A DNA stretch of 64,000 nt, taken from the NCBI GenBank assembly GCA_002840905.1, contig PHDD01000001.1, forward strand, positions 124,001 through 188,000, written 5' to 3'. Below are positions 1 to 64,000 of the stretch, one piece after another. The notes beneath the pieces were generated by a model. That model made no database searches. It had not been told where the DNA came from and saw only the letters and a list, made by a program, of their open reading frames with translations. Numbering within the stretch: position 1 is the stretch's first letter; each line of letters begins with the position of its first letter. The position numbers and the translations under genes were made by a program. Origin of the DNA: Bacteroidetes bacterium HGW-Bacteroidetes-4 (GTDB taxonomy: Bacteria; Bacteroidota; Bacteroidia; Bacteroidales; SZUA-534).

Positions 1-3000
1 GAACGATACCATAGGTAGTTGAATGTTACTGAAATCGATGATAGGACTAATGATTTCAGACCTTTGATAACCAGCATAACCCATTAGGTTGGTAACCCAA
101 GCCATGGAACTGTCTGATGCGTAGGAAATAACCGGAGCTGCGGGAATACCAAGTTCCCATTGGGTTGAATCGTCGGTTACTTGCCACAGAGTATCCCCTT
201 CAAAACTATCATGATAACCCAATACCTGGTCAACCACAACGCGATTTAGCTTCATCAAATGTTCCTCGAACCAGTTGTTGTTTTGCACCAATTCGTCGTT
301 GGGGCAATAAATGTTAAGTTCAAAGAAATAGCCACCAGCAGTTGAAAGATTGAGGTACTGGCTCAGGGTAATTTCCCTTTCTTCATTGGGAGCAATATTC
401 AAGCCTCCCAAAGCCTGATAAATCACTTCAGTTTCAAACAGGCGGACACTCACATAAAGTGAATCGATTGGGTTTAGCCCATTGTTTTTCACCACAAAAC
501 GAACGGTGTCGTTGGCATTCACTTCACCGCTGCTTGGCGATAGAACACTTAAAATGCCGACGTCGTTACCCGGTTGGTAGTTATATATTTTAAAATTATC
601 GAATGCAAAACCTTGCTTACCTTCCCAATTATTGCGTGATACATAGGCAAATCGGAATTGTACCTGTTCCTGATTAGCCAGTTGGTCAACCATATGGTTT
701 GCTTTCATCCAGCCGGTGTCGGTATAGTTGGTCCAACCGGTATTGGCACTATTATAGTTTTCTATTGCATAAGCCAATTCTTCTTTTCCGGGTGCATAAG
801 GAGTATACCAGTTGACGGGATCGCCCACATTGCCCAAATTTGCCCAATACCCTTCATTCATGTTAAAGTATTGAAGTTGTACCAACTGCTCGGGACCTAA
901 ATCGCGGAATATATCGAATTCAACAACAGGGAAAGTAAGGTTCTTGAAACTGAATCCCGGACTATACAGGTAACTGATTTCCCTAAATCCGCCCTGAGTT
1001 CCCAAACCGGTTTTCCAGATGTTATTTTCAGATTGTGCTAAGGAACCTGCTTCAGGAATTCCACGTTCCCAACTGCTGTATGGGGTGTTCCATTCGTTTT
1101 TTGTGTACCACTGCTGAGGCCCTTCGAATGCAAACAAAAGGCTCGAATCGACCTGTATGCCTGGGGCATTAAACAGTACCGCATTAATTGTATCGTTAGC
1201 TGGGTTAATATCTCCGGTAGCAGTAATCCAGGCTTTTAACGTATGTGGTCCATAACCCGATAGATTTATACTTTGAGTTGGATAAATGGTATTTGAATAC
1301 TGTGCACTAAGGTATACTTCCTGATTCTCAGTTAATGTATCTCCTCCGTTTACTGTATAATTTAATTGAATTTGGTAGGCATCGGTATTTCCATAATTAA
1401 ATACTTCAAAATGGAAATCGCTGAAGAAAGGAGTCAGCTCAACCATGTTGTGCTGTTCAATCCTTAGTATTTCAAGGTCAATGCCCTGGGCATCGTAAAT
1501 ACTAAAGTTATCGATAGCTACTCCATCAAAACCGGTATTGGCATCAGGAGCTGAGCCAAAGTAAATACGAAACTGCACCTGTCCCTGGTTTCCGTAAGGA
1601 AGGTATGTGGTGTATTTACGCCATTGACCGTATTGCCCGTTAATTCCAAAATAGGGTGCATTGGGATATTCTATAATATAATTGCAATGTTCCAGATTGG
1701 GTATGTTGTTTTCACAAATGTCGTCCCAATACATACCTCCACTGTTCGATGCCTGAAGGGTAAAGCTTGCCAGTGAATCGGTCTGTGCCCAATAATAGAA
1801 TGACAATACCGGATTCTGAACACCGGTAAAATCAAATACGGGAGTTTCAATATAGGATGCTTCATTGGCATTATATCCGGTAGATAAACCGGTAAGCCAG
1901 ACATTGGATCCTGAATAAGCAGTGTTTATTACTGAACCGGCTGGTATTCCTCGTTCCCACGAACTGTTTTGACCACCTGCCATCATTTGGTCGGCACCTT
2001 CAAAATCGTCGAAGTAGGGGAAGGTTGAAACAAGTAAAGGATTGTAATAAGTATATACCAGAGTGTCGTTAAAGGGATTGCCGTCGCCCGGAACCTGCAC
2101 AACCAGTTTAATTTCGCGATTGCCAGCGGATGAAAGGTCAAAAGTTTGTGCCGTGGTAAATTCCGGACCGGCCTTACTGAGTTGTCCATAGGTAAAGGTT
2201 TCTGTAACCCAGGCACCACCATCAATGGATATGCTTACATCAAACAATTCGATCATTTCATAACCCAGATTCTCCACTTCAAAACTTAAGGTTTCACTGG
2301 GGCCGGTATGGCGATTTATCGGGTTAATAAGTTTGTTGATGGCCATATCGTAGGTGCCGTCGTAAACGGTAAAATCATCGAATACATAGCCTTCAGATAT
2401 ACTGGTATCAATTTGATTTGCCTTGTATATAAGACGGAATTTCACATTGTTTTTTTCTGCCAGATTGAGATCGTAGTCTACAAGACTAACCTGGGTTTCC
2501 CATTCATAACTGTTATCGAGCCAGCAATCAGTCCTGCCAAATTCATTGAATACGGGATGATAGCTGTTAAACCAACGATAATCTGAATTGCCATAGGTTT
2601 GCCAGGTACGTCCCGAGTCAATACTCACCTGGAAAGTAGCGGCAGCATCGAGGTCGTAACTTTGGTTTTTCCATAACTTAAACGAAATGGCCGGACGGGT
2701 AATTCCGGTAAAGTCGAACCAGGGACTTTCAAGTGTAGCGTAAACCGGCGTTGTTTTATCACCTAAATTGGTGAAGAGTGCCTTGTTACCACTGAATGCG
2801 CCAGGTATTTTGCTTCCATTGGGAGCATCGCTTAGCCAAACATTGTTTTGCTCAGCCGAAATCCAGGTAGCTGCTCCTTCAAAATCATCGAAGTAGGGAA
2901 GGCTGCTAACCAAACCCTGATTTATAAAGGTATAGTGCAGGGTGTCGTTGTACCCATTGGCATCGGATACCGAGGCTACTGCAACGCTCAGTGTGTGTAC

Positions 3001-6000
3001 ACCTGCTGCCGAAAAGTCGAAAGTAGGGGCAAAGGTATGTGTGGCCAGCCCGCTTCCGGGAACTGCCGGTGTGGCAGCGTCGGTTACAAAGGCGGCCCCA
3101 TTAACGGAATACGATAGGGTGTAGCTTGCCGCAGTTACTGCATTTAAACCATAGTTTTGTATTTGAATACTCAATGGGGCACTGCCTATATTGGGTTTCA
3201 CTACGGGACTCAATACCTTACTGATGCTTAAATCAACACCGGGGCTTTCTTTAACCGTAAAATTGTCGATGGCTATCCCCTCATCATGGCTCATGTTTAA
3301 TCCGGAATTGGCAAGGAACCGGAATTGTAAGTTCTCCAACCCGGCTAAAGACGGCAGGGTTGCCTGGACCAGTACCCAATCGTTATCCTGCACTTTGGCC
3401 CAGCCTGCTGTTTCGCCATATCCCGTTAGATATTGCACAGTGGGCCAATTCACCGAATTCTCACCCATCAAAGGTTGCCACGAAACACCATCGGTGGCGT
3501 ATTCGAAAGCAACAAAACTTTCATTGTCAACAAGGTGTCGTTTAACATAAAACGAAACTACGGGTTTAGCCAGACTTGTCGTATTAAAATTGGGACTATA
3601 TAAAGCAGCCTGCTCATAGCTCGACATGGCTTTTTGGGGGCTGGTAGTCATGGTATAACTGCCCTGATAGGTTGTGTTCAAATGGCTGCCTCCCGGCATG
3701 GTCTGTTCCCAGAGCTGTCCTTTCCAGGGATTGTTAGAATAAGCATACCACAGGGTATCAAGTATTCCTTCAAAGGTTTCGGTATAAGGATAGCTGCCTA
3801 CGGTTCCTATGCGGTTAATGGTTTTGTAAACTGTGTCGTTAAACAGGGTGCTGTATGCATTCGCTAAGGAATAGGTATGATTATAAACACCTACCGAATT
3901 TAGGAATTCTTCATTATCGCTGGAAACATACATTTCTTCATAAGGGTTGAGAAATATGGTCGACAGGGTATCACCCGTACTCCAGGTATCGCTTTGTATT
4001 TTCCAGGTTACACTACCATCAAAAGCAGCCAGTCCGTAGTTCTTTATATACATAGCCGGATATATCGAGGTGTGGTAGGGAAACGATTGCGGTTCGGTTC
4101 TTGTAATGGCCAGGTTTTGATAAGGCCATTCAAACACTTCCACATCGTCAATAGCAAAACCAGCACTGGTTTGGCCACCTTTATTTACGAACTTAAACCT
4201 GATTTTAAGGTCTGATGGAGGTGCATCTATTTTATAGATTGCTGTTCGCCATGCGTAATTGGTTCCCATATGGTAGTTATAGCTTCCTTCGCCCAAATCC
4301 ATAGTTCCCTGGTTAAATTCCTCAGGTAGTTCGTAGCTATAGGCATCTACCCAAACTGAATCGTAGCTGTTGTAGTATTGTAACTTGGCACCACTTTGCA
4401 TGGTGGTGGCAGCACTGTATTTAAAGCGTACGGCAACAGCCTGTGCTGCCGATACATAAATACAGGGGCTTACCAGGTACGATTCCTCGTCGGGATTGCA
4501 GTTGCCCGTTACATTGGTGGCCCATACAAAGGAACCGCTGGCGGGTTCGTTAACCGCCTGGTTGCTTGGGTAACCTCTTTGCCAACTGGCATTTCTTCCT
4601 TCAACCATCCATACATTGTCGGTTTCAAAGTTGTCGGTAAAAGGTGCACTCTGATAACTTTGGTTATAGATAAGCGTTTGGATGCTGTCGTTATAGGCCC
4701 ATTCGTCGCCAGCATAAGTTACCGCAACTGAAAGTTCGTGCATGCCCGGAGTACTTAAATCAATATAACCCAGGGTTTGATAAGTTGCGGTAGCTCCCGG
4801 ATTCAGGTTTGCCCCATAGATGGTATCGTGCAACCAGCCGTTTACCTGTTCGTAATATGAAACTACGATATTGCCGCTAATGGGGTCAGCACCGGTGTTT
4901 TTATAAACCAGTTGAATGGGCTGGCTTCCGCTTAAACCACATCCCGATACGGGACTTATCAATTTAATAAGGGCCACGTCGGTGCCCAGACACTCGTCGT
5001 TGAAACAATCGTATACCTGAGTGGTGTTATCGCTTACCATAAGTATGCGGTTGGGTTGTTCGGGCAGGTCAAGCAATCCTTCCCAGCTATTGTTGATTAG
5101 GTATTTGTAATTGTAGGTATCGCCAATCGGGAAGTTATAATCCATCATTAACTCGTAGATGCCGTTCTTGTCGGCATCGTACAATTGGTGGTACGTTCCG
5201 TCCCAACCGTTAAAGTCGCCAGCCAGGTGAACCGTTTCGGTGTCGGGGTCAAATAAAGCCTGATTGATTTGCTTGCTCAGGTTTACACTAAATGTGATTT
5301 TGTTGAAGGTCTTTATTGGCTCGGCAGCTAGTCCGGGTTCCATGTATAGCTGGTCCACAAAGTCGATGGGACCGTCGTAAATACGCACATCGCTCATAGC
5401 CCCTTTATAAAAGCTGCTTGTTCCGTTGTAAGATCCCACGCTTAAGTCCGAACCGTAGTTGTCGAACCAATCGGTAGTATAATGACTGAAAATGAGTGTA
5501 GCGTTTTTGAAAAACTTGATATCGGAACCATTATAGGTTACGGTTAGCAGCGACCAGGTGTCGGTAAAGAAAGGATTCCAACTCATTTGGACCACTTGTT
5601 CGGCGCCCCCTGTCCAATAGCTGAATTTAATGCTGCCATTGTACAAGGCCAGTTTCCATTCGTTGCCCAGACTGGCTGCTGAGAATAAAACATATTCTGT
5701 TTCGGGTAACAATTCCTGGGGTTTAATCCAGGCCGAAAGGGTGAATTGGTTGTTGCTCACCATTTCGTTGCTATGACTGTATGTAAGCGACTGTGTACCA
5801 TCGAAAGCCAATGCGCCTTTGTTTTGAAAGCGTGAAGTGGTGTAGGAGGGAGTAAAAGCCGGTGTTCCGGTTTCGGGGCCGGTAAGTCCGTTTTGGTCAA
5901 GGTTCATGTCGAAATCGGCATCGAATACCAGTTGAGGGCTGGTGGCATTAAATTGAAATTCAAAAGCTCCCATGTCAATACGTGAATAAGTTTCCGCAAA

Positions 6001-7059
6001 TATCCGGCTGTTGCCTTCAAAATCGGTGGCTGGAAGGTTCAATCCTGCGGTGTCGGCTAAGCCAGCATTTATAGCGGGCGAGTTTTCCAACAGCGCCCAG
6101 TTATATAGGGTTCCATCGTAAAGGGGGCCGCTGCCCTCTGCCGGGTAATCGAAATAAGGCTCACCGACAAGGTTGTTTTTATAAAACAGGTAGCTGACTT
6201 CGTTTGTAACTACCTGGGGATGATGATTCGAAAGTAAGTTATTCTCGAAATAAGCTTCGTTCAGATAGTTGTAAATAGGTTGGAAAAAATTATCGTTGTT
6301 ATGTATTATATTATTGTAAGCGTATAAAGTAATGCTTGAAAAGTGAAATGGCGTTCCCTCGTTACACGCCAGAGTGTTGTTGGTAAGCCAAAGGCTTTTT
6401 TCTGCTCCGTCAGCATACAGCAGGTAGTTTCCTCCGTTGTTTACCAAAACACTTTGCGTTAACGTTACATCGGATCCCACTGAAGCAATAGCTGAACCAT
6501 AGCCGTTTGCAACGTTTTGGGTAAAGAAACAGTTGCTTACCTTTGCCTGCGACATATAAAAATAAAGCGCCGCACCATTATTATCGGCCATTGTGTTTTT
6601 AAACAAACAATTATCGATGCTTATGTTGTAGTGTTCATTCGTACTAATGGCTCCTCCATCGGTGTTTTGCCCTGTTGCAAAGGCATAATGGAACTCGCAG
6701 TACGAAAATTTACTGGGTTTGGTGTACATTTGGGCTGTAAAGTCGATACCAGCCCAACCCGTAGCTTCGTTCCCGTTTATGGGTTTGAATACAATGGGGT
6801 TTCCCGGAGTACTAACGGCTTCAATTACTCCGTCCATATTTACCATTATGCTGTAATAGCCGGTAAAGAGCACCTTGGTGCCAGGGGCAATTATCAGGGT
6901 GTCGGTAACATTAACATCGGAATAAACAAATACGGTGTCTACATTCCATGTGGCACTGGTAATAAATGAATCGGCAACCAGACTGGTGGCAAATAATTGA
7001 GCCGACAGCAGGATTCCCATTGCTAAACTTGCAAATGATTTGAAGGTAATTGTTTTCAT
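1..7059 (-). CDS. Giant secreted multi-domain protein (partial; C-terminus beyond window): signal peptide, right-handed beta-helix-like region, LamG/concanavalin-like domain, AMPK/CBM48-like glycogen-binding segment, then repeated MAM/choice-of-anchor and CARDB-like units
   Basis: Absent from the ORF track because it runs off the left edge. Minus-strand ATG at 7059..7057 gives MKTITFKSFASLAMGILLSAQLFATSLVADSF..., and the frame reads open to base 1 (2353 codons). Recognisable segments: LVFDADFDMNLDQNGLTG..LSAWIKPQELLPETEYVLFSA (LamG), ITFSVNLSKQINQALFDPDTETVHLAGDFNGWDG (glycogen-binding-like), repeated 'PYFDDFEG..W..' / 'AIDDVEVFE' units. Confidence 0.85.
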   Translation of the reverse strand, partial: MKTITFKSFASLAMGILLSAQLFATSLVADSFITSATWNVDTVFVYSDVNVTDTLIIAPGTKVLFTGYYSIMVNMDGVIEAVSTPGNPIVFKPINGNEATGWAGIDFTAQMYTKPSKFSYCEFHYAFATGQNTDGGAISTNEHYNISIDNCLFKNTMADNNGAALYFYMSQAKVSNCFFTQNVANGYGSAIASVGSDVTLTQSVLVNNGGNYLLYADGAEKSLWLTNNTLACNEGTPFHFSSITLYAYNNIIHNNDNFFQPIYNYLNEAYFENNLLSNHHPQVVTNEVSYLFYKNNLVGEPYFDYPAEGSGPLYDGTLYNWALLENSPAINAGLADTAGLNLPATDFEGNSRIFAETYSRIDMGAFEFQFNATSPQLVFDADFDMNLDQNGLTGPETGTPAFTPSYTTSRFQNKGALAFDGTQSLTYSHSNEMVSNNQFTLSAWIKPQELLPETEYVLFSAASLGNEWKLALYNGSIKFSYWTGGAEQVVQMSWNPFFTDTWSLLTVTYNGSDIKFFKNATLIFSHYTTDWFDNYGSDLSVGSYNGTSSFYKGAMSDVRIYDGPIDFVDQLYMEPGLAAEPIKTFNKITFSVNLSKQINQALFDPDTETVHLAGDFNGWDGTYHQLYDADKNGIYELMMDYNFPIGDTYNYKYLINNSWEGLLDLPEQPNRILMVSDNTTQVYDCFNDECLGTDVALIKLISPVSGCGLSGSQPIQLVYKNTGADPISGNIVVSYYEQVNGWLHDTIYGANLNPGATATYQTLGYIDLSTPGMHELSVAVTYAGDEWAYNDSIQTLIYNQSYQSAPFTDNFETDNVWMVEGRNASWQRGYPSNQAVNEPASGSFVWATNVTGNCNPDEESYLVSPCIYVSAAQAVAVRFKYSAATTMQSGAKLQYYNSYDSVWVDAYSYELPEEFNQGTMDLGEGSYNYHMGTNYAWRTAIYKIDAPPSDLKIRFKFVNKGGQTSAGFAIDDVEVFEWPYQNLAITRTEPQSFPYHTSIYPAMYIKNYGLAAFDGSVTWKIQSDTWSTGDTLSTIFLNPYEEMYVSSDNEEFLNSVGVYNHTYSLANAYSTLFNDTVYKTINRIGTVGSYPYTETFEGILDTLWYAYSNNPWKGQLWEQTMPGGSHLNTTYQGSYTMTTSPQKAMSSYEQAALYSPNFNTTSLAKPVVSFYVKRHLVDNESFVAFEYATDGVSWQPLMGENSVNWPTVQYLTGYGETAGWAKVQDNDWVLVQATLPSLAGLENLQFRFLANSGLNMSHDEGIAIDNFTVKESPGVDLSISKVLSPVVKPNIGSAPLSIQIQNYGLNAVTAASYTLSYSVNGAAFVTDAATPAVPGSGLATHTFAPTFDFSAAGVHTLSVAVASVSDANGYNDTLHYTFINQGLVSSLPYFDDFEGAATWISAEQNNVWLSDAPNGSKIPGAFSGNKALFTNLGDKTTPVYATLESPWFDFTGITRPAISFKLWKNQSYDLDAAATFQVSIDSGRTWQTYGNSDYRWFNSYHPVFNEFGRTDCWLDNSYEWETQVSLVDYDLNLAEKNNVKFRLIYKANQIDTSISEGYVFDDFTVYDGTYDMAINKLINPINRHTGPSETLSFEVENLGYEMIELFDVSISIDGGAWVTETFTYGQLSKAGPEFTTAQTFDLSSAGNREIKLVVQVPGDGNPFNDTLVYTYYNPLLVSTFPYFDDFEGADQMMAGGQNSSWERGIPAGSVINTAYSGSNVWLTGLSTGYNANEASYIETPVFDFTGVQNPVLSFYYWAQTDSLASFTLQASNSGGMYWDDICENNIPNLEHCNYIIEYPNAPYFGINGQYGQWRKYTTYLPYGNQGQVQFRIYFGSAPDANTGFDGVAIDNFSIYDAQGIDLEILRIEQHNMVELTPFFSDFHFEVFNYGNTDAYQIQLNYTVNGGDTLTENQEVYLSAQYSNTIYPTQSINLSGYGPHTLKAWITATGDINPANDTINAVLFNAPGIQVDSSLLFAFEGPQQWYTKNEWNTPYSSWERGIPEAGSLAQSENNIWKTGLGTQGGFREISYLYSPGFSFKNLTFPVVEFDIFRDLGPEQLVQLQYFNMNEGYWANLGNVGDPVNWYTPYAPGKEELAYAIENYNSANTGWTNYTDTGWMKANHMVDQLANQEQVQFRFAYVSRNNWEGKQGFAFDNFKIYNYQPGNDVGILSVLSPSSGEVNANDTVRFVVKNNGLNPIDSLYVSVRLFETEVIYQALGGLNIAPNEEREITLSQYLNLSTAGGYFFELNIYCPNDELVQNNNWFEEHLMKLNRVVVDQVLGYHDSFEGDTLWQVTDDSTQWELGIPAAPVISYASDSSMAWVTNLMGYAGYQRSEIISPIIDFSNIQLPMVSF

Positions 7060-7487
7060 AGCCTTTCACTTTATATGCGTTAACTGTTCTGGTTTATATA
7101 TTTTTCTGGGTCTTAGTGCTAAATATAAATAAAAAAATCATACATTATTCACTTTTTGGAGTAACAATTCGTTTTTGTTTTTGAACGAACTGCATTTGAT
7201 GGTAATGGCTGTGAATTCGATATGCGAACTAATTCTTTTTTTTCATCTTTTGGGTAATTGAGACTTGGGCAAACTTAACTAAAAAAATACAGTAAAGCAG
7301 GTATTTTTGTTTAAACAGTGCTGCAAAAATTCATGGGATGGTTATTTTTTATATCCGTTTTTTTTGTTTCCCGGGGTTATGGCAGGGAACAATTTTTTTT
7401 GTAGTTTCATACGCCATTTCTAAATCGGTTCTTTCTGATTTATTGCTTTTACTGATTTTTTATAACCACAAATTAAAATTTACTGCT

Positions 7488-7874
7488 ATGGCTATCCGAT
7501 ATAAAGTAATTGAGCGAGCCGAGCCCGGAGTACCGGGTGGGGGCAGGCGCCGGTATTTTGCCTCGGCCAATGTGAGTGGCGAATTTACCCTGCGCGATGC
7601 TACCAAACGCATCGAAAAAACAAGTACCATCAATGGTGCCGACATTTACGGGGTATTGTATGCCCTGATCGAAGTAATGAAAGACGCTCTGGCCGATGGG
7701 CAGATTTTCCGCCTGGGCGATTTAGGCAGTCTCAGGGTGAGCCTCTCGAGCCAAGGTTTCGACTCGCCCGACAAAGTAACGCCCGCAAGTATCAAGGGGG
7801 CCCGGGTTATTTTTACTCCGGGAACTGAAATAAAAGACCTGCTTGTATCGCTCGATTACAAAAAGCTGTCCTGA
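7488..7874 (+). CDS. HU-HIG type DNA-binding protein
   Basis: Internal ATG at 7488 (MAIRYKVIERAEPGVPGGGRRRYFASANVSGEFTLRDATKRIEKTSTINGADIYGVLYALIEVMKDALADGQIFRLGDLGSLRV...) is the likely start; the longer ORF from 7338 has an atypical N-terminus. Confidence 0.8.
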   Translation: MAIRYKVIERAEPGVPGGGRRRYFASANVSGEFTLRDATKRIEKTSTINGADIYGVLYALIEVMKDALADGQIFRLGDLGSLRVSLSSQGFDSPDKVTPASIKGARVIFTPGTEIKDLLVSLDYKKLS

Positions 7875-7941
7875 ATTTTGCCAAGGGAGGTTCATCATTA
7901 AATGATAGTTGGCAACAAACCATAGGTGCTTACAAAAATCC

Positions 7942-8004
7942 AAACCGATGCGCATCCGATTTTTTTTTATGCGCATCGGTTTTATAAGCGATGCGCATCG
8001 GTTA
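7942..8004. repeat. Palindromic repeat cluster: three copies of GATGCGCATCGG-type sequence
   Basis: AAACCGATGCGCAT (7942-7955) and ATGCGCATCGGTTT (7969-7982) form a 14-bp perfect inverted repeat; a third copy GCGATGCGCATCGGTTAA follows at about 7988-8004. Confidence 0.85.
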
Positions 8005-8224
8005 ATATGTTTCACCTTAGTTATTTTTATAAATCACCCTTCGGAAGATTCCACACCTGCTTTGCGCTATGAGCAGCGTAGCGTTGTTGAAATTTCAGGC
8101 CTGGGGTAACTGGAGTGCCTGTTTTCTCAGGAAATACCTATTCTTCAACACCCGGTCCAAATTTTTGCAATTCCTTTATTTTATTAATTTTGTTGGCATT
8201 GTAAATTATTAAAACGAGATATAG

Positions 8225-9991
8225 ATGAGAAAACTTAGACGTATTGCTACAACCCTGAGCTTGGTATTGCTTGCCAGTGCTTATTCGTGGGCCTGTACCA
8301 ACTTTTTGGTTACCAAAGGGGCCTCGGCCGATGGTTCCACTTTTGTGAGCTATGCTGCCGACTCGCACGTGCTGTTTGGCGAATTGTATTTTTGGCCGGC
8401 TGCCGACCATGCCCCCGGAACCCTGCTAAAAGTGTATGAATGGGATACCGGTAAATTTCTGGGTGAGATTCCTCAGGTGGCCCATACCTACAACGTAACG
8501 GGCAATATGAACGAACACCAGCTGACCATTGGCGAAACTACCTATGGTGGTCACGGCGAATTGGTTGACACCACTGCAATTATTGATTACGGAAGCCTTA
8601 TTTACATTACCCTGCAACGCGCTAAAAACGCCCGCGAAGCCATTAAAACCATGGCCTGGCTGGTGCAGGAATATGGTTATTACAGCTCTGGCGAATCGTT
8701 CTCAGTGGCCGATCCTAACGAAGTTTGGATTCTTGAGATGATTGGCAAAGGAACCGAATTACACACTAAAGGAAAAGCCAAAGGAACCAACAAAAACAAA
8801 GGTGCCGTTTGGGTAGCCCGCATGATTCCCGACGGGTACGTGGCCGGGCATGCCAATCAGGCCCGTATCACTACTTTCCCCTGGAACAACGATGCCAGTT
8901 CCATCTCGTCGGACGAAATGGATAAAATATTCGACAAAAACGTAACAACCGTTTATAGTGCCGATGTAATGAGCTTTGCCAAAGCTAAAGGCTACATCAA
9001 CGATAACGTGACCAAAGAGAATTTCAGCTTTTCGGATACTTATGCCCCCGTTGATTTTGGCGGAGCCCGTTTCTGTGACATGCGCATATGGGCCTGGTTT
9101 AATAACATTGCCGATAGCATGGATCAATACTGGGAGTATGCCAAAGGAAACATTACTCACGACGAGAAAACCACCTATGCCAACAATCGCATGCCCTTGT
9201 GGGTGAAACCTAACCGTAAAATTACAGCACACGATGTAATGAACAACATGCGTAACCACCTTGAAGGAACCGAACTCGATATGAGCAAAGATGTGGGAGC
9301 TGGTCCGTATGCACTGCCTTACCGCTGGCGTAGCATGACCTGGAAAGTTGATGGCAAAAGCTATTGCCACGAACGTACCACCGCTACCCAGCAAACGGGT
9401 TTCTCGTTTGTTGCCCAAATGCGCTCGTGGTTGCCCAACGAGTACGGAGGCATCTTTTGGTTTGGGCTCGACGATGCTGCCAGTACCGTGTACATGCCCA
9501 TCTATCCCAGTTCAACCCGCGTGGCAGAATCCATTGCCGAAGGGTATGGTACTATGATGGATTTTAATGAAAATGCCGGCTTTTGGGTGTTTAACCAGGT
9601 AACCAACTTTGCCTACACGCGTTACAGCCTGATACATCCTGAAATAGCTGAAAAACAGCAGGCACTCGAGAAAAAATATATGGCTTACACCGCAGCCATC
9701 GATAAGGCGGCTGCCGAATTAATGAAAGTGGATCGCACACTGGCTGTTGAATTTGTGACCGATTACAGCGTAAACACAGCCAACCGTTTGGTTGCCGACT
9801 GGAAAACCTTTTACGGCCACCTGTTTACCAAATACATGGACGGTAACGTAAAATACAAACGCCCGGTACCTGAAAACCACAAATACATTCCCGCCAAGGT
9901 TGAATTCCCTGGTTACAGCGAGGAATATTACCGTCAGATTATTAAAGAAACCGGCGACCAGTTTTTGATGCCGGATAGCGGCGGACACTAA
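8225..9991 (+). CDS. C69 family dipeptidase, secreted
   Basis: Signal peptide followed by ACTNFLVTKGASADGSTFVSYAADSH, the Cys-nucleophile N-terminus typical of C69 peptidases; full-length 588 aa. Confidence 0.88.
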   Translation: MRKLRRIATTLSLVLLASAYSWACTNFLVTKGASADGSTFVSYAADSHVLFGELYFWPAADHAPGTLLKVYEWDTGKFLGEIPQVAHTYNVTGNMNEHQLTIGETTYGGHGELVDTTAIIDYGSLIYITLQRAKNAREAIKTMAWLVQEYGYYSSGESFSVADPNEVWILEMIGKGTELHTKGKAKGTNKNKGAVWVARMIPDGYVAGHANQARITTFPWNNDASSISSDEMDKIFDKNVTTVYSADVMSFAKAKGYINDNVTKENFSFSDTYAPVDFGGARFCDMRIWAWFNNIADSMDQYWEYAKGNITHDEKTTYANNRMPLWVKPNRKITAHDVMNNMRNHLEGTELDMSKDVGAGPYALPYRWRSMTWKVDGKSYCHERTTATQQTGFSFVAQMRSWLPNEYGGIFWFGLDDAASTVYMPIYPSSTRVAESIAEGYGTMMDFNENAGFWVFNQVTNFAYTRYSLIHPEIAEKQQALEKKYMAYTAAIDKAAAELMKVDRTLAVEFVTDYSVNTANRLVADWKTFYGHLFTKYMDGNVKYKRPVPENHKYIPAKVEFPGYSEEYYRQIIKETGDQFLMPDSGGH

Positions 9992-10010
9992 GCATTGCCT
10001 TATGATAATA

Positions 10011-10042
10011 AAGCCCCGGAGCAAAGTTCCGGGGCTTTTTTT
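10011..10042 (+). terminator. Rho-independent terminator after the C69 peptidase
   Basis: AAGCCCCGGA gcaaag TTCCGGGGCTTTTTTT. Confidence 0.9.
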
Positions 10043-10229
10043 GTTTCCGGTTAATGAGTCGGTTGTTGAGTGGACAGCCTTTAAACAAAAAGAAAAAACT
10101 AAAAGGCTTTGCTATTGAATATTAAAAATAAAACACTATTTTTGCGGCTCAATTGTGCGTAATCTCTTTCAGTTGACATAGAGCCTGATACATTACGTTC
10201 ATAAATAAAAACTTTAAAAAGCTATTGAA

Positions 10230-10595
10230 ATGGATTTAATGAAAGTTGTTGAAAAGGAGTTTGCTTCAGAAGTTCAACATCCTGAGTTTAGTGCGGGTGA
10301 TACCATCACCGTACACTATAAAATTCGCGAGGGTAACAAAGAGCGTATTCAGCAATTCCGCGGAGTTGTGATACAGAAAAAAGGGACCGGCCTTACCAAA
10401 ACGTTTACTGTTCGTAAAATGTCGGGTAACGTTGGTGTTGAGCGTATCTTCCCCATTACCTCACCTTTTATCGATAAGATTGAAGTAAATAAAGAGGGAC
10501 ATGTACGCAGAGCCCGTATTTACTACTTCCGCGACCTTACCGGTAAAAAAGCCCGTATTAAAGAGAAAAAAAGAGCTGCAAAGACACAAGAATAA
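10230..10595 (+). CDS. rplS: 50S ribosomal protein L19
   Basis: [85 protein letters not shown]... is canonical L19. Confidence 0.97.
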
Positions 10596-10600
10596 AAATT

Positions 10601-10627
10601 GGCCCCTGAACAAGGGGCTTTTTTTTG
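10601..10627 (+). terminator. Rho-independent terminator after rplS
   Basis: GGCCCCTGAACAAGGGGCTTTTTTT. Confidence 0.88.
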
Positions 10628-10752
10628 CCCAAATCCCGGGGTAGGGCATGGCCGGTTCTCAATTGTTCAAAACTTCGTTAATTACTTCATCGGACACCTG
10701 CAAAAGCCCTGCACTAAAAAACTTACCTTAGCAGAATAAAACTCCTATTACA

Positions 10753-13407
10753 ATGACTAAAGTATTTGTAACTATTGTCTTAACCCTTTTTTCCTGTACG
10801 GCATTTTCTCAAAGCACCACCCTACTGGCAGGAGGACTGGAACATCAAATCGAAATTAAATACAGCAGCGAGGCAGCGGGCTCCGTCAATGCACAAATGC
10901 TGGCTCTGGTTTCCAAAACCCTGGGTGTTTCCACGCAACAAAGTATAATACATTATACCGTAAAGGAGCATCAGCAAATAATTAAAACCGGGAATATGCT
11001 GAACCTCTCGCTTGCCGTAGGAAACTATGTGCTGAACGACGAACTTAGTTACCTGAAATTTTCCATTAATGCTTTTTTAACCCCTTCGCTAATTTCATAC
11101 ACCTATGTTTGGGAAGATGCCAATGATACCGTGCTCGAAAAAAAGACCGAAACGGATAAGGCGTTTAAAAACGGTTCTTTCCTGCTGAAATCGAAAGTTG
11201 ACGACATTTATAATGACGAAAGCTACAAACTATATCTTTCAGAATTAAGTTTTGGCTTTACAGCCAACGATGTTAAAAAGCTTGATGAATATATGGCCAT
11301 GGTCGATGCGTATTACAATTCCGATGCACAATTGAACATGCTGGAGCAAACACTCGATGCCATCCGTATCGATTCCATTGAATTGCTGACTGAAGCACAT
11401 CAGCAGACCCAGGAGCACCTGGAGGTTTTTAGCCGGATAAAATCGCAGCGCTTTACCAGCAAGCTCGATTTGAATGCCAACGACCCCATACAGTTTAAAT
11501 CGCATCTGGGCCGGGTTGAGGTGCGCAACAAGGAACTGAAAAAAGAACTGGAATTTGCGCTAAACAATATGCACCTGACTTATTTTGCCAAAGGAAACCA
11601 GTACCTTACCTGGGGAAATAAAGAAACTGCAGCAGTGTATTTTAAAAAGTCAATTGCCAAAAAAGCAAGTTTTGCTTCGCCATACGTTGAACTGGCCCTG
11701 CTCGATTTGGAAAAGAAAAACTATCCGGCCGTGTTAGATACCTGCAAAAAAGTGCTGCTGACCCTAAAAACCGATACCGATGCCCGTTACAAGGCAGTTA
11801 AAGCATCTGAAGCGGTTATCTATGCCTACATCGACGAGATTTATTCAAGCATTGAGGCTCAGGAGTTTTCATCGGCCATGAACCGCTTTGAACAAATAAA
11901 AACACTTGCCCGAGAGATTCCCGGGGTAAAAAATTTTCAGGAATTTGCCGCCATTCAGGACGCTTTGTATAAAGCTTATTACGACAACCTGGTACTCAAA
12001 GCCCGTGCATCGCTCGATAAACGTGAGCTGATGCAGGCGCATCGAACCATCGATTCCATCACGGCTTTCCGTAATGAATATCCCGGAGTGATACTAAACC
12101 CATCGAAAGAGCATGAGTTGCTTCGGAACCTTTTCGACCAGTGGGTAGCGCGGGGGAAGCAGCAGATTGAAAATCATCAGACCGATTCAGCCCTGTTTAG
12201 CTTTATGCAGGCCAAAGTATTGTGTAGTAGGTACGAGGTGGTTTATTGCACCGAAGAATTAGAACTGCTGGTTTTTGAATCGCGAAAAGCACAATATGCA
12301 AATTACCTATCAGAAGCTGAAATGGCCATTGAGGAGAATTTGCCCGATTCGGCCCTGCATCTTTTGAGCCTGGCTGAACAATGGCTGCGTGAATATAAAG
12401 TGCCTGAAAGTGAACAATACCCGCTTTTACTGGCTGCTGCCAGTAACCTGAAATATATTGCATTAATTCGTGAGGGAAATCGTTCTTTCGAAAACAACCG
12501 GATGCATGAAGCATTGGCCTTGTATCAGGAGGCACTGACAATGGAGCAGGTTGCAGGCGTAAAACCTGATCCCGGATTGCCATCGCGGATTCTTGAAACA
12601 GCAAAATACCTGGTTCTTTTGCAAGGTACACAAACCGCTTCGCTGGTCGAGGCCATGAATTTACCCGATGCCCGAATAAAATTAAACCAAATGCGTGAAT
12701 TGTCGGCAACTTACAAACTGGAAAACGATACGGAGGTGGCTGAAGCTGTTGCAAATGCTGAAGCCCTGTTGGTTGCGGGCAAGTGCGATCAGGCCTTGTT
12801 CGATTACAACGTACAGCTCACTGCTGCTAAAAAGTTTATTGAGCAACGGGAGTTTATCTATGCCTCACAGGCACTCGAAAAGGCTAATGCTTTAACCGGT
12901 AAAAATGCAGATTGTAACCTCGATAAATCGGTTTACAGTACCCTGCGCAACGACATTAGCGCAATGTTGTATTACCAAAAGAAGAAAATGCAGATTGATA
13001 CTTACATTGACGATAAAGAGTATAACGATGCCATTGATGCTTACGAAAAACTTACCCGATTTTATGCTGATTCGTGTACCCATAATTTTGGCATTGAACA
13101 TTTACCCATTGAAAACTATTTTCTGAACCATAATCAGTCGATGTTTATCGATTTTGGGGTTCGGTATTATGTGGAACGCGGAAACCTGGAATTGGGTATG
13201 AATTTGTTACGCGAACTGCGCCATCGTGATTACATTGCTTCGTGGTCGAAAGCCAGTCAGGTCGATTTGGGCGTAAAGCTTGCCTTGAAGGATATAGAAC
13301 AAAACCCGGAACGCGATCCTAAAATACAGGTGATTGAATACACCAAAGCCGACAAATGGTATCGGTATTTAAAGAAAGCATATTTAATGCAATGGAAAAA
13401 CCGCTAA
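10753..13407 (+). CDS. Large secreted/periplasmic TPR-like helical repeat protein, function unknown
   Basis: 884 aa, signal peptide MTKVFVTIVLTLFSCTAFSQ, multiple TPR-like helices (e.g. NQYLTWGNKETAAVYFKKSIAKKASFASPYVELALLDLEKKNYPAVL). Confidence 0.75.
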   Translation: MTKVFVTIVLTLFSCTAFSQSTTLLAGGLEHQIEIKYSSEAAGSVNAQMLALVSKTLGVSTQQSIIHYTVKEHQQIIKTGNMLNLSLAVGNYVLNDELSYLKFSINAFLTPSLISYTYVWEDANDTVLEKKTETDKAFKNGSFLLKSKVDDIYNDESYKLYLSELSFGFTANDVKKLDEYMAMVDAYYNSDAQLNMLEQTLDAIRIDSIELLTEAHQQTQEHLEVFSRIKSQRFTSKLDLNANDPIQFKSHLGRVEVRNKELKKELEFALNNMHLTYFAKGNQYLTWGNKETAAVYFKKSIAKKASFASPYVELALLDLEKKNYPAVLDTCKKVLLTLKTDTDARYKAVKASEAVIYAYIDEIYSSIEAQEFSSAMNRFEQIKTLAREIPGVKNFQEFAAIQDALYKAYYDNLVLKARASLDKRELMQAHRTIDSITAFRNEYPGVILNPSKEHELLRNLFDQWVARGKQQIENHQTDSALFSFMQAKVLCSRYEVVYCTEELELLVFESRKAQYANYLSEAEMAIEENLPDSALHLLSLAEQWLREYKVPESEQYPLLLAAASNLKYIALIREGNRSFENNRMHEALALYQEALTMEQVAGVKPDPGLPSRILETAKYLVLLQGTQTASLVEAMNLPDARIKLNQMRELSATYKLENDTEVAEAVANAEALLVAGKCDQALFDYNVQLTAAKKFIEQREFIYASQALEKANALTGKNADCNLDKSVYSTLRNDISAMLYYQKKKMQIDTYIDDKEYNDAIDAYEKLTRFYADSCTHNFGIEHLPIENYFLNHNQSMFIDFGVRYYVERGNLELGMNLLRELRHRDYIASWSKASQVDLGVKLALKDIEQNPERDPKIQVIEYTKADKWYRYLKKAYLMQWKNR

Positions 13408-13409
13408 CA

Positions 13410-13446
13410 AAAGTGCCTGAAGTTAAGATTATACTTCAGGCACTTT
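13410..13446. terminator. Bidirectional terminator between convergent genes
   Basis: AAAGTGCCTGAAGT ... ACTTCAGGCACTTT perfect 14-bp inverted repeat between the + TPR gene and - guaA. Confidence 0.85.
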
Positions 13447-13481
13447 AAATGCGTTTGTCGTTTTAAGTAAATCTTATTATT

Positions 13482-15008
13482 TTATTCCCACTCAATAGTT
13501 GCCGGGGGTTTTGAACTGATGTCGTAAACTACACGGTTAATTCCTTTTACATGGTTAATAATTTTGTTTGAAACCTTTGCCAGAAACTCGTAGGGGAGGT
13601 GAACCCAATCGGCGGTCATCCCGTCGGTTGAGGCCACGGCACGTAATGCCAGAACGTTTTCGTAGGTACGTTCGTCGCCCATTACGCCAACTGAATTGGC
13701 ATTGAGCAAAATAGCTCCGGCTTGCCAAACTTTATCGTATAAGCCGTCTTTTTTCATTTCACTGATGTAAATATCGTCGGCTTCCTGTAAAATACGCACA
13801 CGTTCGGGGGTAATTTCACCCAGAATGCGAATGGCCAATCCAGGGCCTGGAAAGGGATGACGTCCCAAAATAAGAGGATCAATTTCAAGTGCTTTTCCTA
13901 CCCGGCGTACTTCGTCTTTAAACAACAAGTTGAGTGGTTCCACTATTTTGAGTTTCATCTTTTCAGGCAAACCGCCCACATTGTGGTGCGATTTAATGGT
14001 TGCCGAGGGTCCTTTAACCGATATGGATTCAATAACGTCGGGATAAATGGTTCCCTGAGCCAACCATTTTACATCCTGTATTTTGTGTGCTTCGGTATCA
14101 AAAACCTCAATAAAGTTCTTTCCAATGCTTTTACGTTTGGCTTCGGGTTCGGTAATTCCGGCCAAATCGTTGTAAAATAGCTGAGCTGCATCAACCCCGA
14201 TAACGTTAAGTCCCATATGTTTGTAGGAGTCGAGTACCTGAGCAAATTCGTTTTTTCGCAACAGACCATTATCTACAAATATACAGGTTAGGTTTTTTCC
14301 AATAGCGCGATGCAACAATACCGCGGCTACCGATGAATCGACTCCGCCCGATAATCCCAGTACTACTTTGTCGTTTCCTAATTTATTTTTTAATGCGGCA
14401 ATGGTGGTTTCCACAAATGAGTCGGGGGTCCAGTTTTGCCGGCATCCACATACACCAACCACAAAGTTCTTAAGCATTATCATGCCTTCGGTGCTGTGAT
14501 ACACTTCGGGATGGAATTGTATACCAAAGGTAGTTTCTCCTTTTACTTCGTAGGCGCCCACTTTAACGTCGGCTGTACTGGCAATTATGTGGTAATTATC
14601 GGGTAGTCTGGCAATGGTATCGCCATGGCTCATCCACACTTGCGAATTGTTGCTTACACCTTTAAAAAGAATATTCGAACTGTCGACATATCCTAAATTT
14701 GCCCGCCCGTATTCGCGGTGTTTCGATGGCAATACTTCACCGCCATAGTTGTGTGCCAGGAATTGAGCGCCGTAACAAACACCCAATAAGGGTAACTTTC
14801 CTTTTATTTCAGAAAGGTCAGGAATTAGGGCGTTCTCATCGCGCACTGAGAATGGGCTTCCCGATAAGATAACCCCTTTTACTTTGGTATCGATGGTAAA
14901 GTGATTGTAGGGGTGAATTTCGCAGTAAACGTTTAATTCGCGCACCCGCCGAGCGATAAGCTGGGTATATTGCGAACCAAAATCAAGAATTAGGATTTTT
15001 TCTTGCAC
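13482..15008 (-). CDS. guaA: GMP synthase (glutamine-hydrolysing)
   Basis: [32 protein letters not shown] (GATase), [31 protein letters not shown] (PP-loop), [18 protein letters not shown] at 15008..15006 is the likely start; the ATG-initiated ORF extends 23 codons upstream. Confidence 0.96.
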
Positions 15009-15089
15009 AATAGGTATGTTTAGGATTTTTAATACTGGCGCAAAGATAAAATAAAAATTTATTTGAGCCGGCCCCAACGATAAAGCCTG

Positions 15090-16013
15090 TTATTTTTTAT
15101 CCGGAATATTATAAACCACACCATCGTAAACCAGTTCGGTGTTTGGAAAAACCTCTTTAGCTTCGTTTAATAAGCCGTCGAGCGTTTTGTAGCGATGCGA
15201 GAAATGGCCGAGAATCAGTTTCCCGACTCCTGCAGCCTGAGCAATTTCGGCTGCCTGCCGCGATGTGGAATGCCCGGTTTCTTTAGCCCGCTTTTTTTTT
15301 TCGTCAGCAAAGGTTGCTTCGTGATAAAGCAAATCGACTCCATTAATAATAGGTATAATACCTGGTTTTTTTGCAGTGTCACTAATAAATGCATAGGAGC
15401 GGGAAGGAAGCGGATCGGAAGTTAGTTTATCGTTGGTATAAATCTTCCCATCGTTTGAAATATAATCGGCTCCTTGTTTTATGGATAATATATTTTTTAC
15501 GGGGATTCCAAGTTCCTGAATTACTTCTCCTTTTATGTGACGTAGCCGGGGTTTTTCTTCGAACAGAAAACCACAGGTTGGAATACGGTGTCTTAGAGGG
15601 ATGGATTTTATGGTGAGCTTGTCGTCTTCGTAAATCAGTTCTGTAGTTTTGTATGAGAGCGAATGAAATATCAGCTCATAAGCTATGCCTTTATCGAAAG
15701 TTGAAATAAACTGATCTATTAGCTCTTTTAATTTTTGTGGTCCGTAAATGTGGAGCGTGTTTTTCCGGCCTAATAAGTTTTGACTTGAAATAAATCCAAA
15801 AATACCCAGAAAGTGATCGCCATGGAGGTGGCTGATAAATACATGATGGATTCGGGCGTATTTAATCTTGTAGCGACGCAGTTGAATTTGTGTTCCTTCG
15901 CCACAATCCACCAAAAAAAACCGCTCAAGCAGGTTAATTACTTGAGCGGTTGAAAAACGATTGGGAGTAGGTAAAGCAGAGCTACTCCCAAGTATTGTAA
16001 CAGAAAAAGTCAT
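15090..16013 (-). CDS. rnz: Ribonuclease Z
   Basis: FSVTILGSSSALPTPNRFSTAQVINLLERFFLVDCGEGTQIQLRR...FISHLHGDHFLGIFG (HxHxDH), LILGHFSHRY. Confidence 0.95.
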   Translation of the reverse strand: MTFSVTILGSSSALPTPNRFSTAQVINLLERFFLVDCGEGTQIQLRRYKIKYARIHHVFISHLHGDHFLGIFGFISSQNLLGRKNTLHIYGPQKLKELIDQFISTFDKGIAYELIFHSLSYKTTELIYEDDKLTIKSIPLRHRIPTCGFLFEEKPRLRHIKGEVIQELGIPVKNILSIKQGADYISNDGKIYTNDKLTSDPLPSRSYAFISDTAKKPGIIPIINGVDLLYHEATFADEKKKRAKETGHSTSRQAAEIAQAAGVGKLILGHFSHRYKTLDGLLNEAKEVFPNTELVYDGVVYNIPDKK

Positions 16014-16363
16014 TAAACTCCTTCCTTGGTAATGATTTCGGCAGCTTCGTCAAACGTATTGGTAATATTCAATACGGTATCCAATTGAGAAATAGTTATT
16101 AATCGTTCAACCGCTGTTTGCAGACCGGTTAAGACAAAAGTGCCATTGGCATTTTTACATAAACGGTTTGCGACCAAAATAGCCGAAAGACCAGATGAGT
16201 CACAGTATCTGCAATTACTCAAATCAAGAATGATATTTTTCTCCCCATTCCCTGCAATTAAGACCAGTTCTGATTTTAACGACGGGGCAATATGAGTGTC
16301 CAATTTGTCAATCATTACTTGAATTTGCGTATAATTATCCAGTTTGTCGATTTTAAATTCCAT
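16013..16363 (-). CDS. STAS domain protein (anti-sigma factor antagonist-like)
   Basis: LVLIAGNGEKNIILDLSNCRYCDSSGLSAILVANRLCKNANGTFVLTGL; DSSG phosphoacceptor-type motif. Overlaps rnz by 1 bp. Confidence 0.88.
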   Translation of the reverse strand: MEFKIDKLDNYTQIQVMIDKLDTHIAPSLKSELVLIAGNGEKNIILDLSNCRYCDSSGLSAILVANRLCKNANGTFVLTGLQTAVERLITISQLDTVLNITNTFDEAAEIITKEGV

Positions 16364-16451
16364 GGATGAAATCTTTTACATGATTAGTATTTGAATTTTA
16401 TCAAATATAAGAAAACTATTCTTCAATTTTACACAAAATCATTTACTTTTT

Positions 16452-18377
16452 TTATTCCTCTGAAGCATTTTCATCCTTAGCTTCTTCTTTTTTAGCTTTT
16501 GCATCCTTAGCTGCTTCTTTTTTAGCTTTGGCTGTTGATTCCATTTCGTCTTTAAGAGCTGCCAGTTCAGCGATATCTCCTAAAGTGGTTTTTTCGATAT
16601 TGTCAACCAGCTTTTTCGAAGTTTTTTTGGTAGCTTTAGCAGTGGTACCTTTTTTGGCTCTATCTTCGGCGCGTTTTTCATCTTCAAAGATGCGTGAATG
16701 GCTTACGATAATTTTCTTAGCCTCTTTATTGAACTCAATTACTTTGAATTGGAGTTTTTCATCCAATAGAGCAGGTGCTCCGTCTTCTTTTACCAGGTGT
16801 TTAGGAGTACAGAATCCTTCAACTCCATAGGGTAATGAAACAACGGCTCCTTTGTCGGCTAATTCAATAATGGTACCTTCGTGAATTGAATCAACGGTAA
16901 ACAGGGTTTCAAAAACTTCCCATGGGTTTTCTTCCAGTTGTTTGTGACCCAAACGTAAACGACGGTTGTCTTTGTCAATTTCTAACACGGCAACATCGAT
17001 TTCGGCACCAATTGAAGTAAATTCGGCTGGATGCTTAATTTTTTTGGTCCATGATAAATCAGAAATGTGGATAAGGCCATCAACACCTTCTTCGATTTCA
17101 ACAAAAACACCAAAGTTGGTAAAGTTGCGAACTTTAGCTACGTGTTTTGAATCAACTGGGTAGGTTTTTTCGATGTCCTCCCAGGGATCAGATTTTAATT
17201 GTTTCATACCCAGCGACATTTTTCTTTCGTCGCGATCAAGGGTTAAGATAACAGCATCAATCTCGTCACCTACTTTAAGGAATTCGTTGGCACTGCGTAA
17301 GTGTTGTGACCATGACATTTCAGAAACGTGTATTAGCCCTTCAACTCCGGGTGCTATTTCAACAAATGCACCGTAATCGGCCATAACCACTACTTTACCT
17401 TTAACTGAATCGCCCACTTTTAGTTCGCTGTCTAAAGCATCCCACGGGTGAGGAGTCAATTGTTTCAAACCTAAGGCAATCCGTTTTTTGTCGTCGTCAA
17501 AATCAAGAATTACTACATTCAGTTTTTGATCCAACTGTACAATTTCTTCGGGATGAGAGATGCGTCCCCATGAAAGATCGGTAATGTGGATTAAGCCGTC
17601 AACACCGCCCAGGTCGATGAATACACCGTACGAGGTAATGTTTTTAACGGTTCCTTCAAGAACCTGACCTTTTTCAAGTTTGGCAATAATTTCTTTTTTC
17701 TGTTGTTCCAGTTCAGCTTCGATAAGGGCTTTGTGCGAAACAACCACGTTTTTGAATTCATGGTTAATTTTAACCACTTTGAATTCCATAGTTTTATTAA
17801 CGTAAACATCGTAATCGCGGATGGGTTTCACGTCGATTTGTGAACCAGGAAGGAAGGCTTCAATGCCAAATACATCCACAATCATACCACCTTTAGTGCG
17901 GCATTTAATGTAACCTTTAATAATTTCGTCCTGCTCAAGGGCCTGGTTTACACGATCCCATGAACGGAGCGCCCGGGCTTTTTTATGTGAGAGGTTTAAC
18001 TGACCGTTGCGGTCTTCCTGACTTTCAACATAAACTTCAACAGTATCTCCAACTGCAAGCTCAGGATTGTAGCGGAATTCGTTCATATTAACAACGCCTT
18101 CCGATTTGTAGCCAATATTAATCAGCGCTTCACGCTTGTTCATGGCAACTACTGTTCCATCAACCACTTCGTTTTCGGTAATCGATGAAAGCGTTTGATC
18201 GTAAATGTTTTCAAGTTCTTTACGCTTGTCGCTTTTGACTAACGAATCGTTTTCGTAAGCATCCCAGTCGAATTCTTCGGGGGTAGCTACGGCTTTTACT
18301 TCTTCAACAACAACTTGCTCTTGAATCTGTTCGTTTTGCTCAACTTCCTGAGCTTTTAATTCTTCGTTTTGTTCCAT
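16452..18377 (-). CDS. rpsA: 30S ribosomal protein S1
   Basis: Multiple tandem S1 motifs (GQVLEGTVKNITSYGVFIDLGGVDGLIHITDLSWGRISHPEE...). Confidence 0.96.
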   Translation of the reverse strand: MEQNEELKAQEVEQNEQIQEQVVVEEVKAVATPEEFDWDAYENDSLVKSDKRKELENIYDQTLSSITENEVVDGTVVAMNKREALINIGYKSEGVVNMNEFRYNPELAVGDTVEVYVESQEDRNGQLNLSHKKARALRSWDRVNQALEQDEIIKGYIKCRTKGGMIVDVFGIEAFLPGSQIDVKPIRDYDVYVNKTMEFKVVKINHEFKNVVVSHKALIEAELEQQKKEIIAKLEKGQVLEGTVKNITSYGVFIDLGGVDGLIHITDLSWGRISHPEEIVQLDQKLNVVILDFDDDKKRIALGLKQLTPHPWDALDSELKVGDSVKGKVVVMADYGAFVEIAPGVEGLIHVSEMSWSQHLRSANEFLKVGDEIDAVILTLDRDERKMSLGMKQLKSDPWEDIEKTYPVDSKHVAKVRNFTNFGVFVEIEEGVDGLIHISDLSWTKKIKHPAEFTSIGAEIDVAVLEIDKDNRRLRLGHKQLEENPWEVFETLFTVDSIHEGTIIELADKGAVVSLPYGVEGFCTPKHLVKEDGAPALLDEKLQFKVIEFNKEAKKIIVSHSRIFEDEKRAEDRAKKGTTAKATKKTSKKLVDNIEKTTLGDIAELAALKDEMESTAKAKKEAAKDAKAKKEEAKDENASEE

Positions 18378-18679
18378 TTAAAATTTAATAATAATTAATG
18401 AGTTAGACATTATTTTGAATTTGCAGCGCAAAATAACATCTTTCTGCTGAGAAAGGCAAATAAAAAGGTTACATTTTGTTGTTTGTAACTGTTTTTTATT
18501 CAACTGGCTACATACTATTCGCCATTACCTTAGCAGGTACTGCTTAGTTAAATAGAGGTAACACACTGAAAGTAGCTGATGCAACAAAGCAGCCATTGAG
18601 ATTATTCTGACCAGATTATTCGGAGCTAAAACTAATCGAAAAACAACTTATTGTTAGCTATTACTATATTAAACAGAAA

Positions 18680-19060
18680 TTATTTTTTGGATTCTTCGCG
18701 TGAAATTTCCAGCATTTTTTCGAGCACTTTTGTTAAATCTGATTCGTATTTGTTAACCATGTCAATGGTAAGTGTATTGTCGGCTACCCAATATTTATTG
18801 CCTTCTTCGTCGAGTTTAATTACAAAAGTCAGGGTTTTAACATTGCGTTTGTGATCGAGTTTTATCACAATTTTCTCCTGTGAGAGAAGACGCAATGAAG
18901 TTTTTCCATCTTTTAAAGAATTGCTTCCTCTGATGGTTTCAAAGTTGGTAACTATCTCGTTAAAAATTGGCTGGTAGGTTTCAGGGACCAGTTGTGCCTT
19001 TGCGTTTAAGCTTAGTAAAATGATTCCTGTCAGGTAAACGATTTTTTTTAAAGTTTTCAT
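18680..19060 (-). CDS. Small secreted hypothetical protein
   Basis: 126 aa with signal peptide MKTLKKIVYLTGIILLSLNAKAQ. Confidence 0.65.
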   Translation of the reverse strand: MKTLKKIVYLTGIILLSLNAKAQLVPETYQPIFNEIVTNFETIRGSNSLKDGKTSLRLLSQEKIVIKLDHKRNVKTLTFVIKLDEEGNKYWVADNTLTIDMVNKYESDLTKVLEKMLEISREESKK

Positions 19061-19382
19061 TGTGATAAAATTTATTTTCAGTTCTATTTTTTCTTTTATT
19101 GGTATTATAAAAAATTCCAGTTTGTTTCTTTATTGTCAATCCCAGTTGGTTTTAAATTTAAACAGCTTAAAGCAAAATTGGTTTATCTGGTTTTACAATT
19201 CCTTAGTTGAATAATACCTGCACAGGCTTTAATGTTAGCTTTTTTGTTGTATTTTAGCCGCATAAAAGCATTTTGTCGGTCAGCACTTTTTGTGCCAATA
19301 ATTTAAAACGAATCAAACTTAATAAAAGTTGCCACATTAATTGCACTAGACAAAAACCTAAAGTAATTTTTTTTGAAATTTA

Positions 19383-20330
19383 ATGAAACGAATTTTAATA
19401 ACCGGAGGAGCCGGATTTGTTGGCTCGCATCTTTGTGAGCGCCTTTTAAACGAAGGGAATCAGGTAATTTGTCTCGATAATTATTTTACCGGCGATAAGC
19501 ATAATATTGTACACTTAATGAACAATCATTTTTTTGAAGTGATTCGTCATGATGTTACCATGCCGTATTATCTTGAAGTTGATCAGATATATAATCTGGC
19601 TTGTCCGGCATCACCCATTCATTACCAGTTTAATCCCATTAAAACGGTTAAGACCTCTGTAATGGGAGCTATAAATATGTTGGGTTTAGCCAAACGGGTA
19701 AAAGCGCGAATTTTACAGGCATCAACCAGCGAGGTTTATGGCGATCCGGAAGTGCATCCACAAACCGAGAGTTATTGGGGCCATGTGAATCCCATTGGCG
19801 TGCGCAGCTGCTACGACGAGGGAAAACGTTGTGCTGAAACACTATTCATGGATTACCATTGGCAAAATAAAGTTGATATAAAAATTATTCGCATTTTTAA
19901 TACCTATGGTCCACGGATGCATCCTAACGATGGTCGGGTAGTTTCAAATTTTATTATTCAAGCCCTTCAAAACAAAGATATTACCATTTATGGTGATGGA
20001 CAGCAAACCCGCAGTTTTCAATATGTCGACGATTTGGTAGAAGGGATGATTCGGATGATGAACGATTCGGGTTCCTTTATTGGTCCGGTTAATATGGGTA
20101 ATCCAAATGAATTTACCATTTTTGAACTGGCGCAATTGGTTGTTAAACTGACCAACTCAAAATCGAAGCTGGTTTATTTGTCGGCGCCACAGGACGATCC
20201 TACACAACGCAAACCCGATATCTCATTGGCAAAAGAAAAACTAAACAATTGGGAACCCAAAATTCCATTAGAGCAAGGTTTGGTAAAAACCATTGCTTAT
20301 TTTGATAACTTATTAAAACAAGGATTATAA
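19383..20330 (+). CDS. UDP-glucuronate decarboxylase-type SDR epimerase/dehydratase
   Basis: [37 protein letters not shown]..., [47 protein letters not shown]. Confidence 0.9.
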
Positions 20331-20335
20331 TTGTT

Positions 20336-20896
20336 ATGAATATTATTAAAACACCAATTCCAGATTTACTAATAATTGAGCCCCAGGTATTTGGTGATTC
20401 AAGAGGTTACTTTTTGGAATCCTATCAGACCGATCGTTACAAAGATGTGGGTATTGTTGCTAATTTCATTCAGGATAACGAGGCTTTTTCAACTTTTGGA
20501 GTTGTTCGGGGTTTGCATTATCAACTGGCACCTTATGCCCAGGCAAAATTAGTTCGGGTGGTTTTGGGAACAGTTCTCGATGTGGCTGTTGATATTCGCA
20601 GGGATTCACCCACTTTTGGTCAGGCTTTTTCCATAGAACTTTCGGCAGAAAATAAAAAACAATTCTTTGTACCACGAGGTTTTGCCCATGGTTATTCAGT
20701 GCTTTCTGAAACAGCCATTTTTTCGTATAAATGCGACAATATCTATCATCCGCAAAGTGAACGTGGTATAAATATTAATGATGGTTCACTGGCTATTAAT
20801 TGGAAAATACCACCGGGTCAAAGAATAATATCAGCAAAAGATGAAATGTGGCCTGAGCTAGCAGGCGCTGAAATTAATTTTAGGTATGGAAAATAA
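20336..20896 (+). CDS. rfbC: dTDP-4-dehydrorhamnose 3,5-epimerase
   Basis: IIEPQVFGDSRGYFLESYQ...FIQDNEAFSTFGVVRGLHYQLAPYAQAKLVRVVLGTVLDVAVDIRRDSPTFG. Confidence 0.95.
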   Translation: MNIIKTPIPDLLIIEPQVFGDSRGYFLESYQTDRYKDVGIVANFIQDNEAFSTFGVVRGLHYQLAPYAQAKLVRVVLGTVLDVAVDIRRDSPTFGQAFSIELSAENKKQFFVPRGFAHGYSVLSETAIFSYKCDNIYHPQSERGININDGSLAINWKIPPGQRIISAKDEMWPELAGAEINFRYGK

Positions 20897-21767
20897 AATT
20901 AAACTATTGGTGACCGGAGCAAGTGGTCAATTGGGAAGCGAGTTAAAACATTTAGCAGCTAATTACCCCGATTTTGAATTTTTGTTTACCGATGTTGCGG
21001 AACTTGATATAACAAAACCGGGTCAGGCTGAGAAGTTTGTTGCTGAAAATCCGGTAAGTTTTATAATAAATTGTGCAGCTTATACAGCCGTTGATAAAGC
21101 CGAAGAGGATCATGATAAAGCGTTCCTGATAAATGCTATTGCAGTTGATTACCTGATTGATGCTGCACGCATGTCGGACGCTACTTTAATTCATGTTTCA
21201 ACCGATTATGTGTTCGATGGAACCAAAAACAGTCCTTATCACGAAGAGGATGTGGCCATTCCTGAATCGGCTTATGGACAAACCAAATACGAAGGAGAGA
21301 ACCTTATCATGTATTCCGATATTCCTGCAATAATCATCAGGACATCGTGGTTGTATTCTACTTTTGGAAATAATTTTGTTAAAACCATGTTGCGTTTGGG
21401 AACCGAAAAGGAAGCAATTAATGTGGTTTACGATCAGGTGGGGACACCAACTTACGCGCGAAATTTAGCTCAGGCTATTTTGGAGATTGTGTCAAAGATA
21501 AGTGTGAAACCCATTAAAACGCGCGAAATATACCATTATACCAATGAAGGTGTTACCAGTTGGTATGATTTTGCTTCTGAAATTTTTCGCCACCGGAGTT
21601 TATCTTGTAAAGTTCATCCCATCGACACATCAAAATATCCAACTCCTGCCAAGCGTCCGGCTTTCTCGGTTTTAAGCAAAGACAAAATTAAGAGGGAGTT
21701 TAATTTATCTATTCCGCATTGGGTTGATAGTTTGCACCAGATGCTTCGCGATTTGGATGAAAAATAG
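20886..21767 (+). CDS. rfbD: dTDP-4-dehydrorhamnose reductase
   Basis: LLVTGASGQLGSELKHLA...INCAAYTAVDKAEEDHDKAFLINAIAVDYL...HVSTDYVFDGTKNSPYHEED; overlaps rfbC. Confidence 0.95.
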   Translation: MENKIKLLVTGASGQLGSELKHLAANYPDFEFLFTDVAELDITKPGQAEKFVAENPVSFIINCAAYTAVDKAEEDHDKAFLINAIAVDYLIDAARMSDATLIHVSTDYVFDGTKNSPYHEEDVAIPESAYGQTKYEGENLIMYSDIPAIIIRTSWLYSTFGNNFVKTMLRLGTEKEAINVVYDQVGTPTYARNLAQAILEIVSKISVKPIKTREIYHYTNEGVTSWYDFASEIFRHRSLSCKVHPIDTSKYPTPAKRPAFSVLSKDKIKREFNLSIPHWVDSLHQMLRDLDEK

Positions 21768-21805
21768 TTTAGTAAAAGAATTATAAAATTTTCAAAAATA
21801 TCGTT

Positions 21806-23542
21806 ATGCAAAACAGTTTATTATCTGAGGTTAAAACAAAGGCCAATACTTGGCTTGAAGGAAATTACGATGATGAAACAAAAAAACAGGTACGTTACCT
21901 ACTCGAGAATGATGAAACGGAATTAATTGAATCGTTTTATCGCGAGCTGGAGTTTGGCACCGGAGGTTTGCGGGGCATAATGGGCGTAGGAACCAACCGT
22001 ATGAATATTTACACCGTTGGAATGGCAACTCAGGGACTAAGCAATTACCTGCTTCAGCAATTTTCAGGACAGGAAATATCAGTTGCCTTAGCTCACGATA
22101 ACCGCAATAACGGAAGACTTTTTTGTGATACTGCAGCTCAGATTTTTACAGCAAATGGTATTAAGGTTTACCTTTTCGATGCTTTACGCCCAACGCCTGA
22201 GTTGTCGTTTGCCATTCGTTATTTGGGGTGTAAAAGCGGCGTAGTGGTTACCGCATCGCATAACCCAAAGGAATACAATGGATATAAGGTATATTGGGAC
22301 GATGGCGGACAGATTGTTGATCCTCACGATAAAAACATAATCAAGGAAGTTCAAAAAATAAAAACAGTTGACGAAGTTAAATGGAAGGGTGACAATGCAA
22401 AAATTATTTCGATTGGTGCTGATGTTGATAAAGCCTATTTAGATGCTTTAATGACAGTGTCTTTATCTCCCGAGGTAATAGCCCGTCAAAAAGATTTAAA
22501 AATTGTATTTACTCCCATTCACGGAACAGGAGTAAGGCTTGTTCCCCAGGCTTTAAAAGCCGTGGGCTTCGAAAACATTATTAACGTTCCGGAACAGGAT
22601 GTTACCGATGGAAACTTTCCAACGGTTCATTCCCCCAATCCTGAAGAATCGGCCGCCTTAACCATGGCGCTTGAAAAAGCCAGGGCCAGCGAAGCCGACC
22701 TGGTAATGGCTACCGATCCAGATGCCGACCGGGTTGGAATAGCCGCAAAAAACAAGCAGGGAGAATTTGTATTGTTGAATGGCAATCAAACCGGGTCCTT
22801 TTTATTGTACTATTTGTTGACCAAATGGAAGGAGAAAGGTAAAATAACAGGCCGAGAATACGTGGTAAAAACTATTGTAACCACCGAATTAATTGCAGCT
22901 ATGGCAAAGGACTTTCATGTGGAATATTACGACGTGCTTACCGGTTTTAAGTTTATTGCCGACATCATTAAACAAAACGAAGGTTTTAAAAACTTTATTG
23001 GCGGTGGCGAGGAAAGCTATGGCTATTTAGCCGGCGATTTTGTGCGCGATAAAGATGCGGTTATGTCGTGTATGTTAATTGCCGAAGCTACTGCCTGGGC
23101 AAAAGACCAGGGAAAAACGGTGTTCGATGTGCTGGCCGAAATTTACATGAAGTACGGTTTCTATAAAGAAACACTGGTGAACCTGGTTAAAAAAGGAAAA
23201 ACCGGGGCCGATGAAATTCAAAAAATGATGGATAACTTCCGGAATCAAACACCTACTGAGATTAATGGTTCAACAGTTATAAAAGCAAAAGACTACCTGT
23301 TGCAGGTTGAATCTGATTTTTTATCCGGAGGGAAGCGAAAAATTACTTTGCCCAAATCGAACGTATTGCAATTTTTTACTGCCGATGGTTCAAAGATTTC
23401 AGTACGGCCATCAGGTACCGAACCGAAAATAAAATTTTATTTGGGTACTAAACAAGTATTAACCCATGCGGCCGATTACAAGAAAGTGGAACAGGAATTA
23501 GATGCTAAACTTCTATCGCTAAGCAAAGCCTTGGGTATTTAA
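21806..23542 (+). CDS. Phospho-sugar mutase (phosphoglucomutase/phosphomannomutase family)
   Basis: ELEFGTGGLRGIMGVGTNRMN, VVVTASHNPKEYNGYKVYW, ATDPDADRVGIA, RPSGTEPKIKFYLG. Confidence 0.94.
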   Translation: MQNSLLSEVKTKANTWLEGNYDDETKKQVRYLLENDETELIESFYRELEFGTGGLRGIMGVGTNRMNIYTVGMATQGLSNYLLQQFSGQEISVALAHDNRNNGRLFCDTAAQIFTANGIKVYLFDALRPTPELSFAIRYLGCKSGVVVTASHNPKEYNGYKVYWDDGGQIVDPHDKNIIKEVQKIKTVDEVKWKGDNAKIISIGADVDKAYLDALMTVSLSPEVIARQKDLKIVFTPIHGTGVRLVPQALKAVGFENIINVPEQDVTDGNFPTVHSPNPEESAALTMALEKARASEADLVMATDPDADRVGIAAKNKQGEFVLLNGNQTGSFLLYYLLTKWKEKGKITGREYVVKTIVTTELIAAMAKDFHVEYYDVLTGFKFIADIIKQNEGFKNFIGGGEESYGYLAGDFVRDKDAVMSCMLIAEATAWAKDQGKTVFDVLAEIYMKYGFYKETLVNLVKKGKTGADEIQKMMDNFRNQTPTEINGSTVIKAKDYLLQVESDFLSGGKRKITLPKSNVLQFFTADGSKISVRPSGTEPKIKFYLGTKQVLTHAADYKKVEQELDAKLLSLSKALGI

Positions 23543-23578
23543 TGCCAACGAAAAAAGTTTTTACCAAATACAAATTAG

Positions 23579-23604
23579 ACCACTTGAATTTCAGGTGTTT
23601 TTAT
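23579..23604 (+). terminator. Probable terminator after the phospho-sugar mutase
   Basis: CACTTGA att TCAGGTG followed by TTTTT. Confidence 0.65.
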
Positions 23605-23709
23605 TATTTATCAGCATTTTTTTTGCATCTATAAACTACATATAATTTGAAAACAAACTTAAATTATTATTTTTGAAGATCTTAAATGGGGTAAATTTTT
23701 TGAAATACT

Positions 23710-25617
23710 ATGAAAACAATTGTACAACTTTTTGAAGAAAATGTGAGCAAATTCCCTGACAATCCGCTGCTCCTTGAAAAGAAAACCGATAAATATATTG
23801 CAACTTCGTATAAAGACGCGCTGCAAAACGTAATTACCTACGCAGGAGGATTACTAAGTTTGGGAATAAAAAAAGGTGACCGCATGGCTTTGTTATCCGA
23901 AGGCCGAAACGATTGGGTTTATAGTGAATTGGCCATTCTTTACACAGGAGCCATAAACGTACCTTTATCTATTAAGCTGGAAGCATCAGAAGTTAAGTTT
24001 CGCCTTGAACATTCAGGAACGCGCATTATTATTGTTTCAAAGAGTCAGGCAGCTAAAGTCGAAGCGGTTCGCAACGAGTTACCAGATCTGGAACGGGTAA
24101 TTTATTTAGATGAAAAAGAAACCTATCAGGAAAACGATTTATGCTGGGCTGCAATTTATGATATGGGCAAGAAGTTTAACTCCGAAAATTCCGATGCAAC
24201 TAATCAGGCCAAGAAGTCCATACAAGGTGACGATTTTGCGAATATTACCTATACATCAGGAACTACGGCCGACCCCAAGGGAATTATACTTTCGCACCGA
24301 AATTATACCGCAAATGTAGAACAGGCTCTAACTTTAATGACAATTCCCGATTCCTTTAAAACCTTATTAATATTACCGCTCGACCATTGCTTTGCGCACG
24401 TAGCCGGAATTTATAGTTTTATAGCTAATGGAGCCAGTATTGGTTTTATTCAACAAGGTGAAACACCCATGCAAACATTAAAGAACATACCAATAAATAT
24501 TAAAGAAATAAAACCCGATATTTTACTTAGCGTTCCGGCATTGGCAAAGAATTTTAAAAAGAATATCGAAAAAGGTATTGCCGACAAGGGAAAAATAACT
24601 GAAAAGCTTTTTAATTTTGCGTTGAAAGTTGCATATAAATACAACAAAGAAGGTTACAATAAAGGCAGGGGTTTGAATGCTTTACGTGGACCGTTGGTAA
24701 AACTATTCGATAAAATACTGTTTAGCAAAGTACGCGAAGTTTTTGGTGGCGACTTGAAATTCTTTATTGGTGGAGGAGCCCTACTCGACATTGAATTGCA
24801 GCGTTTTTATTATGCTATTGGAATTCCCATGCTTCAAGGATATGGTTTGTCGGAAGCAACACCGGTAATTTCATCCAACTCGCTGGTAAAACACAAATTG
24901 GGTTCAAGTGGTTACCTGGTGAAACCTCTCGATATTAAAATTTGCGACGATAATGGAAACGAAGTACCCCTGGGGCAAAAAGGAGAAATTGTAATTCAGG
25001 GTGAGAATGTGATGAAAGGTTACTGGCGAAATGAAAAAGCCACAGCCGAAACAATTAAGGACGGCTGGTTGCATACCGGTGATTTGGGCTATATGGATGA
25101 AGATGGTTTCCTTTATGTATTGGGCCGTTTTAAAAGCCTTTTAATTGCCAACGATGGCGAAAAATATTCACCCGAATCGATCGAGGAAATGTTGGTTTCC
25201 AAATCGCCCTTTATTGAGCAGGTAATGTTACATAATAACCAGAATCCCTACACCATTGGTTTGCTGGTGGCAAATAATGAGGCTTTAAAAAAACACCTGA
25301 GTGAGCAGGGAATAGATATGAATAGTGACGAAGGACAAGCCGAAGCTTTAAGAAGATTACAGCAGGAAATTAATGAGTTTAAAAAAGGGGGAAAGTTCGA
25401 GGGTGAATTCCCTGAACGTTGGTTACCTGCTGCCATTGGTATTTTAGAAGAACCCTTTACCGAGCAGAATAAATTCATTAATAGTACCATGAAGATGGTT
25501 CGAGGTAAAATTACAGAACATTACAAAGAGCGCATCGATTATTTATACACAGCCGATGCTAAAAACATTGTAAACGAATTAAACATTAAGGCCTTAAAAA
25601 AGAACATTAGTAATTAG
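23710..25617 (+). CDS. AMP-binding long-chain fatty-acid--CoA ligase family protein
   Basis: ITYTSGTTADPKGIILSHRNY, QGYGLSEATPVIS, GWLHTGDLGYMDEDGFLYVLGRFKSLLI. Confidence 0.92.
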   Translation: MKTIVQLFEENVSKFPDNPLLLEKKTDKYIATSYKDALQNVITYAGGLLSLGIKKGDRMALLSEGRNDWVYSELAILYTGAINVPLSIKLEASEVKFRLEHSGTRIIIVSKSQAAKVEAVRNELPDLERVIYLDEKETYQENDLCWAAIYDMGKKFNSENSDATNQAKKSIQGDDFANITYTSGTTADPKGIILSHRNYTANVEQALTLMTIPDSFKTLLILPLDHCFAHVAGIYSFIANGASIGFIQQGETPMQTLKNIPINIKEIKPDILLSVPALAKNFKKNIEKGIADKGKITEKLFNFALKVAYKYNKEGYNKGRGLNALRGPLVKLFDKILFSKVREVFGGDLKFFIGGGALLDIELQRFYYAIGIPMLQGYGLSEATPVISSNSLVKHKLGSSGYLVKPLDIKICDDNGNEVPLGQKGEIVIQGENVMKGYWRNEKATAETIKDGWLHTGDLGYMDEDGFLYVLGRFKSLLIANDGEKYSPESIEEMLVSKSPFIEQVMLHNNQNPYTIGLLVANNEALKKHLSEQGIDMNSDEGQAEALRRLQQEINEFKKGGKFEGEFPERWLPAAIGILEEPFTEQNKFINSTMKMVRGKITEHYKERIDYLYTADAKNIVNELNIKALKKNISN

Positions 25618-25640
25618 TAATAGTTTACTATGATAAAAAG

Positions 25641-25669
25641 AAAAAGCAGGTTTAAAGCCTGCTTTTTTT
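25641..25669. terminator. Bidirectional terminator between convergent genes
   Basis: AAAAAGCAGG tttaaa GCCTGCTTTTTTT. Confidence 0.85.
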
Positions 25670-26342
25670 ATTCGTGGAAGTAACTCAAATCAAGGTTTAA
25701 GGCCTCATAAAACGGGGTAAGTTCAAATTCACCTCCACCATATGATTTGGCCAGATTTCTAATTTTCTTTTTAATATCTTCAAATAATTCGGGAGCCTGA
25801 TATTCTAAAATAAAAAGATAACTACCTGTTTCAATAACGGCATCCATAAATTCCCTGGCTTCACCATTTAAAAGTGAGGCTAATTTTTCTTGCTGTTGGT
25901 TTAAAAATTGATTTACCTGGTCAACAATGGGTTTTGCCTTTGAAGTAGCTTTTGCACCACCCAAAGAAGTTTTAAGATAGCCTTTATTTTTGAGTGGTTT
26001 TAAAATATTATCTGTAATAAATGCACTGGGATAGCTGTGTTTTTTTAATACAAAATTGGTTAGTATCTTGGTTTGTACCTGGTTTAGTTCAGCTAAAGGA
26101 AGTAAAAAAGCTTTTTCAAAGGGTTGTGGTTCATACCCTTCGTAGTTTAGGCCTTTATATATCATTGAATAGCGTTGTGTTTTCTTTGACCGGGAATTCG
26201 GAAAACTATCGAGCTTGACTACTTTTAGAATCCTTCGCACAGTTAAATCTTTTAACAATACAGCTAATATTTCCTGAATGTGTACTTTTTTGGGAGCTCT
26301 TAAAAACAAAACCTGCACCGGAAAAAGCTCTGAATTTACCAT
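25668..26342 (-). CDS. Hypothetical protein
   Basis: ORF 25668..26381; internal ATG (MVNSELFPVQVLFLRAPKKVHIQEILAVLLKDLTVRR...) is the likelier start. No family recognised. Confidence 0.65.
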   Translation of the reverse strand: MVNSELFPVQVLFLRAPKKVHIQEILAVLLKDLTVRRILKVVKLDSFPNSRSKKTQRYSMIYKGLNYEGYEPQPFEKAFLLPLAELNQVQTKILTNFVLKKHSYPSAFITDNILKPLKNKGYLKTSLGGAKATSKAKPIVDQVNQFLNQQQEKLASLLNGEAREFMDAVIETGSYLFILEYQAPELFEDIKKKIRNLAKSYGGGEFELTPFYEALNLDLSYFHE

Positions 26343-26502
26343 AACTTTGAATAATTTATAGTTCAAAAGTAAGCAACACAATTTAATTAAAAAATAGCTG
26401 ATGCTACTATTTTACACCTAAAATATTAAATTTATTGTAAAACGATTGAGTTATAAGATTGTTGTATTCTTTATGTATGTTAAAGCAGCCTAGTTAAATA
26501 GC

Positions 26503-26542
26503 AAAAAAAAAGAGCTGATTTGAAGTTCAGCTCTTTTTTTTT
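26503..26542. terminator. Terminator hairpin downstream of the minus-strand AMP-binding ligase
   Basis: AAAAAAAAGAGCTGAtttgaagTTCAGCTCTTTTTTTTT. Confidence 0.85.
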
Positions 26543-26548
26543 AACCAC

Positions 26549-28180
26549 TTAGTTTGTATATAAATACCGTTTGATGCTTTTCTTTGGGGTTTTCACAAAT
26601 TCCTCGTCCTGAATCTCGACCCGGGATATGCTCATGTAATTAGGCATCTGTCCGTTTAGTTGTTTTTGGCTCTTTTCAAACTCAGCCTGCATGTTTTCTT
26701 TCGAAAGTCCGTCGAGTTCAGCTTTTTCAAAATCGGGAACTATTAAGGCGTGTAACTTACCTTGTTTTTCAACCACCAACGATTCTATTACATAAGGCAG
26801 GCTGTTTATACGGGCCTCAATTTCTTCAGGATAAATATTTTGACCCGATGCGCCAAGAATCATATTCTTACTACGTCCTTTAATAGTAATAAATCCATTT
26901 TTGTCCATCACACCCAAATCGCCTGTTTTTAGCCAGCCATCTTCATCAATAGTTTCACTGGTAGCTGTTGGATTTTTGTAGTAACCCATCATTACCTGCG
27001 AACCTTTTACCATTATTTCACCTTCAATCATTTCGGGGTCAGGCGAATCAATTTTAACTTTACACTGGCGAATAGGGTAACCACAGCTAAACTTTTTGGC
27101 TTTGTGCCAGGGCGCATAACTTATAATTGGAGCACATTCGGTCATGCCATAACCAATGGTATATTTGAACCCAATCTTTCTTAAGAAACTTTCAACTTCT
27201 TTGTTCAGCGCAGCTCCACCAATAATTACTTCGATAAAATTACCACCAAAGGCTTCATCAAGGCTTCTTTTTACTTTATTGTGAACCAGTTTCTTCAACA
27301 AAGGAATTCCCAGTAAAATGTGTGGTAACCCACTGCTGATTGCAGGTTTCACTTTATTCCGGTAAACTTTTTCAATAATTAGTGGAACCAATACAACCAA
27401 ACGTGGTTTTATCTCTTTAAACGCCTGTAAAATTACCTGAGGCGATGGAATTTTTCCTAAAAAGGTAATGTGGCATCCCATAACAAATTCAACCAGCAAT
27501 TCAAAAGCTAATCCATAGGCATGAGCCAATGGAAGGAAAGAAACTATCTTATCACCTGGACGTAAATCCATCACATCAAATCCAAATTCAATGTTTGTAG
27601 CAAAATTTCCATGGCTCAACATAACACCTTTTGATAAACCCGAAGTTCCTGAAGTGTATGATATCGAAGCTAGGGCATCATGAGGCTGTTTGTTTAAACT
27701 GAAAGTGTCGGGTGTTAAATCCAGGTTCAACACGTTGCTTTCATTCAGGTATTTTGAAACATCGCTATCTCTCTCGTACAATACTTCGTAGGAATCAAGT
27801 GAAATAAACCCGCGAATGTTTGGGAATTTTTCCACATCTAATTTTTCAAAAATATAATCCGACAGAAACATAAGTACTGAATCGGAGTGATTTACAGTGT
27901 TTTCAATATCGCCTGCCGGAAAATCCTGTAATAGCGGTACACTTACCGTACCGTACGATATGGTACCCAAAAAAGTAACGGCCCAGTTGGAATTATTTCG
28001 CCCAATTTGGGCTACTTTGTCTCCTGGCTTCAGGCCAAGTTTTTCAAAAACATAGTGAATTTTTTTAATTCGTTCTGCGGCCTCTTTATAGCTGATGCTT
28101 CCCTCCTGATAATCAGCTAAAGCCTGCAGATCCCAATGTTTTTTGATGCTGTTTTCAATGAACTCTACAAAAGTTAACAT
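26549..28180 (-). CDS. AMP-binding protein (long-chain fatty-acid--CoA ligase family)
   Basis: ASISYTSGTSGLSKGVMLSHGNFATNIEF, YGMTECAPIISYAPW, GWLKTGDLGVMDKNGFITIKGRSKNMIL. Confidence 0.92.
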   Translation of the reverse strand: MLTFVEFIENSIKKHWDLQALADYQEGSISYKEAAERIKKIHYVFEKLGLKPGDKVAQIGRNNSNWAVTFLGTISYGTVSVPLLQDFPAGDIENTVNHSDSVLMFLSDYIFEKLDVEKFPNIRGFISLDSYEVLYERDSDVSKYLNESNVLNLDLTPDTFSLNKQPHDALASISYTSGTSGLSKGVMLSHGNFATNIEFGFDVMDLRPGDKIVSFLPLAHAYGLAFELLVEFVMGCHITFLGKIPSPQVILQAFKEIKPRLVVLVPLIIEKVYRNKVKPAISSGLPHILLGIPLLKKLVHNKVKRSLDEAFGGNFIEVIIGGAALNKEVESFLRKIGFKYTIGYGMTECAPIISYAPWHKAKKFSCGYPIRQCKVKIDSPDPEMIEGEIMVKGSQVMMGYYKNPTATSETIDEDGWLKTGDLGVMDKNGFITIKGRSKNMILGASGQNIYPEEIEARINSLPYVIESLVVEKQGKLHALIVPDFEKAELDGLSKENMQAEFEKSQKQLNGQMPNYMSISRVEIQDEEFVKTPKKSIKRYLYTN

Positions 28181-28378
28181 ACCCTTTAAGTTGGTTACTA
28201 CTATTTTTACTTAAGACAAATATGTTCAAAAATATGTTTTTCGATTTAAATAAAAAATATTATCGTAATAAATAGATTAACACCTGTGTGTTAGTATTTT
28301 TAATTTATTCTAATATAATAAGATGCGTGCTACTAATTGATGAGAAGATTATTAAAGTAAAGAAAAGTGTTTAGGGCA

Positions 28379-28573
28379 TTAATCTATTTCATTTAATAAA
28401 TTTTCAACTTCCAATTTGGTGTCGGTGAGTTTTTGTTTGCAGCTTTTAATCAGTTGTGCTACTTTTTTTACTTTGCTCGAAAGTTCATCCACATCAAGTG
28501 TGTGGTTTTCTATCTCCTCAATTATCGATTCAATCTCAGCGATAGCTTTTTCGTATGAAAATTTCTGACTCAT
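28379..28573 (-). CDS. xseB: Exodeoxyribonuclease VII small subunit
   Basis: MSQKFSYEKAIAEIESIIEEIENHTLDVDELSSKVKKVAQLIKSCKQKLTDTKLEVENLLNE matches the short coiled-coil XseB pattern; internal ATG preferred. Confidence 0.85.
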   Translation of the reverse strand: MSQKFSYEKAIAEIESIIEEIENHTLDVDELSSKVKKVAQLIKSCKQKLTDTKLEVENLLNEID

Positions 28574-28891
28574 TGTTGTCTTGCTTAAATTCAATGCAAG
28601 TATACAAAAATTAACAGGCTGTTCAAAAAACTAAATATTTTAGATTGGGTCATTAAATATTTTTTTTGATTAAAAGAGTATTGGAATTCATAATTTTTTA
28701 TAAATTTGTAGGAGTATTTCTAAAATTTTAGTAATACAAAACCAGTAATTTAGGTTCTTTTAAATGTTAATTTCTTTGTTTTAAATGCCAGATGGTTTTT
28801 ATAAGAAATTGATTTTTTGATATTTAAATTGTTGATATAAAGTATTTTATATTGCCTGATAACAGGTATTTTTTTCATGGGTTAATGGTTG

Positions 28892-28933
28892 CAAAACACT
28901 CGCAGATTTATCTGTCGGGTGTTTTGTTTTTTT
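28892..28933 (+). terminator. Strong + strand rho-independent terminator with no + strand CDS upstream
   Basis: CAAAACACTCG CAGA ttta TCTG t CGGGTGTTTTG followed by TTTTTTT. Confidence 0.8.
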
Positions 28934-29016
28934 AGTGCGTTTTATCACCATAGTATTTAAGAAAAAAGTTTTTCATTCGGCTTTTACAATTCGAATTACC
29001 TAATACCATGTGGTGC

Positions 29017-31056
29017 TTAATCTTCCAGTAAATCTTTTGCCGAGTAGGTTTTTTTGTGTTTTAGCTTGTTGTATTTAAAACCAACTATCAAAATGTCGTC
29101 AATCTGTTCGCTGTTTCCTTTCCAGGCTTCAAAAGTTCGTTGAATAATTACGGGCTGCTCTTTTAAAGGACGTCTGTTTATATCGGTTAAAAGTTGACGG
29201 AACCTGCCAAAGTTGAATTTCTTTTCACCGGTTTCGTTAAATTGCGAAGTGTAGCCATCGGAAAACATGTAAACAGAATCGTTTTCGAGCAATGGAATGG
29301 TGGTATTCGAGAATATCTTTTGAATGTTATCGTAATATTCGCCAATAGGGTAGATACTTCCTTTAAAAGTTATGGCTTTTCCGTCACGCAGCAGCATTAT
29401 TGGGCGTTGGGCACTGGCAAATTTCATTTCGTTGGTATCAAGATCAATGGTACAAACTGATGCATCCATACCTTCGAATCGCTGTTCGTGATGGTTTTTG
29501 TATACCAGTAAATCGTTTATTTCAATGTCAAGTCGCGACAAAATTAGCGCTGGATCAGTAATATATTCGTAATTTACCAAATGATGCAGTATAGTCATTC
29601 CAATCATACTCATAAAAGCCCCCGGAACCCCATGGCCTGTGCAGTCGGAAGCAACTACCACTATTTGGTTATTAATTTTCGAATACCAGTAAAAATCGCC
29701 ACTTACAATATCGCGTGGTAAAATATATACAAACGATTCGGGAAAAAGCTCGGTAAACTCTTCTGGAGCAGGGAGTAAGGATTCCTGAATCCGATGCGCA
29801 TAATTTAAACTGGCTGTTAAATCATCTTGTTTATTTTCGAGCAGATTTTTCTGGTGGTCGAGCAATTTGTAAGCCTCATTTAATTTTCGGTTTACCTGAT
29901 ACAAAAATTCCGATTGTTCTTCAATCTCGTTATTTCGTTCTTCAATATTATTGACCATTTTATTGAAGTTTTTCGAAAGTGTTGCAATCTCATTGTGGCC
30001 ATCTTCGTTAACCCGCTCACGATAATTTCCGTTGGCAATGATTTTGGTTTTGTCAATCAAATCGTAAATTGGAAAAACAATGGCTTTGGCACGATTGTAA
30101 ATTAAAAAGAACACCAGTAATAAACTGAAAAGTAATACCAGACTTATCTTTAGTTTTTCTTTCCGGATAAAATGTTCCTGACTTGCCGGATCATTGGATA
30201 TGCGAATAATGGTGCCGCTAAAAATTTTAGGATTCAGATCTTTCAGAAAAAAATAGGTGTAATTAATATGACCGCTTCCATTCTCGGCATGTCCAATAGT
30301 AATCATTTTTCCATGTAGCAAATCATCAATAAGGGGAATGTGAGCCGGAATAAATTCACGTTTTAGATTTAATGGATAGGGTTTGTCGGCATAGAAGAAA
30401 ATATCGACCGAAGTCAGGTTCGGTTTCTTTTGCGGTATTTCACCCAGATGCGTAATGGTATAATTATAAATTTTATCGGCCTGAGCTGAATACAAGCCTA
30501 TTTCGATAATATATTTTCCGTCGTTGGTGGGCTGGTAACAATATTTTTTGTAACGTTTGGTTTTATGTTCAAAAAAGAACCGGGGACTATCAAACTTTTT
30601 GTTTGCAAAAATATCAAGCAAATAATTTTTATGCGCATAGCCAAAGCTAAAAAAATTAATATATAGGTCTTCTTTAAAAGTAGTATTTACAACAATACCA
30701 TCACGGTTTATAACGTATAAGTCAAATAATTCATTATCCATCTCCAATTCGTCACGGATTTGAAGTAAATCAAGATTTTCGATGTTTTGGGTGTTTTTAA
30801 AATAATCTTCAATAAGAGTTTCACTGTAATTGTGCATTTGCTGCTCCATGGGCTCTTCAATAATGGAAAGCGCCACCAGCTCAAGTTCAATGAACGATTT
30901 TATTTCTTCATAAATGAAATCCTGTTCGGTAAGGTTATTCGTATTTAATATAGTTCTTGTATTCCGATAACTAAAAATGGCTAAAATTATAAGCCCCATT
31001 ATAACCGGGAGCACTATGTTTATTAGTAATTGTTTGTATATGGAATTAATTTTCAC
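29017..31056 (-). CDS. Membrane sensor with HAMP and SpoIIE-type PP2C serine phosphatase domain
   Basis: Two TM segments, HAMP-like region, then AHRIQESLLPAPEEFTELFPESFVYILPRDIVSGDFYWYSKINNQIVVVASDCTGHGVPGAFMSMIGMTILH. Confidence 0.9.
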   Translation of the reverse strand: MKINSIYKQLLINIVLPVIMGLIILAIFSYRNTRTILNTNNLTEQDFIYEEIKSFIELELVALSIIEEPMEQQMHNYSETLIEDYFKNTQNIENLDLLQIRDELEMDNELFDLYVINRDGIVVNTTFKEDLYINFFSFGYAHKNYLLDIFANKKFDSPRFFFEHKTKRYKKYCYQPTNDGKYIIEIGLYSAQADKIYNYTITHLGEIPQKKPNLTSVDIFFYADKPYPLNLKREFIPAHIPLIDDLLHGKMITIGHAENGSGHINYTYFFLKDLNPKIFSGTIIRISNDPASQEHFIRKEKLKISLVLLFSLLLVFFLIYNRAKAIVFPIYDLIDKTKIIANGNYRERVNEDGHNEIATLSKNFNKMVNNIEERNNEIEEQSEFLYQVNRKLNEAYKLLDHQKNLLENKQDDLTASLNYAHRIQESLLPAPEEFTELFPESFVYILPRDIVSGDFYWYSKINNQIVVVASDCTGHGVPGAFMSMIGMTILHHLVNYEYITDPALILSRLDIEINDLLVYKNHHEQRFEGMDASVCTIDLDTNEMKFASAQRPIMLLRDGKAITFKGSIYPIGEYYDNIQKIFSNTTIPLLENDSVYMFSDGYTSQFNETGEKKFNFGRFRQLLTDINRRPLKEQPVIIQRTFEAWKGNSEQIDDILIVGFKYNKLKHKKTYSAKDLLED

Positions 31057-31139
31057 AGTGTTAGTTCAAATATTAAGTAAGCTGTTTACATTTTTTAAAC
31101 CTAAATATAATAAAATTCAGAAACAAGAATGAATTATTG

Positions 31140-31958
31140 TTAAAGTTGATTGACGGTTTTTCTGATTTTAACCAACTTTGTCAATAAATTTTCAAGATAA
31201 TCAAGCTTTAACATGTTGGCACCATCAGACAATGCTTTTGCCGGATTAGGATGGGTTTCAATAAAAATTCCGTTAACACCAACAGCAATTCCAGCTCGCG
31301 CCACCGTTTCAATTAAGTCGGGTCGGCCACCGGTAACTCCTGAAACCTGATTGGGTTGTTGAAGGGAGTGAGTAATGTCAAGAATAACGGGTAGTCCGGT
31401 TTGTTGCATCTCGGGAATTCCCCGGTAATCGATCAACAAATCCTGATAACCAAAGGTTGTACCCCTTTCGGTAAGCATTACCCGGGGATTTCCCGCATCA
31501 ATAACTTTTTGTGCTGCAAACTGCATAGCACCGGGAGCTAAAAATTGTCCTTTTTTAATATTTACCACTTTTCCGGTTTTTGCTGCCGCTTCGAGTAAAT
31601 CAGTTTGACGGCATAAAAAGGCCGGAATTTGCAACACATCGACTACTTGGGCAGCAATGGCTGCTTCTTCGGCTGTATGAATATCACTAACCACTGGTAC
31701 TTTTAACTCGCTGCGCACTTTATAAAGTATTTCCAGCGCTTTTTGATCGCCAATACCGCTGAACGAATCCTTTTTGCTTCGGTTAGCTTTCCTATATGAT
31801 GCTTTAAATATGTATGGTATTTCCAACTTCTGGGTAATATCAATAACTCTTTTGGCTACTTCAAATACCAGGGCTTCGTTTTCTACCACACAGGGGCCGG
31901 CCAAAAGAAAAAAATTTCCTGAGTAAGTATCTTTAATAAAAGGAATTGATGCTATCAT
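31140..31958 (-). CDS. kdsA: 3-deoxy-8-phosphooctulonate synthase
   Basis: LLAGPCVVENEALVFEVAKRV...FKASYRKANRSKKDSFSGIGDQKALEIL...VMLTERGTTFGYQDLLIDYRGIPEM. Confidence 0.95.
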   Translation of the reverse strand: MIASIPFIKDTYSGNFFLLAGPCVVENEALVFEVAKRVIDITQKLEIPYIFKASYRKANRSKKDSFSGIGDQKALEILYKVRSELKVPVVSDIHTAEEAAIAAQVVDVLQIPAFLCRQTDLLEAAAKTGKVVNIKKGQFLAPGAMQFAAQKVIDAGNPRVMLTERGTTFGYQDLLIDYRGIPEMQQTGLPVILDITHSLQQPNQVSGVTGGRPDLIETVARAGIAVGVNGIFIETHPNPAKALSDGANMLKLDYLENLLTKLVKIRKTVNQL

Positions 31959-32126
31959 CTTCTGTTACATTTTCAAAATAATGGTTCAAATATACTATAA
32001 AAATTGCCGCATATTCGCTATATCCAAAACGAAAGTAAGAAATAATTTATGACGAAGCTGTTTTCTAACGGTTTGTTTTTCTATTGCGGCTTTATGTGTA
32101 TTTTTACCAAATAAATTTATGCAAGC

Positions 32127-33512
32127 ATGAGCGAAGAAACCATTTGTGCCATATCAACAGCACCCGGAAACGGGGCTATATCATTAATCCGCTTGACGGG
32201 ACCGAAGGCTTTTACTATTGCAGAACGTATTTTTTATTCGCGAAAAAAAAATTTTGTGTTGCACCAACAAGATACCCAGACCCTGCACTTTGGCGAAATC
32301 CGTAACAACGATATTATTGTCGATGAGGTTTTGCTGGCAGTTTTTAAGAAACCTCATACATACACTGGCGAAGATATGGTAGAGATTTCGTGTCATGGCT
32401 CGGTTTATATTCAGCAAACCATACTTCATTTACTCATAAAAAACGGTGCACAATTGGCTCAACCCGGGGAATTCACGCAAAGAGCCTACTTAAATGGCAA
32501 AATGGATTTATCCCAGGCTGAAGCAGTTGCTGATTTGATTGCCTCACAAAGCGAAGCCGCCCATAAAATTGCCATGAACCAGATGCGCGGAGGCTTTTCG
32601 CACGAACTGGCCACACTGCGTGCCCAGCTATTGCAATTTATAAGTCTGATTGAATTGGAACTCGACTTTAGCGAGGAGGATGTGGAGTTTGCCGACCGCA
32701 CGCAACTGAAAAAACTGTTGTTGAATATTGAGCAGGTAATTACGCGACTCATTAAATCGTTTGAGCTGGGAAATGCCATTAAAAATGGAGTTCCTGTTGC
32801 CATTGTTGGTGAACCCAATGTTGGGAAATCGACTTTATTAAATGCCATTTTGAACGAAGATAAGGCCATTGTTTCTGAAATAGCCGGCACTACCCGCGAC
32901 ACCATCGAAGATACGTTTAATTATGCGGGAATTACCTATCGTTTTATCGACACGGCAGGCTTGCGGCATACTACCGATACTATAGAGAGTCTGGGAATTG
33001 AGCGCACTTACCAAAAAGTAAATCAGGCTAAAATTGTATTGGCTTTGTTCGATGCCCGCGATGCTGATACTAAGGTAATCAGTGAACTGGAATCGCTGGC
33101 TCAAAAAGGGGCAGGTGATAAAACGGTGATTCTGGTGCGCAATAAAATCGATTTGTTGCAAAAAGAAACAAAACCGTTGAATCATCCCTTGCTGTTTGCC
33201 CAGGTGAATTTGTCGGCCCGCAACAATCAATCGGTCGATGTGCTTTTAGAAACCATTGGCCAAGCTACTTACCGCGATGCACTCGAAAACAACGAAGTAA
33301 TAGTAACCAACCTCCGGCATATCGAAGCACTTACCCAGGCTCTGGAAGCTTTACAGCGCGCTTTAGATGGTTTGGAAAAAGGCATCACAAACGATTTTCT
33401 GGCCATGGACATCCGCGAAGTAATTCATTTTTTAGCCGGCATTACCGGCGATGAAATCTCAACCGATGAAATCTTAGGAAATATTTTTAGTCAGTTTTGC
33501 ATAGGAAAGTAA
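32127..33512 (+). CDS. mnmE: tRNA uridine-5-carboxymethylaminomethyl(34) synthesis GTPase MnmE
   Basis: ICAISTAPGNGAISLIRLTGPKAF, VAIVGEPNVGKSTLLNAILNEDKAIVSEIAGTTRDTIED, C-terminal ILGNIFSQFCIGK*. Confidence 0.97.
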   Translation: MSEETICAISTAPGNGAISLIRLTGPKAFTIAERIFYSRKKNFVLHQQDTQTLHFGEIRNNDIIVDEVLLAVFKKPHTYTGEDMVEISCHGSVYIQQTILHLLIKNGAQLAQPGEFTQRAYLNGKMDLSQAEAVADLIASQSEAAHKIAMNQMRGGFSHELATLRAQLLQFISLIELELDFSEEDVEFADRTQLKKLLLNIEQVITRLIKSFELGNAIKNGVPVAIVGEPNVGKSTLLNAILNEDKAIVSEIAGTTRDTIEDTFNYAGITYRFIDTAGLRHTTDTIESLGIERTYQKVNQAKIVLALFDARDADTKVISELESLAQKGAGDKTVILVRNKIDLLQKETKPLNHPLLFAQVNLSARNNQSVDVLLETIGQATYRDALENNEVIVTNLRHIEALTQALEALQRALDGLEKGITNDFLAMDIREVIHFLAGITGDEISTDEILGNIFSQFCIGK

Positions 33513-33513
33513 A
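33495..33513 (+). repeat. attL-like site: TTTTGCATAGGAAAGTAAA (mnmE codons FCIGK*)
   Basis: 13-bp perfect direct repeat ATAGGAAAGTAAA shared with 58229-58241; 16/18 identity over the FCIGK* block. Confidence 0.85.
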
Positions 33514-33575
33514 GTACTTATCACTTGTTTTCTTTTCCTTTCATTTACTGGCTTTTACAGGTGATTATTTCTAAA

Positions 33576-33657
33576 TATTTGTTGCCCGATTACCTTTTTT
33601 TGCTTATTTTTGTTGTGTAGTTGTTGCCCAATATTTACTATTTGTTGCCCAACAACA
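33576..33657 (+). repeat. Left-end subterminal repeats (TA)TTTGTTGCCC(AA)
   Basis: TATTTGTTGCCC at 33576, TTGTTGCCCAA at 33621, TATTTGTTGCCCAACAACAA at about 33639. Confidence 0.7.
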
Positions 33658-33726
33658 ATCAAGGTGAAATGATGGCAGTAAATGACAGCTAAAGACAGTA
33701 ATTGACATTAAAAGGCAGTAACAGGC

Positions 33727-34095
33727 ATGAGTAGTAAAATACAAATATCAAAGGTTTGTGAGTTTTGCGGTAACGAATTTACCGCCCAAACTACTGTTAC
33801 TCGCTTTTGTGGTCATACATGTGCATCACGTTCATATAAACAAAGAAAGAAGGAAAGTAAAATCGGCAGGACTATTGAAGAAGTCAACCAACAAAAAATC
33901 CTCTCTGCTTCTGATGTTCATTTAGAAGTAATCAAGCAAAAAGATTTTCTTTCCATTACAGAGGCATACACCTTACTTGGGATAAGCGAACGCACATTTT
34001 ACAGGCTCATGAAAGCTGGCACTATCCCCACAACCAAATTAGGGGGCAGAACTATTGTAAAACGAAGTGTAATCGATAAACTTTTTGCTCTATGA
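33727..34095 (+). CDS. Zn-finger plus helix-turn-helix protein, excisionase-like
   Basis: CEFCGNEFTAQTTVTRFCGHTC zinc-finger-like N-terminus; SITEAYTLLGISERTFYRLMKAGTIPTTKLGGRTIVKRSVIDKL is an excisionase-type HTH. Confidence 0.75.
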   Translation: MSSKIQISKVCEFCGNEFTAQTTVTRFCGHTCASRSYKQRKKESKIGRTIEEVNQQKILSASDVHLEVIKQKDFLSITEAYTLLGISERTFYRLMKAGTIPTTKLGGRTIVKRSVIDKLFAL

Positions 34096-35186
34096 AAGTA
34101 ACATTAAGAGAACGGGAGAAAAACGGTCAGATAAGCCTATACTTAGACTATTACCACAAAGGAAAACGCCAGTATGAATATTTAAGGCTTTATTTGGTAT
34201 CCAAACCAAGAACAACCGAAGAACGTGCCCAAAACAAGAAAACACAGCAATTAGCAGAAACCATAAGGGCTAAACGACAAATTGAAATTCAGAACGGTGT
34301 TTTTGGAGTTAATGACCTGGAACGAATAAACAGCAGCTTCTTAGCCTACTTCGAACTTTTAACCGAAAAACGGAAAGAGAGCGATGGCAATTACGGAAAC
34401 TGGCGTAGTGCATTGAAACACCTTAAAAGCTTCTCAAAAGCCGATGTGAAATTTTCCGACATTGATAAGCAATGGCTTGATGATTTAAAGTATTACTTTG
34501 TAAATGATGCAAGAACCAAGCACACTCAAAAATTATCACGCAATTCTTGTTCATCCTATTTTAATAAAGTCAGGGCTGCATTAAAAGAAGCAACAAAAGA
34601 CGGTTATATTTTAAGAAATCCTGCCGATGATATTGAAGGCATCAAAGAGGCTGAAACAAAAAGAGAATTTCTTACCCTCGATGAACTTCAAAAAGCTGCA
34701 CAAACAAACTGCGATATTCAGTTAATTAAGAATGCCTTTATTTTTAGTGCATTAACAGGGCTAAGATTCTCAGATATTCAAAAACTTACTTGGAACGAAA
34801 TACAACATTCTGATGAGATGGGTTATTTTATCCGTTTCAAACAGAAAAAGACCAAAGGACAGGAAACCTTGCCAGTTGCCGAAGATGCAGTAAAAATATT
34901 GGGTGAAAGATTGTCGGGTGATGAACCTGTTTTTCGGGATTTAACATATAGCGAATACAATAACCAAAAGATACGTGAATGGATGATTAGAGCAGGTATT
35001 GAAAAATACATCACTTTTCATTGTGCCAGACATACCTATGCCACACTTCAATTAACTTTGGGCACTGATATTTATACAGTATCAAAACTATTAGGACATA
35101 AAAACCTAAGAACAACCGAAGTATATGCAAAAATTATTGATGAAAAGAAAGTAGCTGCAGCCAACCGCATAAAACTAAACCTATGA
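34092..35186 (+). CDS. Tyrosine-type site-specific recombinase/integrase
   Basis: ALTGLRFSDIQKL (Arg I), HCARHTYATLQLTLGTDIYTVSKLLGHKNLRTTEVYAKI (HxxR..H..Y); ATGA overlap with upstream gene. Confidence 0.95.
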   Translation: MKVTLREREKNGQISLYLDYYHKGKRQYEYLRLYLVSKPRTTEERAQNKKTQQLAETIRAKRQIEIQNGVFGVNDLERINSSFLAYFELLTEKRKESDGNYGNWRSALKHLKSFSKADVKFSDIDKQWLDDLKYYFVNDARTKHTQKLSRNSCSSYFNKVRAALKEATKDGYILRNPADDIEGIKEAETKREFLTLDELQKAAQTNCDIQLIKNAFIFSALTGLRFSDIQKLTWNEIQHSDEMGYFIRFKQKKTKGQETLPVAEDAVKILGERLSGDEPVFRDLTYSEYNNQKIREWMIRAGIEKYITFHCARHTYATLQLTLGTDIYTVSKLLGHKNLRTTEVYAKIIDEKKVAAANRIKLNL

Positions 35187-36208
35187 GCGAATCATTAAAC
35201 ATATACCATGAAATCTTATTCCTCGGTCTTCGACCTTGGATAATTGGCAAACAATCAGAGCAAAAGTTTAAGGAGTTACTGCTTGAATTAAAAAAGGAGT
35301 ACCATATTAATCAACCTCATTACGAGCTTGATTTTATAAAACCTTTATCCAATATCCGCAAATACTACAATGCTTTAATTGAGCTGGAAGCAACAAAATT
35401 TTTAAATGACTTTCATTCAGAATTTAAACAGGCTTTAAACGATAATGAAAAAGCATATCTTATTCATAATATCTTAAATAAAGTACTCTCTCAGAAGCTA
35501 AAAGAAACAGAACAGGTAATTACTTCACGCAACTATACATCCGACCAATACACACTGCAATCAGGTAATAAGCAAATTGATAAATCGGTTTCGGATGAAT
35601 CCTATATACTACATAACTTAAAACACCAATTAATAAGGTTAGTAATGGAATTACAGGATTCTTATACCGATTTTATGAAGGAAGAGCCATTAGCGGTTGA
35701 AGAAATCTATTACAAATATTTTAATGAAGAGCCTCCAACACCTTCATTTATTAACGAAGCCGTTAATTACCCAAATACCAATCAGGCAATAAAACAACTG
35801 GATAAAGCAGAGAAACCAGTATTCAATCCTTTACGTCAGGATATTAAAGACCCATCAAAAGGAATCTACACTTACGACCAAATGATTAAAAATCCATCAA
35901 GGTTTGCAGACTTTGAAAGCAAGCTTTTTGAAAATGGTTACATTGATGAAAACTACAGATTTAAAGATGAATACGGACAAAAGAAATCCCTTGCAGCAAT
36001 CTACCATCAATTAATTAGAAAAGGGTATTTCAACAAACGTATTTACCCCGAAAACATTGAAAATACTGGTTTAATCATTCGTAAATTTCTTGACCATCGA
36101 TATGGTGCCAATGTTGATAAGCAATTCCGAAATTGGGATAATAACCAGGAAGAACTATTGAGCTTAATTGAAAAAGATTACTGGTTAGACAATTTACTCC
36201 CTTGTTAA
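35183..36208 (+). CDS. Hypothetical protein translationally coupled to the integrase
   Basis: 341 aa, start overlaps integrase stop by 4 bp; no recognised domain. Confidence 0.7.
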   Translation: MSESLNIYHEILFLGLRPWIIGKQSEQKFKELLLELKKEYHINQPHYELDFIKPLSNIRKYYNALIELEATKFLNDFHSEFKQALNDNEKAYLIHNILNKVLSQKLKETEQVITSRNYTSDQYTLQSGNKQIDKSVSDESYILHNLKHQLIRLVMELQDSYTDFMKEEPLAVEEIYYKYFNEEPPTPSFINEAVNYPNTNQAIKQLDKAEKPVFNPLRQDIKDPSKGIYTYDQMIKNPSRFADFESKLFENGYIDENYRFKDEYGQKKSLAAIYHQLIRKGYFNKRIYPENIENTGLIIRKFLDHRYGANVDKQFRNWDNNQEELLSLIEKDYWLDNLLPC

Positions 36209-36304
36209 AAATGCGGTAATTTGCTGTCAATTTACCAATTGAAATTACCACATTTTTAAAATAACATCTGTATTTCAATAAGTTAACCTTATTGAAATTA
36301 CCAC
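36207..36304. repeat. Iteron/inverted-repeat cluster upstream of the HTH/primase-type genes
   Basis: AAAAATGCGGTAATTT / AAATTACCACATTTTT inverted repeat; ATTTCAATAAG ttaac CTTATTGAAAT hairpin; ATTGAAATTACCAC direct repeat at 36238 and 36291. Confidence 0.75.
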
Positions 36305-36406
36305 TTCCCCACCTACCAAACACTCCTTTATAAATTCGTTCTGTCCTTGAAAATCGAGGATGACTTTTGCGCAGAAGTCCATTCATTCATATTAAGTCAT
36401 TGAACA

Positions 36407-36706
36407 ATGGACGAGATATTAAAAGAAATCCATGAGTTGAAACAACTCATTGTAGAACAGAACATTTTAAAAAAAGAAGTATTAAACTTTAATGAAGCAG
36501 CCCAATATCTGGAAGTTTCAAGTTCCCACTTGTACAAACTCACCAGTTCGGGAAACATTCCGGCTTATAAGCCCAATGGGAAGAAACTCTATTTCAATCG
36601 CAAAGAGTTGGATTCTTGGCTTTTAAGCAACAAACAGGAATCGCATGATGAAATTGAACATCAAGCTTCCGAGTATTTGATGAAAAAAGGGAGGGTTAGG
36701 TTATGA
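36407..36706 (+). CDS. Helix-turn-helix domain protein (excisionase/MerR-like)
   Basis: VLNFNEAAQYLEVSSSHLYKLTSSGNIPAYKPNGKKLYFNRKELDSWL. Confidence 0.85.
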   Translation: MDEILKEIHELKQLIVEQNILKKEVLNFNEAAQYLEVSSSHLYKLTSSGNIPAYKPNGKKLYFNRKELDSWLLSNKQESHDEIEHQASEYLMKKGRVRL

Positions 36707-37002
36707 ACGAGATAATGCAAGCCCTCCTGAATCTATCAGGCGATATAAAGGAATTGAAAGTCCAACTACAACAATTTAAGAAAACAAGGGCAGATAAGTT
36801 CCAAGATGAATGGATAGATGGGCAAGACGTTATGCTTGCCCTCAATATCAGCAAACGAACATTGCAAACCCTTCGGGATGGCAATGTTCTGCCCTATTCC
36901 CGTATCAATGGCAAATTTTATTACAAGGTTTCTGATTTAGAAGAACTATTGGCAAACAACTATTCGGGTAACTCTAATAAATCAGGAAGCTATGGAGATT
37001 AG
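36703..37002 (+). CDS. Helix-turn-helix domain protein
   Basis: WIDGQDVMLALNISKRTLQTLRDGNVLPYSRINGKFYYKVSDLEELL; ATGA overlap with preceding gene. Confidence 0.85.
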   Translation: MNEIMQALLNLSGDIKELKVQLQQFKKTRADKFQDEWIDGQDVMLALNISKRTLQTLRDGNVLPYSRINGKFYYKVSDLEELLANNYSGNSNKSGSYGD

Positions 37003-37921
37003 GGAAAAAGATATACTCGATAAAACACATTATGGATTAAATATTTACTCCCATGTGTTACGCCAATATTATTCGGATGAAGTTGTAATTCACCTATCCG
37101 GCAAGCAATGTAAGCCCGCAAAGAATCCTTTTAAAGACAATACAGAAACTCTTAATATTTATAATAATAATTGGGTATTTGTTTATGAGGATTTTAGCGA
37201 CCCGGATTTTAATGGCAATCCCTTTTCATTCGCTTCGCTTCATTACAAACTTACTGGACAGGAGCTTTTACAAAAGCTAAACGAAGAATTGCATTTACGC
37301 ATAGGTCAGCAAAACAATTTCTATGGGAACAAACGCTCGGCGTTTATTCCTAATAAAGAAATGCAACAAGAACCGATTACAGTTCCTGTATTCAGTTTCT
37401 ATAAATCTCCTGTGCGAAATATACAACCTGCCTATAATATTAATGTGATTGAAGCTTACAACCTTATAAAAAGTAGTGATTATAAAAGAACGACCGAAGA
37501 ATTAAGGGCAATTAATGATAAAACTGAAGCTCGTAATTACAAAGCAAATCATTTCGATTATGTAACCTTTTCGGGAATATTCACCAAACGAAACGATAAA
37601 GCTTTACAAGCTCATTCTGGACTGATTACAATTGATTTCGACCACATTAAAGACCTCGTAAAGCTCAGAAAAGCTTTACTTCTGGATGAATATTTTGATA
37701 CTGTGCTAATATTCGTTTCACCATCTGGCGATGGTTTAAAATGGATTATTCCCATTGATTTGGCTAAAGCAAATCATCAGGAATATTTCAAAGCGGTATC
37801 AAACTACATACAGCAAACTTACAATTTAGAAGTTGACAAGTCCGGGAAAGATATTTCCCGAGCTTGCTTCCTTCCTTACGATAAAGATGTTTTCATAAAT
37901 CCAAAATATTTGCAACAATGA
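36992..37921 (+). CDS. BT4734/BF3469-type protein (VirE N-terminal-like domain)
   Basis: HFDYVTFSGIFTKRNDKALQAHSGLITIDFDHIKDLVKLRKALLLDEYFDTVLIFVSPSGDGLKWIIPIDL. Confidence 0.82.
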   Translation: MEIREKDILDKTHYGLNIYSHVLRQYYSDEVVIHLSGKQCKPAKNPFKDNTETLNIYNNNWVFVYEDFSDPDFNGNPFSFASLHYKLTGQELLQKLNEELHLRIGQQNNFYGNKRSAFIPNKEMQQEPITVPVFSFYKSPVRNIQPAYNINVIEAYNLIKSSDYKRTTEELRAINDKTEARNYKANHFDYVTFSGIFTKRNDKALQAHSGLITIDFDHIKDLVKLRKALLLDEYFDTVLIFVSPSGDGLKWIIPIDLAKANHQEYFKAVSNYIQQTYNLEVDKSGKDISRACFLPYDKDVFINPKYLQQ

Positions 37922-39648
37922 CAAAAAAAGAATTCAATCCAAACGATTGGCTTAAGGATAAACAACCCAACATACAATTTGAAACAACAACAGAAAACAC
38001 AGTAAAAGAAGTTAACAATCAGAAAGATAATGACATTGAAGAAATACTACAAAGAGTAGAAGCTAAAAGTATTGACATTGCCAACGCTTACAGCGATTGG
38101 CGGGATATTGGCTTTGCTTTTGCCGATGAATTTGGAGAATCAGGAAGGGAGTATTTCCACCGTATTAGTAGATTTTATGCCGATTATTCAGCCGCTGTGT
38201 GCGATAAACAATATGACAAATGCCTTAAAGCACATGGCAATGGTGTTACCATTAAAACCTTTTTCCATTTAGCAAAGTCGGCTGGTGTTAATATTAAAAC
38301 TACCGTATCAAAGGAAGAATCGGATGAAACCAGACTTTACAACACACCACCTTTGCCAGCGGAAGTATATGCAAATTTACCCGAGATACTTAAAGAAAGT
38401 ACCGACTTGTTTCAGGATAACATTGAAAAAGATGTTTTTTTAGTGGGTGCAATATCTGTCATTGGTGCCTGTTTACCGAATATTGAAGGAATCTATTTTA
38501 ATGAACCACATTCGGCTCACCTTTACTCATTCATTACTGCTCCTGCAGGTTCAGGGAAAAGTAAACTAAAATGGGCAAAATACTTCGGTTCTATTATTCA
38601 TGAAACGATAGTTGAAACCTCAAAGAAAGATAAAGCCTGTTTTGAGAGCGAATTAGAGCATTATAATAACCTGTCAAAGAAAGAGCGGCAAGATACTGAA
38701 CGCCCGCAAGAACCACCCCAAAAGATGTTCTATATCCCTGCCAATAGTAGTTCCCCTGCATTCATTCAAGCCTTATCCGATAATAATTTTTGTGGGGTAA
38801 TCTTCGAAACAGAAGCGGATACGTTAGCCAATACTTTTAAACAAGAATGGGGTAATTTTAGTGATGTTTTACGCAAAGCATTCCATCATGAAAGTACCAA
38901 TATGTTCAGGCGTAAGGATAATGAATACATTGAAATTAAAGACCCTCATTTGGCAATTGCATTAAGTGGCACACCCCGTCAAGTTCACAATCTAATGCCG
39001 GATGTTGAAAATGGCTTATTCAGCCGCTTTCTTTATTATGCTTTCGAAGACCACACAGAGTTTAAAAATCCTTTCAAATCGTTTCGCCCGGTTAATTACC
39101 TGGACTTCTTTACCGAAAAAGGAAACCAGATATTTGAATTATACAATCAGCTAAACCGATTACAAAATCCAATATCATTTGAGTTAACCGAAGCTCAAGG
39201 CGATGAATTTACCAAGGTATTTAACGAAATGCTTTCACGTAACAAACTCTTACTAGGTCGTGATTTTGAAGCCAATGTAAAACGTTTGGGATTGGTAACT
39301 TTCAGAATTGCCATGATATTAACTGCATTAAGAATACTTGAAAACGGGGATTTATCCAATCCCCTTATTTGTAGTGATACCGATTTTAATTCAGCCCTTA
39401 AATTGGCTACTACATTAGAAAAACATGCGATTGCTGTTTACCAAAATTTACCAAACAATGAATTGAAAGGAATAAAACAGAAATACTATGAGGCTTTACC
39501 GGAACAATTCGACAGGCAGACCTATTTGAAGGTAGCGGAAGACATGGACATAAAACCAAAGACAGCAGAGAAGTACATTACTCAATTCAAAAAAAGCCTG
39601 TTAACTCACGAACACAACAGCTATGCAAAAGTTAAAAGCGGAAAGTAG
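37918..39648 (+). CDS. DUF3987-type P-loop protein with PriCT-2-like N-terminus
   Basis: SWRDIGFAFADEFGESGREYFHRISRF-like N-terminal segment; FITAPAGSGKSKLKWAKYFGSIIHE Walker A; DUF3987-like layout (VFETEADTLANTFKQEWGNFSDVLRKAFHHE). Confidence 0.8.
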   Translation: MTKKEFNPNDWLKDKQPNIQFETTTENTVKEVNNQKDNDIEEILQRVEAKSIDIANAYSDWRDIGFAFADEFGESGREYFHRISRFYADYSAAVCDKQYDKCLKAHGNGVTIKTFFHLAKSAGVNIKTTVSKEESDETRLYNTPPLPAEVYANLPEILKESTDLFQDNIEKDVFLVGAISVIGACLPNIEGIYFNEPHSAHLYSFITAPAGSGKSKLKWAKYFGSIIHETIVETSKKDKACFESELEHYNNLSKKERQDTERPQEPPQKMFYIPANSSSPAFIQALSDNNFCGVIFETEADTLANTFKQEWGNFSDVLRKAFHHESTNMFRRKDNEYIEIKDPHLAIALSGTPRQVHNLMPDVENGLFSRFLYYAFEDHTEFKNPFKSFRPVNYLDFFTEKGNQIFELYNQLNRLQNPISFELTEAQGDEFTKVFNEMLSRNKLLLGRDFEANVKRLGLVTFRIAMILTALRILENGDLSNPLICSDTDFNSALKLATTLEKHAIAVYQNLPNNELKGIKQKYYEALPEQFDRQTYLKVAEDMDIKPKTAEKYITQFKKSLLTHEHNSYAKVKSGK

Positions 39649-39722
39649 GAAATATAGGATTTAAAGGAAACAAATCCCATTTCCTACGTTTCCTACGAAT
39701 CCGATTTCCTATAAATAAATGT

Positions 39723-39771
39723 TTGTAATCTCAATATATTTTATAAATTTGACAATATTGTCTAAACAATA
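39723..39771 (+). promoter_or_regulatory. Bacteroidetes-type promoter with overlapping palindromic operator, upstream of XRE/hsd operon
   Basis: TTTG (39723-39726), 18-bp spacer, TAAATTTG (39745-39752, matches TAnnTTTG), perfect palindrome GACAATATTGTC (39752-39763), second repeat ATTGTctaaACAAT. Confidence 0.65.
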
Positions 39772-39779
39772 AATATCTA

Positions 39780-40070
39780 ATGAAAAGCGTAGAATTTGGA
39801 GCTTATTTAAAAGCACAACGAGAGGATAAAGGTATTCCCCAACGCATAGTGGCACATGCCCTTGATGTTGATACCAGTACCCTGTCTAAGATGGAATTAG
39901 GTGAAAGGCAAATACTAATTTCAATGATAAAGCCCTTGGCTGATGTGTTGGAAATAGAATTTAAAGATTTGCAAATAAAGTATATCACAGAAAAAATCAT
40001 TTCCGAATTAGGTGGGCAGGAATATTTAAAAGAAGCATTAAAAATAGTAGAACAAAAAATTCAGAACTAA
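39780..40070 (+). CDS. XRE-family transcriptional regulator
   Basis: FGAYLKAQREDKGIPQRIVAHALDVDTSTLSKMELGERQILISMIKPLADVLEI; 4 bp before hsdM. Confidence 0.88.
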   Translation: MKSVEFGAYLKAQREDKGIPQRIVAHALDVDTSTLSKMELGERQILISMIKPLADVLEIEFKDLQIKYITEKIISELGGQEYLKEALKIVEQKIQN

Positions 40071-40074
40071 TTAT

Positions 40075-42186
40075 ATGACGACAGAAACTCATCGCCAGAT
40101 GGCGAATTTTATTTGGGATATATGCAATTTACTTCGTGGACCTTATAAAAGAAATGAATACAGAAAAGTAATTCTTCCGCTTACAGTGCTTAGAAGGTTC
40201 GATTGTATTTTAGAACCAACCAAGGCAAAAGCATTAGAAGAATACAACAAAATAAAAGGCAAGCCCGAAAGCATTATAAAGGCTAAAATGGAACAGGTTA
40301 CAGGAGTGAAATTTCACAACCTATCTAAACTTGATTTTTCTACTTTATTAGACGATGCCAACCAGATAGCCCCTAACTTAAACAGTTACATCAATAATTT
40401 TTCATCCAATATTCGTGATATATTCGAGCGTTTCGAGTTTGAAGATGAAATTCGGAAGATGGCTGAAAAGAATATCTTGTATCAGGTCATTAAGAAGTTT
40501 TCAAAGATAGACCTCTCACCTAAAAAGATTGACAATCTACAAATGGGCTATGTTTTTGAAGAGTTAATACGGATAGGTGCTGAACAATCTAATGAGGAAG
40601 CAGGAGAGCATTTTACGCCTCGTGAGGTTATTAAACTAATGGTTGATTTATTGCTTTCTCCCGAAGAAGATTTAGCAGCAGGTTTTAAAGTTAAAAAGAT
40701 TTACGACCCTGCTTGTGGTACAGGCGGTATGCTATCCGAAGCTGAAACTTATCTTAAACAACTAAATGCTGATTCTCAACCTCATTTATACGGTCAGGAC
40801 TGGAACGATGAAGCTTGGGCAATCTGCCGTTCCGATATGTTGATTAAAGGACACGATGAAGAAAGAATAAAACTAGGCGATTCGTTTTCTAAAGATGCTC
40901 ATTCAAAGGAAAAATTCGACTACATGTTGGCTAATCCTCCTTTTGGTGTTTCGTGGAAACAACAAGAAAAATACATTAACCACGAGGCAACTACATTAGG
41001 CTATAACGGAAGGTTTGGAGCAGGTTTACCAAGGGTGAACGATGGTGCTTTGTTGTTTCTCCAACACATGATTTCTAAAATGGAACCAGTGGAAGATGGT
41101 GGTAGCCGTGTTGGCATTGTATTTAATGGCTCTCCTTTGTTCACTGGCGATGCTGGTGGTGGTGAATCTGAAATCAGACGTTGGATTATTGAAAATGACT
41201 GGCTGGAATCTATTGTTGCCTTACCCGACCAGTTATTCTACAATACTGGTATTTCAACATACATATGGATAGTTACCAATAAAAAGGTTAAGGAACGCAA
41301 GGGTAAAATACAACTCATTGATGCACGAAACTTCTGGATACCCATGCGTAAAAGTTTGGGCAATAAACGCAAACAAATTGGCGATGGCGAAGACGGCAGA
41401 CCAAATCAAATAGCAGAAATAACCACTATTTACGGCAATTATAAAAATGATGAAAAACGAACCTTCAAAATAAAGGAAACCGCAAAAGGCGAAGAAAAGG
41501 AAAAAGAACTAGCTGTAAGTAAAATATTTGATAACGAAGATTTTGGCTACAACAAAATTACCATTGAACGCCCTTTACGACTAAATTTTCTGGCTAATGC
41601 TAAACGTATTGCATTATTAGATGCTATTGTAGGGTTTCAGAATATTGCAAGCAGTAAAAAGAAAGACGAAAACGAACGCATTAAGGAAATTGAAGCCGGG
41701 GAATTAAGACAAGAAGTATTAAAGGTAATGCTCAAAGATTTAGGCAAAGCCCATAATGAGAAATTGTATAAAGACCGAAAGGCTTTTTTACTTGACTTGC
41801 GTGCTATTGACCGTAAAAAAGGCATAAAACTTAATTCAGCAGAGCTAAAAGCTATTCTGGATGCCTTAAGCGAACGGGACGAAACAGCAGAAATTTGTAG
41901 AGATAGTAAAGGTAATCCTGAACCTGACCCTCAACTACGCGACACTGAACAAGTACCATTAAAAGAAAGCATTGAAGGATATTTCAAAAGAGAAGTATTA
42001 CCTCACGCACCGGATGCATGGATTGACCATTCTAAAACAAAAATTGGTTATGAGATACCATTAAATAGATATTTCTATGAGTATGAACCGCCTAGAGGCA
42101 TTGCAGTTATTGAAGATGAGTTAAAAGCTTTAGAGAAAGATATATTAAACTTACTTAAATCTGTAACTAAAAGTGAGGAGGTATAA
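40075..42186 (+). CDS. hsdM: Type I restriction-modification system N6-adenine methyltransferase subunit
   Basis: GEHFTPREVIKLMVDLL, KIYDPACGTGGMLSEA, FDYMLANPPFGVSWK. Confidence 0.95.
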   Translation: MTTETHRQMANFIWDICNLLRGPYKRNEYRKVILPLTVLRRFDCILEPTKAKALEEYNKIKGKPESIIKAKMEQVTGVKFHNLSKLDFSTLLDDANQIAPNLNSYINNFSSNIRDIFERFEFEDEIRKMAEKNILYQVIKKFSKIDLSPKKIDNLQMGYVFEELIRIGAEQSNEEAGEHFTPREVIKLMVDLLLSPEEDLAAGFKVKKIYDPACGTGGMLSEAETYLKQLNADSQPHLYGQDWNDEAWAICRSDMLIKGHDEERIKLGDSFSKDAHSKEKFDYMLANPPFGVSWKQQEKYINHEATTLGYNGRFGAGLPRVNDGALLFLQHMISKMEPVEDGGSRVGIVFNGSPLFTGDAGGGESEIRRWIIENDWLESIVALPDQLFYNTGISTYIWIVTNKKVKERKGKIQLIDARNFWIPMRKSLGNKRKQIGDGEDGRPNQIAEITTIYGNYKNDEKRTFKIKETAKGEEKEKELAVSKIFDNEDFGYNKITIERPLRLNFLANAKRIALLDAIVGFQNIASSKKKDENERIKEIEAGELRQEVLKVMLKDLGKAHNEKLYKDRKAFLLDLRAIDRKKGIKLNSAELKAILDALSERDETAEICRDSKGNPEPDPQLRDTEQVPLKESIEGYFKREVLPHAPDAWIDHSKTKIGYEIPLNRYFYEYEPPRGIAVIEDELKALEKDILNLLKSVTKSEEV

Positions 42187-42188
42187 GA

Positions 42189-43499
42189 ATGAACTATCAA
42201 AAATATTTGGATTATAAAGATAGTGGTGTAGCATGGCTTGGTGAAATACCTTCCCATTGGAAAGTAATAAAACTTAAATATATTGGTCACTCAATAATTG
42301 GCTTGACATTTGACCCCGACGAAGTAGTTGATAATGAAGACGAGGGGATACTGGTTTTTAGGTCTTCAAATATTCAAAATGATAAGCTAAGTCTATTAGA
42401 TAATGTATATGTAAATAAAGTAATTCCTTCAAAATTAAAAACTAAAGCTGGTGATATTTTAATATGTTCTAGAAACGGCAGTAGACAATTAATAGGTAAA
42501 AATGCCTTAATTACAGAAGATGTTGAAGGAAACACTTTTGGTGCATTTATGACTTTATTTCGAAGTAAGTATTGGCACTTTTTGTCAAAAGTCTTTCAAT
42601 CCGAAATATTTAGGGCTCAATCAGGTTTGTATCTAACAAGCACCATCAACCAGCTAACAATAAATACCTTAAATAATATTATCGTTCCCCTTCCACCTAA
42701 TGAGGTTGAGCGAAATTATATTTCTAATTTTTTAGATAAGGAAATAACTCATATCGACAACTTAATTGACAAAAAACAAACCTTCATTGAAACCCTCAAA
42801 GAAAAACGTATCTCGATTATTTCACATGCTGTAACAAAAGGTTTAAATAAAAATGTAAAATTCAAGGTGAGTGATATTGAATGGTTGAGTGAAGTTCCTG
42901 AACATTGGGAGGAAAAAGCCCTAAAATATGTCTGCACAATCAATGACCAAACGTTACCTGAGACAACAGACCCTGAATATGAACTAAACTATGTTGATAT
43001 TGGTAGCATTGATAAAACCTTAGGTATTGTAAATAAAGAAAAATACATCTTTGAAGAAGCTCCTTCTCGGGCAAGAAGAATTGTTAAAGATGGAGATATC
43101 CTTGTTTCAACAGTAAGAACCTATTTAAGGGCAATTGCTCCAGTGATTGAACCAGAAGATAATTTAATTGTATCAACCGGTTTTGCTGTGATTAGACCTC
43201 AAAAAATAAATTCGGAGTATTTGTCTTTTTTATTGCGCTCTAAATATTTTGTTGAAAAGGTTGTTTCGATGTCTGTAGGTGTAAGTTATCCTGCAATTAA
43301 TGCTTCTGCTTTAGGAAAAATAAAAATTCCTATACCTGAACAGAAAGAACAAATTCAAATCTCGGTATTTCTTAAGAAAGAATCCTCTTCAATAGATAAA
43401 TTGGTCGAACTAACAGAAAAGCATATAGAAAAACTACAAGAATATAAAACAGCATTAATATCATCTGTAGTAACAGGAAAAATAAAAGTAACTGAATAA
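42189..43499 (+). CDS. hsdS: Type I restriction-modification specificity subunit
   Basis: DSGVAWLGEIPSHWKVIKLKYIG...two target-recognition halves (second: SDIEWLSEVPEHWEEKALKYV), PLPPNEVERNYISNFLDKEITHIDNLIDKK helices. Confidence 0.95.
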   Translation: MNYQKYLDYKDSGVAWLGEIPSHWKVIKLKYIGHSIIGLTFDPDEVVDNEDEGILVFRSSNIQNDKLSLLDNVYVNKVIPSKLKTKAGDILICSRNGSRQLIGKNALITEDVEGNTFGAFMTLFRSKYWHFLSKVFQSEIFRAQSGLYLTSTINQLTINTLNNIIVPLPPNEVERNYISNFLDKEITHIDNLIDKKQTFIETLKEKRISIISHAVTKGLNKNVKFKVSDIEWLSEVPEHWEEKALKYVCTINDQTLPETTDPEYELNYVDIGSIDKTLGIVNKEKYIFEEAPSRARRIVKDGDILVSTVRTYLRAIAPVIEPEDNLIVSTGFAVIRPQKINSEYLSFLLRSKYFVEKVVSMSVGVSYPAINASALGKIKIPIPEQKEQIQISVFLKKESSSIDKLVELTEKHIEKLQEYKTALISSVVTGKIKVTE

Positions 43500-43501
43500 T
43501 C

Positions 43502-44413
43502 ATGAGTGCTGAATTTACAATATCATCTTTAGAAGATTTTTTAGCTGTTATAAAAGACGAACTAAAAATGAAACGCCCATACTATAGAGGGCAATCTAAA
43601 AGAACCATAGATGGTTATCCGCTTATGCCATCCATTGGTCGTTTTAAGCATTTAGCTAAAATGAACCTGGGAGCATTTTACGATTTCGAGTGCAGTACGC
43701 TGGATACCTTTGCCAACCACGTAGTAGGTCAGGTAAACCACTTACCACGCAACGATTGGGAATATTTGGCACTGGCACAGCATCATGGTTTACCTACCCG
43801 TTTTATGGACTGGACAACCAACCCTTTGGTAGCTCTGTATTTTGCTTCGCGAAATGCCAAGCCCAATACCGATAGTGCTGTGTACGTATTAACCAAAGAG
43901 GTTGCCAAATACTCTGAGATTATCCGCAATGGTGAAAACAAACACAAAGAAATTGAGCCTATAGGCGATTTAAGCACGGAAATAACAACCGAAGACGATG
44001 ACCCATACAACGAATTTGCCATTGATGAAAATGAGGAGGATGCAAATACTGGCACTGTGGTAAGTGAAGATGAAACAGATTACAATCTGGTAATAAAACC
44101 AACCAAGTTCGATTTACTTAAAGACGATGTAAAATCGCCTTTCGATATCACACAAAATATTATTTACGACCCAGCCCATGTTTCACCACGTATCAGGGCA
44201 CAAGATGGAGTTTTATTGGCTTGTCATCGCCCGTTAAAACCAATTGACGATACCGAGTATATCGAAATTATTATTAAACACAACAAAAATAACCATCGGA
44301 AAATATGCCACCAGTTAGAGCAATACGGGGTATTCGACAAACAATTATTTCCCGATTTAGATGGTATGGCTAAATGGTTGAAGTATAAAGAATTTGAAAC
44401 GGCAGAACAATAA
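43502..44413 (+). CDS. FRG domain protein embedded in the hsd operon
   Basis: KRPYYRGQSKRTIDGYPLMPSIGRF...WEYLALAQHHGLPTRFMDWTTNPLVALYFAS. Confidence 0.88.
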   Translation: MSAEFTISSLEDFLAVIKDELKMKRPYYRGQSKRTIDGYPLMPSIGRFKHLAKMNLGAFYDFECSTLDTFANHVVGQVNHLPRNDWEYLALAQHHGLPTRFMDWTTNPLVALYFASRNAKPNTDSAVYVLTKEVAKYSEIIRNGENKHKEIEPIGDLSTEITTEDDDPYNEFAIDENEEDANTGTVVSEDETDYNLVIKPTKFDLLKDDVKSPFDITQNIIYDPAHVSPRIRAQDGVLLACHRPLKPIDDTEYIEIIIKHNKNNHRKICHQLEQYGVFDKQLFPDLDGMAKWLKYKEFETAEQ

Positions 44414-44415
44414 CT

Positions 44416-47400
44416 ATGAAAGCAACTACCGAAAAAGCTTTTGAAGCATACATAGAGGAAAGTTTACTTGAAAAAGGTGGCTGGATACAAGGAACCAACA
44501 AAGAATGGGATAAGAAAAACGCCTTGTTTCCAGAACGGATTTTATCCTTTATTAAGGACACGCAAGAAAAGCTCTACAAGAAAATGCAAGACTTGCATGG
44601 CAATGAAGTGGATGAGAAGATAATCGCTACTTTAATTAAAGAAAGGAATATTAAAGGTACGCTTCATATTCTAAGGCACGGCTTTCGCTTTTTCGGGAAA
44701 ACTATTGATATGGCTTATTTTAAGCCTGCTCACAAACTTAATTCAGAAATATTAGAACAATACAATAAAAACCAACTCACAGTTACTCGTCAGGTGTTGT
44801 GTCATACTGTAAATAACGATACAGTTGATTTAGTCTTTTCAATCAATGGCTTACCCATTGCTACTTGTGAATTAAAGAATCCTGCCACAGGTCAGAATTG
44901 GAAAAATGCAATAGCTCAATACCGTAAAGACAGAGATTGGCGTATGCCCCTCTTTAAATTCAAAACTTCTGCTGTTGTCCATTTTGCTGCCGACCCCGAT
45001 GAAATACACATGACTACCCATTTAAGAGGTGAAAAAACATTCTTCTTGCCATTTAATAGAGGTAGCCATCCGGGAGAAGTAAAATGCGGTGCAGGGAATC
45101 CACAACACAAATCGGGGCATCGCACAGCATATTTTTGGGACGAAGTATTACAGCGTGATAGTTTTCTGGAAATTATCGGACATTTTATGTTTCTCGAAAC
45201 CAAAGAAGAAACAAGACTGGACGATAATGGGGTTAAACAAAAATACACCAAGGAAACACTTATTTTTCCCCGCTATCACCAGTTAGATTCAGTAAAAAAA
45301 CTCATTACAGCAAGCCGAGAAGAACGTACGGGATATAATTACTTAATTCAGCATTCAGCCGGTAGTGGAAAAACAAATAGTATTAGTTGGCTTTCGCACC
45401 GTTTGGCAAGTTTACATACCGAAACGAATGATAAAGTATTTGATTGTGTAGTAGTTATAACCGATAGAAAAGTTTTAGACCGCCAATTACAAGATGCAAT
45501 TTATCAGATAGAACATGCTCAAGGAGTTGTAAAAGCCATCGACCAGGATTCAAAGCAATTAGCAGAAGCCTTAGTAGATGGAACAAAAATAGTGATAACC
45601 ACATTACAGAAGTTTCCCTTTGTACTTCGTGGGTTATTGCATGTAGCAGGTGCCGATAATCTGGACAAACCGGATGAAGAATCTGTAAAACAAGCAGAAG
45701 ATTGGAAAGAACAAATATCAAAACGTAATTACGCCATAATAGTTGATGAAGCTCATTCAAGCCAAACAGGAGAAACAGCGAGGGAATTAAAAGAAATTCT
45801 GGGTACTGGCTCCGACAATGGCTCTGATGAAGGAGAGTCTGATTGGGAAGACCGATTAAATCAGGTAATGGAATCAAGAGGTACGCAAAAAAACATTAGC
45901 TTCTTTGCATTTACAGCCACTCCAAAAGGTAAAACACTGCAACTATTTGGCAGAAACGATGAGCCTTTTCATGTTTATTCAATGCGACAAGCAGTACAGG
46001 AAGGTTTTATTTTAAATGTTTTAGAAAACTATACTACTTACGACACTTTCTATAAACTGGTTAAATCGGTTGAAGAAGACCCCGAATTACCTAAAAAGAA
46101 AGCTACAAAAGCTTTAGGTAAGTTCATGAGCCTGCACCCTGTAAACATTGAGCAGCGTACCGAAATAATGGTAGAGCATTTCAGGAATTTGGTAAAAAAG
46201 CGAATTAATGGCAAAGCTAAAGCCATGCTTGTTACCAGCTCTCGTTTACATGCGGTTAAATATATGCTCGCATTTGAACGATATATCGAAAAGAAAAAAT
46301 ACACTGATATTCGCCCTTTGGTAGCATTCAGCGGCAAAGTTTTAGACCCCGATACAGGTATTGAATATACAGAACCGAATATGAATACCGATGTAGTTAC
46401 AGGCAAGCCAATAAGCGAAAGCCAATTGCCTGAAAAATTTGATACACCAGACTTTCAAATATTATTGGTTGCCAACAAATACCAAACAGGTTTCGACCAA
46501 CCGCTTTTACATACCATGTATGTTGATAAACGATTGGATGGAGTACAAGCCGTGCAAACCTTATCGAGGTTAAACAGAATTAGCCCGGGAAAAGAAACCC
46601 CTTTTGTATTGGATTTTGTAAACAGTGCAGAAGATATTTATTTGGCATTCAAACCATATTACGACCAAACTTCCCTGCAAGAAACAACCGACCCTCAATT
46701 ATTGGAAACCATAAAGCATGAATTAAATGCTATGCAGGTTTATTTCTGGTCGGAAGTGGAGGCATTCGCACAGGTGTTTTACAAGGATATTAATAAGCAA
46801 AACCCAACAGACCATGCACGGATGCAAAAACAGGTACAACCTGCAGTTGATAGATATAAAGCATTAGAAGAAGACAAAGCTAAATTATTCCGAGATAAAA
46901 TAAGTTCGTTTGTAAACGCCTATTCATTTCTAAGTCAGATAATCCCTTATGGTGATTCTGATATGGAGATGCTATATAGTTTTAGTCGGTTCTTGCTTCC
47001 TCACCTGCCTCGTGAGCGTGATTATGAAATAATAAAACCCGAAGACGATGTAAGCCTTCAATATTACAGAATTGAAAAGGTTACCTCTGGTGCAATCGTG
47101 TTAGAAGATGGTGAACCTTATGGAATAAAAGGTATAACCGAATCGGGCACTGGCAAAGCAAAAGATGAAAAGAAACCACTATCAGAAATAATCGATGTAT
47201 TGAACACCAAATTCGGCACCGAATTTTCAGACGAAGACCGTTTGTTTTTTGAGCAGATAAAGGAAAAAGCAGTCAAAGATGATAAGATAATACAGACTGC
47301 TGAAGCAAACACACTTGATAAATTCCGTTTGGGTATTAAAAAAACTATTGAAAACCTAATGATTCAACGCATGGCTGAAAACGATGAAATCGTTTCACGC

Positions 47401-47490
47401 TACATGGAGGATATTGATTTTCAGAAAACTGCTTATGATGTATTAGCAAAAGACATTTACGATAAGATACTTAGTGATATAGCCAGATAA
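44416..47490 (+). CDS. hsdR: Type I restriction endonuclease (motor/nuclease subunit)
   Basis: DLVFSINGLPIATCELKNPATGQNWKNA nuclease motif, QHSAGSGKTNSISWLSHRL Walker A, IIVDEAHSSQTGE, LVANKYQTGFDQP. Confidence 0.95.
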   Translation: MKATTEKAFEAYIEESLLEKGGWIQGTNKEWDKKNALFPERILSFIKDTQEKLYKKMQDLHGNEVDEKIIATLIKERNIKGTLHILRHGFRFFGKTIDMAYFKPAHKLNSEILEQYNKNQLTVTRQVLCHTVNNDTVDLVFSINGLPIATCELKNPATGQNWKNAIAQYRKDRDWRMPLFKFKTSAVVHFAADPDEIHMTTHLRGEKTFFLPFNRGSHPGEVKCGAGNPQHKSGHRTAYFWDEVLQRDSFLEIIGHFMFLETKEETRLDDNGVKQKYTKETLIFPRYHQLDSVKKLITASREERTGYNYLIQHSAGSGKTNSISWLSHRLASLHTETNDKVFDCVVVITDRKVLDRQLQDAIYQIEHAQGVVKAIDQDSKQLAEALVDGTKIVITTLQKFPFVLRGLLHVAGADNLDKPDEESVKQAEDWKEQISKRNYAIIVDEAHSSQTGETARELKEILGTGSDNGSDEGESDWEDRLNQVMESRGTQKNISFFAFTATPKGKTLQLFGRNDEPFHVYSMRQAVQEGFILNVLENYTTYDTFYKLVKSVEEDPELPKKKATKALGKFMSLHPVNIEQRTEIMVEHFRNLVKKRINGKAKAMLVTSSRLHAVKYMLAFERYIEKKKYTDIRPLVAFSGKVLDPDTGIEYTEPNMNTDVVTGKPISESQLPEKFDTPDFQILLVANKYQTGFDQPLLHTMYVDKRLDGVQAVQTLSRLNRISPGKETPFVLDFVNSAEDIYLAFKPYYDQTSLQETTDPQLLETIKHELNAMQVYFWSEVEAFAQVFYKDINKQNPTDHARMQKQVQPAVDRYKALEEDKAKLFRDKISSFVNAYSFLSQIIPYGDSDMEMLYSFSRFLLPHLPRERDYEIIKPEDDVSLQYYRIEKVTSGAIVLEDGEPYGIKGITESGTGKAKDEKKPLSEIIDVLNTKFGTEFSDEDRLFFEQIKEKAVKDDKIIQTAEANTLDKFRLGIKKTIENLMIQRMAENDEIVSRYMEDIDFQKTAYDVLAKDIYDKILSDIAR

Positions 47491-47502
47491 AAAATTGATA
47501 CT

Positions 47503-47952
47503 ATGAAGAAAGCATTTATTTATGTAGGTCATGCAAATTGGGGTAAGTCATTTGCTGTAAAGCAATTAACCAACGGTAGTAGTCGGGTTAAGAAAATTCA
47601 AATCAATAATAAATGGGTTTGGGTTAGGAAAATGTCAAACGATGATAAACCGGAAGATTTATTGGAATTTGTAAAGAATATACCAAACAATTGGTATCAG
47701 AATTACATTCTGACCTATTGCCCAAATCATGAACACGACAAAGGTGCTATGGAAATATTAAACAACCTTCAAAAGTCTTGTGAACTTTACTTCTTTGTTC
47801 AACAAAACATGTATCAAGACCCTTCTCAAACCATCCCTGCTGCTGAAATAAACTATTTGCAACAAATAGGCACCGTGCAAATTATAACTGGTAAAATTGA
47901 AGATTCGGTAAGAGCTAATGAATTTCTATCATTCATTAATCAACACATATAG
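47503..47952 (+). CDS. Small protein with possible P-loop (GHANWGKS), hsd-operon accessory
   Basis: N-terminal KKAFIYVGHANWGKSFAVKQL fits GxxxxGKS; 13 bp after hsdR. Confidence 0.6.
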   Translation: MKKAFIYVGHANWGKSFAVKQLTNGSSRVKKIQINNKWVWVRKMSNDDKPEDLLEFVKNIPNNWYQNYILTYCPNHEHDKGAMEILNNLQKSCELYFFVQQNMYQDPSQTIPAAEINYLQQIGTVQIITGKIEDSVRANEFLSFINQHI

Positions 47953-47954
47953 TA

Positions 47955-48788
47955 ATGCCAAAAGAATCAGTAAAATATCAACGTCAGATAATCGGGGTAG
48001 AAAAGAAATTAGGCTTCCTTTATGTTCCTGCTCAAGCACGCCAATTATTGCCCAGTGAAACAGGTAAGGTAATGGTTCACCTTGAAGGAGATTCAAAACC
48101 AAAAGAACGTAGTTACAATGCTGATTACAACCGAATATTTGGTTTGACATCGTGGTACAAAAAATACAATTTAGATAAAGGACATACACTTGATGTTGAA
48201 GTAAGTGCCGATTTAATTAAAGTATCTATTGCCACCGAAGCCATAATTGAAGAACCGGACGAAATAGAAGACAGCTCGGTAATTGATATTTCAGGACTTT
48301 CATCACAGGCAAAGGGTAATATTGGCGAAGACAGGGTAAAAGAAGTTATACTGCTCAATAGTCAGGGGCTTTTGAATGTTTATAAGCCAGTAATTGATGA
48401 TAGAGGAATTGACCTTATTGTTTTAAAAGAAGGTGTATTTCATTCAATCTATTTACAAGTGAAGTCTCGCTTCAATGTTGGTAAGAACAATCAACTTATA
48501 CTTACAATCAGTAAAAACACCTTTAAACCCCATCATGCTTATTATTTGGTTGGTATTTCATACGACCCTGCCAAAGCTGAAATTGGAGAACACATACTTT
48601 TTATTCCTTCCAAAAAAGTAATTGAACTGGCAACCACGGTGCAGAATAATGGGAAAGAATCTTATAGAATAAATGTTTCATACAGTAATACAGGAAATAG
48701 TAAATACAGCAAGTATTTTATGTCGAAAACCGAATTTGTTGATGCCCTGCTCGAAAAATTTGAAATAATGGGCGAAATGATAAAATAA
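47955..48788 (+). CDS. PD-(D/E)XK nuclease-like (DUF4365-like) protein, hsd-operon accessory
   Basis: SSQAKGNIGEDRVKEVILLNSQGLLNVYKPVIDDRGIDLIVLKEGVFHSIYLQVKSRFN resembles E...GxD...QxKS core; N-terminal domain unassigned. Confidence 0.6.
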   Translation: MPKESVKYQRQIIGVEKKLGFLYVPAQARQLLPSETGKVMVHLEGDSKPKERSYNADYNRIFGLTSWYKKYNLDKGHTLDVEVSADLIKVSIATEAIIEEPDEIEDSSVIDISGLSSQAKGNIGEDRVKEVILLNSQGLLNVYKPVIDDRGIDLIVLKEGVFHSIYLQVKSRFNVGKNNQLILTISKNTFKPHHAYYLVGISYDPAKAEIGEHILFIPSKKVIELATTVQNNGKESYRINVSYSNTGNSKYSKYFMSKTEFVDALLEKFEIMGEMIK

Positions 48789-48824
48789 AAACAGAAGAGT
48801 AGTCATAACTCTCATAAAAAAATA

Positions 48825-48872
48825 TTTGCTTTTTGGTTTACAAATTCGTACTTTTGTAAATATTTGTAAACC
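48825..48872 (+). promoter_or_regulatory. Promoter plus operator for the ImmA/PIN/pAgo/ATPase/HNH operon
   Basis: TTTG (48825-48828), 20-bp spacer, TACTTTTG (48849-48856; TAnnTTTG). Perfect inverted repeat GGTTTACAAAT (48835-48845) / ATTTGTAAACC (48862-48872) spans the -7 element. Confidence 0.75.
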
Positions 48873-48886
48873 ATATTTCGAATACT

Positions 48887-49933
48887 ATGAAAGAGATATT
48901 TAGCAAACGGCTCAAAAGTGCCAGAATTTTGGCAGCCCTTTCTCAAGACCAACTGGTGGAGAAAATGGGGAATGTTGTGTCTAAAAATGCTATCTCTAAA
49001 TACGAAAAAGGTCAAATGATGGCAGACAGTACCATTCTGCTTGCCCTATCAAAAGCATTAGATGTTAAACCCGATTATTTTTTCCGTCCGTTTACTGTAG
49101 AAATAGAAAAGGTAGAGTTTCGCAAAAAACAAAGATTGTCGGTTAAAGATGTTAACGCAATTAAGCAAACCGTAACCGATTTTGTGGAGCGATATATTGA
49201 GGTAGAACAATTTTTAAGCATTGCCTCAGCCTTTGTAAATCCTATTCAGGATTTATCTATTTCTAACATTAAAGATATTGATAAAGCAGCATTGCAAGTT
49301 CGCAGCGAGTGGAAAATTGGTTTAAATGCTTTACCCAATGTAATTGACCTTTTAGAGGATAAAGAGATAAAAGTTATTGAAGTAGAAGCCCCTGATGAAT
49401 TTGATGGATTTTCAGGCTGGGCAGATGGCAAAATCCCTATTATTGTAATCAACAAAAACTATAATGTAGAACGCAAGCGTTTAACTGCCTTGCACGAGTT
49501 AGGGCATTTAATCCTTAATCTTAGCGATACCATTTCTGATAAGGAAAAGGAAAGGCTTTGTTTCCAATTTGCCGGGGCTATGCTTATTGCCGAACCTACT
49601 TTTAAATCAGAAATAGGTGATGTTCGTTCCCATTTCTCAATACCTGAATTGGTTGCAGTAAAAGAAACCTACGGTATTTCTATACAGGCAATAATGGCAA
49701 GGGCAAAGGATTTGGGTGTAATTAACGAATCACAGTTTATTTCGTTCCGTAAATGGATTAGCCGCAACCGTACCGAAGAAGGTTTAGGCTCATACAAGGG
49801 TATGGAACAAGCGTTTCGTTTTAAACAATTAATATACAGGGCAGCAGCCGAAGAAGTAATTTCATTAAGCAAAGCAGCCAATTTGTCTAACCTGAAATTA
49901 GCCGAATTTCGCAAAGAATTTGTAGCCCTGTGA
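48887..49933 (+). CDS. XRE HTH - ImmA/IrrE-type Zn metallopeptidase fusion
   Basis: N-terminal SARILAALSQDQLVEKMGNVVSKNAISKYEKGQ (XRE HTH); LTALHELGHLILNLSDTISDKEKERLCFQFAGAML (HExxH). Confidence 0.92.
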   Translation: MKEIFSKRLKSARILAALSQDQLVEKMGNVVSKNAISKYEKGQMMADSTILLALSKALDVKPDYFFRPFTVEIEKVEFRKKQRLSVKDVNAIKQTVTDFVERYIEVEQFLSIASAFVNPIQDLSISNIKDIDKAALQVRSEWKIGLNALPNVIDLLEDKEIKVIEVEAPDEFDGFSGWADGKIPIIVINKNYNVERKRLTALHELGHLILNLSDTISDKEKERLCFQFAGAMLIAEPTFKSEIGDVRSHFSIPELVAVKETYGISIQAIMARAKDLGVINESQFISFRKWISRNRTEEGLGSYKGMEQAFRFKQLIYRAAAEEVISLSKAANLSNLKLAEFRKEFVAL

Positions 49934-50436
49934 AAATAATTGTCAACGATGCAAACATTTTAATAGATTTGGTAGACCTAAAAATCTTACCCTATTTCTT
50001 TCAACTTGAATTTGAGTTTCATACAACGGCTATAATCCTTGATGAACTTTTTGAAGAACAGAAGGAATCCTTGTTTCCTTATATTGAAACAGGCAGTTTA
50101 ATTGTTGACGATATTTCAGACGAAGATTTAATTGAAATCCTTATGATTAGGGCAACTAAGCCCAATCTGTCAGAACAGGATTGTTCAGCCTTTTACCAGG
50201 CACAAAAAGACAACGCAGCCCTTATAACAAGTGATAATACGCTCAGAAAATTTGCACAGGCAAACAATTTGGAGGTACATGGGCATTTATGGGTATTTGA
50301 TAATTTAGTATACAATGAAATTTTAACGGGTATAACTGCAATTAAGAAATTGGAAGAATTATGTAATGTGATAAATCCAAAATTAGGCTTACCCAAGAAC
50401 GAATGTCAAAAGAGAATTAAGTTATGGAGTAAATAA
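49930..50436 (+). CDS. PIN-domain-like nuclease (GTG start, overlaps the ImmA gene)
   Basis: IIVNDANILIDLVDLKILPYFFQLEFEFHTTAIILDELFE...LSEQDCSAFYQAQKDNAALITSDNTLRKFAQ: PIN-type spaced acidic residues; GTGA start/stop overlap. Confidence 0.78.
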   Translation: MKIIVNDANILIDLVDLKILPYFFQLEFEFHTTAIILDELFEEQKESLFPYIETGSLIVDDISDEDLIEILMIRATKPNLSEQDCSAFYQAQKDNAALITSDNTLRKFAQANNLEVHGHLWVFDNLVYNEILTGITAIKKLEELCNVINPKLGLPKNECQKRIKLWSK

Positions 50437-50447
50437 AAATAAAGCCT

Positions 50448-52508
50448 ATGTCCGAACAAAATCTATTCTTCAATATACTCACGTTCGATTTTCCTTCGGA
50501 AAACCAAACTTTCTATTTCTCAAAAGAAGACATTGGCAGGAGCCATAAAATCCATAAAAGTATATTTCCAAACGAAATAGATTCATTATTTCCCGGCATT
50601 AGCAATAATTGTACAGATTTTATCTACACAACCTTTTCAGGCGAGCAGGAAGGTTTCGTACCATTAACCATAGATTTTAAAACTGACAATCAGGATTTCA
50701 TTAAGCGATTTTACAACAGACAAATAAACTTCTACTTCCGTAAAATCAAAGAACAAATTGTAAAAGTAGGTTTCATTAAAGAAAATCAGGTTTGGGTGCA
50801 TTCTCCTAAATTAACTACCTCACAATGGAATGTTTACATGAAATTTTCTTTAAAAGTGCAGATTTGTACAGTAAGTAAGTACCCTGAGTTATTAGTTTCC
50901 TACGATGGCACTTCAAAAGTGCTTAAAAAGCCAGTATCAGAATTAATTCAAGAAGTATCACCAACGGCATTCAACTGGGTATTAAAAGAGAATCAGCTTG
51001 AAAAATGGGAAAGAATATCGGAAGAAGATGTACCCGACTATTCGCAATATTACCCTGTATTAAACAGAACTTTACAAACAGCTTTAAATATTCCCACAGA
51101 AGCACCACCAAGAGGTAACAGGTATCCGGAATACCTAAAAAACATAACTGCTTTTTACAATAAATTCCTAAACAAACAGGAGTTTAAAGATATTTTGCCA
51201 ATTCATAAAGACGGATTTTTAAACGTAAGTTCAGCAAGAATCAACAAAACCAATGAAGAAAGCAACTTACTGGTTTTTGGAAGCAACAATACGGGCATAG
51301 TTCCTAAGTTTGGAGTAAGGGATTTTAAGCCATTTAAAGCAAGTCCATACAAGAAAGTTCACCTCTTTTTTATTGTTCACAAGAACGATGCTCAAATGGC
51401 TTTCTCCATAAAAGATTACTTTGAAAAAGGGTTTCAGTGGTTTAAGGGCTTGTACAATTATGCTCATATACTATTTCATACCGAAGATGGTTTTAGCATA
51501 GTCTTTCATGATAAGGACAACCCAATACCAGAAATAGAAAAAAAACTTTCAGAGAGAGAAATAAACCCCGATATAAAATACATAGCAATTTATGTAACAC
51601 CATTTACCAAATACGAACACGATAAGCAGAAAAGAGAAATCTATTATCGTGTAAAAGAAGTGCTACTAAAACGCAATATTACTTCACAAGCCATTGACCC
51701 TACAAAAATTCAGGAACAAGGCGAAGGTTGGGTTTACAGTCTGCCTAACATTGCTGTGGCAATATTGGCTAAATTGGATGGCATTCCCTGGCGATTAAAT
51801 ACACCCATTAAAAACGAACTAATTATCGGAGTTGGTGCATTTAAGCATGTTGAAGATGGGGTACAATATATTGGTAGTGCTTTCAGCTTCTCAAACGATG
51901 GTAAATTCAACAGCTTCGAATATTTCATGAAACATGAAATAGATATTCTCGCAGGTAAAATTTCCAAAGCAGTAAGAAACTATGCCACAATAAACAATCC
52001 ACCGGATAGGCTGATAATACATTTCTATAAAAGCATGAGCGAAGTAGAAGTACAGCATATTGAAAGAGCGTTGGAAACTATGGACTTGCCAATCCCCGTA
52101 TTTATAGTTTCAATCAACAAAACAGAATCAAACGATATTACAGCATTCGATAAAGACTGGAAAGAACTAATGCCGATAAGTGGCACTTATGTAAACATTG
52201 GCAGAAGCAAATACTTACTCTTTAATAACACTCGCTATCCTGACGGTAGCTTTAGTAAAGCCGATGGCTTTCCATTCCCTATAAAACTTAGTATAGATTG
52301 CACCGATAAGGAGCAATTAAGAGATACCAAAGTAATAAAGGAGTTAATAGAGCAAGTCTATCAATTCAGCCGTATGTATTGGAAATCAGTACGACAACAG
52401 AATCTACCAGTAACAATCAAATACCCCGAAATGGTCGCTCAAATCGCTCCCCATTTCGATGGTGATGATATTCCGGCATACGGAAAAGAAAATTTGTGGT
52501 TTTTATAA
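50448..52508 (+). CDS. Long prokaryotic Argonaute (MID-PIWI), apparently catalytically inactive
   Basis: SLPNIAVAILAKLDGIPWRL (PIWI-type N-A-K-G-PW motif), LIIGVGAFKH in place of the usual GxDxS-type strand, RLIIHFYKSMSEVE, terminal QNLPVTIKYPEMVAQIAPHFDGDDIPAYGKENLWFL. 686 aa with N-terminal and L1-like (PELLVSYDGTSKVL) segments. Confidence 0.85.
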   Translation: MSEQNLFFNILTFDFPSENQTFYFSKEDIGRSHKIHKSIFPNEIDSLFPGISNNCTDFIYTTFSGEQEGFVPLTIDFKTDNQDFIKRFYNRQINFYFRKIKEQIVKVGFIKENQVWVHSPKLTTSQWNVYMKFSLKVQICTVSKYPELLVSYDGTSKVLKKPVSELIQEVSPTAFNWVLKENQLEKWERISEEDVPDYSQYYPVLNRTLQTALNIPTEAPPRGNRYPEYLKNITAFYNKFLNKQEFKDILPIHKDGFLNVSSARINKTNEESNLLVFGSNNTGIVPKFGVRDFKPFKASPYKKVHLFFIVHKNDAQMAFSIKDYFEKGFQWFKGLYNYAHILFHTEDGFSIVFHDKDNPIPEIEKKLSEREINPDIKYIAIYVTPFTKYEHDKQKREIYYRVKEVLLKRNITSQAIDPTKIQEQGEGWVYSLPNIAVAILAKLDGIPWRLNTPIKNELIIGVGAFKHVEDGVQYIGSAFSFSNDGKFNSFEYFMKHEIDILAGKISKAVRNYATINNPPDRLIIHFYKSMSEVEVQHIERALETMDLPIPVFIVSINKTESNDITAFDKDWKELMPISGTYVNIGRSKYLLFNNTRYPDGSFSKADGFPFPIKLSIDCTDKEQLRDTKVIKELIEQVYQFSRMYWKSVRQQNLPVTIKYPEMVAQIAPHFDGDDIPAYGKENLWFL

Positions 52509-52521
52509 AATTAGGAGCTAT

Positions 52522-54432
52522 ATGACAATACATTATATATGGATTGGTGAGCATAACAATATAATTGGTCAACCAATAACCCTATCATCAAAGTTTATCT
52601 TTAAAACTGAAATTGCAAAACCTTCAAAAAAGGGTGAAATTACTATTTCTCTAAACCCATCATATATTGAAAATTTCTTTGACAAGCCAAATGTGATGGA
52701 GATATCTGCTATAATTGGCAAGAATGGTTCGGGTAAAACTTCCATTTTGGAATTTATAAAAAGCAATTTTCCTGAAGGCGTTTCCAGTAGAGTAGATGAC
52801 AATACCATTGTGATTTATTCAAACTTCCAAAATAACAAAGAGGTTTTATATGTGGTAAAACCTGATTTTTGGAATATTAAAATCAACAATAGTTCAGGTC
52901 TCGATTGTATAGACAAGGATTACAGCAATGGTGATAATGTAAGTGAAAAATTCAGGTTCTCATCAGGTTTAAGTTATGTGGAATTCTTCTACTACAACTT
53001 TTTCTTAGATTACAAATTTGACATAGCCAATTGGGCAGGTTTAAAAAATATTTCAACGTCAACACTTCTTTGTCAGCCAAGGAAATCTGCGATTGAAGAA
53101 AGGTGGGGTAAACATGGCATAGATAATAAAGAAGCATCTTCTTTTGATTTGGCTTTTCTGATGAATGATGAATTATCCAAAGCAATTCAACTTATTATTT
53201 CAGACAATAAAAAACTAATCCCATTTGCTATACCAGAAATACTCTATATTACAATTTCAGAAACGGATAAAATATATTTCAAACTGAATGATGATTCAAA
53301 AAGCAATCAGCCTTTAAATAAAAAAGTTGATGATTTACTTAAGGAATTAAAAACTGTTAATGATAATTGTAAATCAGAAGAACAAGTATTAAATAATCTT
53401 TATATTTCTATACTCTTAAATTTTCTTGTTACTCAATTCTATTACTCTTCTCCAGTTGTAAATTTTAATTTCGACCTTAGTTTCAAAGGTTATATTTCAA
53501 TTAAGGAGTTCGTTCTTTCATTTTTCAATAAACTAAAAACCACTAAGGTTAAACTTTCTAAAAGTGAGACAGTTGAAAGTGAAAATTTTATTCGACTGGG
53601 TATTTATGTCCCGCAATTTATTGAACAAGTTGAGAAATTCGTTTTTGAGGGCGTATTAACTTTTCACCCGGGTAAAATAAATTATTTTATGCTCCCAATG
53701 TCTCAAAAGGCTGATAAAGATTTTAATACATTTATAAACCTTTACATGAAAATAAAGGGTTTAACAAATTTTCTTGAATTTAATTGGCGTAGCTTAAGTA
53801 CTGGTCAACAATCATTTTTATCTTTTATGTCCCGTTTTTATCATGAAAAGCATCATGCTATTGGGCATGACCAGTTAAATAAAAAGCTTTTTATAATGAT
53901 TGATGAAGGTGATGCTGGTTTTCATCCTGAGTGGCAAAAGAAATTTTTCAATCACAGTTTAAATTTTCTTTCAGACCTTTTTCATGACAATGAAATACAA
54001 CTGGTTTATACTGCCAATTCTCCTTATTTGGTTTCTGACTTAACTAAAAATCATATTACATTTATCGAAAACAAAGAGAATCAAATAATTATACACGGGA
54101 AGGAAAATAATAGAGAAGAAACATTTGGTCAAAACATTCATACATTGCTTTCAAATTCTTTTTTCTTGGAAAGTGGTCTAATTGGTGATTTTGCCAAAAA
54201 TAAAATAAATAAGGTAATTGAGATTCTAAAATCAGAAAACCCAACCCATGTTGAGATTTTTTTTGCAAGAAAAATTATTCAAATGATTGGTGAACCTGTA
54301 ATTAAGAAAAAATTATCAAGCATGTTTGAAGATAATTTCAATATTCCAATTGATATTCAGACAGAAATCGAACAGACAGAAAATAGGTTGAAAAGATTAA
54401 AATCATTCTTAAATAATGATACAAATACATAG
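52522..54432 (+). CDS. SMC/ABC-like ATPase (PtuA/OLD-like defence ATPase)
   Basis: ISAIIGKNGSGKTSILEFI (Walker A), RSLSTGQQSFLSFMSRFY (signature), KLFIMIDEGDAGFHPEWQKKFF (Walker B). ATG at 52522 preferred over the upstream 52459 start, which overlaps pAgo. Confidence 0.88.
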   Translation: MTIHYIWIGEHNNIIGQPITLSSKFIFKTEIAKPSKKGEITISLNPSYIENFFDKPNVMEISAIIGKNGSGKTSILEFIKSNFPEGVSSRVDDNTIVIYSNFQNNKEVLYVVKPDFWNIKINNSSGLDCIDKDYSNGDNVSEKFRFSSGLSYVEFFYYNFFLDYKFDIANWAGLKNISTSTLLCQPRKSAIEERWGKHGIDNKEASSFDLAFLMNDELSKAIQLIISDNKKLIPFAIPEILYITISETDKIYFKLNDDSKSNQPLNKKVDDLLKELKTVNDNCKSEEQVLNNLYISILLNFLVTQFYYSSPVVNFNFDLSFKGYISIKEFVLSFFNKLKTTKVKLSKSETVESENFIRLGIYVPQFIEQVEKFVFEGVLTFHPGKINYFMLPMSQKADKDFNTFINLYMKIKGLTNFLEFNWRSLSTGQQSFLSFMSRFYHEKHHAIGHDQLNKKLFIMIDEGDAGFHPEWQKKFFNHSLNFLSDLFHDNEIQLVYTANSPYLVSDLTKNHITFIENKENQIIIHGKENNREETFGQNIHTLLSNSFFLESGLIGDFAKNKINKVIEILKSENPTHVEIFFARKIIQMIGEPVIKKKLSSMFEDNFNIPIDIQTEIEQTENRLKRLKSFLNNDTNT

Positions 54433-55441
54433 AGACTTCGAAAGTATTGCTAAATGGCATTCACAAAGTGTAATGTCAAATTTTAATTTAGCAAATCTCA
54501 TTAATGGTCATATTATTAACAATGGAACCATTGAAGATAACTTTTTAATTTTTTTAAGCCAAAACCTTGAAGATGTATTATCACTGCACCCAATTCTTTT
54601 AGAAAAACAAATTATTAGTAAAGCAAACTCAATTCTAGGTAATCAATATTTTACAGAAAAAGCAAATAGGCCAAACACTCCTGGTCGCAAACCTCGATTA
54701 AATAAAGTATTTATTGAATTATTAAACTCAATTTTTGATTACGAAAAGTTTTGCAGTTATGGTACTGGATATAATGCTCATTGCTTAACTGAGAAATTAG
54801 AAATAAAAGTCTGCCCTTATTGTAATAGAAACTATATTTCAACTTTAAAGCCGAATAAATCAATAGCAATAGGTAATCAAGGTGGCACACGTCCAACTCT
54901 TGACCATTTCTATTTAAAATCTGATTACCCATATTTAGCATTGTCGTTTTGGAATTTAATTCCATCTTGTTTTTCGTGCAATACTCAGTTTCGAAATACG
55001 AAACATTTTGATATATTTAACAATATTCATCCCTATTTAAATGGTTTTGAAAACTTCCTCTATTTCCAGACTGACATCATTGACATAACGGAATTTATAG
55101 GTAATTCAAATAAGATTTTTGAGCTTGAATTAAAAGAGAATGGTAAAACAATTCAAAATTCATTTAAACTAGAAAAGACTAAAAAGAATAACTTGGTTTT
55201 TAGGCTTGAAGAAATTTACAGTCAGAATCATAAATCTGATGTGAGAGAAATAATACAAAAGGCAATTATTTACGATGATAAATATAGTAAGTCACTCTAC
55301 GACAATTGGTCTGGAATTTTTACCGATGAATACGATGCTCAAAAAATGATGCTAGGCAACTATACAAATATCAAAGATTTTGAAAAAAGACCACTCTCAA
55401 AATTAACTAGGGATATAGCTAATGAATTAGGTTTGATATAG
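54416..55441 (+). CDS. HNH endonuclease-like protein (PtuB-like partner of the ATPase)
   Basis: KVCPYCNRNYIST...RPTLDHFYLKSDYPYLALSFWNLIPSCFSCNTQFRNTKHFD: CxxC..DHF..N..CxxCN HNH architecture; overlaps the ATPase gene by 17 bp. Confidence 0.82.
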   Translation: MIQIHRDFESIAKWHSQSVMSNFNLANLINGHIINNGTIEDNFLIFLSQNLEDVLSLHPILLEKQIISKANSILGNQYFTEKANRPNTPGRKPRLNKVFIELLNSIFDYEKFCSYGTGYNAHCLTEKLEIKVCPYCNRNYISTLKPNKSIAIGNQGGTRPTLDHFYLKSDYPYLALSFWNLIPSCFSCNTQFRNTKHFDIFNNIHPYLNGFENFLYFQTDIIDITEFIGNSNKIFELELKENGKTIQNSFKLEKTKKNNLVFRLEEIYSQNHKSDVREIIQKAIIYDDKYSKSLYDNWSGIFTDEYDAQKMMLGNYTNIKDFEKRPLSKLTRDIANELGLI

Positions 55442-56220
55442 TATAATCCACCTCCTAAAATAAAGAATCCCCACCGTACAAATCAGGTTATATGGTGTTC
55501 CTCTTCCTCTTTCGGCAAGTATTCCGCCAGCCCATTGCAGTATTTAACTATAATGTGTTATTATTTTTAAGGTATAGTTAAAAACTACAACGCCTTTCGG
55601 GTTGCTATCGCAAGGCTGTCACAATTCTTGCAACTTAGTCGTCATCGTCACGGCAGCTCTCAATGTTCTTCAAGCCGCTTCACTCATTTCGCCTGCATTA
55701 CACTTCAGGGCTTCGTAAACTCAACACCTTCCGTTTCATTACAGCTACATTCCTTTCAGCCACTTTCAGCCCATCCGCTGCCAGTGTTAGGCTCGCCTGC
55801 TGGTCGCCACCGGCTGCGGGGCTGTCATGGTTTTTGTGTTTGCCTGTCTAACTTCAATTGATTTTTAACGGTATCCAGGCAAAGAACAAAAACACACGCC
55901 AGCCCCTTGCTGTAAACAGTAGCCATCCTCCGCCCTCATTCTTCGGGTCTCTCCGTCTGCCACCGGTGGCTCCACTCGCTGGCGGCTCGCGATGCTTGTC
56001 CATTGTCCGCAACCCATTTCGCTATCGCTTCATTCATTGCAGCCAATGTCCAGCCGAAAAGCTCAAGGCTGTATAACCTGATTTTCCGACCCACAAATAA
56101 AAATAGCAGTTAACATTAATTCGAAAACAGAAAATAAATCATTATCAAATACACCAAAACATAGTAGCAAAGTTACAGGTATGGTTTGCAAAGCTGACAA
56201 GGGTACGCTACGCCAGCCTC

Positions 56221-56646
56221 AAAAAATCTCCACACCTTCTACGTCGGGTAGTATTTTTTGGTCTGCCCTTGCACCATTGCCCCCCAACCTGTGCCAATCG
56301 GGCATTATGTTTTACTGCATATTACGCCGTAGGTTGGCTGGCTGGTGGTTAGTCGCCTACATTCACAGTTCAGCACGTTTCCGCCTTCATTTCATTGGTG
56401 GTTCAGTGCCGTTGGTCTCCCTTCAGCTCTTGTGGCTACAGTTCTCAATTGGTAAGCTGCCCTTTTAGGGTGGCTTCCTTTTTTTTGGAATATTTGAAAT
56501 TTAAACCAGTTATATTTCCAAAAATAAAAAAGTACAGCAAAGAAAGGTGGGCTTCCCTCGGTGCCCTCGCTCAACGTTTTATCAAGGTCAAGCCCTTTGG
56601 GTTTTTGAAAAAATCTCCACACCTCCTTTGTCGGGTAGTATTTTTT
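56221..56646. repeat. Two 39-bp near-identical hairpin-prone repeats in gene-free block
   Basis: AAAAAATCTCCACACCTTCTACGTCGGGTAGTATTTTTT (56221-56259) and AAAAAATCTCCACACCTCCTTTGTCGGGTAGTATTTTTT (56608-56646), 36/39 identical, A6 and T6 ends can pair. Confidence 0.85.
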
Positions 56647-56779
56647 CAAAAAACCTTGACAAAACAACCCAGCCCACCTGATACAAGGCTTTCTTTTTTC
56701 TTTTTTTTCGGTTTTTTCTTTTCTCTTTTAAAAATATGTGTGCGAAGCGAAGCAGAGCAAAATTTTAATCGCTCGTACT

Positions 56780-57208
56780 ATGAAAACTTACAACATCAAA
56801 ACTTATCGAAACGGAAATGAAATAATAAAACCTCATTTCTTTATTTTGAACAAGGGGATGAATAGCGGCAAACCGCTTGATATACCTTGTACTAATTGCT
56901 TTACGTTTTCTTGTAGTTCAGAAACTGATAAAGATTTCTATTACTGGTTACTATTCGGTTTATGGCGTACAAAACTATTCCACCCATTTTTGAGAGGCAC
57001 AGTAATTCCTTTTATTACTCTGTCAGATTTGTGTAAATGTATCCAGACAGGTACTGAACACGCAAATCAAGATTTAAAAAGGTTCAACAAACATATTGAA
57101 GCTTTAAAGTTTCTGGATTTGAAGGAAAAGCAATTTCACCAAAATTTACAACTCATTGATGACACCCGAAAGATGATATTTTACGAATATAGAAGGAGGC
57201 AGTTTTAA
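56780..57208 (+). CDS. Bacteroidetes mobile-element-associated hypothetical (DUF6943-like)
   Basis: MKTYNIKTYRNGNEIIKPHFFILNKGMNSGKPLDIPCTNCFTFSC...FYYWLLFGLWRTKLFHPFLRGTVIPFI; family named from memory of the sequence pattern. Confidence 0.6.
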   Translation: MKTYNIKTYRNGNEIIKPHFFILNKGMNSGKPLDIPCTNCFTFSCSSETDKDFYYWLLFGLWRTKLFHPFLRGTVIPFITLSDLCKCIQTGTEHANQDLKRFNKHIEALKFLDLKEKQFHQNLQLIDDTRKMIFYEYRRRQF

Positions 57209-57406
57209 CCTGCCTTTTTCACTTATCTGAGCTGCCATTTTTGAACTGTCATAGCAAAATGGTGCAACATTCTGCATAAGCACCTTGAAACCTCTAAATG
57301 CCTGATTATTGATATATATTGGCTGAAAATGCAAGGGCAAAATCATGTTAACTCCGTGTCAAGTCCAAGCAAAAATTAATTTGTTTAACAAAAAAATCTC
57401 TTTAAG

Positions 57407-58048
57407 ATGGGTAAAATTTCTCAAGGTATCTTAGGTGGTTTCTCCGGCAAAGTTGGAAACGTTATCGGAGGAAACTGGAAAGGAATCGACTACATGAGGG
57501 TACGTCCTGCAAGTGTAGCGAATCCACAAACAGCAGGTCAGGTTGACCAGCGTACAAGGTTCTCAACTGCTTTGCAGTTCTTACAGCCTTTAAAAGGCTT
57601 TATTAAAGTTGGTTTTCGCAATTATGCGATTAAAATGACCGAGTTTAATAGTGCAATGTCCTACAATGTTCAAAATGCAATTATCGGTGATTATCCCGAC
57701 TTCATAATTGATTTTGATGCAGCTTTAGTTAGTAGAGGTGGTTTAACAGCTGCTTTAAACCCTTCGGCAGGTTCTGACCTTGCAGGTTCGGTTCAATTCA
57801 ATTGGGATGATAATTCCATTGATGGGAACGCAAAACCAACTGACCGTGCAATGGTATTGGTTTACAATCCAAGTAGAAATGAAGCGGTATTTGTAACCGA
57901 TGGTTCATTAAGAAGTGCAGGTACACACACTATAACAGTACCAAACATTTATTCCGGTGATAATGTGTTTGCATTTATCTCATTCATTAGTGAAGACGGA
58001 AAACAAGTTTCAAACAGTCGATACATTGGTAGTGTTGTTGTTGCATAG
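57407..58048 (+). CDS. DUF6266-like protein
   Basis: MGKISQGILGGFSGKVGNVIGGNWKGIDYMRVRPASVANPQTAGQVDQRTRF; family named from memory of the sequence pattern. Confidence 0.75.
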   Translation: MGKISQGILGGFSGKVGNVIGGNWKGIDYMRVRPASVANPQTAGQVDQRTRFSTALQFLQPLKGFIKVGFRNYAIKMTEFNSAMSYNVQNAIIGDYPDFIIDFDAALVSRGGLTAALNPSAGSDLAGSVQFNWDDNSIDGNAKPTDRAMVLVYNPSRNEAVFVTDGSLRSAGTHTITVPNIYSGDNVFAFISFISEDGKQVSNSRYIGSVVVA

Positions 58049-58161
58049 TTTTGGATTGATTCTTTCAGTAAAAACCGCTTTCTTTATGGAGGCGGTTTTA
58101 CTCTTTAAAATTCCCACTCTTTTTTCTTATCTTTACCACCTGTTAACACTTTATAATTAAT

Positions 58162-58186
58162 TATTTGTTGCTTATTTGTTGCTCAA
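58162..58186 (+). repeat. Right-end subterminal repeats TATTTGTTGC / TATTTGTTGCTCAA
   Basis: Two tandem copies in the same orientation as the left-end copies. Confidence 0.7.
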
Positions 58187-58222
58187 CTGCTGTAAGTAAT
58201 TAATAATCAGTATTGCTTTATA

Positions 58223-58241
58223 TTCTGTATAGGAAAGTAAA
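58223..58241 (+). repeat. attR-like site: TTCTGTATAGGAAAGTAAA
   Basis: Second copy of the mnmE 3'-end block; also encodes FCIGK* but has no mnmE upstream. Confidence 0.85.
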
Positions 58242-58345
58242 TAGTGATTAATTCATTTTAGGCAAAACGATTACATCTTTTTAATCATGAAACAGCGAAT
58301 GAGAAAATTGATTGGGTATAGTAGTTTTTAAAACCCCTTGGCTTG

Positions 58346-58387
58346 AATTGCTTTGACATTCTTTGCCAAAGAGGCAATTATTTTTTG
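58346..58387 (+). terminator. Possible terminator just outside attR
   Basis: AATTGCTTTG acattctttgc CAAAGAGGCAATT followed by ATTTTTTG. Confidence 0.45.
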
Positions 58388-58666
58388 TCATTTTTTCACT
58401 TTCCCAGATTTGGCTCATATTGTGAACCTGTGGCTTGAATCTACGCTTCCAGCATAAATGTCATTTCTTATGTAAATTCAAAAAAGTTCGATACCTTACA
58501 ATTTATCTTATATTCATAGAGGATAGGGCAAGTAAAGCTATGTATTGCCTTTAGGTACACGACTAATTGAAAGTCTGTTAAATTAAGACACCTATTCCGG
58601 GCAAATAAAATGTCCTCTTAACGCAACCAAATCCTGTTAAAAGGTATCTGCTTAGAAAATTTTTTT

Positions 58667-59125
58667 ATGAAAAAAATTTTTAGCCCCATCCTTTTAATTT
58701 GTCTGTTAGCCTGTTCATGCGAAAAGGATAACAACAGCGACTTCAATTTAGGTGAAGGAATAGAGTTATACCTTACCCAAACACCTTATATCGCTAGTTT
58801 AGAACAAGATTACAGTCAGGTTGACTTCGATACCATTTTATTGGAAAACACCCCAATGCTGCGTTATAACCAGCTGGTTAAATACGATACCGCAAACCAT
58901 AAACTTACTCTGGCCATTTCGCACGATTCGTTAAAGATTGGTGATGCCGCCGTTTATGGACGTATGTTTGTGCTCACAATCGACAAAGAACCTGTTTACT
59001 GTGGCTTTTATTGGCCGCTAATTTCTTCAATACCCTGTCTCTGGGTTTTTATTGAGGAACCCTATTACGAATTGGATGGTTTGGCCGACAATGAAATTAT
59101 GATACGTTTTAATTCGCAACTTTAA
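58667..59125 (+). CDS. Lipoprotein, hypothetical
   Basis: Lipobox MKKIFSPILLICLLACSCEKDNN. Confidence 0.7.
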   Translation: MKKIFSPILLICLLACSCEKDNNSDFNLGEGIELYLTQTPYIASLEQDYSQVDFDTILLENTPMLRYNQLVKYDTANHKLTLAISHDSLKIGDAAVYGRMFVLTIDKEPVYCGFYWPLISSIPCLWVFIEEPYYELDGLADNEIMIRFNSQL

Positions 59126-59227
59126 ACCGATCCCCGACTTGATTCGCGTTTGGTGGAACGCTTAAAAAAAGATAATAAATTTAGATGATGCATAACCAGA
59201 GTTTTAATTAACAAATACTGCCTTAAA

Positions 59228-59845
59228 ATGAGAAAATCAATTGTTATTCTTTTATCGTTTATAATGATTAATCAGTACGCAACTGCACAGGTAAACGCTC
59301 CTAAGTTATTAAACGGTAAAATTGGACTTACCTTTTCTTCTTTTGGAGAAAACCAGGTATTTCGATTTAGTGAATATGACGGAGCTCCGGGTTATGAAAG
59401 CGATTATTTTAGGACCCTGGGAATCAGTTGGATTTATCCGGTGAACGCTTGGTTGGAATTCGAAACAGGAGTAGAATTCGCAGAACACCATATCACAATA
59501 AATCCCACGTTGCCTCCCGATTTAGAAAATACTTCTCGCCCGGCCAATTTTTCCTTAATTAATGTACCTTTCTCGTTAAGAGCTAATTTTTTAAAATATT
59601 TTTTCATGAATGGGGGGTTAATTTTAGATATTGATGCTTCAACATCCAGTTCAATCGACAATCAAACCGGGATTGGAACCTTACTGGGTTTTGCTGCAAA
59701 ATACGATTTCAGCTTTGGGCTTACCGCTTTTGTAAATCCTTATTTTAAGGTTCATTCCATAATGCCTTTCCAGGATTCCGATCATCATCAAAGGGTATGG
59801 GAAAATGGCGTAAGGCTTGGCTTAACTTACGACTTTGGAAAGTAG
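59228..59845 (+). CDS. Outer-membrane beta-barrel-like secreted protein
   Basis: Signal peptide MRKSIVILLSFIMINQYATAQ, alternating hydrophobic pattern, terminal RLGLTYDFGK. Confidence 0.65.
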   Translation: MRKSIVILLSFIMINQYATAQVNAPKLLNGKIGLTFSSFGENQVFRFSEYDGAPGYESDYFRTLGISWIYPVNAWLEFETGVEFAEHHITINPTLPPDLENTSRPANFSLINVPFSLRANFLKYFFMNGGLILDIDASTSSSIDNQTGIGTLLGFAAKYDFSFGLTAFVNPYFKVHSIMPFQDSDHHQRVWENGVRLGLTYDFGK

Positions 59846-59922
59846 GATTTTAAAAACTTTTAACAACAGCATTCATTTATAAAGTTAACCTGCATAAACA
59901 AATAACTAACTCTAAAACAATT

Positions 59923-60474
59923 ATGAAGAAGCTGATTTATATTTTACTTTTCGGACTGTTTTTAGTGAATTGCGAAAAAGACGATTCCCTAAGCAGTGTC
60001 GATAGAAATGTGATTACTGAAGATGGCTCGGTTCCCTTTGAGGAATTGCTGATTCTGATGAATTTAAAAACAAGCGACAGTACGTATTTGGTAGTTAAGT
60101 CGATTGATTCAGTGAGTATTTTCATTAACAATTACCAATGGAGCAAAAGCAACTCTCTTATTCTCGACACATCGAAAGTTAACAAAACCTTGGTAGGGAA
60201 TAGCTACCAGACCAAACAAAAAATTAATTATTTGATTATCGCAAATCAACACATCGAAGAACCCGCTTATACTACGGCCGGAGAATTTGCCCAATACCTG
60301 AATGCCGTTTACGAACTGAAACCGGGAGAATATGCCTGTTTAATAGAATCGTTTCAAATTACTTTTAACGATAATTCAACAAAAATTTATTATCCTTTTG
60401 ATTACACCACTTTTAAAGTGGAACAAAATTCAAGAAGCGCTTATATTGGTGAAATCGAGATAAAAATTAATTAA
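59923..60474 (+). CDS. Lipoprotein, hypothetical
   Basis: MKKLIYILLFGLFLVNCEKDDS lipobox. Confidence 0.7.
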   Translation: MKKLIYILLFGLFLVNCEKDDSLSSVDRNVITEDGSVPFEELLILMNLKTSDSTYLVVKSIDSVSIFINNYQWSKSNSLILDTSKVNKTLVGNSYQTKQKINYLIIANQHIEEPAYTTAGEFAQYLNAVYELKPGEYACLIESFQITFNDNSTKIYYPFDYTTFKVEQNSRSAYIGEIEIKIN

Positions 60475-60825
60475 ATGAAGACATTAAAACTCATACTCCT
60501 GGTTTTTGCATTGGGAATCATGCAATCATGCTATAAACCGGCAACTATCCGGGTACAAAACAATATTACACAGGTAAAGATTGTAGATGTAAAATGGGGA
60601 GAGGTTTACCTGGCAACAGAATTGCTTCCCGGAGAAACTTCTGAAAAAAGTTCTATTGAAAAATATGAAAAGGAATTGCTGGGTAAACATCCGGTTTCAT
60701 TTATAATGACAGCAAATAACAAGTCAATTTACCTTGAAACAGAAGAAGAATTCTTATTGAATGAAGACGACGATATATTGATAATTTTAACCGACGACAC
60801 CCAGGTAAAAAATCCCAACGAATAA
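60475..60825 (+). CDS. Lipoprotein, hypothetical
   Basis: MKTLKLILLVFALGIMQSCYKP lipobox; starts immediately after the previous stop codon. Confidence 0.7.
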   Translation: MKTLKLILLVFALGIMQSCYKPATIRVQNNITQVKIVDVKWGEVYLATELLPGETSEKSSIEKYEKELLGKHPVSFIMTANNKSIYLETEEEFLLNEDDDILIILTDDTQVKNPNE

Positions 60826-61154
60826 TCTGGCGTATCACACGGAAGCTTTCAGTTGGTCAATTCTTAAAAGAAAAACACCTTAGATGAGCAAGAACTGCAA
60901 TTGAAAGTTATCTGAAAGAAATTCCGCTGAAGGCAGCGGCTTTTATCTAAAACCAAATTTATCTGTAAATGCTTGCCTGCTTTGGTGCAACTATGGTTTT
61001 TTGTTGGTTAATCCATAAAACAGCCTGCTATAATATTGTGTTTCTTCTTGTTAATTACCTCCTTACAATTGAAAATATCAGTATTATAATTTACTTTTAT
61101 TATTGTTTTTTTTATGTCAACTGGCTTTAAAAAATCAATTGTAAATTAACGATT

Positions 61155-61862
61155 ATGGAAACCCAGAAATCACAAAAAACGTTTTTGACGTTTGGATTTT
61201 ATACATCCATTTTTATGTCATTGCTAACCCTGGTAACCTTTGGTTTCGCTATAACTGCAATTCCTTCTGCCGGACCATACTGTCCGGGTAATTGTATGGA
61301 TTATCCGTTTCCCGATATACTTTTATATTACCCAAGAGATTACCGTTGGATGTATCTGGCTATTTTTCAGTTGTTTGCTTTTGTGGTTTTTATGGTAAGC
61401 AATCATTATATTGCTAACGCGACGAAAAAACTTTTTACCTTCCTTAGCATTGCTTTTGCATTGATTTCAGCTACCGTTTTATTGCTGGCTTATTTTACCC
61501 AGTTTTCAGTGGTCCCAATTAGCGTAATGAAAGGTGAGACCGATGGAATAGCCTTAATAACCCAATATAACGAACATGGTTTGTTTATTGCCATGGAAGA
61601 GTTGGGGTATATTAGTATGTCTCTTGCCTTGTTTTTTCTGGCCTTTGCTTTCACAAAGCTTTACCGCTTGGAAAGAGGAATACGCATTATTCTGATAGGC
61701 CAATTATTTTTAAATGTTTTTGCTTTTCTGTTTTACGCACTCAAATTCGGAATTGAAAGAAGTTACCTGTTCGAAGTGGCCACCATCACCATTAACTGGT
61801 TGACACTTATTATTACGGGCTTGCTAATAGGAATGTATTATCGGCAAAAAATTAGATACTAA
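61155..61862 (+). CDS. Multi-pass membrane protein, hypothetical
   Basis: 235 aa with several TM-like segments. Confidence 0.7.
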   Translation: METQKSQKTFLTFGFYTSIFMSLLTLVTFGFAITAIPSAGPYCPGNCMDYPFPDILLYYPRDYRWMYLAIFQLFAFVVFMVSNHYIANATKKLFTFLSIAFALISATVLLLAYFTQFSVVPISVMKGETDGIALITQYNEHGLFIAMEELGYISMSLALFFLAFAFTKLYRLERGIRIILIGQLFLNVFAFLFYALKFGIERSYLFEVATITINWLTLIITGLLIGMYYRQKIRY

Positions 61863-61904
61863 TTCAAGGAAATATTTATTAGTAATAAATTTAAAAATAC
61901 GATT

Positions 61905-62390
61905 ATGAGAAAACTTGCAGTTGTTTTTTTATTAATTACCACAAGCATGACATTTATCTTAGCTCAGAATGTTAATGAGGCTATTGTAATGAAAAGAGTT
62001 TTGGGTGGTTATCAGTTTTATCAGGGTGCAAACCGATTAAATATGAATCAACTGGTTAATGCCATGAGACCCAATGAGCAGGCTTACCTGCAAATTAAAT
62101 CAGCAAAGTCGACCTATACTTTAGCTGCTATTGTTGGGGCAACAGGTGGTTTTTTGGTTGGTTGGCCTCTAGGTACAGCGCTGGGTGGTGGTGAACCTAA
62201 TTGGGTTATGGCAGGTGTGGGTGTCGGTTTAATTGGAGTTTCTATTCCTTTAACTCGAAGCTTTAATAGAAAGGCCGAACAGGCGATTGACACTTTTAAT
62301 AACGGACTTCAATCCAATTCATTTTGGGAGAATACCGAATTAAAACTGGCCATGACAGGCAATGGAATAGGTTTGGTTTTCAGGTTTTAA
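61905..62390 (+). CDS. Secreted hypothetical protein with Gly-rich TM segment
   Basis: Signal peptide MRKLAVVFLLITTSMTFILAQ; AAIVGATGGFLVGWPLGTALGGGEPNWVMAGVGVGLIG. Confidence 0.7.
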   Translation: MRKLAVVFLLITTSMTFILAQNVNEAIVMKRVLGGYQFYQGANRLNMNQLVNAMRPNEQAYLQIKSAKSTYTLAAIVGATGGFLVGWPLGTALGGGEPNWVMAGVGVGLIGVSIPLTRSFNRKAEQAIDTFNNGLQSNSFWENTELKLAMTGNGIGLVFRF

Positions 62391-62428
62391 CCTGCTGCAT
62401 ACACTAAAAAACCTTTGGAAACGACAGA

Positions 62429-62983
62429 TTGAAAAAATACGAAACAATAGGCAGTTGTGGAATTGATTGTGGACTCTGCCCCAGGTATCATACCAAAGGC
62501 GATTCTGCGTGTCCCGGATGTGGTGGATTGAATTTTAAAGATAAACATCCTTCTTGTGGCTATTTAACTTGTTGCGCTGGTAAAAAAGGATTCGAAGTAT
62601 GTTCATTTTGTAATGAGTTTCCCTGTAAGCGGTTCGAATCGGAGAAAGATGGCTATGACTCATTTGTAACACACCAAAGAATAATGCCAAATCTTTACTT
62701 TATTAAAGAAAATGGTATCGATGAATTTCTGGAGCAGCAAAAAATCAGGATGGAAATTCTGGCCGGTATGCTCGCTAATTTTGACGAGGGTCGCACCAAA
62801 AGTTTTTTTTGCTTGAGTTGTGCATTACTACCGCTCGACCAATTATTGACCTTATACATTGTTTTAAAAGCAGATGTTGCCGAATCGGTCGATTTAAAAG
62901 ATAAAAACAAAAAAGCAAGAACCCTTTTTACTGATGCAGCCAGAAGCTTGTCAATAAGTCTTAGGTTAAATAAAAAGTTATAA
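62429..62983 (+). CDS. DUF3795-type Cys-rich protein (TTG start)
   Basis: YETIGSCGIDCGLCPRYHTKGDSACPGCGG...CGYLTCCAGKKGFEVCSFCNEFPCKRFE. Confidence 0.8.
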   Translation: MKKYETIGSCGIDCGLCPRYHTKGDSACPGCGGLNFKDKHPSCGYLTCCAGKKGFEVCSFCNEFPCKRFESEKDGYDSFVTHQRIMPNLYFIKENGIDEFLEQQKIRMEILAGMLANFDEGRTKSFFCLSCALLPLDQLLTLYIVLKADVAESVDLKDKNKKARTLFTDAARSLSISLRLNKKL

Positions 62984-62994
62984 TACAATAGCTT

Positions 62995-63405
62995 ATGAAT
63001 CATACAAGCATAGCCCCCTGTGGTGTAATTTGCGATTTATGCTATGGGTTTCAGCGCACCAAAAACAAATGTGTTGGCTGTAACCAAAGTGGTAATAAAC
63101 CTTACCATTGCATTGTGTGCAGCATAAAAAGCTGTGCCGAAAAGCAGGGTAATGAAAAATTACTTTGTTCCGCTTGCATTAAATATCCTTGCCGGCGAAT
63201 TAAAGATTTGGATAAGCGTTACCGCTTAAAATATGGCGAAAGCATCATTCAAAACCTGAACCAAATTGAAACCTTTGGCATGGCTCAGTTTATTGAACAA
63301 GCAAAAGAAAAATGGCACTGTAATTCCTGTGGAAGCTTGTTATGTGTACATCGCGAAGCCTGTTTGCATTGCGGTAATAAAAATGATTTTTTTCCTCAGA
63401 ATTAA
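62995..63405 (+). CDS. DUF3795-type Cys-rich protein
   Basis: SIAPCGVICDLCYGFQRTKNKCVGCNQSGNKPYHCIVCSIKSCAEKQGNEKLLCSACIKYPCRRIK. Confidence 0.8.
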   Translation: MNHTSIAPCGVICDLCYGFQRTKNKCVGCNQSGNKPYHCIVCSIKSCAEKQGNEKLLCSACIKYPCRRIKDLDKRYRLKYGESIIQNLNQIETFGMAQFIEQAKEKWHCNSCGSLLCVHREACLHCGNKNDFFPQN

Positions 63406-63635
63406 GATGCTGAATTGGATTATCTCAAGGGTGAATTTAAATTGGTTTTTCTTTTTAATTTTTTGTCTTTTTTACAGTAAGCTTAAGCTTTTGCATTAAA
63501 AACAACCAATAGTTGTTGAATTACCACCAATTTTAGCGAAATTACAACCTAAAGTGATTGAATTTATTCGATTCAGAATACGAAGCCAAATAGCTTTGTG
63601 GTGTCGAAAAAATTAAAAACTAAAAGCTTACAACT

Positions 63636-64000
63636 ATGTTAACAACAAAAATTATTGGGCAAAAAATTGCCGAAGCGCGAAAAAAAATTAATCTATCGCA
63701 AGCCGCACTGGCCGAACGTTTATTTATTAGTTCGCAGGCTGTCGGAAAATGGGAGCGGGGCGAATCGATGCCCGACCTGATTACATTTAACCGTTTGGCT
63801 GAACTACTGGGTGTTGACCTGAACTATTTTTCTGAAAACTTTTCATCTCACTTTAATGTAGAGTCACAATCCGAATCCCAGGTCAATAAATCGGCCGAAA
63901 TTTCTACACAAAATAAGAAGTTTTCGGGCATCAGTAATAAAAAGAAGCTGACTTGGGATATGTCGCATGGGAACTGGGTCGACGCCGACTTTTCCGGCCT
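63636..64000 (+). CDS. XRE-family transcriptional regulator (partial, runs off right edge)
   Basis: Not in ORF track. ATG at 63636: MLTTKIIGQKIAEARKKINLSQAALAERLFISSQAVGKWERGESMPDLITFNRLAELLGVDLNYFSENFS...; frame open to base 64000. Confidence 0.85.
   Translation, partial: MLTTKIIGQKIAEARKKINLSQAALAERLFISSQAVGKWERGESMPDLITFNRLAELLGVDLNYFSENFSSHFNVESQSESQVNKSAEISTQNKKFSGISNKKKLTWDMSHGNWVDADFSG

Follow-up and report, generated by a model that had tools for sequence, protein, structure and literature searches.

The Argonaute encoded in the 64-kb stretch of DNA analysed here (the window) is conserved, has a PAZ domain that is small or missing, and is predicted to bind guides without cutting; it is a core member of a satellite-like element family of Bacteroidota that is inserted at mnmE. 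We favour, on balance, the view that this inactive long-B Argonaute senses DNA with the help of guides and signals through a DUF6617 protein encoded 14 kb away in the window, the genes that directly surround it being cargo.

The Argonaute family has lost its catalytic site and kept its guide pocket

The open reading frame of the Argonaute gave a Pfam Piwi match (E 7e-14), and the PADLOC pAgo model PDLC02385 spanned its full length (E 9e-276). An earlier, sequence-only reading had proposed that both expected catalytic Asp residues are replaced, and the two motifs that it quoted, IGVGAFKH and LIIHFYKSMSEVE, were found exactly as given. We placed the DEDX columns according to where the literature locates the catalytic Asp residues (in GxD, and in H-x-D behind the 'IIH' strand), the solved relatives that were aligned being all inactive. 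In a 65-member alignment, the first catalytic Asp position is occupied by Gly463, a Gly in 65/65 relatives and also in AfAgo (GTG), RsAgo (GMG) and EcAgo (GIG). The third corresponds to Tyr527, a Tyr in 63/65 relatives and a Phe in the other 2, so that the proposed double replacement applies to the family as a whole. Such a family-wide loss is explained neither by a sequencing error nor by a recent decay of the catalytic site, which is thereby ruled out. The MID residues Y399, K403, Q414 and K442, which form a YK-type 5'-phosphate pocket (Y-K-Q-K), are invariant in all 65 members, and the C-terminus is mostly conserved in the same alignment. The presence of a dead site in all relatives, together with the invariance of the pocket, indicates that cutting was lost in an ancestor while the guide pocket was retained.

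AlphaFold2, given 65 relatives, produced a model (pLDDT 84.2, pTM 0.79) with the domain layout N, L1, L2, MID and PIWI. In this model the L1 strand (146-159) and the L2 helix (225-241) are only about 65 residues apart, and the PAZ domain is therefore predicted to be reduced or absent, in keeping with the reduced PAZ that had been suggested. The best Foldseek match of the model was RsAgo (E 4e-25), and the closest solved proteins by sequence were AfAgo, RsAgo and EcAgo, all of the long-B class. These nearest solved relatives, by sequence and by fold, support the assignment to a long-B-like class of inactive pAgos, as initially proposed. By analogy with RsAgo, EcAgo and AfAgo, the guides are probably short 5'-phosphorylated RNAs and the targets DNA (PMC10620215, PMC10954474).

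The Argonaute belongs to the core of an element inserted at mnmE

The end of the host gene mnmE is repeated at 58223-58240, the second-best match to attL between 52000 and 64000 reaching 13/18. This repeat delimits an element extending from 33495 to 58240 (about 24.7 kb), with the Argonaute inside it (Table 1). A Pfam scan of the genes of the window element found no relaxase or type IV secretion genes, and the 64-kb window contained no tRNA genes. The right part of the element comprises a gene-poor stretch (55442-56737) in which a repeat of 39 nt occurs at 56221 and again at 56608 (92% identical); the ends of this repeat resemble an inverted AAAAAATC/TATTTTTT structure.

Table 1. Features of the mnmE element in the window
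Feature	Position	Strand	Remarks
mnmE (trmE), tRNA-modification GTPase, host gene	32127..33512	+	3' end is the insertion site; from sequence, C-terminus FCIGK
attL, left junction, final 18 nt of mnmE	33495..33512	+	TTTTGCATAGGAAAGTAA
HTH_17 (AlpA-like) protein, element core	33727..34095	+
Tyrosine integrase, element core	34092..35186	+
DUF6617 protein, candidate Argonaute partner	35183..36208	+	341 aa; overlaps integrase by 4 nt (ATGA)
HTH_17/excisionase-like protein, element core	36407..36706	+
HTH_17 protein, element core	36703..37002	+
BT4734-like N-terminal (VirE_N-type) protein, element core	36992..37921	+
PriCT-2/DUF3987 primase-helicase-like replication protein, element core	37918..39648	+
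XRE-type HTH regulator, element core	39780..40070	+
Type I restriction-modification, cargo	40075..47490	+	HsdM 40075, HsdS 42189, FRG-domain gene 43502, HsdR 44416
XRE-IrrE-like protein and PIN-domain protein, cargo	48887..50436	+	4-nt overlap; directly upstream of Argonaute
Long-B-like Argonaute	50448..52508	+	intact ORF, 686 aa
Septu-like ATPase (PDC-M62A) and HNH nuclease (PDC-M62B), cargo	52522..55441	+	directly downstream of Argonaute
DUF6943 protein, right-end gene	56738..57208	+
DUF6266 protein, right-end gene	57407..58048	+	adjoins attR
attR, right junction	58223..58240	+	TTCTGTATAGGAAAGTAA; 16/18 match to attL

Relatives of the Argonaute were collected by scanning one genome per species, the best 80 of 176 (38-73% identity) being kept, and gene context was surveyed for 50 relatives on long contigs. 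A DUF3987 primase-helicase gene was present upstream, on the same strand, in 46/50. An mnmE-end sequence preceded DUF3987 by 4.0-5.1 kb in 41 of those 46, and 19 of these 41 also had a copy of the mnmE end past the Argonaute, giving element sizes of 17.6-39.1 kb. As to the relatives without an upstream DUF3987, two loci are cut by contig ends (L044, L069), one has an mnmE end 13 kb upstream, DUF3987 only as a trace and no DUF6617 (L066), and one, L050, is a true exception that lacks DUF3987.

When 393 Bacteroidota genomes were sampled without bias, the same association was found. Members of the Argonaute family proper were present in 7/393, with DUF3987 on the same contig in 7/7. Seven of the 393 genomes encoded an integrase with an identity of 59% or more; six of these had the Argonaute, and the contig of the seventh stops just past the integrase. 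A cousin element with DUF3987 (G198) has DUF6266 and no Argonaute. We rejected a wholly generic mnmE element, as loci L125-L127 of Bacteroidota, where an integrase 43-47% identical is found at mnmE, lack DUF3987, DUF6617 and the Argonaute. In two of these three loci, a different gene overlaps the integrase by 4 nt. The search of plasmids returned only two distant Argonautes, that of phages none, and that of IMG/VR one locus. One genome (G393) has two Argonautes of the mnmE-element family, on different contigs (L004, L044).

DUF6617 is associated with the Argonaute and evolves in step with it

The gene right after the integrase matched the DUF6617 profile in 50/50 cases and, in most elements, overlaps the integrase by 4 nt. 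DUF6617 was also found in additional elements, in which the integrase is different or has diverged or the spacing is slightly altered, and it is kept despite an unrelated or diverged integrase in L010, L051, L053 and G126. Pfam detected DUF6617 in 6/297 genomes, and 6/6 of these also had an mnmE-element Argonaute. The predicted structure, a moderate model (pLDDT 78, pTM 0.57), comprises a helical N-terminus and a separate C-terminal domain; the latter is variable and occurs in at least three sequence types. No PDB match was obtained for the fold of DUF6617, by fold or profile search, and Pfam recognised in it neither a transmembrane nor a TIR, HEPN or nuclease domain. By eye, some C-terminal domains looked similar to RteC, but Pfam (E up to 10) did not back this likeness, which was discarded.

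We compared pairwise distances in the 48 elements in which the four genes encoding the Argonaute, DUF6617, the integrase and DUF3987 were all readable. The correlation was highest between the Argonaute and DUF6617 (r = 0.913), as compared to 0.78 for Argonaute-DUF3987, 0.49 for Argonaute-integrase and 0.43 for integrase-DUF6617. The partial correlation amounted to 0.83 for Argonaute-DUF6617, and to -0.004 for integrase-DUF6617. With the set dereplicated to 30 elements, Argonaute-DUF6617 still had a partial correlation of 0.82 (bootstrap 0.69-0.90). DUF3987 showed a partial correlation with the Argonaute of 0.40-0.50, versus 0.82-0.83 for DUF6617, and the r values of other core genes were 0.32-0.79, the cargo gene HsdM giving -0.04. 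Individual pairs of elements illustrate this pattern. Between the window and L067, the integrase is 86% and DUF3987 64% identical, versus 29% for DUF6617 and 41% for the Argonaute; between the window and L004, the values are 62, 44, 48 and 66%, respectively. Since DUF6617 sits between the integrase and DUF3987, the exchange of a contiguous segment does not explain the pattern that it shares with the Argonaute.

The strongest signal was that between the N-terminal domain of DUF6617 and the N-lobe of the Argonaute (0.89), the C-terminal domain of DUF6617 giving a weaker one. When only the third with the lowest Argonaute identity (below 45%) was considered, DUF6617 gave a correlation of 0.76 versus 0.84 for the integrase and did not stand out. 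The Argonaute and DUF6617 trees share 9 well-supported splits, with 10 and 8 in conflict, and DUF3987 shares 8 with the Argonaute; this comparison of tree splits gives less support to the association of the Argonaute with DUF6617 than does the comparison of distances.

More distant Argonautes were also considered. L101, L102 and L103, from other Bacteroidota, encode Argonautes that are 34-35% identical, without an mnmE element, and all three have a gene of 430-460 aa directly upstream of the Argonaute. The upstream gene of L101 matched the DUF6617 profile with an E of 5e-11 among 1621 proteins, and hhalign gave 96%, with column shuffles reaching at most 0.5%. The upstream gene of L103 is homologous to that of L101; the DUF6617 match of L102 was weak, and L105, the Argonaute of which is 27% identical, gave no DUF6617 match. 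Three outgroup genomes (L101, L102, L105) have only 1-4 copies of DUF6266 each, and in all three a copy is found at 3-5 kb from the Argonaute, which is outside an mnmE element. L104 (9153-12433) encodes an Argonaute of 675 aa (about 33% identical) with a SIR2_2 gene behind it, an arrangement known from BPAS.

The finding that the Argonaute evolves in step with DUF6617 makes the latter a candidate partner and, co-occurrence and co-evolution taken together, it is likely to be the partner. The earlier proposal that the Argonaute needs a partner effector is not supported in its usual, adjacent form, the neighbours being variable, although a candidate partner is encoded elsewhere in the element.

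A model for the Argonaute and DUF6617, and its rivals

Our best reading is that of a two-protein, RNA-guided DNA-sensing module within a satellite-like mobile element, whose binding, type of guide and output we infer. The Argonaute would take up short 5'-phosphorylated guides, probably RNA, and recognise matching DNA from a plasmid, a phage or a rival element, without cutting it. Recognition of the target would be relayed to DUF6617, which may dock by its helical N-terminal domain on the N-lobe of the Argonaute and act via its variable C-terminal domain. The restriction and Septu-like neighbours would be interchangeable cargo, and the output would most likely be defence or superinfection exclusion.

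We considered the possibility that the Argonaute acts alone, in the manner usually ascribed to RsAgo and with no need of a partner from the element, its guided binding to DNA blocking the transcription or replication of an invader or recruiting host nucleases. The close fold match to RsAgo and the lack of a conserved adjacent effector are consistent with this, as are the minimal elements (L005, L013, L018, L021, L031), in which the Argonaute directly follows the small XRE gene and only metal-resistance genes are found behind it. Yet, this explanation, to which we give about one chance in five, leaves the specific co-evolution and co-occurrence of DUF6617 unaccounted for, and RsAgo too has a downstream nuclease gene (PMC10620215).

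A somewhat less probable explanation, though a serious rival to defence, is that DUF6617 serves the excision or regulation of the element and that the Argonaute governs this element, its RNA-guided sensing of a helper phage, a plasmid or a rival element triggering or blocking excision and replication. The two proteins would then form an RNA-guided switch, in which the sensing of incoming DNA is relayed to a protein encoded with the integrase and sets the timing of excision, replication or the exclusion of rivals; for this we see a small chance. To our knowledge, an Argonaute serving as the switch of its own mobile element has not been described so far. DUF6617 may be an element-mobility protein because it overlaps the integrase gene by 4 nt, like iolg of PICMI, a gene found in the same place that is required for excision (PMC10803314). 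The integrase, the HTH_17/AlpA-type regulators and the DUF3987 primase are also common to PICMI (PMC10803314), and the presence of the Argonaute is no less constant than that of the core genes. However, DUF6617 varies independently of the integrase that it overlaps, as its near-zero partial correlation indicates, and it persists where the integrase has been replaced, which would be odd for an integrase accessory.

The genes next to the Argonaute are interchangeable cargo

The model in which the Argonaute signals through DUF6617 regards the neighbouring genes as cargo. In the interval from the XRE gene to the Argonaute, the elements carry type I or type III restriction genes, other genes or nothing. 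In the window, the type I operon includes an FRG-domain gene (43502-44413; PADLOC PDC-S15, E 2e-133) between hsdS and hsdR, and two genes of 149 and 277 aa (47503-48788) lie between hsdR and the XRE-IrrE gene, the 277-aa gene with a very weak PD-(D/E)XK match. Coupling to restriction-modification was rejected: the distances of HsdM and HsdR correlated with those of the Argonaute with r values of -0.04 and 0.30, respectively, and several elements have no restriction-modification genes before the Argonaute. The XRE-IrrE/PIN pair, which looks like a toxin-antitoxin pair, directly precedes the Argonaute only in the window, L002, L003 and L014.

Behind the Argonaute, the defence types include PDC-M62 (window), Orf5/SspE-like, TmtA, PDC-M01/Septu, Mokosh, a type II restriction enzyme, NERD-UvrD and DRT, and in some elements metal-resistance operons replace the defence genes. 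Heavy-metal efflux operons of the CzcA/CusA type are found directly behind the Argonaute in L031, L013, L021, L035 and L128. The neighbours being interchangeable, stand-alone defence or metal modules that change from element to element, there is no dedicated adjacent effector, and the conserved downstream gene typical of BPAN, BPAS and BPAM was not found. It is therefore improbable that the Septu-like PDC-M62 pair is the effector of the Argonaute in the window genome, as in BPAN. This pair is co-directional with the Argonaute and 13 nt from it, with its own ribosome-binding site, and its HNH nuclease would provide a plausible toxic output; against this, the same place is held elsewhere by TmtA, Mokosh, DRT, PDC-M01, NERD-UvrD, restriction genes, metal genes or nothing, and PDC-M62 is catalogued as a two-gene defence candidate of its own.

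Finally, a functional partnership with the VirE_N/DUF3987 genes (og_54 of earlier surveys), which lie upstream of most of the Argonaute relatives surveyed and mark a subclade described by Song et al. (PMC10620215), is very improbable, as an mnmE-element Argonaute is missing from 56/63 of the sampled genomes that have a DUF3987 homologue, the distance to the Argonaute ranges from 0.3 to 17.5 kb, and the partial correlation is lower than that of DUF6617.

Comparison with known systems

The mnmE-element Argonaute resembles RsAgo, EcAgo (BPAN) and AfAgo by the Gly at the position of the first Asp, the Y-K-Q-K pocket and the reduced or missing PAZ. As in BPAN, BPAS and BPAM, an inactive long-B pAgo is expected to signal to another protein. 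The effector of these systems (a nuclease, a Sir2 or a membrane protein) is encoded directly downstream of the pAgo and co-evolves with it (Song et al. 2023, PMC10620215). The mnmE-element Argonaute, unlike RsAgo, EcAgo and AfAgo, has no adjoining effector gene and is fixed in one element family, its candidate partner being encoded up to about 20 kb away. If this is true, searches based on neighbouring genes can overlook partners of Argonautes.

The family probably belongs to the og_54 (VirE-N) subclade of long-B pAgos that Song et al. marked, leaving its function open (PMC10620215). Because VirE-N/DUF3987 genes are common without an Argonaute, their link to it would be mere co-membership of a mobile element, which suggests that the association of VirE-N with long-B Argonautes reflects this shared element and not a partnership. 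For these Argonautes of PMC10620215, we name the non-adjacent DUF6617 as the candidate partner in place of the VirE-N gene. In the Af1317-type effectors of long-B pAgos, a conserved alpha-helical region precedes a variable domain (Manakova et al. 2024, PMC10954474), and DUF6617 is like them in its general layout; it differs in not being downstream of the Argonaute and in lacking any transmembrane, TIR, HEPN or nuclease domain according to Pfam.

SGI1 and MGIVchHai6 also insert at the 3' end of trmE (mnmE) (PMC5704250). They are Proteobacterial elements mobilised by conjugation, with a gene content unrelated to that of the mnmE elements. The latter share with PICMI satellites an integrase, a gene overlapping int by 4 nt, HTH_17/AlpA-type regulators and a DUF3987 primase (PMC10803314), and are satellite-like in this gene content. 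In contrast to PICMI, they are larger (17.6-39.1 kb), occur in Bacteroidota, at mnmE, and carry abundant defence and metal cargo and an Argonaute, and the core of the window element has no Fis regulator, no Fis domain being found among the core genes scanned. We know of no Argonaute in SGI1 or MGIVchHai6. If our reading is true, an RNA-guided sensor is part of the standard outfit of a family of satellite-like elements, beside their exchangeable defence cargo.
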